From Morchella semilibera (lineage: Eukaryota > Ascomycota > Pezizomycetes > Pezizales > Morchellaceae), in contig CM018609.1 of NCBI GenBank assembly GCA_009192285.1, positions 761,282 through 825,281 on the forward strand: a stretch of 64,000 nt of DNA. The letters are read 5' to 3'. This document shows, piece by piece, positions 1-64,000 of this stretch (its first letter is position 1; the number at the start of each line of letters is the position of its first letter). Made by a program: the position numbers and the translations under genes. The notes below the pieces were generated by a model. The model made no database searches and was not told the DNA's origin. It worked only from the letters and a program-made list of their open reading frames with translations.

Positions 1-3000
1 TGCAGCCGAGCTGATCGGGCGAGTGAGTTGCACCTGCATACATCTCTCTTGCTCTGTTTTTAGATCTCTCCCTCCACCTCCTTCCTCCACCTGACCAATA
101 CAAACCCCCATTCTGTCCGTCTGTGGTTTGTCTCAAGGTTCTCCCCCCCCCCCCCCCCCGCCTCCCTTCCTCCCCCCCTCTTATGCAGGCACAGAGGAGG
201 AGGGAGAGAGGAGACGAGGAAAGGAAGAAGCAATAGCGCATGACGTCAAAACAGGAATTGGGATTGGAAGAGTGGACAACATGTAGGAATTCGAAAGCTC
301 TGACAATCTCCGTAGCCGCATCCACACTGCGAGTGCGAGTGCGAGAATGTGAAAAGAGATATATCGACCTGTTGCACTCGAGTCATCTATAGCCTAATTG
401 TTTGTTGGATCCTGCTGGCTGGCTGGCTGGCTGGCTGGTCCTTAGGGGCCAAGTTTGACCTTCAGAGGGAGATTAGATTTTTTTTTTATTTTTTTTATTT
501 TTTTATTTTTATATTACATCCCTAAACACACCTTAAAATTTTAAAATACCTTGACAAAACCCACCCCCCCATCGCGAAACCACCAGTTTCGGCTCTTTTT
601 AAAGAAGTCGTTAGAGTGGTAGTACTGCAGTAGTAGTAGTAGTAGTAGTAGTAGAGTAGCTGTACTCCAAGTAAATAGAGTAAAGTAGGGTTTGGTTGGC
701 GATGCTTGGCCTCCTGCTCATTCCAAATCCGTTATTGGCTCGGGTCGCACATGACCCAGACCAGGACTGGCGCAATGATCATCTCATAATTCATTAGGGT
801 CCATCCCCAATCTGTCTGCCCTCCAGCGCAGTACCACACGGAAGGAGCCTAGTAGTCCTGACCAGGCTCCCACTTTGGGGAGTCTGAAATTGATCTGGTA
901 GGGTATGTGGTGTAGGATATGGCACTCACCCGTCCGAAGGGGGCAGGAGGAGGAGGAGGAGGAGGAGGGAGCAAGAGCTGGAGTAGACCAACTTAGTCTA
1001 AAGAAGTCTATATGTGAGTACAGCAGCAGCAGCAGCAGTAGTAGCACCTTAGATGTAACGGTGCTGTGGTTGTTAGACAGTTCGTGATGCTTGTGCTGGC
1101 ATGGCATATATGGGGAAGCACTCTACTCTAGAGTAACAACGATAACGCTTCTGCATGAGCTTTATGCAGTGCGCGTAAAGTGATGAGCGAGGTCACGGGC
1201 AGAGTGATTTTCTCACGTGCATTCGCGTGTATCAACGAGAACGAGTCTGTCTGGGAAGTGCCTGGTAGTCTATTCTAAATGGTCCGGGGTGGGGGGGGGG
1301 GGGATACACCAGAATGGATAGTGGTGATGATTAAAATGGAAGCTAGCCTGTACGTAGGTGCTACACTTCTCCATTCATATCTCTCTAAATCCTTACTCTA
1401 CTCTAGATAGGGAAGTTCGTGGTGGTATGTAGTGTATGTACATCCTCCAGGCGTAGCGCTTCCGCGCGCGGCTTCTCGTAGCGAGTCGGAGAGCCTACGT
1501 AACGCACAGTTCCTATGTATGTATTTGTGTATTTCGCTTATGGGGTGGATATGTGTGAGACGAAGACAGGCAAAACAGAATGTTTGTAAGGGTTCGCAGG
1601 GAATTACAGTGTGGTAGTGTGGGACATCATTCGGGTATGTACCGTTGTGCACCCCCGACGTTGACGGCCGCCGGTGACAGGAGTGACAGTTATTTTATAC
1701 CCCGTTGGAACTTCGGAGAGATCTACGAGAACGGATTTGTTTCCCCTTTCTAAATCATTCTCTCTACAAGAGAGTGAGTGAACGTGTGTGTGCGTGAGCG
1801 TGTGTGTGTGCGTGCGTGCGTGTGTGAGTGAGTGTGAGTGAGTGTGTGAGTGTGTGTGTGTCTCTCCTCCCCAACATCCATAAGGTATCCTGTTTGGACA
1901 GACAGTCCAGTGGGACAGTGGACCCTGAATTTGGTCGTATGGAAAAAGAGTTGAAGAGGTCCCCGATCCTTTGATAGTGGGACAAATTCATACAATTCAT
2001 TGGTGAGGGATGGAGGGGTGTGACATTTTTCATTGCCCATGTTTCTTTTTCTGGATGGTTTGCTGGCTGCGTTTCCGGGTCTCTGGGTTCTGTCGGTTGG
2101 GACTCTTGTTTGCTTTTGCGAGTCGTAGTGGCCGCCGTAGTCCACTAGACGTTCCGAAACACGCTTACACAAGAACATGTAGCTACAGGCGCTAGTTATG
2201 TAGCTGCGTCTTCTGTAACAGAAACCTTCTTTTCTTCTTGAATCACCTAATAATTATACAGCTAGAGTAGTACTACTGCATGTCGAAGGCCGGATATATA
2301 ATCTTTTTTGTTTTTCCGTATACATCTTGACTCCTCTTCTCGATAGGGAGTGTTGAAGGTCTCACTGGGGTCCAATTGCACTTAATATCAACCGTGCACG
2401 GCATGCCTGCGCCGTAGGTCATCTTAACTGAGCACTTCTCTTTAGCACCTTGAGAAAGTATTGACATGGGGGCACCAACGGGCCGGGAAAAAACTATCGG
2501 GAAAGTCCGTCCCCTGTGAGAAAAAAAGTTATTCCCTACATCCCATGTCTGTCTCCAGCCTCAAGAGGAGGAGCAGGAATGAAGAGCAGGAGTGAGGGAA
2601 AAAAAAAAAAACGAAAAGAACACGGACACACAAAAGTGAATCTGTTGGATCTAGTGTTCAGAAAGAAAAAAAAGATCATCCCTGAGTGAGCTTTGCCCTA
2701 CGAATACAGACCCGCTTTCTCTTATCCCCTTGTTGGTTGAGCGGAGATGGAAGTGGAAGGAGAAGACAGTCCGGAATTCGGTGAGGGTACTGCTGCCTTA
2801 CGGCACCTTTACAAGAAAGGAATATCCCATAGCGTTTCCGGCTCCTACTTACCGTGCTCGGGTCGACATGAAGCCCGTTCGTTCCTAGTCTAGTGACATA
2901 ATGATGATGAGGGCGATGATGAAGATGTTCACGAAGCTTTATTCTTTTTTTAATTCTTTTTTTCTGTAGGGGGATGCGTAAAGCGTGAAATGTACCTACT

Positions 3001-5503
3001 GCGTGTCGATAGTTTTATCAGTAGTGCAGACAAGTAACTATTATTCCCAGGGTCAAGTTACGTTACGGAAGCCAACCAAGTAAAGCCGTTTGGCACGCGG
3101 CCCCGCATCCGTAGAATCCTTCGGAATCAATTGGACTGTGTAGACGGATGGGTGCATGGCATGTCGAGACGCAGTTTTTTTTCCCTCCTTTCCTTCCCTT
3201 GTGACGATTTTTGTTAGTCGTTACGTATATACCCTTTCTTCCACTTGGTGAAACAAAGAAGCCGTATTATCTCGAGAAGGGCATATGTCTTAGTAAGATA
3301 TAGTGTGGACAACAGGCGCCTCAGAGGAGTGTAACTTGAGGGTGGCTCCGCATTCCGCTGCTTCTAGCGTAGGTAACTAGCCACTGGGATCGTGAAGCTG
3401 GAGTGCTGTACCAATTGCACGGACAATTGTTCGATAGCATCGATGTGATCGTTTCTCTTCTTTCTCTCGGCACAGGAGAACAGACGACGACGACGACGTG
3501 CCGACACCCCGACAAACCATACAACGATGGTAGCTGCTAGACTCTGGGGCAAGCATACTCTGTTCTGGGCACAGAGGGCATTTACTAGGAATATCTTAGT
3601 ACATACCTGGACCAGGCATCTATCCCTTCCTTACAACAACCCCTCGCACTACTCCCCTTGACGTGGGGAAGGGGCAGATGTGCTGAGATGGCTCAGCCTA
3701 ACCCCCGTTATCATTTTGCCAAATAACTATCCCCGTAGAAATTCACACTGGGGGATCAGCAATCTAAAGCAAGGGAGCTAGGGACGGTACCTACTCCAGG
3801 TAAGTAGTTTCGACCTTCTGGAGGTCTGTTTTCAGGGTCTGCCTGTATGTCAGGCTATTTTTTGACCCTCTTTATTTTTGAAGCGAGGGATAGTCAATTC
3901 GTACGATTATCGGACGGGGGGGAAGGGGGGTTTAGAAGTGAGTGAGTCTGTTCTGCTATGTCTATCTCGTCTTGTTTTTGGGAGTGGACTCGTGTTGTTA
4001 GCTAGTAGTGAGTTGTTTGGACCCCTTACCAAACTCAAGTTGTGGCTGAATCATGAATCTTCCACCCAGCTTCTGTGGCAGGAAACAACAGTGCGTATAG
4101 CCCGAGCACCTGCATAACCCTACTAAGTCAAAGGTCTCACACTTCGCCGGACAATTTTTTTTTTTACTATTGATGCGTACATACATATTATACATCTTTT
4201 TGTTATTATTTGTTACAATCAGGGAAGGGAAGGCATCACACACGCATACATCTATCCTGGGCTCTGTTCTCCGCCTCCGCGCACTTCTGCACCAAGGGTA
4301 CTAAACCATCTGGTTGTTACTTCTTTTCTGCACGTCGAGTACTCCATTCTTTCTCTCTCTCTCCACTTTCTCTCTACATTCTCTTTTTCGTGGTTATTTT
4401 CTTCTTCTCTTTATCTTTCTTTCTTTTCTAACCTTTTCCCCTCTCTGTATGCACATGTGGTCACAACATAGACAACAGTAGTAGCCAAAGAAGAAGAAAA
4501 GGAGAGAATATCTTACTTTCCTTTAGTCGTTCTCTCGGTATTTTCCTCATCATCGTCATCAAGCAGTATCACTATTTCAGCTATCCCTTCGTTTTTTCTC
4601 TCTCTTAATATTATAAAATCGTCCCATCTATTTCCACATCTGAATATCCCGGTACATACATTCAGTGGTACCTTACATACCATACTTTACATACACCTAC
4701 GTTCACAAGCATCCCCCCCCCCCTCATACTGTCCCCTGCCACTTTCCCAAATTCGAATCCCATTATCAACCCCCCCCCCCCCCAAACTACGCCGCATAGA
4801 CGTATCCTCTTTAAGCGGCTCCAGGTCCAAAAAATTGCAACGGTCTCTTCGGGTTTTGATCGGCCTTCCTCTTCCAACTCCCGAACCTTGTGCTACCGCA
4901 GTAAACCACCAAGCGAATCCCACACACTAGTTATCATAACTTTGCCGTGCGTGCTCTTCTGCAGGAACTGAATTTATATCTACCCTCCACCCCCCGGCAC
5001 ATAATCTTCCTTCACTATTCTAAAAGGTGAGAACCCCCCTCCTCCCAATTATCCTAAATAACCTTTGGATCCAACTACTTCCTCCATTGGAACTTCAGTT
5101 AATCAAATCATCAAGCCAGCACTACGACAGATCCTCGACCAGCAACCCCTAGACTGGGAATTAAGCCTTGCTCGTTCACACACTCTTTTATATACGCACC
5201 CACATACCCACCCCATCCACTCTCATCCACTCATTTATGTTATGGTGGGGTCATATCGAATTCAATTCATAAGCAAGTCCTCTCGACCAAACTCTCAAGA
5301 ACTGTCACCAGAGGATCAAACAACTCAAAGCATCACAAAACACAGAAACAACAGCATGGATTCCGTTTACATATATGCTGCAGCTGGCCCTGCGCCTGTA
5401 AAGATGGTCAAGAGGAGGGAGTCACGCCATACGGACGTCCTTATTTGGAAGTGGACGTCGTGGAAGCTGTGACCTGGCACCTGAAGAGGCAGAGACCAGT
5501 GGA
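1..5503. other. Upstream low-complexity intergenic region
   Basis: No gene is supportable here; the open frames are short, antisense to one another and of simple composition. The stretch holds C17 (143-159), a GGCT tetranucleotide run (about 413-438), T-rich tracts (478-520), a TAG/GTA run (about 626-655), G13 (1291-1303), a GT/GA-rich minisatellite (about 1776-1862), CGA repeats (3486-3498), C11 (4713-4723), C14 (4770-4783) and pyrimidine-rich DNA at 4340-4440. The last kilobase probably contains the promoter and 5' leader of the plus-strand gene starting near 5504. An ATG-initiated frame from 5065 or 5356 runs into that region but in a different frame, so the real 5' end may use an upstream exon that I could not resolve. 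Confidence 0.6.
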
Positions 5504-7324
5504 ATGAAGAGCCCTTCACGATCAATGACCAGCAGCACTGCTTCAGAGGAGAAGGAGACCTCGTCATTCCTAAACCGAAGAAGGCTAAGGAAGTCGACAT
5601 CACACGCCAGCCTTGCATCAATCTCCACCGCATACGAGGCTCAGAGACAAGAGAAGCTTGGACGTCGAGGGTTCACGGACTTATTGAGGGGAAGTGGAGG
5701 TAAACAGACATCACCTGCTCGACCATCAATTGGTAGGTTGACAGGCATACATTTGGTTCAAACAATATCTAATACATCATAGGTTCAAGGAAGCTCACAC
5801 ACCCAATAAGCAAGCCATTCAACTTCTCACATGTCACCCACACAAACTCAACGACTTTCGGCCAGATCCAGCAGACAGACGACAGTGCACTTGTTCAGGA
5901 TTGGCACAAGGCAGTACGGGAATCAAGGATGCCTGGCTCGCGACGAAAGACCGAGTCAACGGTCGTGGTCACACCCCAAACAGCTGCTGCTCTTCAGAGG
6001 ACCGCATCCATTCGATCAAGGAAGCGGGCCAACACAAACCTGACAATCTCTCCTAGGGACTCAATTGATCTCGGCCAGCCTTCACCCACACTTTCAGATG
6101 AGAACACCATTCATTCCTGCCCTCGTACACCACCTCCACGAACCACATCAAAGCACTGCCTCAGAAGCCTTGTGGAGGACCCAGTTGAGGAGGACAACGA
6201 GTGTGTATTCCGACCAGGACGTGACTCAGTGTTCCTACTTGGTGGAAGAAAGACACCAGTGAAGGTGGTGAGGGAGCAGATGAGTGACTCAGACTCATCA
6301 AACTCATCAACAATAGATGAGTATGATGAGGGCATCTCAGAACTTCGCTCATCGAAATCAACACCTGATTTACTTGCACTAAGACGCAATAGTTACCTGA
6401 TGGGACGACCTGTCAGCCAGATTGGTTTCGAAGACTCGGTTGACCCTTCTGCTCAGGCATCCAACAGAATGTCAATGGCCGCACGACGCATGTCTAAGAG
6501 GTTCTCCATCCACCCAGACGCACTAGCCCAAGATGTCGGTGCTTTCCTTGACTCATGGGAAGAGGACATTGACTGGTACTACGAGAACGAGGTCGATGAG
6601 GTTGCGTGGGGCGCACCCGAGTACGGCATGACACCTGCACCTTCATGCGAGTCTCTACCCATCGACAACGAATTGTTGAAGGTTCCAGAAGTTAAGGGAA
6701 GAGTTTGTGCTCGTGGAAAAGAGGATCACTGGTGTGTTTGAGGACAAACTTCTTCTTCCTCCTTCTCCTCAACTGACCTCGTTCCCCGATTTGACCATTG
6801 GGATCGCCGACGGTGGCTTTGAGTCATACGAACCAGAAAGCGAGGACATAATCTTCCGTGCGGCCTCAACCGCACTGAGACACCGCTCGATCAGTTCTGC
6901 CGCGTCTCTCCCAGACCTCATTCATAGCCGGCCATACCGCGATGAACTCAACCGTGTGGCTCAGCAGCTTGACGATCACATTGCGGCACTGAACCAGGAG
7001 ACTTACTCAGTTCGACCCATCAGTACCAACACTCGTGATCCGCATGCATTCTACTTGGGAAACCGCTCTAGAGCGTACTCGGAAGCCACATGCGTTACGC
7101 TTTGCTCTGATAGTACAGAGACTGGAACGCCTGCTTGTGCAGATGAGATTCCCACTCCCAACAGTTCGGCTCACAACTCTTTTCAATTCACAGGCCGGGA
7201 TGATGGGCGTGCTGAGAAAGGCTTGTCATTCCCAGCCGCAGCCCTTCCCGGTGTCATCGAATTTGCTCCTGACGGTCTGCATCACATTGCTGCCGATGAG
7301 CAAGAATTCGTTCATTTCATCTGA
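5504..7324 (+). CDS. CRIB-motif (small GTPase-binding-like) disordered protein
   Basis: Proposed exons are 5504-5732, 5783-6690 and 6743-7324, joining in frame to 572 aa. The first splice creates the motif ISKPFNFSHVTHT (about residues 84-96), which matches the Cdc42/Rac-interactive-binding core ISxPxxFxHxxH. It is preceded by a Ser/Arg-rich N-terminus and followed by long Ser/Thr/Pro-rich disordered sequence. An acidic, aromatic block (DSWEEDIDWYYENEVDEVAW) precedes the C-terminal part, whose end is HHIAADEQEFVHFI. By family, CRIB proteins are effectors of Cdc42/Rac in polarity and septin or actin organisation at the cortex; that role is inferred here. The second intron (52 nt, GTTAAG...TTTGAG) is weak and could instead mark a frame error. 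The start is uncertain: the frame is open upstream to a TAA near 5400, so an upstream exon is possible. Confidence 0.6.
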
Positions 7325-10300
7325 TTGAACTGTGTTCATCATGTACAATTCGTGCTTTAATTTTTGGGAGGCTGTTTGCTGTATATTGTTTTTCATGTAC
7401 TATTATTACAGGAGAGGAGGGGAAATGGGGCTTCCCCCGACCTCCTAACTGATGCCTGACTGGCTATTTCTTTATTTTCCTAGATTCTACTTGTGATTAT
7501 ATTCTTGGGGCGCTGGCTCTTTTCTTGTTTCATTTTTTCTACCAGTGTTGATAAACGGGGGATTCGGGGTGTTAATTGCGGCTTTTCGTAAAAAATCTTT
7601 TCACATTTTATTACAATTACTGTATTTCCATTGCTAACTGGGTCTGCATTCTACATATTTCCTTTGTCATGGTGGTCTAAAAACGGCTGGCTGGGTGTGG
7701 TGGTGGTCTGTACCTGTTTGTTTAGGGAAAAGGGATCAAGGTCGGGCAACAACTAAAAAAAAAGGAATCAAAAAAAAAATGAAGGAGAAATAATAAGTAA
7801 CCATTCTTAATTTGGTAACTCTCTTCTTTTTCCTTCAAAAAAAAATACACATATTGCATCATCGTACTGCACTGCTTTTCTTCCTTTTGTCATCTTTCTG
7901 TTTATTTCTCTTTTTTGATTTTTTTTTCTTCCCCTGTGATCACCAGGGGGTACACGTACACGCTCTAAAGCGATTCTTTCATTTGTCTTATGCGGGTTTT
8001 TTTTTTTTCCTTTTCTCTTGCTCTTTCTCTCTTTGGAATTTTTGGGAACGGGGGGGGGGGCACTGGACTAACTAGGGGGGTTCGGCGGTCGTTTCGAAAT
8101 TCTGTTCTGTCGTTTTCGTAAACTCTTTCTTTTTTGTTATTTTCTCTCGCCAGGGGTTTTCTATTTTTTTTTTCTGGCATATATATGCAGGGCGGGGTGG
8201 CGGGGGTTGGAGAGAGAGAGGGAGGGGGTAATTCTTCCTTCGGTTTTTTTTCGGTTTTTTTATATTAACGGGATCTAATTTAGATGGTCTTGGGCTCGCG
8301 CCGGATTTGGGGGGGGGGGGTTCATAAAAATTCTCTTTTTTAGATACCAATTTTTTCTTATTTTTTTTTATTTTGGTTGATTGGCTGGTTGTAACTTACT
8401 ATTACTACTACTACTACTACTATTATTATTACTACTACTACTACTCGTTACTACTCGTTACTACTGCTACTAGCTACATAGCTAGCTACCGTCTGGTTGG
8501 CCACAGCTACAGCTACAGCCACAACAATCATCAATTGCCAATTAATTGCCAACAACTGCCATACCCCATCCAGAGCACAGTAGAGTATTTCCAAACAGCC
8601 CAATTGCATCATGACGGTATATACCTCCCCAGCCAGCCAGCTGGCAGCAAGCATGTGAACGATAAGATCTGGAGTCCCTACCTATCTACCTACCTACCTA
8701 CCTAGCTAGCTAGCAAAGCAAGATGGAGCACATACTCTGTAACAAACTCCTCACGTACGGCATCGACGATACACTCTCTCCCCCGGCCCTTCCAGTCCCA
8801 TTTCAAAAGCGACTTGGATACCATCATATCAGCGGCGCCCGTGATCCCAAAAGTACCGCAGCCTGTGTGGGTGTGTGGCCCGGGCGTGCCCCTCCTTCGT
8901 TCTGGAAGCGCAGGGTTCAGGGTTCGTGGAGAAGTACTCTATGTAGCCGGGGGGAGGGGGAGTGGGTATTTGGGATGGATGCCAGTTTGTAGCCGCTCTT
9001 CCTCGGTGCCGCGGCGAAGATGGAGGTGGGGGGGGGGGAAGGAGTGATTAGGGAGACTTCTTTTTTTAATTTTTTAATTTACAATTATCTCTCCGCCGCC
9101 CCCCCCCCACCCCCCAAGGAGGGGAGGGGGGTTCGTCCCATCGGCATCTGATAGCTGCCGATGTTGTTGGGGCCCATGTAGGTATGTGTATGTGCAGTAT
9201 TGGGCACGGCATGCGTACAGCAGGTAGAGTACTTACATGTACTTAAGGTACGTGTATGTATGTATGTAGGTAGTAGGTACATGATGTACTCTAGCTGTAT
9301 GATATCCCAGAGTAAGTACCTCCACCGCTTCAGCTGCTCTGCTCTGCTCCACCCCAGAGTACTACATACTCTACTTACATAGGCGAGCCTGCTCGAGCGC
9401 AGAGCATCGCATCAACCCCAATCTCCACTGTACCTACCCAAGTACCTAGAGTACAACCTAGCTGTCGTGCAATCTGCCCATGCCTCGCCTAAGTATGTAC
9501 CTGAGTTTATTGCCTTTTGCCTTGCCTTTGCCTTTGCCTTTGCCTTATCCTGTTCTATCCTATCCTACACTTGTTCACATGTAGATTGTGTGCACAAAAA
9601 AGAAAAAGAAAGAAGAAAGAAAAAAACTCGGTAATACAGTAGTAGATGCTCTGCCTCCTCCTAATTTGGGGGCGCTCATGATCCAGGACATCTGTTGATC
9701 CGTGATTGCGCGACGAGGGGTGGTGCCTGAATTGAATTGGGGTTGGATTTGCCCCCCCCCCCCCCTCGCTCCCTCCCCCTGGCTCGCTTGCTTGCTGGGT
9801 GGGTTGGAGAAATGAAATTATCGTGAGAAGGCAAAAGGCAAAAGGCAGAGAGAACAAGAGGGAGAAAAAAAAGAAAAAAAGAAATCAAATTAATTAACCC
9901 CCCCCCCTTCCCCCTCCCCTTCCCACCCCGGGCACCGGATGGCAAAAGACAAGTCAAGACAAGACAAGACAAGACAGGAACCGTTACATGTCACCCACAG
10001 CCATGTGCCATTCACGTGGGTGGCTGGCTGACTGGCTAGCTGGGCCGCGCCGGTTGGTGATCAATATCCAAAGTCTAACGGCGGTCTCCTCCACAAAGAG
10101 AAAGAGAAAAAAAAAGAACTAACATAACCGACGAAGACGACAACGGCCACGACGATGATGATGATGGTGATGATGCTATTACATGACGGACGGACAAAGC
10201 AAAACACGAGACTACGTAACGGCATAGCAGCGTCTCTAGAGAGAAGAGAGAGAAGGCCTAGCTAGGTCTAGCCAGGCCCAGGTCTAGGGTTCTCCGCGCA

Positions 10301-13300
10301 GCGGGGGGGGTGGATATTGCATGTATGTAGGTACTTGTACATATGGGGGATCCTAGTTATTTGCACTTGCACATAGGCTGCTCTACATAGTACATACACG
10401 ATATCCTCTAGAGACACATGCCATACAGTAACTCGGTTCTCCATACAAAGCACTATTAGTCAGCGTCGGGGGCGGGATGGGGACGCATGCGCACGATCAT
10501 GTTGAGAAGTGCTGGAGTATGTTGTATGTATGTACATGTAGGTATGCTGGCCAGATGCTGGTCCTCTCCCCGGAGTCCATGGTCCAGGTCGTGCCAAAAC
10601 TCCATCTCGAAAAAAAAAGATCCAGGCCCCCGTTATCGCACGGAGGCTCAATTGCATTGTGTAATCAACCCGACCAATACATGATGTGCTGTACTTGGAG
10701 TGCATGTAGATTATTATACCCATGCGAACAGAATACAGAGGATCGTCGTCGTACATCTGTCGTCTATCGTTAGACGGCGACGACGACAACAACGTCCGGC
10801 CGAGAGTGGAATTCAAGCAATTGTTAACGGTTTACTATAGAGTGTGTGCATACATACAGTATGTAAGCACTATGAAGGGGGAAAAAAAAACACCGTAACC
10901 CGGTATTTTGCCCGACGAACATTGCCAACAGCCAGGCACGCGAGGGCAACCCGGAATTTGCCCTTTTGCACTTTTTTTTCTTTCTTTCCAGGAATTCAAC
11001 GCCCATATGACGGAATAGGCGTTTTTTTTCCCCCTCTCTCTTTTCTTTTCTTTTTTTTTCGTTTCCTTTCTCAGAAGGTCCAAAAAATAAAAATTCCCGC
11101 ATGTGTGTGTGTTTCTTCCTCCGTAGTGAGTGGTATGTAGGTTACTCTGAAGTAGCTAGCTACATACTAATATTCCCCCCCAATGTGGTTAGCGGCACAT
11201 AACACACAGCCAAGCACACCAGGCTTACCTATGGGTGCCCCCCCATACCGCATTCATTCACCCACAACGAGCAATTTACCAGCAAACTCCCCCCTGCCCT
11301 GCCCTACCCAGGGCCAAACACAAAACGAATTCAACCGCTCCCGTGCCTGTTCGGGAGGTGGCTAAACATAGACAACAGGACAACCTCCCTCCACTCCATC
11401 CATACCCAAGCACCCCCCCTGGGTGATAACCAGTGACACACACACGCGCGCGCGCGGAAAAAAAGGGATCTTCTATGGTGCTGCTTCCTTCCTACACTTC
11501 TAGAAACACCACCACGAGAACGAGACGAGGTGGAAATCCCGCGGATGGATGGACGGAACGGGGAGTGGCGGGAACTTGTCTGATAGGATGGAGCAGCAGC
11601 AGCAACAGCAGCTAGCTCTCTATAGCTATCTTCTATCTCTTGCTCCTCGAGGGTCCCAGCAGATGTGCAATTGCAAAAATAAACCCTCTGGACGGCATGT
11701 AGTATGCATGCATGCAATACGATATGCAGAGGCGGACCAGAACTGGGTTTTCGCAAATGTTGGAGGATGCAAGATAGAGATTGCAGAAATACGAAGCCCC
11801 TACCCACTTACTTACTATGGTAGGTACTGTAAAGGTAAGTACATGTATGTAATGTAGGGTAGGTAAAATAAAAATACTTGTTTCCACCGCCAAAAAGGGA
11901 TTATATTGTAGATGCAATTAACCAAACATCCCCGCACAGCTCGCCGCCGCTGCGTACCACATTCACGGGAGAAGAGTGGTCATGGCAGGGGGGCAAGGCA
12001 AGGCAGGGTAAGGCAGGGTAAGTAAAGAAAGGTAAGGGTGGGGGGAAGTGTACCTGAAATCCGAATCATCCCTCAGGAACACATGTCCCAAAAGCACACC
12101 CTCCCATCCGGAATCCTAGACAACGGAACAACCCACCACCCATCCCTTCCCATCCCATCCCACCCATCCCATTCCATCCCACCCCCCCCGCCCCACCTCT
12201 TACCAACAACAACCACACCCATCTATCTCTATCCAGCGGTTAATAGTTCTTCCTTTCCAGAGATTAGACAGATTCGATGTTCGTTAGATCTCGTATCCCC
12301 CCCCAAAGAGATTTCCGGTAGAGAGATTTGCGATAATCTCCTAATCTCTCGGCACACCCGCATTGGGAATAGACGGTTACCAAACTGGGCAGGCTGTACC
12401 TCTACATAGATACAGTTCCTATCCTATCCATCCTGCTCTGTCCTGTTCTGTCCATCCTATTCTGTCCTATCCTAATCCCACCCCCCATGCAAATGCAACC
12501 ATGTACTCCGAACTCTGATAACCTAACCCAACAAACGGATAACACCACCCACCACCCACGACCCACCACACGCTATCACTCGGAATCACGCCAAACACCA
12601 AATCAATAACCGCCGCCAACTCAGCCGAGCCGCACCCGACCCCAATCTCAAATTTCAATTTCAATTCTCCATATCACTCCTCCGCCCCCACCAGACACTA
12701 CATGTACACTACTATCCCGACTCTACAAATCTAGTATCTGTGTAGCTAGCTTACACGCCTATCTAGTTAGCCCAAACCAACTCCACCGTTAGAAATAGAG
12801 TAGCTCACCAGGCGGACCACCACCACCGCCGCCGCCCAATATAATCCAATCTCGGCCTGGATAAAATAATCACGCCTCTTCCACCCCTCCCCCCCCCCCC
12901 CGCGGCACGTACATCCACCGCAGATCTGGGGTAGCAGAAGCAGAAGCAGAGTAGGGTAAATAGAGTACTGATGTACATACACGTTGTAGTCATTTACGAA
13001 CCGTGACACCTCCCCTCCCCGAGCTTCCCGGGGGAGACCGGGTGGCGAAATAAGTGCAGCATATTGTACTCGTATGTACTTACTTATGTAGTCAAGTGTA
13101 AATCGCAATTACGGTATCTACCCTTTTAATTGATTGACTGACGAAACGAAACGAAACGAAACGGACTTTACCCCGCTGATCTGCCTGGAGGGAAAGCGCC
13201 GCCATGGCAATCACGTCTTCAGTGCCCACGTGCGCGTGCTCGTGCTCGTGCTGAAGGAGATCTTAAGATGTAGAGTAGTAGTACATACACATGCTCTAAA

Positions 13301-16300
13301 ATGATGGATTGACACATGCAGCGTTTTGATTGGGTTTATCCCGGCCTCTACTATTTCGCGGTCTGCCAAGTCCGGTATGTAAGTAAGTGTGATATGTAAG
13401 CTACTACTACTACCACCACAACTACTGCTACTACTACCGCCATCTCCGGCCAGGTTATTGGCTGAGCGGTGTAGATCATGTCCGCTGATAGTAATTGGTC
13501 TGGGGGGGGGGGACAACGTACGGGCGAAACCCTAACCCACTGCAGGCCGGAGCGAACCTACATACACTCCGTCACTCCTTACGTAGGAATGGATACGCGG
13601 CCGTAGCACGGTAGGGTAGAAGCGGAATACGACGGGCGGCGGCGGCGTAAGCTTTAGGAAATCATTTGTGGAATCTACATGTAGCGCAGATCATGGGTTT
13701 AGTTGTTACGTTGGGCTGGGCTGGCCGGGCGGGCATGGCGTGGGGGGGTGTGGACAGACAGACATAGAGAGTACGAATATAGGGAGTATGTGTCGTGCTG
13801 GTTCTAGTGGTACGGGGTAGGTGGGGGGGGGGGGGGCATCTCATGGGATGTGTATGTCGTGCTTCTTGAGTAACTACAAAGCAAGTATATACATGTATGT
13901 ACACACGCGGTGCTTCTCAAAGATATAAAAAAAACCTAAAAGTGTTTTTGTGCAATGGTTGTACTGCGTGCATGCGTGCCCAAACCCAAGATATCGTTTA
14001 TAATTAATCTCTATGCAGATAGAGAGAGAGAGAGAGGGAGAGGTACATTGATTGCAACCTAGATATCGCTTCCTCTATCTTATCCAATTGATCGCCGTCC
14101 CGATTAGAACTGCATACATTATACATTTGCATACACGATGCAGATACACAAATATACACATCTCTCCTGCCAGCCGCCCCCTTTTATGGTTATTGATAAT
14201 TAAAGGGGAGGAACCTTATTCCCCTAGGGATTACTTGCTTGCTTTCATGCGGGACTTATCTCTCTCTCCCTCTCGTGCTCCATTTCTTTCTTTGAATACA
14301 CATACATATTACTGCATGACTGATATAAGAAGGTAAATCCCGGATCTCCGGAGCACGTAGTAGTCATTGCGCCTCCTCCTCTAGAAGCCCTATCGTGTAG
14401 TACGTAGTAGTACCAATAAAGTCCGTATACCCACCCAGCAAGAAGGCAGGCAGGTAGGCAGGCGCATGTATGTACTCTCGCAATGTACCTTCCGTACATG
14501 CAGCATGTGCCCTAAAACGGCGACAGCAATAAATATGTCTCTACTGAGAAAGGACGACGTTGTCGATAAACACTAGGTTTCAATGATCTACGGGGAACCC
14601 CGGTCACACGATTTGCCCTGCCATCTACCCCCCGCAGGGTGCATATCTGCTATTATTATATATAGATTGTATGCAGTTAGAAAGCAAAAACAAAAAGTAT
14701 CTGCAGGCGAATAGGGGAAGCTCTCTTTAGATGCCTTACCACGAAGGCGACGGAGAAAGGAAGGAAGAAGTTACATACGTCCGTATGTACCTGCTCCTTA
14801 CCGTGGGGAATCCGTAGCATGGTATCCGTTTCGTTTGTATTTTGGGCAAATGGCCAAAGCTAGGCTTGCGCTGGAGACCGTTCAAGATGGCAGCACAGAC
14901 TTCACTTGCCCTCTTTGTTTAAAAAGGGCGGCGGCTCTGCATTCCGACGACATCCGCTCGGTACTTGGGAGGCGGCAGATGGGTACCTACGTTGCTGGTT
15001 GGTTGGTTGGTCGGTCGGTTGGCCAGTTATGGTTACACGTCTCACTCAGCCTTATGTATCGACGACGGTCGTCTGATGATTATTCTCCGTGAGACATGGA
15101 AGCTTGTAGCCGGTTTTGTGGTGATCATGATAGTGGGCCTGAATGTGGATTTCCCTAAGGGTACTCCGACTACGCGAGACATAGCGTTTGTTTACTAAAT
15201 ATCCTGTGCACCTACTGAAACTGGTCATGACCTTTGTACTGCGTATACGACTGCATAGGAGTGAGTAGTTAGGAGTTAACTAGGTATGAACCTTCATACC
15301 CGTTCTGTAATAACTACCTGGATAACCCTGATAAAGTTGGTAGAACATAAACCTTTTCGCTAGTTTCTCCCCCCCCCCCCCCGCTCGTTTGATGATGCGT
15401 TAAGCCTTGTTGTTGTTGTGTTATTATCAGTTGCCGAACCTTTTGCCTTGAATCGATGGGTCGAGATCTTGGTTTCTCATTTGAACAAATATCGGTACCA
15501 AAGGTAAGTAAGCCTTCGGTATGGTTTTACAGATGCGGCGCAGTAGATCCTGGAAGTTTCAGAACAGTACAAAGTCTTCGGGGAATCCATGTTAAGGCAT
15601 CAAGAAAAATAAAATAAAAAAAAAGGCAACAGTAGCCCCATATGATTTAGAATATGTGTTGGCCAGGGGAATTTGACTTCTCACGACTAGTTGCGGGAAG
15701 TGTCAAAAGGAGAGAAAAAAAGCGAATTCAACTGAGACATTTCGTTAGCCGCCATACGTAGCTGACTAGAGAATGTAAGCACCCAACTATTATAAAATAT
15801 TACATAACGTCATTGCCTGTCAATCGCCGTCTGGAATATCACGTTGCCCTGTCACTCTCACGTGGATTCATGTGGGTCAGCCAGTTGTGGGTCTGGACCC
15901 AGAAGAAGGGGCAGCACAGAGGTCCCTCGCCCGCCTGGGGTAACTGAAACATATAGTTTACTAGGGCACTGGTATTTGAAAAGGGTTTTGTTGGATAGCT
16001 GTTCTATGAAAATCGAGGTTGGTCCCTGAATATCGCATTGGACGGTCTAAGCGGGCTAATTTTCCGTTTAACGGATCGTAGATCACGGGACATCCAATCC
16101 TTAGATGTAGGTAGTTGCGTGCCAAGTCCCGAGTGATAAGACATGGAGCTAAGCCACACCCAAGGGTCAATTAAACGTCCAAGTGTTTTATGCAATCTCT
16201 TGCCGCCCACCATGATTCAGTTGGTATGTAGAACACCTACATAGTGGGCCTCGCATACATGTCTAGACAAGTGGTCAAGAACTAGAACGAAAGGTCGAGA

Positions 16301-18161
16301 TCCTGTTGGAGTTGGTACGTAGTTCAGCCCGATGATTGGCCGCCGCGTGGAGATGAGATGAGGTGGGCACGAGCCAGACCGCACACCTGGCCAATCCGGA
16401 CACGCTCTAGATGCAAGATCAAAACTGCACATTGCCAACATAATATGTCTATCTCTGCGAGTCATTCTGAAAAAATCAACCATTGTCATCCTATGCACGC
16501 ACACATTAGTTGGCCTGTGCTTCATCAAGCGAGAATTATACTGAAATCACGTTATAATCATACGTATACATACTTTCACAATTTCTTTTGACTGATTGAT
16601 CATCTTTGTCTAGACTGCAAGACATGGTAGCGTACACATCCTGAAACGCTATTGCGATTTCAATTCTCAGTGGTCCTGGTTCCTGAAAGCCGAAATACGA
16701 TTAAATCAGGTTCGAAAGAGGGGAACGTTGATGTATCAAAGACAAGGAGAGTCCAGGTCACCGTATCTCAGCCATAGGACCCTTGACCCGTGTCACCTAG
16801 ACTCGCACCACGCTAGATGATGTAGGTTAGCCTATTGGTAGATGTTTCACAGCCGCCTACCGCTGAACTGAAACTTTGAACCTGACAGACGTCAAGTGTT
16901 AGAACGAGAGATCTTATCAGATTGCACCATAATTGATACCGATTATATACGCCTATCTAAAACCACCAAAAAACTAAACAAGCTATAGTGTATCAAAAGA
17001 GTTAGGCAGGCTTCTACAGATGTCTGATATATATCTCGATCTCCCAACGTACTGTATGTGCATTAAGTTATTCTCAATACTCTAGCCGTATTTTTGCGTG
17101 CTATGCGCCGGCGTTAAATCCAGCACGTATACGCTACATGATGTAGGTATCATAAATACTCGGAAATGGGGGCAAAAATATAACCGTGGGGCTACGGTAT
17201 TCAGTCAAGGATACCGGTTTAAACTAGCATCGTAAGCTAAGTAGAATACCCTTCGATACCGCATCAATACCGTATTCTTACAGAATCACTAGCGTAATGA
17301 CCGGAATACGATTGTGAATTTCTGCCCATTTCCGGTACTGTAGTTGCGTACATACATGTAGGTTTGATTTTCTTAATGGAAAACACCTCTTTCATGAGTA
17401 AACAATGTACATACAGTCCTAGATACAAGCTCAACCAATTCCTCTCCGCCCCCACCCCCCAAGCCACTCGAAGCCCATCCATAGATCTACAGCATCACAA
17501 AGTGCGAAATTTAGTCATGGTAAATCACTCGACAGCACTCAACCCACCAGAGCCAATTGATTGGTTGATTGATTCATTCATCAAATGCGATGTAGACACT
17601 ATTCTGCATAGAATTAAACTACATACTTTAAGAATCCCCACCAGGGTTGCTTCGATGGCACGTTGACTAATTTATGAATGATCAATCTAGACTACATCGC
17701 GCATCTTCTATCACTCGGGTCCCGAGAGAAAGGCTGTTTGGTCCGGGTAATTGTATATTATAAAAACGCTCGAGAATTACCGTTTATAGAGGTCTTATCT
17801 TGTTGTTCAGAGATTTAGTACTTGCAACATGTGGATATTTCGTGATGAAACCATCTTCTCTAAGTTGTGGCGAAATAATAAAGTCAAAATTATCTATAGT
17901 GCTTAATTGCACCACTTTAGTATCATGTGGAACTATGACCCTTGCAGGTCAATAAATATCTTACTCTCACATTATCGCAATGAAATGATTCCTCTATATA
18001 TATGTCGAGGGCTACTCAATACAAACATGCCCTAGTTCTTTTACTGAATTGTGTCTAGATACAGGGCCAAGTACATGCAAGTACATGTATTCCAATTAAT
18101 GGCAACTACATGCATGTCAACGATAGTCTATGTAGACCCGTAGCTCCTCTATGTCCGAACG
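7325..18161. other. 10.8-kb gene-free, microsatellite-rich interval
   Basis: I see no convincing coding gene in this interval. It holds G/C homopolymers (G11 8050-8060, G12 8309-8320, G11 9028-9038, C10 9099-9108, C14 9752-9765, C10 9898-9907, C13 12889-12901, G11 13502-13512, G14 13823-13836, C14 15369-15382). It also has trinucleotide ACT/ATT runs (8398-8460), CTAC/CTAG tetranucleotides (about 8680-8715), TTTGCC repeats (about 9520-9545), AAGAC repeats (9950-9975), CATCC runs (12140-12180), CGAAA repeats (13142-13162) and eight TACATGTA palindromes. The 7325-7700 part is probably the 3' UTR of the CRIB-motif gene. From about 15.4 kb the composition changes: homopolymer tracts stop and the DNA becomes ordinary AT-rich intergenic sequence. 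Confidence 0.6.
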
Positions 18162-19928
18162 TTAATTTACCATTTCGCCCCCCAATCTATCTACTACAAC
18201 AACGTACACACATAAACAAGCAGATTGATTGCCCGTGTGCTGACAAAGAAGTCTCCCGCCCAAGACCTGCGCCTCACAAAGCACATTCTGAACCTTCATA
18301 CCTACCAGACTGGCAACCAGCACTGCGATCGTGTCAGGCGGCGCCACAGCGCTCAGCAAGAACTCCCTCATTGCCCTCTCGCCCTCATCGTCATCCATCA
18401 CGCCCCCGACACTACCAAGCATACGATACCCGCCTCTTGCCCGCTCTAACTCTCTCCACACGCCCTTCGGAAGGACTCCGTTCCTGACCCTCCAGTAGGT
18501 CTCGCTGAACGCAAAGCCGCCAAATAACCCCATTGCAGCAACAATACAGAGGACTATCAACGGCCCATAGAGGGTCTTTGACTCGTCTGAGTTCATTGAA
18601 ATGCTCTCAGCGGCCTGTAGGGCCAGGATAACCGCCTGGAGAATACATAGAAGATACGAACTTGGCGGGCGGAAGAAGGAGATGCTGGAGCGGCCGATAA
18701 AGATGAAGAACTGGTAGGTAGTAACATAGACTGGGTAGAAATCACGTTTGTGGCGGAAGACCGCATTGAGGATATCATGGCCCGTGGGGAACGGAAGATT
18801 GAATAAGAGGGTTGGAAGGACACCTTGGACAGCGGTGTTCTCGATTAACATCACAGCTGCCAGGGGTGCCATGTACCGCCAGAATAGAGGGCGGGCGATC
18901 CGGAGCTTGGAGATCATTGGGAGAGACGAAATGCTCTCCTCATCTGCTATACTTCCCCGTCTATCGCCATTGACTTGGACCCTTTTTGCGGAGTCGCAGC
19001 TAGGATTAGGTAGGAGAAGGGCATAGGTGAGAAGTATGACTACTGGGAAAAATCCAATCACAGAGATGGTTCCGCTAGGTGAAAAATGGAGCGTGGATGT
19101 GCTAAAGGTGTATATGAACGAGCCAACCAATGCGGCACATCCACTACCCGTGGTGTATCCGCCGAATGCAGTATTCGGGTAATGGGAGCAAAGCTGTAAG
19201 AAAGACCTGTTCATCCGAAAGACTTAGCGAGGAGTTGTGAGGAATAATAAGAGAAGATCAACGACATATCACCCAGATTGCTGCTCAGACTAGCCATAGC
19301 TATCCCCAGCAGACTCACGCCTGTATAGTCCACCCAAGCCAACAGCTGCAGTCCAAAGAAGCTGCTAAGAACACAAATCGTGAGCCTGAGTGGGTAATTG
19401 ACATGAACTGTTAACGAGTCCGCTGATGAATATAAACTCCCTCCGCTTCCTGTAGTACTGACACCAGAAGAATAAGATTTATCTGGATCTTCTACTCCAT
19501 ATCCTCTGCGGGAAAGAAGAGTAATAGGACTGCAGAGCTCTGGGAAGCGAACAAAAGGGACGATGATGCGAACGAGCACAGAGGGCAGCGTGTACGCGAA
19601 GAGAATCGATCCTATGGGCGCGCGGTCTCGCACTAGGCTGATAGGCTTGTTAGAACGAGATATCCAATCCTTCCTGCCTTTCTATGTTCTTATTCTTACT
19701 CGTTTGCTGCAGTAATAACAACACTATTATTCTGGTTAGAATTTTATCTATTTAACTTGAGGAAACTGTGAGTACATGCCTGAACTGCATAGCGATCAAG
19801 GTTCCGAACAACAGAAACGAGAGAAATAGCCGTGTGCTCGGCGTAAATACAACACTGGCATGGCTATTGGAACTACTCTCTAGATCTAGTGTGGAGATGC
19901 TATCTTCGCTATTCCTTTGAGTCTCCAT
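18162..19928 (-). CDS. btn1: Battenin (CLN3/Btn1 family) vacuolar membrane protein
   Basis: Read 5' to 3' on the minus strand, proposed exons are 19928-19776, 19731-19700, 19637-19263 and 19206-18162, giving about 534 aa. Joining them restores the family landmarks in order: NN-VVITAANDLV after the first membrane segment, LPSVLVRIIVPF, the SSNLGDMS motif followed by FLQLCSHYP, GGYTTGSGCAALVG (the family SSGTGxAGLxG motif), YMAPLAAVMLIENTAVQGV, QFFIFIGRSSISFFR, and a C-terminal LVASLVGMKVQNVLCEAQV. CLN3/Btn1 proteins are multi-pass lysosomal or vacuolar membrane proteins linked to pH and basic amino-acid homeostasis. The protein is longer than yeast Btn1 because of a Ser/Gly-rich loop (about residues 105-130) and a C-terminal tail. 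The first intron donor (GTACTC) is weak and leaves six extra residues. It reads as intact. It lies 2.5 kb from the aldo-keto reductase gene; cluster membership is unproven. Confidence 0.85.
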
Positions 19929-22461
19929 GGCTATGTATACGGCTGCATAGAGCTCTGGGTTCCTGGTTGGGATAGATATAATGAGGATGTTGACGTGGGT
20001 TGTAGTCAACTCTGACGGACCTCTTCCCCTCAGAAACAGCAGCGATAACAGAGCTATCACGCGGTTACATTAGCTTTACTTGTGTACTAGTCCAATCGGA
20101 GGTAAAAATGATTCATACCCAAGCCCTTCAGATTGGGGGAATTAAGGTTCTCGTGGGGTCTTGCAGCATGTGGCTTTCCGCTGGATGGATGAACTTGTAG
20201 AGGGGACAGGTGAACTGCTTTCGATGTTACCACGGTTAAGGTTAGTATCTTTAAACCAAAACCAATCAACTTACAAGTACATGTATAGAAAAGGGTGCGT
20301 AATGGGCCTAGCTAAGGTCCGGCTACGCATTTAGCAAGCCTGGGCTTGGCGTTCACAAGCTCTCAGTTTTTTAACCCCACGTACACATTTCTCTCTAGTT
20401 CAAGTAGGCCATAATATGTACTGAGAATGCCAAAGGCTAAATCCTTCAAATACCCCTGTTATTGTATCCCTGTGATGCTAGACAAGAATGTATATTTAAA
20501 TTCATCCCGCCCGACATGCCACTCGAAAGTGAAACTCAAATACCTGGATAAGCCCTAACTTTCAATAGCGAAGTCCCCTAAAAGACCCATAGCGCTTGCC
20601 GAGCCCAATATCTTCATGCTACATGATGTATTCTAGGAAAATCACCAACCAATCAACCCCGGTAAAGATCTTCAAACGAGTGATGACCTGTGAGGAGTAG
20701 ATTTGTCAGCAGAAAGACAATTAAGGAAGCGCCAATCTTTGGCCAACTCGAGTTAGGTTAGTCGCAAGAACGGACTCCGCATAAACCTGCATGTAATTTA
20801 ATGGGTACATGTAGCTAATGGTAACTGAAAGCACGGGGTCTAGGCCCGCTGCAGTCGATAGAGCGTGCTAATCAATTGGCAATCGTAGATTTTGACAATT
20901 GGTATTTTGGGATTTGGCAGTCGAGGGAGGCAAAACTACATGTAATTAACACAATTCAGCTCGAGCTAGGAGGGTTTGCGAGTGTCGCTTTAGCAGTGGC
21001 GAGGTGTCAATTGTTAAAAATATTAACAACTGTCAAATACGCTTTAATCATCTAATCCGCGTGCGTTAGGAATACTGTTCTTCCGCGGAGACATCACTTG
21101 CCTCTCAGGAAATGTCTTGTCTAGAACATGTACCGACCGGGTTGTGGGAAAGGTGACCGCTGTACTCAGCAACTACATGTACCTCATGCTAGCTTGTACC
21201 GGGTAAATAAAAGTTGAAGGATACATAGAACATCACTCGAGTTTATGCCGCTTATCAGGACGATTCTCAACTCGAAGTCTAACCCGATAAGATAAAGAAA
21301 TTGTGCCCTCTCCTCCAAAAGGCTTACATACATGTATCTCTGCTAAGGTTATTCAGTTCCATCACGTCAATTACTACATGTAGTTGTGGTTTATTCCGGC
21401 CAAGGGGATGTGAAAACTTCTTGTTAAGGCCTGCTTTGGGATTGGTCCTTGGGCGTGGAGGAAGGAAAGACCTTCTCTTTCGTCTTATTTATAAACTAGC
21501 ATGATAGGAAACTTCAATTCACCTAAAAGCTTCCTCCGGGGGAATGAATATCTAGATCAAGGTATCTCGGAGGCCAATTTGCCCCACGGGAGGACTCAAT
21601 TGGGACGCATCGGGATGAATTCTCTCCTCCGCTGTTTTCACGGGTTTGCCACAGGATCTCGGCGCCTCAGGAGGTGCTCTTAGCCACGGAGAGCACTCAG
21701 CTTAACTGCGGCCTAAAAAGCAGTCTTGTTTGTATTAGACTGCCGAATCGAGGCTGAATCAGGGCGTATCAATGTAAGTCATTGGGTCTAAGGAAAAAAT
21801 TGATAGTATTTGGGGTGTTGTAGAGCACGCTAGGCTGGAGGCCAAAATCAACCACCTGTTATCAACATGTTGTAGTATAAAACGAGCCCTTATGGCCGAG
21901 GCCCGAAAACTAGCATTCATTCATCCTCAACACCGAGGAAAGACAAATCGGAACACGCCGATCCAAAACGTAGAAGCCGGATGTGTGTTTCTATTTCATA
22001 TTTTCTTTCTTCTCATTTTTTTTTTCGTTTATCTTCGATATCTAGTCTAACTTTACAGGCATTCTGTTTTCTAGGTAGGGTATATATAATAGAGTAAATA
22101 AGAGAAATGAAAGCAAAGTTTTTACCCCAACGGCTAGTCCTACCGGTTTAGACTTACCACTCTGGCATGTTGTTCATTCGGATACGTTTCGATGTCGAGG
22201 CGGACGGGTTGCGTCTTATTGGCCTACTGCACTGCGGGGAGCATGAATACTGGGCGTGTTTATTGCACTGCGTTGTTTACCTAGTTCATCTGGAACGTTG
22301 GAAAACGTAAAGCAACAGAACTAAATTCATGAATTGCCAAATGTGCCACTCCTTAAACGAGAGCCTCCACGCCACCCTCTTTTCTATCGTTCAACCACAG
22401 TTCCCACAAATCTCGCCCACATGGCCCTCCTCGACTAGAAAACAAAAGCACTGGCTAGTAC
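19929..22461. other. Intergenic region between btn1 and the reductase gene
   Basis: No gene is supportable; the longest open frames are about 65 codons. The interval contains the btn1 promoter side and the 3' flank of the aldo-keto reductase. It has six TACATGTA palindromes at 20278, 20806, 20937, 21174, 21329 and 21375, the densest local group in the window. Homopolymer G/C tracts are absent. Confidence 0.6.
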
Positions 22462-23480
22462 TTACGGACAATTCGCAAGGTACGGGCAAATAGCTCCTTC
22501 TTCATCAGGCAAGACTTTATCATCGAGTTGCTTCATCTCCTCCTCCGTAAGTTCGAAACCATACACATCAGCATTGCCTCTGATTCTGTCTGGGTTATCA
22601 CTCTTTGGCAGTGGCACAAATCCCTTTTGGAGAGACCACCGTATAAGCACTTGTGTAACTGAGACGCCGTGTGCCTTGGCAATTGATTGAAGGGTTGCAT
22701 CATCATTCTTCTGGGCTCGAACTAGGGGTGCATAGGCCTGCATACTTCGTTAGAACACCTCTGAGGGGTCACAGAGAGGCTAGAGACAAACCTCAATGAC
22801 AATGCCGTTATCCTTACAATAATTGACAACTTCACGCTGTTGACACCATGGATGCAGCTACAAAAGAGTGGGTTTTAGTTTTGATGAGTTGGGGTGGGTT
22901 AGGAGTGGAATGTACAAACCTCAACCTGATTCACTGCTGGGACAGTCGATGAGTACTCTCTAAGCTGCTCTAGGTGCTTCACCCCACTATTCTTAAAATC
23001 AGTTTCTAGTTTTCTTATTTATAAAAACAAGGGGGAAACATACAAATTACTCACACCGATATCCTTCGCCCCTCCCTCCTTTTTCAACTGCTCCAACGCA
23101 GTCCAGAGCTCTTTTCTTCCCTCCTTTCCACTGGAAGGGGTATGAATCAAAAATAGATCCACATACCCGAGCCCAATTCTTTCCACACTTTCCCTTAATG
23201 CCTGCAGCGATTTCTCAACGCTTCCAACGGGTTGCAAGATCTTCGTCGTAACATAGACGCTTTCACGTGGTAGGCCGCTCTCGAGGACTGCCTCACCTAC
23301 TTGAGCTTCGTTTTCGTAGTATTGAGCTGTGTCGATATGACGGTATCCAAGTTTGAGAGCAGTTAGGCAAGAAGCCTTGCATAACGACCCCTCAGAACGG
23401 TACACCCCAAAGCCAATGTGAGGGATTTTGTTAGATGAGCCGGGGAGAGGGAGAACATCTTTGATTGATAATTTGCCCAT
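22462..23480 (-). CDS. Aldo-keto reductase (AKR superfamily)
   Basis: Four exons on the minus strand, 23480-23055, 22991-22920, 22857-22792 and 22737-22462, give 279 aa. NADPH-dependent aldo-keto reductases of this size reduce aldehydes and ketones to alcohols in the cytosol. The classical tetrad and motifs are visible: IPHIGFGVYRS near the start, GYRHIDTAQYYENE (Asp and Tyr), YVTTKI (Lys), YVDLFLIHTP (His), then VPAVNQVELHPWCQQ, YCKDNGIVIEAYAPL and the cofactor-binding VPLPKSDNPDRIRGN. Exon 1 to 2 splicing loses the usual Val-Ser of IGVSN, so the 5' site of intron 1 may be slightly different. The gene is divergent from the NRPS-like gene with an 850-bp shared promoter, suggesting co-regulation. 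In the cluster context it is a candidate for reducing the aldehyde released by that enzyme to an alcohol (inference). Confidence 0.9.
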
Positions 23481-24330
23481 ATTGAACGAGATTTAAAGGA
23501 TGGGATGGAAAGGCTGTGTGAGTGTATGGACTATGTAGGAACTTAGAGAAAGCTCAAGATGGGAGGGGATTCGGGCCCCTTAAACATATAGCGGGGTTAA
23601 ACGGTTAAACGGCTATTGTGACGTAATCCGAATAATTCTCAGTAGCAAGTCTCTGTCACTTGCAGGAGTCTCTCTGTTGATAACCGCCAAAACAGGCTAG
23701 ACTATACCAAACAACTTCGGCTAAGTAAACCAGGTACTTAACTTTCCACTCTCAACCCATGAAAGATACCCTACATATGGATATAGTCCGAGTATAAAGG
23801 GGTACTTGGGCGTTTGAAATAACTATTTAATACCCCCGAGATTCTGGTTCAGTAATAGTTCTCGCTCAGGTCAAGCAATTACAAAGGGGTGGCTTCTTAG
23901 AAGGATCTGAATTTGGGAGATAAGAACTCCTGGCCCCCCGTTGATAAGTGTATTATTGGATGACTTCCCGTGGGAATTTAGATTCCAGAATCTGAATCTG
24001 AACTGAGGGGTCGGTTCAGATTTCTAGACCTCGGGAACCTGGAAACCAGTAATATGATTGGTTGTTCGTGGGCCTTTGCCACACTGGCTAGGGAATCTAG
24101 GTTCTAACTTTTCTACGGGAAGTCGTCCATTGTATCTTTTAAATTGCGCTATATATTACGTCGTTAGCCTTCTAATTTCTCATCGGTAGAGTTCTTCGCT
24201 CGTGACGTTTACTGATTTAGAACGGGCGCTATATATATGTCGATTGTGTGGGGGGGAGGGGTTGAAATTTGGATTCTTCTTGCCTCAATTGGACCCAACT
24301 CTTGCAGAAGCTACTGTAGTGATACTCGTT
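23481..24330. promoter_or_regulatory. Bidirectional promoter, AKR / NRPS-like
   Basis: This 850-bp interval separates the divergent starts of the aldo-keto reductase (ATG at 23480, minus) and the A-T-R reductase (ATG at 24331, plus), so both promoters must lie in it unless upstream exons exist. It carries a short inverted-repeat element at about 23956-24130, described separately. I see no recognisable transcription-factor site that I would defend. An alternative in-frame ATG for the plus gene lies at 24202, but the frame ahead of 24331 does not resemble the family. Confidence 0.5.
23956..24130. mobile_element. MITE-like inverted-repeat element
   Basis: TTGGATGACTTCCCGTGG at the left end faces the reverse complement of the right end (ATGGACGACTTCCCGTAG), an imperfect terminal inverted repeat of about 18 bp. 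Inside, AATCTGAAC and its complement GTTCAGATT form a second, nested stem near 23990-24025. The whole is about 175 bp, without coding capacity, which fits a miniature inverted-repeat transposable element. No clear target-site duplication was found. It sits between two divergent cluster genes. Confidence 0.5.
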
Positions 24331-27300
24331 ATGGACAAGCTTAAGATCCCATTTAATGCCGGGGGATTAGGTGATCTCAGGGAAGATTTTACAAAACGTT
24401 CATATTTTGCGTCGACTCTCGATGTTTCCCAGCGGATAAATTCCACCAAGCCACACGGAATTAAAACTATCATCCAGCTGTTGGAAGAGCGTGAGAAGCT
24501 GGTACCCAAGCGCCCAGCAATAGCAATGGCAGTTCCTGGGGCCGACCTTGACGGAGAATGGGGAAGCATATGTTTTTGTGAGTATATCCTGTGTTGAGTA
24601 TCTGGACGACGGTACTGACAATAATCAATTCCGAATACAAAGCATTTGAGGAGCTCTCGAGAGCTTCAAACGAGTTGGCTCACACAATGGTTTCACGGGG
24701 CGTTGTCCCAGCCGTATCCAATGAAGATATTTTGAAAGGTCCGCCTTGTGTAGCGATACTATCCGAAAGTTCCCTCGAACTTCTCCTAAATTTCCTGGCA
24801 CTAGCCAAGATTGGTCATACTGTGGTGTTAATTGCGTAAGTACATTCAATCGGATACTTATCTTGAATGTTGATCATATCTACTTCAGACCTCAGTGTAC
24901 CAAGCGTGCAGTCTCTCACCTTCTCAAAAGCACGAATTGCGCACATGTATTACATTCACTATCACTTACTGAGCTTGCAGTCTCATCTAAGCCCCAAGCA
25001 TGCAAACACCATGCCCTGCTTGATATACCCGTGTCACAAACAGCCAAAAGATATATCACTCCAGATGCAATAACCAGTTCAACGATTGCATACGTCCACC
25101 ACACGTCTGGAACATCGACGGGTTTTCCGAAACCTACCCCCCAAACCCACGCAGCTGCAACTTTACACTTACCATACCTTCCACCTGCAACTCCGACCGC
25201 AGCCTTTACCACAACCCCGCTCTACCATGGTGGTACGGCAGATTTGATGCGGTCATTAATGTCATCTTCACTACTATGGTTGTATCCACCATCGGTTCCG
25301 TTGATCAGCGGCGATATTCTCAAGGTTCTCCAAACTGCGGAAAGAGTCAAACTACCAGTAAAACTCTTTACGACTGTTCCCTATGTACTTGAAGTTTGTG
25401 TGGAGCATGAGGAAGTCATGAAAAAAATGATTGGAATGGACATGGTGGGGGTTGGTGGAGCACCGCTAAAACCCGAGGTTGGCACAAGATTAGTCAAAAG
25501 TGGGGTCAAGCTTATCTCGCGATTCGGAAGTAGCGAATGTGGATGTACAAGCCCTAAATATGACGAGCTCTTACAATACTGGAAAACTAACTTAAGTGGT
25601 AGTTCTAATGTCATCTTATCGTGATTTCGCCATGGATCAGAATTGGGATTACCTGCGAGTTTTACCCGGTTGCACCACCCTCCACTTCGAGTCACAGGAA
25701 CAGAGTTGTGGGAGGGTTGAGCTTGTTGTTCTTCCAGGATGGCCACAAATAGTGCGCTCTCCCTATTAAGACACCGGCCAAATCATAACTAATCACTCGC
25801 AGGCCAAGCCCAATCGCCCGGATGGATCCTATGCCACAGGGGATCTATTCTTACCGCACCCAACTATAAAAAACGCGTACAGGTACGATGGGCGCAGCGA
25901 CCTCACGATCGTTCTCTCCAATGGTAAAAAGTTTGACCCCACCCATATAGAGGAGGCCTTCAAGGAATACAGCTTGGTGAGCGAGGCGATGGTTTTTGGA
26001 AACAATAGGCCGTTTCCAGGACTGCTTCTTTTTATGAACGTTCACCGAGTACTATTTGGGGATATCAAAGAATGTGTACAGGAGGTTAACAAAAAGACAC
26101 ATATGGGAATCATGGAAGAAATGGTCGTTGTCTTATGTGCCGATGAGCACCCACCAAAAAATAGCAAGGGGACAGTTATGCGGGGGGCCATCGATGATAC
26201 TTATTCTAAGGAGATACAGAAGGCATACGAGCTGTTTGAATGCCGCGGTTCCGGGGAAGGGGTGAAAACTACAGATCTTCAGGGGGTAGCGGATATAGTG
26301 CGTGCCATTGTTAGGGGCACAACTGGTAAGGAGATCAATGACGATGCGGACCTGTTTAATGCTGGGGTTGATTCCACCATGAGTGCGCAGATACGTAACA
26401 GATTAACGAAGGTTTGTGAAAGATCAAGTACAAGATCATAACCAATCGTTAATTTCTATACAGAGCCTTGAAATCCAATGGTCACTGCCGTTAAATGTAG
26501 TCTTCGAACAAAGGACTATTGAGGGGTAAGGAGAATCACCCTATACTGTTAACTAATTTTGTATAGTTCGTCGATTTAATTATCATCTGACGGTTATATA
26601 TAGGCTTATAAGGTTCATAAGAGCCCGCGGAGAAGGAAATGGGGGTGCTTCCGATCGGCAAGCGGACTTGATGCTCCGTTTGGTGCAAAAATACACTGAC
26701 AGAATCGATGACCGTAACATGAATTTATCGGGGTTGACTGATACTAAGGATGGCCATGTAGTTGTAAGATTCTCGCCCAGAAACCTTTTAAGGCTTGAGA
26801 AACTGCAATCTAATATATACCTAGATCATCACCGGCGTTACAGGATTCTTGGGGGCTCACATATTTAGTCAATTGTACAATTCCAGGGGAGGAATCACAA
26901 AGATTGTGTGTCTTTGCCGTGCTGATGATAATTTACATGCACTTTCACGCGTTGAGAAGAGTCTAAAGGCACGTAAACTCTCAGGACTTGGTGAAAATGG
27001 TCCTAAGGTGATGGCGTTTGCTGCAGAACCAGGGAAAAACCATTTAGGCCTCGATGAAAGTACTTACAGCCACCTTAAAGAAGTAGCTACACATATTATT
27101 CATGTAAGGGGACCGTACATACACCCAGCCGTAATCTTGCAGTTTTATACTAACTCATCTAGGCTGCTTGGGCGGTCAGCTTCGTTGCATCTTTCGAAAG
27201 CTTTGAAAAAGACCATATCGCGGGTATAATCTTATTTCTATTATTCTTTCCGCAAATATCGATAATAACTGGCTTTACTGACTCAAATTCTAGGAGCTCA

Positions 27301-28291
27301 CAATCTCATTAAATTAGCACTTGATTCAAAAAACTGTGCAAAATTTTACTTTTGCTCATCTACCGCAGCAGTTCTTGGCGGCACCAAACACTCTGAGACT
27401 ATTCTGGAGTCCTTTACAGATGACCCCCACACCGCAGAACCACTGGGGTACAGCCGTTCGAAGTGGGTCACGGAAAAGATTTGCCAGAAATTAAGTAGCA
27501 GGGCTGCAGTATTAAGAATTGGACAACTGTGCGGGGATACGATGCACGGTATATGGAACGAGACCGAGGCGTGGCCTTTGATGTTTTCTAGTGCAAATAT
27601 TGTTGGGTGTCTCCCGGAGCTCCAAGAAGTGACTATACCCATGACTCGCGTGTTTATGGCACCACGGCTATTGCTTACCTAGGCGCTCCAATTCCAATTC
27701 CATTCTCTTTAGAATTTCTGGAACTATGTACCATGTTGACCTCCGGCGATTTGGCTAACGGGCAAACAGAAACTATCATGGCTTCCTGTCGATTTAGCAG
27801 CTCAGATTGTACTGGACATCGTACTAAGCGACCGTTTAAATGAAATCACTGGCGACCCAGTATTTAATGTGGTAAATACAAATACTTCGGTATCATGGAG
27901 CGAGGCTCTGGACTGGATAAAAGAACTCGAGAATGCAAGGTTCAATCGAGTTTCCCCTAGTGCATGGGTTAGGAAATTAGCCAATACCAAATCTGGAGCA
28001 GGGAATTCAAGCCAGAAACTTTTGGGTTTATGGGAGTCAAAAGTAAATATCGAACTTTTAACTAAGTATCAATCTTTTCATCTATTTTGAATTTCAATTG
28101 ACTTTACTTGGCTATAGTATGGGCAAGGGGCTGGTCACGGTACATCTAACGGCGAGACCTTGGAGTTTGAAACGAAAAACGTGGCAAGATTCTCAAGTGT
28201 TCTTGAAAGAGATGGGGGCTGGAAATTACATAGGAAATATGTGCAAAAGATTTGGAGCAATTGGGTACAAACTGGGCTCGTTAAAGTTTAG
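24331..28291 (+). CDS. NRPS-like A-T-R carboxylate reductase
   Basis: Twelve exons join without a frame break to 1065 aa: 24331-24577, 24643-24835, 24889-25544, 25603-25751, 25803-26411, 26464-26525, 26604-26763, 26825-27103, 27163-27223, 27294-27628, 27770-28042 and 28118-28291. Domains in order: adenylation (residues ~1-560; YVHHTSGTSTGFPKP, RFGSSECGFLMSS, SYATGDLF, NSKGTVMR), carrier protein (~575-640; DLFNAGVDSTMSAQIRNRL, with the phosphopantetheine Ser in GVDST), and thioester reductase of the NAD(P)-binding SDR type (~690-1065; TGVTGFLGAHI, FYFCSSTAAV, YSRSKWVTEK). There is no condensation domain. Such enzymes activate a carboxylic acid as AMP ester, load it on the carrier and release it as aldehyde with NADPH. 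All catalytic motifs are present, so the gene looks functional. The substrate cannot be read from the sequence; context suggests a mycosporine-amino acid. Confidence 0.9.
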
Positions 28292-29113
28292 TGTTTCTAA
28301 GTGTAAATGCGCAACTTTTCTAGTAGCCTTTTCTTTTGGGGGGCCTCGTATTAAACTTGTTTAGGTGTTGTATAAGCCACAGAACTGAGTTATTTATTGT
28401 TTCTACTTGCTCATATACTTATATATGTACATATATTCTTGCACCTATCAATTTAACAAGTGAAATATTGTCCCTGATTAATTGCAATTGTGCATACATA
28501 AATCACAAAGGTTTCATCAAAGGATATAGCTCACAACCAACACTGCTAATTAAGTTCGACAGTAAGTAAACTGTATGACTTCCACCATCGAATGATTCTA
28601 GCTACGTCTTGGGCCTATCTGACTATAGATGGCATTACGGCGCCGGAGCTGCTGAGTCGGATACTACGATTAGAATATGAAACTGAACACCCTGGCAACT
28701 AGACTCGAATGATCATGAGGTGTAAACATATGAAGGGATGAAGGTTTTTGCCTATCTTCGCTCATATATGGTGTTATGATACTTCAATTGTCTCTGGTCT
28801 TGCATGCGGATTCAACTGTATCACTTTCTTCCTACTTGGAGTTCTCCTAATTGATTATGGTCCTAGTCAATCTCCCGCTGAATCTCTGTGTACATATACA
28901 GCTACAGATAATTTGGTGCTACTTCAGTAAAAGTATGTGTATCATCATCATCATCACCATCACCTGACTGGGTTTTAAGTCTATGTATCTATGTAATTAA
29001 TGCAGCCTTTTCAGCAACACACGTAGTATGTTTTCATTCAACCAACATTAAAGTACACAGATGGATGTTTAAATGCAGAAACGTATGGGTACATGTGAAA
29101 AAATGAACGTCGC
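28292..29113. other. Convergent intergenic region
   Basis: The NRPS-like gene (plus) and the O-methyltransferase gene (minus) converge here, so this 0.8 kb holds both 3' ends. It is AT-rich, with a short ATC/CAC run (28942-28962). I see no gene. Confidence 0.6.
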
Positions 29114-30215
29114 TCATCCAATACACCTTACACACACTGAAACCTCGATCGCATCCTGTGTTCAAGTTAGCAGATACTTACCAAAACTATGATCGAGATT
29201 AATTGAGTAGGTTACCTGAATACCCGTTGGCTCGTAGCTCTCTAACATCCTACTTTCGTAAACCAGCCCCGGATTTCCTCTTGGCTCAATTCCACCATCA
29301 ACCAACTTAACCCCTTCCTTTACCATCAACCCCAAAGCTTCCTTCTCCTCCTCCATCTTCTTCTCCGCGCTCATCCTTACATACCTCAAATAAGGTGGGT
29401 TTCCAGGCTTGATCACGTTGTCGGCGGCTAGAACAGAGCCGGGAATGACAAGACCCAAGCTCTCACACAGCTTCAGATCGCTGATGTATGCAGGCTTGAA
29501 ATGGTCCAAGAATAATAAATCGATATTATCTATAGTTCCCTCGCTATGCAAGCGTTTCAACGAAGAGGAGGAGGGCCCAATCACCACCCGGACAATATCA
29601 GAAAGGCCAGCGAGGTCGACTAAAGCCATTATTATTGCTCCAAAGAGGGGGTTCATCTCAAGGCAGTAGTACTGAGGCTCGTGAAGCATGCCTGCATTAT
29701 CCCATGTTTTACGCAGATGTGAAGCGAAAAGCAGGGTACTGTATCCAACGTAGCCACCAAGCTCAACCATTGTTTTGGGGCGGTATTGACTGATGAGGTC
29801 GGTGATCAACTTTCCTACTTAACAATTAACAACAAATTCTTTCATAGGTACAGGGGGTTAAAGTGGTAAAAAAAACCTTTCATCTCCCCAATATTCATTA
29901 GATACTTCTCAGTTGCGAATTCATCTATCATCGCAAGGATAGCGGCAGGCTGGTTTCGAAGAGGGTTGAGCTTTTGTGGTGGGAGGTTAAAGATGCGCTG
30001 GAGGAGCTCAATCTCACGGCCATCGTCAAACTATTCTTAGATTAGATTACCATACTCCTTGAAACGAAATCCCGTTCTCTATAGCCTTGACTAGTAAAGG
30101 TGCCATAACCTTCGGGTTGCACGCATGTATGAAGTATCAATCAACCAGTAAGGGGTTTACTCACATAGATATCATGTTGCTTGGCATAACTGATCTTGCT
30201 CGTGAATTTGGACAT
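29114..30215 (-). CDS. mysB: SAM-dependent O-methyltransferase, MysB/COMT type
   Basis: Four exons on the minus strand, 30215-30165, 30030-29877, 29814-29216 and 29155-29114, give 281 aa. The class I SAM-methyltransferase motif is VELGGYVGYSTLLFA, followed by the acidic YYCLEMNPLFGAI, IDLLFLDHFKPAY (metal-binding Asp, as in catechol O-methyltransferase) and VLAADNVIKPGNPPYL. The last tiny exon supplies DAIEVS, the usual C-terminal DAVEV strand. MysB proteins of mycosporine pathways belong to this family and methylate desmethyl-4-deoxygadusol to 4-deoxygadusol. Catechol methylation is the alternative if the neighbours are ignored. The gene is divergent from the cyclase gene, with 2 kb between the starts, and convergent with the reductase gene. 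Length and motifs are normal for the family; no breaks seen. Confidence 0.88.
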
Positions 30216-32248
30216 TGAATGTATTCTTCTTTTTGAACTGTTTACTATATGCTGCTTTCCTTCGAACAAAATGGGAGTCAAAGTAGAACCCAGAATACTC
30301 GAATAAGTGTCTTTTATTTAACTCGATAAAGATTTTCCAAGGACTGTTGGTACATCCATACCCGGCAATTGACCATAAAAACTCGATTGCTTTTTCCGAG
30401 TAAACTCATTCCATTGTCTGAGATCGAGGAGATGGGCACTGTTACCCTATAAACCTGGAGTGATATAAAAAGTCTAATCAACACTATTAGGCCCCCACAT
30501 CTAGATCTCCGATCCCGGCGTTGAACTTCTTTTAATATCTGCTGCTCTCTACTGCTTTGGATGTCGCTACCCTTAGAGATTCCCTGGTCACGTAAAGGTG
30601 ATGCAACGTGTTTGATTGGCCCAGAATCACGTTGCAGCGTTAGGTCCATCCGAAACTCTAAAATCTAGACTTATTGAGATCAGAATGCGCTCTGCCTCCT
30701 CTATGCTACCCCGGAACCCCACTATCTCAAATGAATTGTTGCCATCGTTTCCCCCGGCAGTTCCGCTGGTGTGCTTCACGAACGGAAATAACGATAAGAG
30801 CACAGCAGAAAATTTTATCGTTTAGATATCGCCCCTACGGAGATCTGAAAGTCGAAGTTTCGTGGCGCGGTTAATCTTGCCACCTGTAGATAATCCGATC
30901 TAGAGATAATTTATAAACCACTGTCACGGAGCAAAAACCACAACGAAATCACCCTCTTCTCAAATTTCTGTATAACCCACAACTCTAAAATATAACACAC
31001 GAGAATCGGTAACGTGCAGATTGGCAGTAGCAATACCATCCAGAGATCTTGTGTTTTAAAAAATAATCATTTGGACACTGAGCTGATGTAGAGAATTTTA
31101 CTTGGAGCCCGTTTGGCAACAGGCCAAAACGGAGTTTTCACCCTTGTAAACTCTCTTTTTGTTAGGCCTTGATCCTTGGAAACTCTGGTTTCCAAACGGG
31201 CCCTTATTAGATGTTTTTGAAAACCATGCCAAGACCTCGAACTTATACGCATCTTGGCAAATCTACCCAAATTCATTTTAAAGCCGCAAAGCTCCCTATG
31301 TCCCATTATTTTATGAATGGAGGTATACATTAACATATGAGCTCTTTGCTAGTATATATTTCCGAGGTTTTATCGCTTGGTGGGAGGGATTGAGAGCTGC
31401 GGTGGTGGTGATTTATAATTATGTCCAAGAACTATACGTATTCTTCCAGCCGAAGGTTACACTTGTCTCGACTTTGGCTCCTCTCAATTTTTGTTTAGCA
31501 ACGAAACTAAACCCAATTGGGAGTGGTTCTAGACAAAAGGTTACACGAACTATTGAACTATATAATCAATTAACAGCTACATGCAACATACATGTATCCA
31601 CATACCCATGGGATGGTTTTGAGCAATGACTTCTGCCGTTGCAATTGGTAGATCTAGATTAGGGACTTACATCTATCTTCAGCTTAGATATTTTACATCA
31701 TTCAACTTCCTTGATTTAAATCAAGACATCTAGTATGATAGAAACCGTATGAACATTGTTTAGTCATGCTGTTCATTGCAAAGTATCTGGGTTAGGTTCA
31801 TATGGGCAAGACTCCAACATGCAGGTTTCGCTCCCAACTTGAGCCCCGCAAGTAGTTTTTAACTATTGCCTCATAAGTGGCACTCATTTTGGATCCTTTG
31901 GGTAAGGTAACAAGGCTCTGGTGGATGTCTCTAAGAACTTAAAGTTTAAACAAATCTGTGATAGGCAAATTTAATCACGTCATCTTAACTGTTTCAAATA
32001 GAGTTAAGGCAATTAGATACACCGAGGCAAGTATCCTTCCTTTCCGGAGAAACGTAATACCGAGGTATAGATCTCCGTGCCTATCCAAATAAAAAGAAAC
32101 ATAAGAAGCCAAGTTGATCCTCGAAATGTTACTCTGCCCTTTCACCCTCAATTCTACTTTCCACTCCTGGGATAAGTTTCAACACCGAGATTTTAATTAA
32201 TCCCCTTTCTGTCTTCAACAAGCAGCCCCTTGCTACCCATCCTGAAAT
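30216..32248. promoter_or_regulatory. Divergent intergenic region, mysB / mysA
   Basis: Two kilobases separate the divergent starts of the methyltransferase and cyclase genes, so both promoters should lie here. No open frame is convincing (longest about 110 codons without a domain). A small inverted-repeat element lies at about 31104-31206 and one TACATGTA palindrome at 31589. Confidence 0.5.
31104..31206. mobile_element. Short MITE-like element, GGGCCCGTTTGG ends
   Basis: The left end reads GGAGCCCGTTTGGCAAC and the reverse complement of the right end GGGCCCGTTTGGAAACC, giving imperfect terminal inverted repeats of 13-17 bp around about 100 bp of non-coding DNA. Ends of this type are common in small hAT-like non-autonomous elements, a comparison from memory. 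Target-site duplication is not obvious. Confidence 0.4.
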
Positions 32249-33683
32249 ATGTCGGACCTTACTGCTACCGTTTCCGAAACTGAGCTTGGATTCCATGTCG
32301 AAGGCTACGAAAAGATATCTTATGGTTTCACATTCCTTGATGGCGTCTTTAATACGAAAAACTCTCAACTTGCGGACATGTACAGGAAACATAAGCGCTG
32401 TCTAGCCGTGACAGACATCAATGTCGATAGAATATATGGTGGTGAAATGAAAGAGTATTTTGAGTTTCACAATATCAAACTGGTTATCCATAAGACCAAG
32501 ATCGGAGAAAAGGCCAAGACAATGGAAACCCTCCTTTCCATCTGCGACGCCATGAACGATTTTGGCATCATCCGCAAAGAGCCTGTCCTTGTTATCGGTG
32601 GTGGACTGATTACCGATGTTGCTGGGTGAGTAAATAGTAACGCCGATCTCTACTATTTTGGTTGCAATTAGTAACCAACCCTAACCCTGAAAACTGCTGA
32701 TGGTAAATATCAGCTTCGCATGTGCAGCCTACCGCAGAACAACAAATTTTATTCGAATTCCGACCACACTCATTGGCCTCATCGATGCATCAGTATCTAT
32801 TAAGGTTGCAGTAAATCATGGTAAACACAAGAATAGGCTCGGTGCTTACCATGCCCCAATGCACACCTTCCTCGACTTCACTTTCCTCAAGAGTTTATCA
32901 GACGGCCAGGTCCGAAACGGATTCGCCGAGATCGTTAAGATCTCTACATGTGCAGATAAACAGACTTTCGATCTTCTTGATAAATACTGCGAGGAATTGA
33001 TCGAGCAAAGATTCGCTCGTAAAGCTATAGATGAGGGTGACGAGCTCAAGAAAGCCGCGAGGGACAAGCTCAAGGAAGCCGCCGATACAATCAACTATAG
33101 AGCAATTCACGTTATGCTGAAGCTCGAAACTCCTAATCTTCATGAACTTGCGCTCGACCGTGTCATCGCATACGGCCATACCTGGTCGCCAACTCTCGAG
33201 CTTGCACCAGAGACTCCTTTGAGACACGGTCATGCTATCTCTGTTGATATGGCCTACTCGGCGACACTAGCATGGATGCTAGGCCATATTTCTGCCGATG
33301 AACATATGAAGATCCTCAACCTCTTCTCTAGGGCTGGATTGACCATTGACCACCCCTTATTTGACGAAGTACTATTGGCCAAGGGCACAGATGCCATCCT
33401 AAAGACACGCGATAATAAACTACGGGCTGCCATTCCATACCCATTGGGAAAATGTACTTTCCTTAACGATGTAACCACCAACGATATGAACGAGGCTCTG
33501 AGGTTGCATAAGGACATTGTTAAAAGATTCCCTAGGAATGGGGAAGGCATTGATGCGTTTGTTGATTCCTCCGATACTGGAGTTCCTGATATTAAAGAGC
33601 GAGTTGCCCCCCAACCCCCAGCAATGAGAATGGGCCAATTTAATATGGCTGGGAGGATGGAGTCCAACAGGCTTCCTAACTAA
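32249..33683 (+). CDS. mysA: Sugar-phosphate cyclase, MysA (DDG/EEV synthase) type
   Basis: Two exons, 32249-32625 and 32714-33683, join to 448 aa. The protein is a dehydroquinate-synthase-fold cyclase: VLVIGGGLITDVAGFACA (NAD-binding Gly-rich), IPTTLIGLIDASVSIK, the active-site KNRLGAYHAPM, NGFAEIVKIS (metal-binding Glu), and YGHTWSPTLEL plus LRHGHAISVDM (metal-binding His). GHTWSPTLE and the hydrophilic 3' extension fit the sedoheptulose-7-phosphate cyclases (desmethyl-4-deoxygadusol synthase or 2-epi-5-epi-valiolone synthase) rather than AroB of the shikimate pathway. With a MysB-like methyltransferase and a MysC-like ligase beside it, the desmethyl-4-deoxygadusol synthase role is preferred. 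NAD+ and a divalent metal are the family cofactors. The C-terminal ~40 residues are Pro/Arg-rich and not family-typical. The frame is intact. Confidence 0.92.
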
Positions 33684-34650
33684 GTATGAATTTTTCTTTA
33701 TCTTACCCCCCACAAAAACCCATATACTCTCACAATCATACAATCATGCACCCATTAATTCATTGATTTCTTTTATTCTGTATTATCTCTTTTGGAGTCA
33801 GAGTAAACCTACCTCAAGAGGAATGATTGGAGGGATATTTTGGAAAGCTTTCGTTGCGTATTTTATCATTTAATACTGTAACAACTCTTTTTGTCTTCTC
33901 ATAACAATATCCAAAAGAGTAAAACGTCAATAGAAAAGGAAGAATCAAACATAAAAACTAAAACTCTGAAAACAACCCGGTTTATGTATCCTTGTGCTGC
34001 CCGAATGTTCTGCGGAGTCTGTCGGCCATGAATGGACGGGCCCCTGATCGATCCATCTAAAATTTACAATAGTGAGATATTGCAGTCTGGGTACAATAGA
34101 ATAGGTGATTAATTACATCTGCCTGTGATCTACCCAACCTGCAGTACTGGGAGTCAACGATTCCTATGTAGTATTACAATGCCAAATAGCATAGATCATC
34201 TGCCTCATGATCCAAATATAGATTATTCATTAAGGATAGGGGCGTACTTGATCGATGGCTTGCTCAATAAGACGTCAGTGTATCCGCGGTTGGTGAGTTA
34301 GGCTCAGTGGTCGGTGGACTATAACTACATATTTCTTCATCCATGTTTGAGCTGGACTGGTTGATTGTGGCAATCTGTGGCTCACAAAAAAACCGTATTC
34401 TAGCTAGAAGCGGTAGTCGGCAGTGGAAGAGAGACCCACTTGTCACCGTTTCTTCGGAAAAGAGTTGTGAATCGCAAGGGATTGTCTTTTTTTCTGTCCT
34501 CATCATGCCATGTATACATGTAGTAAGCCGAGATGAGATGGCAACTATTATACAAGCAAACCAAAAATGTATCCTTTTCTTCTTTAGCTATTAGTCTCGT
34601 GTCTATCTCCTACGTAACAAGAAATTTAATCAAGTGGCCATTCCCCCCTC
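33684..34650. other. Intergenic region between mysA and mysC
   Basis: The interval holds the cyclase 3' end and the start of the ligase promoter. Open frames at 34264-34594 lie in overlapping antisense pairs and show no domain. One TACATGTA lies at 34515. I see no gene. Confidence 0.55.
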
Positions 34651-34740
34651 CATCCTTCATCACCCTAAATCATCCTTCATCACCCTAAATCATTCTTCAT
34701 CACCCTAAATCATTCTTCATCACCCTAAGTCATCCTACAT
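34651..34740 (+). repeat. Tandem repeat, 20-nt unit, 4.5 copies
   Basis: The unit CATCCTTCATCACCCTAAAT repeats in exact register at 34651, 34671, 34691 and 34711 with a partial copy at 34731; copies differ by one to a few bases. The array ends 21 nt before the ligase ATG at 34762, so it lies in the core promoter or 5' leader. The pyrimidine-rich top strand would form a CU-rich leader if transcribed. Confidence 0.85.
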
Positions 34741-34761
34741 CATTGCTCTCTGTTACTCCCA

Positions 34762-36222
34762 ATGTCGTATTCAGAAAATGGAATCAAAAACTCGCCGCAT
34801 CGTCCATCCTTCGCAAGGCATCTTTTCAACAACATCTCTCTAATCTTTCTCAGCCTTCTAACTCTACCCATTACGATTACCTTAGTATCTATATGTCTTT
34901 CGTATGCATATCTCTTTCCGGCTCTTCCAACGCGGCCTCCTTCCCGCAATCCGGCGCCCCCGAAAACCGTTCTCATAAGCTCCCTCTCGATGACGAAAGG
35001 CCTATTCCTTGCTCGAGCTTTTTACAAAGCCGGACACAAAGTAATCGGCCTAGACTTTGAGCGCTCCTATATCCCCTCCAGCGGACGTTTCTCGAAAGCT
35101 GTCTCATGGCATTACTCACTGCCAGACCCAGTCACAGATCAACAAAAGATGAAATATATAAGAGATCTAGTGGAGATAATAAAGAGGGACAAGATCGACT
35201 TCTGGATATGTGTTTCTGGAGTATCAACGACAATTACCGATGCGCTCGCAAAATCTGAAATCGAAGGAAAGACCTCCTGTCAGGTATTTATACTTGAACC
35301 AGAAACATGCAAAACACTCCACGAAAAAGATCTCTTTATTCAGAAAACGGCCTCCATTGGACTCAATATCCCAGGAACAACGACAATCAAAAGTCACGAG
35401 GACGCCCTGGAATTCCTAAAGGGGAAGAGACCGGAACGCTACATTCTGAAATCGATCTGGCTTGATGACGTCTCTAGAGGAGACATGACCTTGTACCCAC
35501 GGCCAAGCCTCAAGGAGACAACAGCTTTGATTATGGCACTTAGCATCTCGACTGATAAACCTTGGGTCTTTCAAGAGTTTATCCATGGCGACGAATATTG
35601 TACTCATGCAGTTATTGTCAAAGGCCGTATTACCGCATTTGTTGCGTGTCCTTCATCGGACTTATTGATGCATTATGAACCAGCCGACTTAAAGATTTCT
35701 CGGAGGCTACTAGATTTTACGGAAACATATGTCAGAAGTCTAGAAGACGGATTTATGACAGGGCAGATGTCATTTGACATAATTGTCAAGAGGAGCGCAG
35801 AAGCAGAAGGGGAACCAACACTATACCCTATTGAATGTAACCCTCGCACCCATACTGCTGTCGTATTATTCAGAAATATTTCAGAAGTCCTGGCTGAGTG
35901 CTACGTCGGCCCGTCCACAACCTATGGAAAAGAAGTCACCATTCCCGACCCCTGCGCCACCGATAGTTTTTACTGGATTGGGAATGATGTAGTGACACTT
36001 TTGATACTTCCTATCCTTCATCTTTCTGGAATTACGGGCTCCTTGCGAGAATTCACACTGCATCTTTTGTTTTGGAGAGAGGCAACATTTGAACTCTGGG
36101 ATCCAGTTCCATTCTTGTTTCTTTACCATGTTTACTGGCCTGGGTTGTTTCTGAGGAGCCTTTTGACTGGTATAAGGTGGAGTAGGGTTAATGTGAGTAC
36201 TGGGAGGGTTTTTGAGTATTAA
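34762..36222 (+). CDS. mysC: ATP-grasp ligase, MysC type, membrane-anchored
   Basis: A single open frame encodes 486 aa without introns, unlike its neighbours. Residues ~28-53 form a hydrophobic helix (SLIFLSLLTLPITITLVSIC), a probable N-terminal membrane anchor. Then comes the pre-ATP-grasp fold (PKTVLISSLSMTKGLFLAR, VIGLDFERSYIPSSGRFS) and the ATP-grasp core (YILKSIWLDDVSRGDMT, WVFQEFIHGDEYCTHAV, TGQMSFDIIVKR, and the metal-binding YPIECNPRTHTAV). MysC ligases couple an amino acid to 4-deoxygadusol with ATP, giving a mycosporine such as mycosporine-glycine in cyanobacteria; the amino acid used here is unknown. The C-terminal ~60 residues are hydrophobic and aromatic (LLFWREATFELWDPVPFLF) and may contact the membrane. 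Start chosen at 34762, the first ATG of the frame, 21 nt after a 20-nt tandem array. Confidence 0.9.
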   Translation: MSYSENGIKNSPHRPSFARHLFNNISLIFLSLLTLPITITLVSICLSYAYLFPALPTRPPSRNPAPPKTVLISSLSMTKGLFLARAFYKAGHKVIGLDFERSYIPSSGRFSKAVSWHYSLPDPVTDQQKMKYIRDLVEIIKRDKIDFWICVSGVSTTITDALAKSEIEGKTSCQVFILEPETCKTLHEKDLFIQKTASIGLNIPGTTTIKSHEDALEFLKGKRPERYILKSIWLDDVSRGDMTLYPRPSLKETTALIMALSISTDKPWVFQEFIHGDEYCTHAVIVKGRITAFVACPSSDLLMHYEPADLKISRRLLDFTETYVRSLEDGFMTGQMSFDIIVKRSAEAEGEPTLYPIECNPRTHTAVVLFRNISEVLAECYVGPSTTYGKEVTIPDPCATDSFYWIGNDVVTLLILPILHLSGITGSLREFTLHLLFWREATFELWDPVPFLFLYHVYWPGLFLRSLLTGIRWSRVNVSTGRVFEY

Positions 36223-39200
36223 GAAGGATGTAATTGCTCATTATTCATGTGTCGTAACCTGTTCTTTGGTCTAGCAGAAAAAGTCATCTGAGTCGCTGGT
36301 TCCAGACTTTTTTTCTTTCGTTGCTTCGGTATTCACCTTAAGAGAATTAATAAACTTACGTGTTAAACAATTCTTGATTACTAAAACCTATTTTTCGTGT
36401 GCATCTGCCTTGAAATGAAGAGCAAACTACAACCGAGCTCGGTCGTGGGGGAACCAAGCCTAGCTGAAAGAGCATGGGTTGTAGAGCTTCTAATTTGACG
36501 GAGCAAGTAATAGTAACACGTGGATACATACTTCGTTACTACTGGCCCCTAAAATCAATGTATACGTATAGCGAGTGTGTACTTATAAACAAATATGGGC
36601 CGAGTGATATCCCATGAATAAACTACCCCACCGCGCCACACACTTTTAATACTTTGATTCTTTGAGCTTATATCATAACATTTCAAACTAAGCCTAACCC
36701 CATTTCCTGTACGTACGACTATTTTTCGGGACAGGTGGTAGTACTACTAAATTACTTTAAAGTACTGATATCGTCACCGTAGACCCCACCGCACATTAAC
36801 CTAAACTCCATGGCTTGCATTTACCCATCTTCCGAAGGAGGCCCTAACATACTTCTCCATGATCAGTCAACCAAAACAACCTTAATCGTAGTATTATGTT
36901 GTTGATTTTGGTATCCTTTGCACAAGTTGTCAAACTCGCGACCTCCCTGGTCTTTCAGCGGATATTAACCTAGTGTGGTAAACACTTCGAAATCCTTGTT
37001 TGGTTCTGTTGTTGCTATTTACCGTAACAAGCAATATAATTCCTCTACTAAGTGGCGCACGGTCCAGGCTGCGAATTTGACAACTTTCATCAATGCAAGG
37101 GATAGCTTTCTAGCACCTTCGAACCAAAGTATCCCCGCCCAGTGACGTGATAAACCTACACCATCTGCGTTCAAAACCTCCCTTACGCCAAACATATCAT
37201 ACCCCCAAAATATAAGATAGAGAAAAAAATTGAAATGACCAATCCGTAGCGAAGCTACAGAATGGTCATTTTGATTTCTCACTCTTCCAAAATCCTGAGG
37301 CACTGATAGGTTTACAAATTTGGGTGTGCTGGGTCTAATGGCGGATCCCAATACCACACCCAAAACTACGGTTCTGGTAATTTATTCACTTGGAAACACA
37401 TATATTATATAAAAAAAGGTGTTTTTGTTCAAAAAGGCCAACTTAGATGCCAAATAAATCGTTTTTGACCTGATCTAATGGCGGTGATGGTAGGTTTATC
37501 GCGGCTGGCACCATAGTAGGTTCGACATAAAAGGCCGCAAGGATAGAGCTTTTATATTACATTCTAATTGAGGATGGGCCATATCAAGTGAAATTAATAC
37601 TTCTGTAGAATAGGAAGAAAGGAAACAGCAGAACGAATAGCGGAGTGTAGTGCTGCGCAGGCACATCATGTTTGCCATGTCCTAACAGCATGACCTTTAA
37701 TGGAGGGTGTAAGAGCAGCAGATCCAGACCATATATATAAATACCGAAGATCTGGGAATGGGGCAACTAAGGGGAGGGGAATGCAGCTTCAGCGGAGCGA
37801 AGAAGAGGGGCCACGAGAACTCCAACAAGAATATGGACCGAAGGCAATTAATAGGTAGAGACAAGAAAGAGGAAAATTTATAACGCACCGAAGAAGTAGG
37901 AATATGTCTCTTTGTTTTAGTTTTATTTAATTTTTCGGTTCGTGTTGGTTTTTATTTTGCCTGTTTTTAGGTTCCCCCTGGGGAGGAGGGGTGTCAGGTA
38001 TTGCCATAGACTACGGTTACAAATCCACCGGCAGTAGGATCGGAGTTTGGGGTTCGAAGCTGGCACTAGTGTGTATTAGACTACAACACCCCCAATTTAC
38101 CCACAATCCACCAAAGCGCCCAGGCTGGATATTGTCCGAGACAACCTCCGAATCTAGTTTCATTTAAGGCTGTATGTTCTCCATAATTCTGGTTTAATTT
38201 TACCATAGCCTCCGGGCTGCATGCATGCGTGAATTGTCAATCAATCAATCAATCAATCAATCAATCTGGTTTAATTCTCCAATGAATGAATTCCGAGTGA
38301 GAATCTATGACTGAGGGGCGAAAAAGGTAAGAAATTTGTTTGTGATTTCATCCCTTTGGCCACCGCTATTTCGTTCAAATTGGTCCTTACCCCGAGTAGG
38401 TAGGAGCTGGCCGTATTTGGGGGGTGTCTTTTTGTTGTGGTTGTTGAGATGAGAGGGGTCTACTGTAATGGCTCATGCAATAACTCCCAATGCATAGGTT
38501 CTAATCACCCAACTGGACTTTGAGTAACACTTAAACTAGGAGACGATAAGACAAATGAGTAATGCATTCATTACGTTTCTAGCATGTAGGTGACGACAGA
38601 GAAGCTCAAGGGAATAACAGACCCGAGTGCTAAAATATTAGACTTATGATTACTTAGGGTTGTTTAAACGGGCTTTTCAGTGACATCGCATAATCAATAG
38701 TAATATAGCTCCTCAGTTAATGAAGTTGCTAACGTGAGTTTCTTAGAGGTCAATCAAGTACTAGGGTCAAATCAAGGGTTGATCACAAATTGTCACTCGC
38801 ATCATTCCATCTTTCTTTATACCGGTTACAGCATGAAAAAGCAACAGTAATAGCTTGCAAGCTGAAGATTTGGATAGTGTCCAGGTCGGCGAAGAGAACC
38901 CCCAGCAAGACTAGCCCACGTAACCAAAACTTGGCGTCCCAAGAAGTCATGCGCGACTCCTTTACTTGTGCAAGTCCCTGCATTATTTCAAACCGGGGTA
39001 TAGTTCTCTAGACCACGATAAGTTCAGACAGAACCTACATTCCTACATCAGTAAGTCCCGCTGTCAGAATATTTTGTTTTTGGAACGGATATTACCCGAA
39101 AGCTCTTGGCTCCTTCTTGGCCAACTCATCCTTCTGGGATGAACAAATTCTTGGCCTTGTCTCAGGTTATCATCACTGGCTGGTTTCTATTTGGCAAGAC

Positions 39201-41839
39201 TAGATCTGCATTAATTCCAAAGATTTTACTTGTGCCGGATCCTGGGAAACATTATTTGTTTGGTTGAACATACATGCGCATGGTTCGACTCATAGGTTGC
39301 ATAGCTAAGGCAGTGTATTGAAAAGCCAACCAAATACATGCCTAGACACAACATAGCCTACTCTACGCATTAGTCCTCTAGGAGGATCGTGGCATCAAGT
39401 CAACCAAGACTTTATAATTTACTGAGCTAGTTTCACTGAGTGGGAGGGTGAGGCCTCCGGGATTTTATATCCACATATAATAATAGTAGACCCCACCATA
39501 GAACTCTTGCCAGTATAAATATCCCCTTGCGAAGCGTATGCAAAGGTTCGAAACAGCAAGCTAGCACTCCCCCTCAAAGCTTTTGAACTGCCCCTCAACA
39601 CCCACGGGGGAATGATGATAGTCAAATGTCGAATTGAACTGAATCACCACTTCCGGAGCCCTCCTATCTCTATTTAATTTTTTTGGGTGAGATTAATGAA
39701 CAGCGGGAAAATAAATATGCAGCAAACATGAAGATCCCGAGGCCCATTCATACTCCTACGTCAACTGAACCACGTAACTCAAGACGGATGATTAGTAGGT
39801 GACGATATATGGATTGACAGACACCTAATCTGATCTCAGCATATACCATAACATACATGTAGTCATACCATAGCTTGCCTTGCATTTAGCTTAAAACTCA
39901 CCCTATTACCTATATTTAGTTTCTTTACAAATTTTTCGTGTCTAGACAGTCCTAAATGCTATCCGTAAACTCCTTTATAGTGGTAAAAACATCATTCAGT
40001 AATTTGATCCTCACAATATGAAAAATTACTTGCTTCTGTGATGTTCCTATCTCTCCAATCAGCGTCGATCACACCCGGATCGGCCTCACTTCCAAAAGCG
40101 GAACCAAGCCGACGGGCTACCCTGCGGACACCCGCTCAGAGACAAGCATTCCTACTCTTGGGCTTTGCTCCCGCGCGGACGATTTCTTACCCACATCTAT
40201 GATTTCCCCAATCGGAGTCCATGCGTTCGGATCAATCGTTAGTTAGGATAGATGTTGCATAGCAATTAGCGTGTGTAGCGGAGGCAGCAACAGATTTCGT
40301 TACTAGGCCGTGTGGGAGTTGACGATCGTGATACCCCATGAATCCATTTCACCGGTATCGACTTTGGGACTCGGGACTCGGTGTTTGTTTTGTATGGGGA
40401 ATTCACCCCTAAAAGGGTTGATTGGTGAATTCGGGAGCGTCGCGGGTATGGACGAATTAGGTTGGGTCCGGGTAGTCCCCCAACCCCAACCCTGTTGTCG
40501 CGCCGAGCCAAAATGTATGCATATTCTGAATTGGAGTCTGAACAGGGCAGTGCAATAGAAACCCCCATCTACCCTATCTCTAGCAGTAGCAAGTAGTAGT
40601 AGTCTGGCGCCAGTCGATCCCATTGTGTTGTCGTCGCTAAACTGGTCATATCATATCATGAGTGCAAAGCTGTGCAGAAGCGCAGAGAATAACAAAAATA
40701 CCGCAGTGGCAGTGCAAGAAGGATTCGAGCTTTCTTGTTTTCTTTCTTTCTTTCTTTCTTTCTCTTTCCTTCAGTACGACGAGGGGTTTATATGCGATTT
40801 TTTGTTTCCAATAAGGCCAGATGTAAGAGCATGTGAGCGATTTAGTTAATCGGATTCCTGGGGACAGTGGCTGTGGGGTTGACAATACCAAACCCTTTTT
40901 TGTGGATTGGGGTGGGGGGAGGGGGAACTCGGAAAGCTTTGACCTCTTTTGAAACCGTGTTTGATTTCATGCACATTAACGTCAATATACGATATGATAT
41001 TTTTTCCCTTTGTATATACATACCTACACTGTGCTTTGGATGTGATGCAACGGTGCAACGGCTTGGGATTGCACGATTAAGTGAGGTCTTAGTGAATTCA
41101 CAACCACCTTGATTTTTTTATTTAAATATGATCGATGAATTCTTTATACTCTGTATACCATATACCATTGCTTTATTAGGGTTTTGGTCGTATGTAGTTG
41201 AAATCGTGAGTTGCAAATCGAGTCGTTGCATCACTTTGCGGCACCGGTGCATGTGTAGAGAGAGGCTGGGCTCTTGCATAACAGGTGGATCTCTACACTG
41301 CACATGCCAACTCTATTTCCCGGTATACGGATAATGGACTCTGAGCATCTGATTGGGGTGTTGATGATAGAGAGTGCACGTAGATGGACTGGTCATGATG
41401 ATGGGAGAAGGCCACTAATATTTACTATCAAATAACTCAAGTGCATTATTGTGAAACCTCATACCTAGTTGAAATCTAATTTCAGTAATAAGTTGCACTA
41501 CATTAAATAAACAAACCTTAGGATGATCTTATATTAAATACAAATGTACCCACCGGACATACCGTACAGGTACTATCACTGTTTGCGTTCCAATAAACCG
41601 TGAAAAAAGAAAAGAAAAGAAAAAGAATGTGTCGTAAATGTATCTAACCATAAGAAAATTCGAATATCCTCCCAAGAAAAATGAAAGAAGCATTGGTAAA
41701 TGCCACTGTACTCCAATTAGTGGAGTTAGTACTGTACATTTTAAAAAAATAACCAAATAACCCTAAGTAGTTTGTCTAGCCGGTTGCGGGCAAGCTTTGA
41801 CGTCACGGCTTACAACGTCAGATACCGCGGCTAAAGCTC
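36223..41839. other. 5.6-kb intergenic region
   Basis: No supportable gene. It contains an 18-bp inverted repeat with a GAA loop (37233-37271), a TCAA tetranucleotide run (about 38237-38267), a TTTC run (about 40737-40765) and one TACATGTA (39854). Open frames are at most ~106 codons and overlap one another on opposite strands. Confidence 0.6.
37233..37271. repeat. Near-perfect hairpin, 18-bp arms, GAA loop
   Basis: AAATGACCAATCCGTAGC at 37233-37250 pairs with GCTACAGAATGGTCATTT at 37254-37271 with two mismatches, separated only by GAA. It is in non-coding DNA between mysC and the orphan gene at 41.8 kb. It could be a remnant of a fold-back element or a structured RNA; nothing nearby decides. 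Confidence 0.8.
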
Positions 41840-42858
41840 CTAACGCGAACGCAACCTTGAGTCTAGTCTTGATCTTCGTAGGATATGTCGCCTCTCTTCC
41901 AACGTAAGACCGTCGTAGTCCTGCAATTGGACCTCAGGAACTTGTGGTCGCCTCCGAACTGGTCTCCTCGACGAACGAATCCAACCTTGGCAGCATCTGC
42001 ACTCCGCCGCATAACATGGGCTTCCGTACTTAAAGACACTGCTGGCAATACTAATCTCATCGTAGGCTGGTAGGCCATGATTATGATAATAATAACCTTT
42101 GTTGATGGCTATCTCTTTCTGGTAGTCCATCTCATCTGCTGGAGTAACGTTTAACCCAGCCTGGTCGATATATGTAGTATCGTATCCAAGGTTCGGGTCG
42201 ATGAACATGAACATTCCGCTAGATCGTGAGGGGGAATATCCGAAATCATTTTTGTTAACTTCGAGGAGCACATTCGATGCACGGACCAATATAGGCGGGT
42301 GGCTTGCATGGTCATCTCGTGAGTAGACTACATTGCAGAAGGTTGTTGAGGCGCCGGGGAATCCGAGTTGGTAGATTTGCCAGTCTTCCGTGATGACTTT
42401 GCCACGAGGAGTAGCGATGCCAATTGCCCCTTTGCCGAAGTTCTTCAGCAGAGTTGACTGGATTTGGTTTAGAAGACCATCATAAGCGCTAGAAGAAAAA
42501 AGCTAGTTAATGGCAAGATTTCGATAGAGGGTAAGGAATCTTAAGCTTACTGGAACGTAGCAGAAGTGGTAAGTATCTCCCCGTGGCAGTCTCCCCTCAG
42601 CCGAATGGTCACCGAGCGCACCCGATCACCTTCGGGCTTAGGATAAATCCTTACCACCTCTCTGGATGGGGAAGGGTTAGGCTGGACATATGCTGTTGCG
42701 TATCTGGGAGGGGAGTTGGGTGACTGGGAGCGTTTGGAATGGTCACTGCTAGTGCTGGAGGTGGGTGATTCTCTCCTTGGAAGACCATTCTTGGGGGTTT
42801 TTGAGCGAGAGTCTGCGAAGAGACTCCGGTACTGGGATTTTGTGACTGACATTTTCAA
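41840..42858 (-). CDS. Hypothetical protein
   Basis: Two exons on the minus strand, 42858-42551 and 42488-41840, join in frame to 318 aa (a second Met lies two codons in). I do not recognise the family. Residues ~1-60 are Ser/Pro/Arg-rich and probably disordered (TSSTSSDHSKRSQSPNSPP). The middle (~75-200) looks folded, with YDGLLNQIQSTLLKNFGKGA, VITEDWQIYQLGFPG and FMFIDPNLGYDTTYIDQAG. The C-terminus is Cys- then Arg-rich (PCYAAECRCCQGW, RRPVRRRPQ, LEERRHILRRS). The intron (62 nt) has normal GTAAGC and TCTAG ends, and both exons keep protein-like composition, which supports a real gene. No signal peptide or membrane helix. It is isolated, with more than 5 kb of non-coding DNA on each side. 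Confidence 0.65.
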
Positions 42859-45800
42859 ATGTAAGGCGGGTCGAGTATTGAACTGGTTGTTTCAGGAGTA
42901 TATCTCTTGGAAGAAAAGGCCAAGATGTCAGGCGAAGGTGCAGAAAAGGCCAAGAAGGAAGTTCAAAAAGAAGACTGCCAATTGACTTGGAGGAAGGTAT
43001 TACCCAGCAGCGATGAATGAAGGTGGGGGGGGGGGGATCTGGAGCATCTCCGGTGTTTAAGTAGGAATGCGGGGAGGGAGGGAAGCAAGGCAACATTAAC
43101 GTAATGAGGCATACGCGCGAGGAAATGATAGCCCCGTGATGGCTATAATTAATGCCATGTTGTCATACTATTTTTGTTTTCAAGTTAATTCTAGTCGGTT
43201 GCCGATATTGGCGATCTGGGACCTGGAGTGTACATATGGAGGTGATTTTTGGTTCGCACACGATCATTCCAAGGATCCTGGGAACCAGATGATATGCCTA
43301 ACACCCTAGGAGGCCCGTCCGCAGCAGTTAGCAAAAGCAAAAAAAGAAAGAAAGAGAAACAAGGGGCACACTACATTGTTCATAACACATCACCCAGCAT
43401 TGGAGGAAATATAGAAATCTAGGTTGTATGAACTGGGAGCACGTAGAGTAAGTGGGGTTTTGCAATAATAAAGTTTTAAAGTCAACCGTCGTGCCTTGCA
43501 CTTCCCTGTATACACAGTGTACAGCTCGAATAGTGCAATTCCCCACTAGAAGAGTACCACATTTTGGCATCTTCCGTTGACGCAAACGAAGCAGAATATC
43601 TGCGACATAGTCCGATCAAAAGGGAGCCATAATTTGCCTTGTTCTTCTTTTTGTCTGTTAGCCGGACCGGCTCTCAAGGCCGATGTGAGTCCAGGTCCCC
43701 GAATTATCCTTTCCATCGAAGGCCAGAATACTAGATTGAGTTGCCAGCTCCGATTCAACTCATGTGCAAGAGCAGCAGCATACAGGCAGGTAAGGCTGTG
43801 CCAGTACGCGTCCAAGATGTGTAGTTGATGTCTCTCCGAAGCCACCCAGCTGCATGTGTGTCTTACTTTCACGACGGTCTGCAGGCCCACCGTTGCTGTG
43901 CCAGCAGCCAGCCGATCGACTTGATCAGTAAGGCTTCGTCCGGATACTACATGGAATTGACCAATATAGTTTTTTGAGTTGGCATATGTAGTCTCTGTTA
44001 CCCTGAAATGGCTCTTTTTTTGGTTATTGATTATCTTCCTGTTTGACCGACCACCATAACAACAACAGGGGGCTTTCAGTGCTGATTGACATTGGTTGCG
44101 TGGTTTGTTAACTAGTCCGGAGTTGTGGTCCTGACAACCGAGCACCCATCTTCAGAAAACACAATAATCCGTGGGCTAAGAGAACACACGCCAAGAAACA
44201 CTGTAACCTTCACTTTCTTGAAGCGAGTTATGTGCCCCAACCACTTTTCTTCAGGATATTGGCGGAATTGTTAAACACCACTGCTAGATGATCCGGTTGT
44301 TGGCTGTTCGATTTCTGGTGTTAGAATCCAAAACTCGTATAAAATTACATGTACCTATGCGTAGGTGGTCCCGGGTAACTTCTAGATCTAGTACTGGATG
44401 TTGAAATAGAGTATGCTACCCGTGAAAGCCCTAATCCAAAACCATGGCAAGCTTATGTACCCATGTCGTGTGTATTGAGGTGGGCGGGGGGAGGGAGGGG
44501 ATCCTGGCGCGTAGGCGGTGAATTTTTGTAGATCATGTAGCTATACATGTAATTATCGACGAAATAGGTACATAAGAATATAACTACCTATATTGGAGTA
44601 AAATATTATCTTCCTGATGCAGTTGATGATCTCATTGGGCGGAAGTGCAATTCTCCTAGGTAAATGATTGGCTCATGGCTAGGTTCATCCGCACAGCCGC
44701 CATGCCACCCCCCCCCCCCCCCGTAAAAGGATATATGATAAGTGTTTAAAGATAACCTCAACCGGATATCGCACCTAATACTGGCTAACGACGATCAGAA
44801 AACCAGCTCATCAGTATTTAACGTGGGTAAACTAGCACTTATAATTAAGCTCTAATTAAATACTTACTGCAGACTAGACTCAATAGATGAACGGAAAACT
44901 GTACACAACCAGATGATGAAAAGCATGCACACGTAATTCCCATTGCATATGCCCACGCCCATCCCCACGACCCGCAGTAAAGCCGTGTTCCCACCGGCCA
45001 GCAAGCCAACAAGCACTTGTCCATCTGTCCAACGTGTAACGTCACAAAAAGTGCCCTTAAATCATGATCAAGCCATGAACGTGTGTAGCCCGTGTGGCAG
45101 CCCGCCCTGCTTTAACGCACATCCGCGTCACCCGATATCACTCGACGGGCGAGGAATGGTATTTGTTGGGAATTGACTTCGAAAAGAACGTGGTAGTAAA
45201 CACAAGACTCGATTGACTGACCGACTAACTGCAGGACTATAGAAAGTCTTATATATTAATAAATGAAATAGACTATGTCCTCATGGCAATGACATATGTA
45301 CCGGACAACAGTTCTAAGCACTTGGGTTGCCCCTACATGTAGGCACGGAAGCAACAAACACATTACAACAGCATTATTTCCTAACACTTTCATGCAGAGG
45401 GACTTACATGTTAGAAGACCATAACTTATGAAAAATTGAAAAATGAACCCCCCTTAAAAAGTGCTTTAGAGATGCTGAAACTCTAGCTAAACTAGATTAA
45501 GTTTTAAATTAGTTGCATGTAAACTGAAACATCATGATTTGTAAGGCTGAATATCATACCAATGGGCTGCTGATCAGACCTTGTGATTTAGTTTGGCATT
45601 TGGAGCGGTTTGGGCAACCCCTGTTTTTCAAATTTGAGCTCTTGGCGGGATTTTCACACCAAAAACTGCCGCCAAGAAGTAAATATTTAGGTTCAGAGGT
45701 TGTTGGCAAATCGCTCTATTGTGAACGTCGTGTACATACTGTACCTATTCATGTCATGGTGCCACTCCACTGCTCAACATGTTATCAGCAACACCCCAGA

Positions 45801-48150
45801 GACGCACTAGCCCGAGGTTACCTTGCAGTAAATTTTGGGTTATCCCAGCTTGCCTATATCTTAATCCCTCAAGGAGTAGCAGTAATAAAGTGTCGAGTGA
45901 TATTTCATGAAAGATCACTTCGCTTGATTTATGAAATTCCTTCGTTGGGTAGAACCGCATAGGTGGTAGCGGTTGAGCCTATAACTAACGTAGACTTGCG
46001 GGTGTTATTAATATTCGGGCAGTTTAATTCGAGGCTGCTAGCACTCGTCCTTTATTTGTACAATAACACCCAAGTTAGTACACGTACTCATTAGTTTGAA
46101 GCCATCTGGCATTACGTGAAAAGATAGAGAGAGTTGCAAACCACACCGATGAGTAAGGGAAAAATTTCAATCGGCCAATCTTCTTTGCCTCCACTCAAGT
46201 GCCTCATAATCTCCCATTTTAATACGTGTTTACCACTCATTGCCTGCGCCCACAAGATTTAAGGCGCACTGTGGTTCTGCCTTGATGCAGGTAGATTTTT
46301 GTGTCACAAATAGGACTCAAGGATATCTGTGGCTTAGGAGCACACTCGGCAGCTGTAAAGGAAATAAGATCCAGGCGCAAGCAACCAATCGAATCAGCAC
46401 TAGTGGGGCGCTCCCTAGCTAGGATATCAATAAACTGCGGAGTTTCTGCCTGATGTCGAGAGTTGGGAAGTTCGTTGGGGAGAAAAGGTGCTTGAAAAGT
46501 GGTGCCAGCTAGATCGGTTGAAACTTTTAGGAGGCCGCGATGAAACGAAGTTCTTGAGTGACCCGGTGGGCGAGGTAAATCTACGTATGCTTAGTGTATT
46601 AGCAATAAAAGCAAATTCGCGGCAACCGTTGAGATAGAGTATCTTCTCAAGCGTATATATATATGGTTATACTAGAGTTATGTAGTCCGATTTTGTCCGT
46701 GAAGCCTAGGGGAGGCTAATCGTATGTGTCTAAGGTTACTAGTCCAACCCCATGGCCGGCCGCGGACAGTGAAGAAAATTCAGTATGGTAGTGATATTAG
46801 TTTGGTATTCGTGTAGTGGCTTGTTTAATTCTTGATAGAAAGTAGAGACTTATATGGTAGAGAAAGTATTGGGGGTCTGAGAGTAGGAACGAGTGTGTTC
46901 AGGGTGGGAGGAGTACTGGTCTTCTATAACTAGGCCCCGGGTTCGTGCCCTAGAACTTCCCTGTCTTATCCCTGGGCTCGCAGTTTGTGCTATTACACCG
47001 GTATGGCTCGTCAATCACTTAATTCTCAAGAGTGTTTTGAGGTTATGCTTGCCCGTCCTTTGTCACCCCTACACCATAGAGTCTCGAGTTCGTGAAGAAC
47101 ACCAGCTTTCTGCCTCTCGAAATCGAGCACTTTATCCAGCCATCGACCAGGTTGGGCGACTGTGGAATATCTCATCGCTTTAAGCACCGAAATGCTTACT
47201 TGCATCTACATGTAGTGCCTCCGCATGTTAAATTTGTATGTGTGTTCAACCATAATGTCGGTCCGTCAATACAAGTACATGTATGTCTAAAGGGGTCTCT
47301 TCATACCATAGCCTTGAAAGACCGAAAGTCCACAAGTCTCTCGAGACCTAGATAAGCTAAAACCAATGCATATTTACGTTAAGATTTATATATCCCTCTC
47401 GCACCCTTACCCGACGCGAGAGAAAAGCTCTTGACTGGTTTTTTGGCCATTTATTACATCTACCCCGGGAAGGGGGGTAATTGGTTGCCATAGCCTAAAT
47501 AAGTATTGTAGCCATGTCAATCACTCACAATCACTCGTTTGTTCATCTCCTCGAGATACCCAATTTTGTGCCCACCATTGAGCGCCCTGTTTTGTTTATT
47601 AATTAATTGTATGCAGCCTTACAGTTATGACAATATCTCACAAGTGTCCCCAGAACACCCTCCTTCCACTGCCCGCTATTGAGTGGTATATATGGTTTAT
47701 GAATGGACTAACGCGCATTATATACAACGGCCGATTATCATAATCATATATAATTCCTTTAATTTCAGGCCAAGTAAGTAGTTGTTCTATTACAACCTTA
47801 TTTCAACCCCCACTCCAATAAAAAACAAAATTACCAGATATCAATTCTGACGATAATGAAAACGATGTACGGGCGGTACCAGTGATAGACCGAATTATCA
47901 GAAGGACAAAAAAACAGTGAAACAAACCAACCCGGTCTCCTTCGAATAACAAATGAGAAAAAAGGTAGTTTCTTACAAGTTATACGCCAGCTATCAACAA
48001 AAGACAAGGTACTATCATAAGGAATAACGGCAAGGAATAAGGAACAAGAAATTAAAACTAAAGGGTGTAGCGATAAACTATCACCTTAACCCCCGTGCAA
48101 GAAAAAAAAAGGTAAAGAAAAAGGCGCTAAAAGGAAATGATACCCAGATT
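42859..48150. other. 5.3-kb intergenic region
   Basis: No gene I would defend. It holds G12 (43025-43036), C15 (44708-44722) and five TACATGTA sites (44346, 44544, 45334, 47207, 47276). The longest open frames, 43546-44145 (minus, 199 codons) and 45534-45962 (plus, 142 codons), have no recognisable domain, partner exons or low-complexity pattern typical of the true genes here. The part beyond about 47.8 kb is probably the 3' UTR side of the large gene ending at 48151. Confidence 0.5.
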
Positions 48151-51100
48151 CTAATTCCACCCATAGTAACTCGGATCCCATGCCTGCCCTGGGTAAGCCG
48201 TAGCACTCATCTCATATCCCTCCTCCTCATCTGTCGCAATCTTCTTGAATGGTTTAACCGTCTCGCCGTGCAAGTCTAGGTTGACCGCAATTTTCTCTGT
48301 CGAGAAATCAAATTCCTCCTCTGTCCCCTTCTGTGCTAGAGTTGGCGTTCTCTCATCTACAGGAGCATGAGAAGCCCCTGGAAGGGCGGGGGAAGGATCC
48401 CCTGAGCCGGTCGCGCCACCCAAATGACTTGTCTCGTGTAATTTATTCTCAACAATCTTAGGGGGGTGGGGTGGCGGAGTCGGTGATACAACACGTGATC
48501 TCTCATCTATTTGCGCTGGAGGGGGACCAAAAGGTGTGTCCATGGGCGGAGGAGAGACCGGTAGTGGTGTACTGCGCGGAGATATCTCGTGGTCACTGCC
48601 ACTGTTCTTGACTTGAGTAACAGAGTGTGGAAGCGGTAATGGCTGCTGGTACCGCCGATTGTCGTTTTGCACTTGTTCTTCTTGGGTTGAGGGCTGTGTA
48701 GAACTTGGGTGTTCTGGGATATCACCCTCTCGCAACGAAGGTCGTCGTCCGTATTGTGTGCCTACTTCAGAATTTGGGCTCAAAGAACGAGTCGTTTCAT
48801 ACGTCCGCGAAGCTTGTGTTCCTGCTCGTGACAAATTTGGGCTTATGTTTTGACTATCTGAAGTGCGAGCATCGGAGATTTGTGAAGAAACTTGCGAAGG
48901 ATTCCTATTAATAGACGTCGATATATTAATAGACGTCGATATATTGATAGATGGTGATTGGCCAATCCTTGGGTCTATGTTTGTAAACTCTTGCCTATGA
49001 CCTTGAACCTGCTGCGGTTGTGGTGGTTGATATGCGTATTCACCTTGAGGGCGTGCGTAGCCCTGTGGAATAGGAACAGGTGCGTATTGCGGTTGTCCTT
49101 GCTGTGGAGGGGAAGCATGGGTCGTTGGAGGGACAGTAGGTTGTTGCGGTTGCGGCTGTACCTGCTGCTGCTGTGGGGGGTGGGGATGAGGCGCCATAGC
49201 AGAACCTGCCAGTGGGCTTCCCCGCCCTTGAGCATGACGCGGAGACTGTTGAGCATTTAGGTTCTCGACATATTGTTGCTGCTGTACTTGAGGATTTCCG
49301 TTCCATGGGCTGTGACCTCCCAGCCCAGTAGGACGTTGCTGCAGTTGCTGTGGTTGTGGCTGCTGTTGCTGTGGTTGATATTGCGGCTGAGATTGTCGCT
49401 GTTGCTGCTGCTGTGGTGGCGGTGGCTTGTGTGCGGAGGTCTGGGACGGGGTTGGTGATGGTGACTTTGTCAACTTACCAAGCATGGATCCTGTCCTTCC
49501 AAATACATCCTATAATCTAATTAGTACATACTTCCATGATGGGGGGTGTCCCGCTGGTGGGAGGGTAGAGGGAAATCCAACCATTGAAAAGACCTTTTTG
49601 TGGCTCTTTTTCTCCTTTTTCTCCTTCTTCTCTTTCGAGCTTCCGTCACCTTTGTCCTTTTTTCTACCCTTCATGAATGACGACGAAGACCTTCTTTCGC
49701 CCTCCTGCTTTGTTTCGTCGCTAATGGTTTTTGGAATTACGGGATCCGCCTGTTGAGGAGATTTCACGGTCTCACCCACCTTGGCCAGGTTCCCAAAGAA
49801 ACTTGAGCGCTTCTTTTCCTGTGAGCTAGTAGTAGATTCCTCATAATGCGAGCCCGCACTGTTAGGAGGCTGAAGATTCGAATCTGTAGATGGTCGCTGT
49901 TTTCCACTAACGCCACTAAGAGTCTTCATTAAACCGGACGACATACGTCTAACACCCGGAGCTTCTGGTTGTTGACCAATCGAAATGGGCTGTCCAGGAT
50001 GGAATGGGGGCCCATGGTGGAACTGGGGACCGCCTTTAAATTGGCCGCGAGGGTCCCGAGGATCACCTGGTGCAGATTGAGTACCGACAAATTGGCCCTG
50101 GTGCCCCATGTACTGACCCTGAGGTCCCATTGGCACTGGTTGAGCATTCGGCCCAAATTGCGGGGATCCCGTGCCTGAATTCCCAGCACCAGAAGGCTGC
50201 CTTGGTCGGGTATGGTCTACTACAAATCCTCCTGGGCTTTGAGGAAAGCTACTTTGGCCTATTTGTGGTGGAGGTCCGCCCTGATAGCCTTGCTGATATT
50301 TCTGTTGCTCGGAGTACGGTCCACCCCCAGTCACTACTCTTGGCGGTGATGCCTGCTGCATCTGTATTTTTGGAGGTGGCGGAGGCGTGGAATATAAATC
50401 ATCGTCATTAGATTCCTGCCTACTAAGCTGTGGTAGAGCTCCAGTCATCTGGTTTAAGATAGGCCCCTTTTGTTGCTCGTTGCCCATATAAGGTCCAGGA
50501 TGAGACTCTATATAGTTCATCTGCGGAGTTTGCTTGACGTCTACTTGGGGCTCTGGGGTGATGGCTGGTGCGGCCCCCGGGACAGTTCCAGTAGTTTTTA
50601 CTGGTTGCTGCAGTACCTGTGGGGGCTTCGGTTCCCCGAATCCATCTTCAGAATTGTCATCGCGAGGAGCAAAAGCGTTCTGTCCACGTCTTTCTCCCGC
50701 ATAACGACTCTCCGCTGGTGGTGACGGTTTTTGCGGGATAGACTGGAAAGCACCCTGAGCCTTATGTGGGTGTGCAGATAACGGCGAAATTTTACTTTCA
50801 GGGTTAACCAAAGCGGGTGGAGAAGTCAATGAATCAGACCTCTTTGGGACCTGCTGAAGTTGCTGTTGCCGGGAAAGTGAGTCTGACCTCATGTTCCTTT
50901 GGTGCATCTCCTGTGTCGAAGAAAGGGAATCACTCCTATCAGGCCTTTGTGCGGTCGCAGGAGAGGTTGATCGCGTATCTTGAAACTGCTTCTGAGAGTA
51001 CAGGCTATCAGACCTCTTAGGGAAAGCTTGTGCCTGCTGCGGCGTTGTAGCCTGAGTAAGAGGAGGATGTGGTGGGGTACTATTATGCTCTGATTTCTTG

Positions 51101-54100
51101 TCCTCAATGATGTGAGAAGGGGGAGACGATCTAGAAGGCTCTGATGGAGGAGGCGGCGGTGGCGGTGGTGTGCTAGTTGGCTGCTGATACTGCGGGTTGA
51201 CTGAGTTCACTATGATTTGTTGGGGCACTTGCTGGGGCACTTGCTGGGGTACCTGCTGGGTCACTTGCTGGGGCACCTGCTGGGTCACTTGCTGGGGCAC
51301 TTGCTGAAGCATCTGTTGGGGCACCTGCTGGGGCGCCTGATGGGTAAATAGACCAGGCCCAGACACTGAACGTTGCTGTGAAATACTTGAACCCGGTATG
51401 ATAAGATGCGGCGGCTGTGGTTGAGATCTAGGTCTGTGTTGTGGTACCGGTACTGGTTGCAGCGGCGGCTGCCCTGGTGGATATCCTGAAGTCCTAGGCG
51501 GTGGGCCTGCTGGCTGAAGCGTAGGTGGCTGAGATGTAGCTTGAGTTTGAGCCTGCAAAGCTTGAGTTTGAGCCTGCAAATTTTGCCCTCGTTGAACCAA
51601 CTGCGCAAGATCATTCTGAGCTTGAGGGGAATGAGAGGGTTGTGCCGGTGGAGACGAAGAGACCTGTCCCTGTCCCTGTCCCTGAGATTGTTGCTGTTGC
51701 AAAAGCTGCTGCGAAACCTGTCTCTGGTGTCCCTGAAACCCAGCAGGCGACTCTTGCGGTTGCGGCGACGCCATATGTTGAAATGCTGGCTGAGAGAATA
51801 ATGGGTTTGGCGACGAAGCGGGGGAATCTTTACCCTATTTCCCCATGTCAGCGTTATTAGTACTTAACACATTTAGACAATGTAACAAACCTTCTTTCCA
51901 CCAAATCTACTTAAAAAGCCCTTTGCCTTGTCTACAGCTTTGTCCATGGGTGCATGCATTTGCGATCCACCAGACCCGCCGGTTATGATACTGGGAGTTG
52001 GTGTTGTACTGTTTCCGCCAATATTGTATCCGCCGTTGCCGTTGATGTTCGTCTGACTAGGTCTTGAGCCACTTGCTGAAGGTACCTGAGAGAGCGGCGA
52101 TCCTCCGGATGGTACCGAGTGATGATCTGATTCTGAGCTTGGCTGCTTAGACATGGGCGTAAAATGCTGTGGGACTCTTCCATTTGGGGATTGAGGCCTT
52201 GATTGTGATTCCGCACTGAATATTGATGTCTGAGCCCCCCCGTTCTCCTCCATCATGTACTTGACCCAATTATTTAAGCCTGTAGGTGTATCTCCTATCA
52301 CCTTGCGAGCATGGTTATAAGCTGCAACACGGTCCTTAGATGTGGGTAGGCGGGCGGCATCGCGTGGGTCTATGTATTGTGTTCCCCCCACATCCACAGA
52401 TCCTTTATTATTAGGTTCCTTTGTAGCTAGTTCTTGTTTAAATGTCTCGTGGTCTTCGTCCTCGTCCTTTTCACTAAAGTCGACTACATCGGGAACCTCC
52501 TCCTCGCCTTCTTCCTTGGGCGGCATGGGCGGCATTACTAGAACTCCAGAAGGCATTGGCATCGTCTCTTTTAGCATCAACGTTTGTGGCCGGGAAAACT
52601 GGTTCAAAAGTTCTCTGGCATAGTCGCTCTGCATAGGCGTCTTTTCACCGTCCCCATCATCCTCCTTTTTCGATGGTTGAATGACAGGGCCTGTAATGGC
52701 TTCAATACCCTCGCTTTCGGGGCCAAGGATACGCGTTTGTGGGATGACCTGGAGACCTTCGGACGGAGAATTTATTCTGATCTCAGGAGTTCCTTCTCTT
52801 CGCAGTGGCGCGTCAATAACTGACTGTCGATCATCCGTTGACTTATCATTAACCACCTTATGGCCTTGAACGATCAAAGTAAAATCATCGTCTTCGTCCT
52901 CAATATCAGCCCTATCCTCTTCCGCTGACTTCTTCACTTCTTCTTCCTTCGCCTTCCTCTCCACTTGTTCCTCTATACTATCCTTCGCCTCTTTAGTGGC
53001 TTTCTCCTTCCCTTTATCCCCGCTTTCCTCGGCTCCTGAATTCCCGGTTTGCGTTCTCGCTAAGAATTGCCTTCTTGCAATCATCATCTCCAATAACTCA
53101 CTATCTGGTTGTTCCGACGCACTCGCGGGAGTAGACTCAGGTCTTTCTACTAGAATGGATGTATCTGGAATTGAGACAGGCGTAGGTATAATCCTCACTG
53201 TAGTGGGGCCCCCCTTTGGAAGCGGGAGAGGAGGTATTTCGGATACTGAGTCCCGATTCGAGGATGCAGACATAGCCGAAAGCAGTTGGAGGTCCGGCGC
53301 ACTTGGTCTTCTTGGGTTTTTGACTGGAGGCGGTGGTGGAGGGGGCGGGGTCTCTTCTTGGGTCCAATAACTGTCGTAGAGACCTAAGACTCCAACGCTC
53401 TCCCTATCGCCGCTGTGACTGCTCGGCACTAGATATTCATTTTGCTGTTGCTCTTGAGAGTGTGGTTGTTGCTGCTCCAATTGAGGTTGTTGGCGCTGTT
53501 CATGCTGAGCTTGCTGAGCTTGCTGTTCGTACTGCTGCTGCTGGTATTGCTGCTGTTCGTACTGCTGCTGTTCGTACTGCTGCTGCTGCTGGTATTGCTG
53601 CTGCTGCTCGTACTGTTGCCGCTCATATTGCTGCTGCTCATATTGCTGCTGCTCGTATTGTTGCCGCTCATACTGCTGTTGCTCGTATTGCTGTTGCTCG
53701 TACTGCTGCTGGTGTTGCGGCGACAGCGGTAGCGCTCCTTGTTGGTGGGTAGGGCCAAAACTTGTCGGGTCAAACGGCCGCTGCTGCTGTTCGTATGGAC
53801 GCTGCTGAGCCACATGTATAGCCCCAAAGCTTGATGGATCAAACGGCGCTGGCGGTGCAGGTTGTACATGTTGCTGCTGTTCAAAACCTTCAGGCCCAAT
53901 ATATCTCTGCTGCTGCTGTTCCCTCTCATTTATCTTCTTTTGATCCACCTGATTCTCCTCACCCGCATACAACTGCTGTTGCTGCCAACCCTCATATTGC
54001 CCCTGCCCTTGATATGCCGAATTCTGCCCTACCCCAAAGCTATCGGGCCCAAATGGCTGCTGCTGTATATACTGTTGCTGTTGGTTGAATTGTGCTGAAG

Positions 54101-57100
54101 GGTCATAAATTTGCTGCTGCTTCGATGGCGTATTATCGTACGGCGCGTCCTCTGGCGCGGGAGACTGTGCCCGCTCCAATTCACCAAGGAATGTGTCTAG
54201 ATAATCTTTTTCTGGACTTCTGCTACCTTTGGTACTACTCTGGCTTCCTTGGCTATCCCGACTCTCTTGACTTTCCTGGCTCTCGACTGTGTCTTTTCGT
54301 TCCATGTTCTCGGCTTTGTCACTCTCGTCCTTGGGAGACGTAACCCAAACCGGTGGTGCATCCCTCCTTTGCCCTAATGCCGGTGTATCTGGCGTCACCT
54401 CCGCAATCTCGCCCCGTGAGCCCTGTGTATCTAGCATTGGCACAATAATTGGTACGCTTCTCTCTGCGCCCATTGATTTCCTAAATGGAGTCCTCGTGGT
54501 ATAAGACTCGTCCTTTGATTTTCTCTCTGTATTACTTCTCTCCAACATATGGTGAACTAGTGGGGGAGAAAGTGATGTTGAAGGAAGTGGGGTGGTGTTT
54601 GTGCGTGTAATGGTGGTGAAGTTAGCAGGCCCACGTGGGAGAATAGGGGAAATGGCATCGTCAATGCTACTGCTAGATGGGGCTGCTTGATTGTCCTCAT
54701 CAGATGGTATTGGAGAAATCGGCGTGGCCGGGGTGGGGTGATGCGGCTCTTGCCTGTGGAAGGCGCTGCTGACCATAGACTTGAAACCCCCGCTGGGGCT
54801 TCTTTCTAGACTAGACTCGACCCGGGTGCTAGATTGTGTTTGCGGAGGATTGTGGGTAGTGCCGAAGTTTGGAGGGTCGAACGGTTGAATTTGATCATCT
54901 TGATATATATCATCGGAATCGCCATAGCTAGAAATAATACCATCATCCCAAGTTGATATCCTCTTCTCCTGTTGCTCGTTCTGCCTTTTTTCATGATCAA
55001 TACTAATTTTCGTTTCAAAAACAGGGCTTGCTGGAACTGTTGTTAGTGGAATTGGCGGTAATGCACTTGTAGGAGGTGGGAAAGGGCTAGGACTTCTGGC
55101 CATTTCCTGCCGAGAGCTAGGCCGAGAACCCTCAGCACGACTACTAGATCTGCTGTGAGTGCGGCTCCCAGAACGACTCGTCCTCCTAATAGGCTCTTGG
55201 CGACTGCTAGGCCGGCTCCCATTGTTCTCTCGGAGCTCGGGTATACGATCGCCGCCCCTGTTCCAGGCCTGTTGGGGGTCCAAGGAGAGGTGACTGCGTT
55301 GGGAATCGGTGCTAAGACTAGCATTATGTAGTATGGGAACACCGCCACTGGCTGTGGAATCTATACTATAGCGGCTGGCTGTGTGTCTGGGTCTACTATC
55401 CGCATCACTAGCTCTACGTTCCTTTTCTCTTACTTCCTTAATGCGTTCGTATATTTCTGACGGGCGGATGAACCTTCTTGGAGACTCAGGAGCCGACGGC
55501 GGGGGAGGGGGAGGTGAGGATGGGTGAGAAGGAGAGGAAGGAATGGAGTTGACCGCTATTGTGGGCTCGGGCTGTTCCAGGGGGGTCTGTTGCTGTGGAG
55601 GTATTATAGGTTGGGACTGGGGAATGGAAGAAGACTCTTGAGGCTGTGGAGGAGGAGAGTGAGACTGTTGTTGATTTGTATGTGAATAGGACACATCTTC
55701 CACGTACGAAACTCCTTGAACTGGTGGTGCGAGTTGCTGTGACTGTTGGGGATGTGGGGCAGAGTAGTACTCTTCGTCCATATATTCGACCTCTTGAGCC
55801 TTGGGACTAATGCCGCTTGCGATCTGATCACGGCTTTGTTCGGGTGACTGTCTTCCTTCAGAGCCCATGGGGGTAGCTGCCTGCTGGCCGCGCATAATTT
55901 CGGGCGACTGCCGTCCCTGCGAGCCTTGGGGACTTCCGGATTGATCTCGCCTTTCCTCAAGGGAGTATTGCAGTTGTGACCCTTGAGAACTCCTGTTGCC
56001 CCCATATTGATCTTTTCCTAGGTTTGCTAAGTTTTTGCTCTTATTGGTAGGTCTCCTAGGAATTGAATGTTTCTGAGCAAGTTGTCCTTGCGGTGCTGAT
56101 CCCCAGCTTGTTCTAAGGGGTGTAGTTTCTGCTCTTTTGATACCCTGGAGTGGGGGTTCAGAATACCCCACATTGGAAGGTGAGCTATAGAGCAACTGAG
56201 GCAGCTCATCCTGCTGGATTTCATTTTTTGGTGGGAGCGGGGGCGGAGGTGGGGGTGAAGTAGGTAATGTTGAGTTTGATTGAGCAAAAGGTGAATTTTG
56301 GAAAGGAGGAAGTTGTCTATCACTATCTGGACTATCCTTAGGAAGTGGCATTGGTTTATTCGGACTATCTGGGCTATAATCTACGGTGGAAGGCGATCCC
56401 TGTGGCTTTTGACCCATACCGGGTCCCATAGAAGAATACCCGTACCCCATTCCGAAAGGTTGAGGTGATGATTCCCTTCCAGGTGAAGATGATCTAGATG
56501 CAGAGTTCGGGGAGTAATAATCCCTTGGCGGAAGATATTGATCCTTGGAGGGGGGAGGAGGTGGAGGGGAAGGCTGGCCATACATTGGAAGTGGTTTATC
56601 AACTCCCATTGTCTGGGCCCTTTGGATACCCCTCGCAGGGCTTGACGAACGAGAAGTCATGATTTGAGGTAAGAAAGATTGAAGAATCCCGCCCGGCGAT
56701 TGTTGCTGACTGTTATAAAATGGAAAAGCGCTTTTTCGCGATGCCTGCTCTTGCTGCTCCATCTCTAATGGCGTTGGCGGCAAAGGTATTCTCAGATCCG
56801 GAGATTGTGCCTCTACCCTCGGAACTGCCACATTTGCTGGTCTGCCTAGTTCAGAGAGCTTTACAACCGGTTTTGGCATCGACGGCGGTACATCTTCTTT
56901 CCTCCCATATGAAGCACCCTGCTGAGAGTATCCCTGACCACCTGAAGATGGCTCGTACCCATCATCGTCGTAGTCGTCATCCTCGTAGAAATCATCATCG
57001 TCTCCCCAACCCCCGCCGTCATAGTCGACAGTTTTAGCCTCTACCCACCGTTTTGATTTTGCGCGGTTAAGGTTCGTTTTAAAAGCTGGAGCAAGGAGGG

Positions 57101-57291
57101 GAGCTGAAGGAGTTCCGATGGGCGGTGGTGGTGGTGAGGTCCTACTATATGTGAGCAACGCGAAAGCTGGAAACAGGAGTCCAAGAAACTATATTTCTTT
57201 TGAGATCAGAGGGGAGGGGGGGTGGGTAGGTAGGATAAACAGACATTGGAGAACGTGTTTCGTCGAAAGTTGTGAGAAATGGTCTTGACAT
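48151..57291 (-). CDS. Giant Q/P/S-rich disordered scaffold protein
   Basis: Minus-strand exons 57291-57245 (tentative), 57141-51891, 51834-49594 and 49509-48151 join in frame to about 2965 aa. The N-terminus has NLNRAKSKRWVEAKTVDYDG and a GGWGDDDDFYEDDDYDDD acidic patch, a signature I recall from large disordered proteins of filamentous ascomycetes. Then come long Ser/Pro/Gln-rich tracts, a glutamine array of QQQYEQ units (about 53460-53730), a Glu/Lys-rich helical stretch (about 52880-53030), and a small conserved block (AARLPTSKDRVAAYNHARKV ... GLNNWVKYMME, about 52260-52380) that may be its only folded element. C-terminal parts repeat QQVPQQVTQQ (about 51220-51330) and end AYPGQAWDPSYYGWN. 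Intron 3 has a TACTAAT branch site. A cortical or actin-patch scaffold is plausible by composition only; function unknown. The 5' exon could differ. Confidence 0.8.
53450..53735 (-). repeat. CAG/CAA-type glutamine repeat in coding sequence
   Basis: Read on the minus strand, CAG/CAA codons interrupted by TAC/TAT-GAG/GAA give tandem QQQYE units with QYERQ variants, more than a dozen copies. The array keeps the frame of the large scaffold gene. The same stretch creates spurious long frames on both strands (leucine-rich and serine-rich). Confidence 0.85.
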
Positions 57292-60200
57292 ATTCACCTC
57301 TGCCAGACCGTTAACCTCACGATGATCAACCGTACGCAAAATTCAAAGCTACAAACGCGAGAAGGGCAAACAAAAATAAGTAAGAAAGAAGCGAAGGAAG
57401 AAACGCTGAAGGACAGGACAGGCACGAATCGCAGGGTTGACGTTGATTTTCAGGCTGAGCAACAGATTGTTAGTGGGAGGGATGTTGGCCAAGACTTGAT
57501 CACACTAGGAAACGCGGCTGCGGCTGAGGCAAGTTGTAGACTCTAAAGGGCCCTAGCAGCAGCTCTGACTTGGTTTCTGCCTGCAGAAAGAAACTTTTTG
57601 TACTTTTTGCAGCCAGTGATCAGTCCAATAGAAGCTGTCGATCGCTTCGATTCTGGGTCAAGATGTTCTAAAAAAGGTACTATGTAAGTGAGGAATCTGC
57701 ACCCCGCGCAGATGATATCTCAAACTGAACGAAGGTTGACTGACAGCTCTAGTTGTCCCTTGCTTACATCTACAATATGCTAGACACTGGAGTCACACTT
57801 CATCGGCCCATGACTCGTGATCGATACTCCCCATAACTACATGTACCGTTGGCTTCGGAAAAATTCAGGCGCTCATTTTACTTCGCCTCTGAGTGATTAA
57901 TAAGGACCAAGGTATATTGTCACAGCTCAAAGATGAGGCCAGGGCAGGCAAATTACCTATCTCCCAAAGTGGTTAGGTGTTTGCATTCGCATAATTAGCG
58001 AGCGTGGGACAAGAGCTCCGCTCTTGATAATGTGGCACCTAACTAGAAATTGTGGCTTAAAGGCGGCCTGGCTGTGCCATACAGCTTAATCCACTTTGAA
58101 ATCTGGCTTGAATTCAGAATCTTGACCGACTGCAATGCTTATGGACCCGAAAGTAAAGGCACCTAAAAGTGCCTTTACCCTTCAGCTACATATATAAGTA
58201 CGTACCAATGGAACGCCCTATTATATCGGTCAGCTGTACGACAGTTTAATAATTGATTAGGTAACGGAGATTTACGGAAATGAAACATCCGTCGAGATGT
58301 GGCTAAACAGTTTCGCAGAGACTAAAACATTTGCTACCTTCCTAATGTGAATCAAGAGACGTTGGCGTCAGCTCCCAAAAGCCGTTGGTCAATTGCCCCG
58401 ATTTGTCAACAACCAGCGCTGCAGTCCACTGACCAACCGGGCAGTTTATTCAATGTCAGTGAGATCTAGCGTATATAACGGTACATATATGTTCCGTCCC
58501 AATAACCACCAAGCCTCGTTGGCTACATGTAGTAAACCATCTGGTTTTCTAATGGCCCGCCTGCCTGTTGACAAATAACGGCAATCGACGCACCCGAGAA
58601 TTGGGCCAAAAACCACCAATATCTTTACATAAACATGTAATACCTAATATCTAATGGATTACAGTTTATTTTCGCCTGTGTGATCACAGACTGACTTCTC
58701 AAGCCACCTATAATTAGAATATATAGCCTTTAGAACTCTCCTCTGTGCATATAGCTCCTTCCGAGATACACCAAAAAAAAAATATTAGATATTCACTCAC
58801 ACTATTACCCCTTTTCGTGGGCCCGGTAGTCAGGTCTATGCCTAAGGGATAAAGCGACAACAATACCCACTGGAAGAAACTATCTGTTCTTTAGGGCAGT
58901 GACTCTAAGTCTATTACTGCTAAAAAAAATAAAAAAATTCCTATCACCTGCTTAGAGTATATAACTACCCCGGTAATCCAGATCCAGCATTTCACCCCAA
59001 AGTCGGGGGTAAACGATGACCAAATCTTAAGGAAGACCGTTGCGTTGGCCAACCTTGAAAAATTGACCAATGGGGCGTCTAGGTGACTGATAACATACAT
59101 GTAGTGTTAACGACTGGGACCGAACATCTACCAAGATTCAGCCCCAAGACCAAGCCCTTTGAGATAAAGAACCTAGGTATGGCACCCCATTCGCATTTGT
59201 TGTGAGTTGAGACGGCCTTGGGGTTAATTTCCAGTACGTCCAGAAACTTTCTCTTTACAAATTCATGAAAAGGTTAAGTCGTGGTGTGTCGCGCTGGTTG
59301 GAAACTGGTGCACAGGCGATCACTCGATCGGATACATATATACAAGCCACGCCAAAATCAAGAAAGTACAGATTACTCTCTAAATAAAGCGAGGTTACAA
59401 CTTTATTTCTCCATTCTCTTCACGCCGAGATAAAAGAGTATTGGATCCTGGATCGGGGGCAGCTGCTAAAACCCTACATGATTGGAATTTTTTTTTAGCT
59501 GTGCATTGCATGCACTTAATTGCTATGGTAAAAAGGCCATAATTTCCAAACCGCCCCAAACCAAACCAAATAAACAATATTCAACTATATATATAAGCTT
59601 AAGGTCTATAAGAAACAACCCTATGGATTCCGGAGTATTTTCCCCACCCAATTAGCGGCGCGGACGCTGAGCCGGGACCTGTCATGCATGAACCCCACGA
59701 GACTTTAATTTTGTCCGGAGTTCTTAGCATTGGGTGTATTTAAGTCCCATGAGATAAAACGAGATAGCACAACCTAAAATAAATGGGGCTATATTTTATG
59801 CAGTCTATTCCGGGGTGGCCACGCCACCCGTTTAAATGAAGCGGGGGGTTGCAATTGTGTTCTAGTACCGCCCACGGCCGGGCAGCAAAAACAGGAGAAT
59901 CCAGTATGGCTTCCAGCATTGCAATTGTCATATGTCTAATTCCCAGATATCTCTTATATTCACCATCGAGTGTAAGAGAGATCAGGTACCTGACTCCCAC
60001 AAAAACACTACAATCATTGTTACTACAATTGTTATTTAATCAATTGTGTGCAGCCCGTAGACAGCTAGTAGTACTACGACAACACCGCAAAAACAGAGTT
60101 ATGATCACTGACCCTGAGAAGTTTCCGACCGTGAGCTTGAGACCGCCTCACCTCCACAATGCAATGCATCGAGCTACATTTTATACAATATCATGGCCTA

Positions 60201-60739
60201 TTTTGACCCCCAGAAGGGTGATGGAGTTCGCCAGGGTTAGGGTATTTTTGTTGCACCAAATGGAGTCGGTCCAACGGCACTCCCGAGTGCTACTATAAAA
60301 CCGATGTAATCCAGTGCAATATAGATTTATGTATGTATAAATCTTCGCAACTACCGGCCGGCTTTCTATCTAGCATAAATAACAAAATCACCAGCAGAAT
60401 ATCCGGAGCCATCCTATAACAGACAATTCACGCGAATGTTAAAATCGAAAACCAATCACTCAGATCTTATAGACGATTAGATGGAAAATGCGTAATATTG
60501 ACCACTGCTTTTACCAGGTCTACAGGACTCTTCCTCGATCTCCAAAACAAAAACAATAAACCACTCCTTTTATATATATAGTTCAGTGCATATATTTCAC
60601 CAATCTATAAAGGACAAAATGGGAGTAGACCGGGCCATCCACTCCCGCGCGATCTATCATCAAAAATCCACCTCTCTATATATAGTCCAAGCTTCTAATG
60701 AACTTTTCTCTCTATCTTCACTCCCACAACATTGTTAAT
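57292..60739. other. 3.4-kb intergenic region
   Basis: No gene is supportable. The first ~300 bp is the likely promoter or 5' leader of the giant scaffold gene. Three TACATGTA sites lie at 57838, 58524 and 59096. The longest frame, 59849-60298 (plus, 149 codons), has no domain and ordinary intergenic composition. Confidence 0.55.
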
Positions 60740-62241
60740 CTACACCGGCCCTCCCATTGATGGGTCCGTACCCGCGGCGCCAGGGTCCATACCCGCGGCG
60801 CCAGGGTCCGCTGGGGGAGGTTGCTGGTTTTGGGTAAGAGAAACGCCAGTGCCGATGACATTAGTGAGTGTGTCAATGCCCTGGAACACAGTATCGGGGT
60901 TATTCCATTGGCTGGGCTGGTTGTTGTTATTTTGCCTTCCACCATTGTTCTGTCTGCCAGGGGTTTGTTTCCCGCCCGCATTGTTTGTTCTACCATTGTT
61001 GGTCCTTCTGCCTCCGGGGTTTTGGTTATTCAGGGGGGTCCTCCTGGGTGGTGTCCTTGCTGGAGTCTTCCCCGGTGTCTTCCTTGCTGGGGTCTTTGGC
61101 GTGGCCTTTGCTGGAGTCTTCCTTGCTGGAGTCTTTGCTGGGGTCTTATTTGCGGGGGCCTTCTTGGCCGGAGTCTTCCTTGGTGCGGCCTTAGCAGGAG
61201 TCTTCTTGGCCGGCGCCTTTGTGGGGGTCTTCTTAGCTGGGGCCTTTGTGGGAGTCTTCCTGGCCGGGGCTTTTGTAGGGGCCTTCTTAGCTGGGGCCTT
61301 TGTGGGAGTCTTCCTGGCCGGCGCCTTTGTAGGAGCCTTCTTAGCTGGGGCCTTTGTGGGAGTCTTCTTGGCCGGGGCTTTTGTAGGAGCCTTCTTAGCT
61401 GGAGCCTTTGTGGGGGCCTTCTTGGCTGGGGCTTTTGCAGGAGCCTTTTTGGCCGGGGCCTTTGTGGGAGTCTTCCTTGGTGCGGCCTTAGTCTTTTTGG
61501 CCGGAGCCTTAGTGGGAGCCTTCTTGGCCGGGGCTTTTGTAGGAGCCTTCTTAGCTGGAGCCTTTGTGGGGGCCTTCTTGGCTGGGGCTTTTGCAGGAGC
61601 CTTTTTGGCCGGAGCCTTTGTGGGGGCCTTCTTGGCTGGGGCTTTTGCAGGAGCCTTTTTGGCCGGAGCCTTTGTGGGGGCCTTCTTGGCCGGGGCCTTT
61701 GCAGGAGTCTTCACGGGGGCCTTCACGGGGGCCTTCACGGGGGCCTTCACGGGGGCCTTCACGGGGGCCTTCACGGGGGCCTTCACGGGGGCCTTCACGG
61801 GGGCCTTCACGGGGGCCTTCACGGGGGCCTTCACGGGGGCCTTCACGGGGGCTTTCATGGGGACCTTCTTTGGGGCCGCCTTCGCTAACTTAAGCAGCCC
61901 GCCAAGCTTCGGCGAACGCTTATGTCTAGCTCACGCCAAAAAAAAAAACGATGTTAGCATTTGATCCAAAGAGACAGATTAGATAGATTAAGATTAGAAA
62001 CAAGATTTTTTACTGACAGGAAGTTCTGGCCGATGGCAGGGTGAGGGGCGGCTACGCGGCGCTCGACACTGTAGAGGACATCCCTCCGCCCGACATCGTA
62101 TAGGATGTCTCTTGGCTCGATGTCGTGGATGTCCCGGCGTTCTATATCATTGATATCTCTTCGTGAAGCTGCCTCTGCGGCCGCGGAGGTCAGGAGCAGA
62201 GCGTAGCAGAGCACTGCACTGATTTTGCTGATGGGGGACAT
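60740..62241 (-). CDS. Secreted Lys-Ala-Pro repeat protein
   Basis: Two exons on the minus strand, 62241-62018 and 61925-60740, join to 469 aa. Residues 1-~24 are a signal peptide ([18 protein letters not shown]). A pro-like segment follows with four tandem units of RD-I/V-x-x-I/V type, bounded by RR pairs ([34 protein letters not shown]), then a dibasic HKRSPK. The body is a long polycation: 12 exact KAPV units, then many [18 protein letters not shown] units, and a basic Arg/Asn-rich linker. The C-terminal ~70 residues are Asn/Gln/Pro/Gly-rich and neutral ([29 protein letters not shown]). Kex2 processing is inferred from the dibasic sites. The K/A/P body resembles linker-histone tails, but the signal peptide argues against a nuclear role; a wall or matrix polymer is possible. 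No recognised family. Confidence 0.8.
61710..61855 (-). repeat. 12-nt tandem array encoding KAPV x12
   Basis: Twelve near-identical copies of the 12-nt unit GGGGCCTTCACG (plus-strand reading) follow one another in the coding frame, each encoding Lys-Ala-Pro-Val. The third codon positions are also identical, so the array has expanded or been homogenised recently, in contrast to the diverged AKKAPTK units that follow. Confidence 0.9.
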
Positions 62242-63536
62242 TATTTATATGTTGACTGCATGGCGTAATGGTACGTGAGTATTTCCTGGTATCCAGTAGG
62301 AGCGTTTTTTTTTTAGTACGGCAGGGGTTTCACAAACCTGATATATCAAATATATACCAACAATAAAAAAGAGTGTAGGTGTCTAGATCCAGTCTAGAAC
62401 GGTCGGAAAGAAACGAAAGGAAAAAAAACGAATGACTGAAAAAAAATGAAAGAAAAGAATGAAAGAAAAGAAAGAAAGAAAGGAATGTATCTCGAATCCT
62501 CGTTTCCCCAGGAACCCGAAGCTTGATTGAAGGGGGAGGAAGAGAGCTCTCTCGCCAGTCGTTTATATGCTCCGCGCAACCTCCCATGGCCGACCCCGGT
62601 CAAACCGAGCATCTCTCCGGTGGGTCGGGGACTTTTGAAAAAAATGTGGCCGCAGTTTGTTTTGATCTCCTCGTCAATATGGTTGAAGAGCAATGCCTCG
62701 AATATTCCGGTTGTTGTTGTGAGGCACGAGTGTCTTGGCGCCCCGCCAAGAGACTGTTTTGCGGACGGATTGTCAGATAACGTTGGACAGTAGGCATGTA
62801 CATATGTACCTTCTACCGGCGGCCGGTTATGTACCTTTTTTTCTTTCTTCCGTAATCTCTGACTGTGGAGAGCGTTTGTGAATAATCTCACTTGGCGTAG
62901 TTGATACTTTACCGAAGATGTTTCGCGGATGCAGGTACATACCATAAATATAGCCAAAGGAATTATGGAGGTACAACCTTTTCCGGGCAGCTCGTTAGTA
63001 ATTGCGGTATTGGGGGGAGGAGTGGTGTTACCAATATCCTTATGGGGGGGAATAGACTACATGTACCCAGTTGGGTTGATATCTTTAGAAAGGAATTTGG
63101 GTTTGTTGTATAGTACCCCCATAGTTTTTAATCCACTCCTCTATAGGTTTCTCGCATCAGGCAATCATTCGACTACCCTTTCCCATTTTGCATGACTTGG
63201 GATGCACGAATGCTTATAGCGACGAGGTGTGAGGCAGTGGAATGGAGTGTGTTAGCCATGCGTACATGTAGTTGTATGTCGTTCGGGGGGAGAGGAGGGC
63301 GGACACTGTAGAGACGTAGGTACATGTATGTACCTTAGACAGAGTATCGGTACCGGGGTGTAAGGGTAAGTCTGGAGACGCTCTGGTGGTTGGTCGAGAG
63401 TTATGCAAATCGTGATTGGATGATATAGGGCCAAGACAGGACACCGCCACTGCCACGTACTGGGAGGGGGAGGAGGAGTCCGATACCATGAAGTTCAACC
63501 CGTGAAGCTCAACCTGTGAAGCCTGCTCGCCCCCGT
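62242..63536. other. Intergenic region with A/G-rich and TACATGTA DNA
   Basis: No gene is supportable. There is a GAAA/AAAG-rich tract at 62410-62485 and three TACATGTA sites at 63058, 63263 and 63321. The open frame at 62394-62957 (minus, 187 codons) ends in a Phe/Ser run that is the translation of that A/G-rich tract and is not credible as a protein. Confidence 0.55.
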
Positions 63537-63668
63537 TCAATCCGTGAACCCCGTTCACCTCCGTTCCGAACCCCGTTCCACGAACCTGTTCCACGAACCC
63601 CGTTCCACGAACCCCGTTCCACGAGCCCTGTTCGACCCTGTTCGACCCTGTTCGATCCTGTTCGACAC
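63537..63668. repeat. Degenerate tandem repeat, GTTCCACGAACCCC unit
   Basis: Units of about 14-15 nt (GTTCCACGAACCCC, shifting to GTTCGACCCT of about 10 nt) recur across 63550-63668, preceded by looser CCGTGAA/GTTCA units from about 63495. It lies directly before the transposase-like frame and may be the sub-terminal repeat of a mobile element. Confidence 0.7.
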
Positions 63669-63669
63669 T

Positions 63670-63984
63670 ATGAGACAAAAAGGAACACGGTCTGATCATC
63701 ATGAACCTGCAAATATTAGGAATAAGGAAACAACAAGAGATGAAAGAGTTAGAGTTATAGCTTTAAGAGATGCTGGCAAGAGCTGGAGAGAGATAGGTCG
63801 CCTGACTGAGATAGATTTCCGTACTTGCCAGGGAATCTACATCAGCAAGATTCAAACTCTCTCCAGAGGCTTGACTGGGTCTCCGGAGGCCGTTGCCAAG
63901 GCAATTACCCTCCCGTCTCTCCTAATAACCTCGCTAACCATTTGTTGCCTCCCGAGCCTCCCGATGGCCTCCCGAGCCTTCTAG
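63670..63984 (+). mobile_element. Transposase-like HTH fragment (Tc1/mariner type?)
   Basis: From the ATG at 63670, residues ~20-60 read TRDERVRVIALRDAGKSWRE then IGRLTEIDFRTCQGIYISK, a helix-turn-helix of the form found at the N-terminus of Tc1/mariner and related transposases (hydrophobic helix, AGKSWREI turn, recognition helix). After about residue 75 the frame turns into low-complexity CCTCCCGAGCCT-derived sequence and stops at 63984, so it is truncated, frameshifted or continues by splicing beyond the window. A simple homeodomain-like DNA-binding protein is the alternative. Confidence 0.4.
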
Positions 63985-64000
63985 AGAGTCTCCTGAGCCT

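What the first reader, a model, noticed from the sequence alone, without database searches (positions are those of the whole stretch)
22462..28291. A-T-R reductase plus AKR as the missing step to mycosporine amino alcohols
Many fungal mycosporines carry serinol, glutaminol or glutamicol, that is, amino acids with a reduced carboxyl. An adenylation-carrier-thioester reductase makes aldehydes from carboxylates, and an aldo-keto reductase makes alcohols from aldehydes. Their divergent pairing next to mysA/B/C suggests an on-assembly-line reduction of a mycosporine-amino acid. I know of no described enzyme for this step.
Basis: inference. Interest (0 to 1): 0.9.

Follow-up and report, generated by a model that had tools for sequence, protein, structure and literature searches.

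The report
Enzyme pair beside fungal sunscreen genes
Next to the three genes that make a natural UV sunscreen, a morel-like fungus carries two more genes that probably turn the sunscreen's acid end into an alcohol, a step for which I found no described enzyme, and the same two genes appear to travel together in lichens and other fungi.

Summary
The window, from a Morchella-like ascomycete, carries a contiguous cluster: AKR (-), A-T-R reductase (+), COMT-type O-methyltransferase (-), DDGS/MysA (+) and ATP-grasp/MysC (+). The A-T-R and AKR genes splice into intact 1065-aa and 281-aa proteins with catalytic residues in place. New evidence: the A-T-R defines an ascomycete orthologue group; all 120 listed homologues (of 643 found) score closer to it than to four other A-T-R genes of this genome. 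The adenylation pocket has His where amino-acid-activating domains have Asp, so a free alpha-amino acid is an unlikely substrate; an N-linked mycosporine-amino acid fits. The substrate is not shown. Main counter-evidence: Phaffia DDGS+OMT+ATPG in baker's yeast gave a peak assigned by HPLC co-migration to mycosporine-glutaminol without such a reductase. Best reading: a carboxylate-to-alcohol module acting after MysC. Ten searches of one open-access library listed no description of it.

The parts
22462..23480 (-). Aldo-keto reductase gene, exons 23480-23044, 22986-22920, 22857-22792, 22737-22462; 281 aa; predicted aldehyde-to-alcohol step
   Evidence: Spliced model; Pfam Aldo_ket_red on the ORF holding the first exon; closest solved structures are YvgN and prostaglandin-F-synthase AKRs; reciprocal whole-genome searches with two lichen orthologues return this gene first
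23481..24330 (.). Divergent intergenic region shared by the AKR and A-T-R genes
   Evidence: Coordinates of the two start codons; promoter function not tested
24331..28291 (+). A-T-R (adenylation, carrier, thioester reductase) gene, 12 exons: 24331-24577, 24643-24835, 24889-25544, 25603-25751, 25803-26411, 26464-26525, 26604-26763, 26825-27103, 27163-27223, 27294-27628, 27770-28042, 28118-28291; 1065 aa
   Evidence: Spliced model; Pfam domains; 120 homologues listed of 643; alignment; tree; reciprocal scores
29114..30215 (-). MysB-like catechol-type O-methyltransferase, exons 30215-30165, 30030-29877, 29814-29216, 29155-29114; 281 aa
   Evidence: Spliced model; Methyltransf_3 on the main ORF; best PDB match 5zy5, probable catechol O-methyltransferase 1, E=3.4e-42; homologue beside DDGS in 12 of 25 bacterial loci
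32249..33683 (+). DDGS / MysA (desmethyl-4-deoxygadusol synthase), exons 32249-32625 and 32714-33683; 448 aa
   Evidence: Spliced model; 68% identity to the record named desmethyl-4-deoxygadusol synthase of Ascochyta fabae; PDB 5tpr 480 bits against 225 for 4p53
34762..36222 (+). ATP-grasp ligase, MysC-like, single exon, 486 aa
   Evidence: NCBIfam PRK06849, 214.8 bits, below that model's own cut-off of 406; homologue beside DDGS in 23 of 25 bacterial loci at about 29-35% identity; no Pfam match

Best explanation
The cluster makes a mycosporine whose side chain is an amino alcohol (serinol, glutaminol or glutamicol type). DDGS makes desmethyl-4-deoxygadusol, the OMT makes 4-deoxygadusol, and the ATP-grasp ligase attaches an amino acid. 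The A-T-R enzyme then adenylates the free carboxylate of that mycosporine-amino acid, loads it on its phosphopantetheine arm (Ser606) and releases it with NADPH as the aldehyde. The adjacent AKR reduces the aldehyde with NADPH to the alcohol. Inferred: substrate, order of steps, product.
For: Contiguous five-gene cluster. A-T-R orthologue group: 120 of 120 listed homologues score higher with the window gene than with four other A-T-R genes of this genome; with the window protein cut to the stretch that the partial paralogue models cover the result is again 120 of 120 (minimum ratio 1.11, median 1.27; median identity 39% against 32% or less). The tree of 36 rows groups the window gene with the two other Pezizomycetes at 99/95. 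A-T-R and DDGS on one contig in 12 of 17 species, including a 17,182-base contig of Lachnellula and a 195-kb contig of Sphaerosporella. A-T-R and AKR on one contig in 6 of 10, with gene numbers 2, 2, 2, 4 and 13 apart in five; in Xylographa soralifera, Lambiella and Circinaria the pair stays together while DDGS is on another contig. AKR and DDGS six gene numbers apart in Endocarpon. Pocket: His260 aligns with the Asp of FDxS in canonical NRPS domains; YHGG or YHAG in 118 of 120 homologues. A review reports mycosporine-glutamine, -serine, -glutamicol and glutaminol-glucoside in Pyronema omphalodes (PMC4665425, passages), a member of the morel's order Pezizales (recalled). PMC8403587 reports NRPS-like clusters homologous to mycosporine clusters in most Hypoxylaceae genomes (passages). 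No ketoacyl-synthase match lies on the window's contig C7.
Against: In PMC10057719 (passages and one section) Phaffia DDGS+OMT+ATPG in S. cerevisiae gave a peak assigned to mycosporine-glutaminol, so a reductase may not be needed in every fungus; in the section read, assignment is by HPLC retention and co-migration. Linkage elsewhere is often loose (23 to 345 gene numbers between A-T-R and DDGS in the five species whose tags I could compare, taking tags as sequential) and absent in 5 of 17. Two other A-T-R genes of this genome also lie near AKR genes without DDGS, the only other DDGS hit being a weak one on another contig, so acid-to-alcohol pairs are a general device here. No metabolite is known to me from this strain.
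Confidence: 0.6

Rival explanations
1. Reduction before ligation: the A-T-R and AKR turn a free amino acid (Ser, Glu, Gln) into the amino alcohol, and the ATP-grasp ligase then attaches it.
For: PMC10057719 writes that ATPG incorporates glutaminol itself. A-T-R enzymes that reduce free amino acids exist (clade I in PMC9605436, passages).
Against: The residue aligned to the alpha-amine-binding Asp is His260 in the window enzyme, and YHGG or YHAG is kept in 118 of 120 homologues, whereas three NRPS domains of the same genome keep FD at this place. Mycosporine-glutamine and its reduced relatives are reported from one Pezizales fungus, which suggests reduction after ligation.
Confidence: 0.12
2. 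The pair reduces an unrelated carboxylic acid (aryl, fatty or keto acid) for another product, and sits beside the mys genes through ancestral linkage.
For: His at this position is essential in NcCAR, an enzyme for aryl and aliphatic acids (H237, PMC5826065 passages; matched here by motif, the NcCAR sequence itself was not aligned). This genome has other A-T-R genes, two near AKRs, away from the mys genes. Several linkages are tens to hundreds of genes apart. Phaffia is reported to need no such gene.
Against: No ketoacyl synthase on contig C7, and no acid-making gene recognised among the 26 distinct proteins and ORF pieces given to Pfam, which are not the whole window. The orthologue group differs from three NcCAR-like paralogues at 31 positions, such as K457 where they have the NGEK Glu, plus D265, W277 and C364. 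Shared contigs with DDGS (12 of 17) far exceed the 0.4-0.9 expected.
Confidence: 0.22
3. The A-T-R acts on the mycosporine-amino acid but the AKR is not its partner: the aldehyde is reduced by general AKRs, or cyclises.
For: Close AKR homologues are also listed from genera with no named A-T-R among the 120 listed hits, such as Aspergillus and Penicillium. A-T-R and AKR lie on different contigs in 4 of 10 species.
Against: Gene numbers 2 to 13 apart in 5 of 10 species and the divergent pair here.
Confidence: 0.06

Closest known systems
Fungal carboxylate reductases, NcCAR type (A-T-R)
   Same: Domain order, carrier Ser, YxxxK reductase, His in the A4 region; the best PDB match, 8aep (named acetyl-CoA synthetase-like protein), covers the reductase part
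   Different: Own orthologue group; Lys457 stands where the NcCAR-like paralogues of this genome have the Glu of NGEK, the motif of the Glu433 that is essential in NcCAR; linked to mycosporine genes
Mycosporine MysA-MysB-MysC clusters of bacteria and Phaffia
   Same: DDGS, O-methyltransferase and ATP-grasp genes together (PMC10057719 passages)
   Different: None of the 25 bacterial loci (some short) has an A-T-R or AKR match at E<=1e-5; the Phaffia cluster is described as three genes
MysE-type NRPS-like enzymes (A-T-TE) of cyanobacteria
   Same: An NRPS-like enzyme beside the mys genes
   Different: Here the release domain is a reductase, not a thioesterase; the MysE architecture is recalled
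ChNPS10 and A-T-R-R glycine betaine reductases
   Same: A-T-R core
   Different: Those carry an additional C-terminal dehydrogenase or R domain (PMC2823734 and PMC8403587 passages); here one reductase domain only

Membership tests
A-T-R carboxylate reductase (CAR) | A, carrier and NAD_binding_4 domains in order, no condensation domain | tested here: met
A-T-R carboxylate reductase (CAR) | Catalytic residues: His (A4), carrier Ser, reductase Tyr and Lys | tested here: met
   H260, S606, Y858, K862 invariant in 18 aligned sequences
NcCAR-type CAR in the narrow sense | Glu433 (NGEK motif) essential in NcCAR | tested here: not met
   Lys at this motif position in 15 of 16 aligned orthologue rows, window included; Glu in three paralogues of this genome; essentiality from PMC5826065 passages; NcCAR itself not aligned
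Amino-acid-activating A domain | Asp235 (PheA numbering, recalled) in the A4 motif | tested here: not met
   His260 aligns to it
Mycosporine (mys) gene cluster | DDGS rather than EEVS or DHQS | tested here: met
   480 bits to 5tpr against 225 to 4p53 and 111 or less to DHQS; that 5tpr is a DDGS and 4p53 an EEVS is recalled
Mycosporine (mys) gene cluster | OMT and ATP-grasp homologous to those beside DDGS elsewhere | tested here: met
   ATP-grasp in 23 of 25, OMT in 12 of 25 bacterial loci
Mycosporine amino-alcohol-forming enzyme | Reduces a mycosporine-amino acid | not testable with these tools
   Needs an in vitro assay or gene deletion
AKR superfamily reductase | Aldo_ket_red domain and D-Y-K-H tetrad | tested here: met
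   tetrad D50/Y55/K80/H113 read from the sequence, motif recalled

The most novel reading that the evidence does not exclude
A conserved ascomycete two-enzyme module (a distinct A-T-R clade plus a dedicated AKR) reduces the carboxylate of ligated mycosporine-amino acids. It would be the missing step to mycosporine-serinol, -glutaminol and -glutamicol across morels, lichens and black fungi, and would make amino-alcohol mycosporine production depend on phosphopantetheinyl transferase.
Probability: 0.55. Interest if true: 0.82.

Novelty: new variant of a known kind. Interest (0 to 1): 0.75.

Why it matters
Amino-alcohol side chains set many fungal mycosporines apart from the amino-acid forms. Their genetic origin looks open: the one genetic study that I found says in the parts read that the ligase incorporates glutaminol, without saying where it comes from. 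If right, two genes predict which fungi and lichens make reduced mycosporines, allow their heterologous production, and would explain the NRPS-like mycosporine clusters reported in Hypoxylaceae.

Tried and rejected
Pseudogene idea: the A-T-R looks broken in six-frame ORFs. A first model with a 41-base intron went out of frame; another GT-AG intron there (26526-26603) gives one open frame through 12 exons. Rejected.

Lys2 or glycine-betaine (A-T-R-R) enzyme: the alpha-aminoadipate model scores 112 bits against a cut-off of 1030, and there is no second reductase domain. Rejected.

EEVS instead of DDGS: rejected.

The homologues being orthologues of another A-T-R of this genome: tested against four paralogue models and rejected. 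Those models are partial (852-941 aa), which favoured the full-length window protein; the repeat with the window protein cut to the same stretch gave the same answer with smaller ratios. The Lys2-like gene and weaker NAD_binding_4 hits were not in this test.

Colletotrichum makes unreduced mycosporine-alanine (PMC4527079 passage) and has DDGS, and no Colletotrichum is named among the 120 listed A-T-R hits. Only 120 of 643 hits are listed, so absence is not shown; I do not use this as evidence.

No useful match: PDB for the ATP-grasp, Pfam for the ATP-grasp and eight other ORF pieces (only two weak sub-threshold hits) and for ten more ORFs (only sub-threshold hits), papers on Morchella mycosporines (three papers listed, none read). 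I recall a 1991 paper on mycosporins in Morchella esculenta but did not see it. PMC3360786 (passages) only speculates that a mycosporine-like NRPS product controls sporulation.

Rows dropped from the linkage counts: Boeremia exigua, Paraphaeosphaeria minitans for A-T-R/DDGS, Elasticomyces elasticus and Exophiala dermatitidis (two hits from different assemblies); Parastagonospora nodorum for AKR/DDGS (same tag prefix, gene numbers 040930 and 040390, but listed contig lengths of other strains); congeneric but different species (Candelina, Alternaria, Pyrenophora, Elsinoe, Cryomyces, Periconia, Morchella). The P-values treat related species as independent, assume genome sizes, and had no unrelated gene family as negative control.
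Full report
What is there. The window is C7:761282-825281 of an unnamed 56.8-Mb genome in 23 contigs. It is a morel or close kin: the best A-T-R homologue is from Morchella sextelata (80% identity over 75% of the protein), the best named DDGS from M. importuna (82%), the best AKR from M. snyderi (85%). From 22462 to 36222 I recognised only the five genes AKR(-), A-T-R(+), OMT(-), DDGS(+) and ATP-grasp(+); three ORFs of 107-116 aa between them have no Pfam match. A CLN3-family gene flanks on the left. A six-frame reading breaks the A-T-R into pieces, but 12 exons with GT-AG introns give one frame of 1065 aa. AMP-binding, AMP-binding_C_3, PP-binding and NAD_binding_4 match in order; carrier Ser606 and reductase Tyr858/Lys862 are invariant in an 18-row alignment. 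The AKR splices to 281 aa.

The neighbours are mys genes. The DDGS matches PDB 5tpr with 480 bits, 4p53 with 225 and DHQS entries with 111 or less (that 5tpr is the Anabaena DDGS and 4p53 an EEVS is recalled). In bacterial genomes found with the DDGS (25 loci, mostly actinobacteria), a homologue of the window's ATP-grasp lies next to it in 23 of 25 and of the OMT in 12 of 25, while A-T-R and AKR match in none of 25 at E<=1e-5 (two loci are under 8 kb). The two reductases look like a fungal addition.

Orthology. The genome has further A-T-R genes on C18, C20, C1 and C15 and a Lys2-like gene. Each of the 120 listed homologues (of 643 found) scores higher against the window A-T-R than against the four paralogue models. 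The paralogue models are joined tblastn pieces and incomplete, so I repeated the test with the window protein cut to the same stretch: again 120 of 120, minimum ratio 1.11, median 1.27, median identity 39% against 32% or less. A 36-row tree places the window gene with Ascodesmis and Sphaerosporella (99/95), apart from three of the paralogues; the fourth (C15) has a very long branch and its place is unsure. For the AKR, two lichen orthologues searched back against the whole genome hit the window gene first, at 59-63% identity against 52% or less elsewhere.

Linkage elsewhere. No fungal genome collection was available, so I used the contig lengths and locus tags printed with the protein hits, and counted only species with both hits from one assembly. 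A-T-R and DDGS share a contig in 12 of 17 (0.4-0.9 expected for 20-50 Mb genomes); among pairs on contigs under 1 Mb, in 8 of 13. A-T-R and AKR share one in 6 of 10; gene numbers differ by 2 (Xylographa trunciseda, X. soralifera, Circinaria calcarea), 4 (Lambiella insularis), 13 (Ascochyta rabiei) and 325 (Plenodomus lindquistii). AKR and DDGS share one in 5 of 11, with a difference of 6 in Endocarpon pusillum. Against tight clustering: A-T-R and DDGS are 23, 25, 54, 112 and 345 gene numbers apart in the five species whose tags can be compared, and on different contigs in 5 of 17; A-T-R and AKR are on different contigs in 4 of 10. I read this as an ancient linkage that has loosened in many lineages, with the A-T-R/AKR pair held more tightly. 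The species are related, so the probabilities are too small; contig identity is inferred from equal length, distance from tag numbers taken as sequential.

Substrate. In an alignment with NRPS domains of the same genome and with LgrA, the Asp of the FDxS motif falls on His260; YHGG occurs in 116 and YHAG in 2 of 120 homologues (in the other 2 the pattern was not found). This argues against free alpha-amino acids. It does not by itself point to mycosporines, since NcCAR, which reduces aryl and aliphatic acids, also needs a His (H237, PMC5826065, passages). The orthologue group differs from three paralogues of this genome at 31 positions of the aligned A region, among them D265, W277, C364 and K457; at the last the paralogues have the Glu of NGEK, the motif of the Glu433 essential in NcCAR (NcCAR itself not aligned). 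PMC9605436 (passages) divides fungal CARs into seven clades, two of them without any known member; whether this group is one of those I could not test. A check for polyketide synthases finds no ketoacyl-synthase match on C7, while one lies about 5 kb from the C15 A-T-R-like gene, so a candidate for a polyketide-derived acid in this genome is that gene rather than the window's.

Chemistry. PMC4665425 (passages) lists mycosporine-serine, -glutamicol, -glutamine and glutaminol-glucoside from Pyronema omphalodes, so acid and reduced forms occur in a fungus of the morel's order (order recalled). It also lists glutamicol-glucoside from Ascochyta pisi and Cladosporium herbarum; A. rabiei and C. fusiforme have the A-T-R.

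Evidence against. PMC10057719 (passages, section 2.3) reports that Phaffia DDGS, OMT and ATPG in S. cerevisiae give mycosporine-glutaminol and says the ligase incorporates glutaminol. In the section read, the product is assigned by HPLC retention and co-migration with the Phaffia peak. If correct, at least one fungus manages without an A-T-R. Also, in this genome the C20 and C1 A-T-R genes lie about 1 kb and 5 kb from AKR genes, so A-T-R/AKR pairing is a recurrent acid-to-alcohol device and not specific to mycosporines.

Literature. Ten searches of the open-access library listed no paper whose title or abstract start assigns an A-T-R or AKR to mycosporine reduction; only listings and the passages named were seen, and most subscription papers are not held. 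PMC8403587 (passages) reports NRPS-like clusters related to mycosporine clusters in most Hypoxylaceae genomes, without a proposed role for the NRPS-like gene in what I read.

Verdict. I put 0.6 on reduction of a ligated mycosporine-amino acid, 0.22 on an unrelated acid, 0.12 on free amino acids and 0.06 on a role for the A-T-R without this AKR. The checks did not change these odds.

Noticed in passing
L032 (G000:C20:4111000-4118500) and L033 (G000:C1:3151000-3160900): Two further A-T-R genes of the same genome lie about 1 kb (C20, divergent) and about 5 kb (C1) from AKR genes, without DDGS: possible acid-to-alcohol modules of unknown product.
   Followed up: partly
L034 (G000:C15:773000-779500) and G000:C15:769395-770106: A-T-R-like gene whose tblastn pieces contain three stops and whose tree branch is very long, about 5 kb from a ketoacyl-synthase match: perhaps a polyketide cluster; introns or decay not resolved.
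   Followed up: no
window 18162-20069, minus strand: CLN3 (battenin) family gene flanking the cluster on the left.
   Followed up: no
window 60740-61930, minus strand: Long open frame of Lys-Ala-Pro repeats ([10 protein letters not shown]), resembling a histone-H1-like tail; no Pfam match.
   Followed up: no
window 48151-57188, minus strand: Very long Gln/Pro-rich open frames (452, 774 and 1771 aa) without Pfam match.
   Followed up: no
window 63520-63984, plus strand: ORF with a weak, sub-threshold match to a transposase helix-turn-helix (HTH_SB, E=0.00098): possible transposon remnant.
   Followed up: no
window 34762-36222: The ATP-grasp ORF has a hydrophobic N-terminal stretch (about residues 25-50) and hydrophobic segments near the C-terminus, suggesting a membrane-bound MysC; read by eye, not tested.
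   Followed up: no
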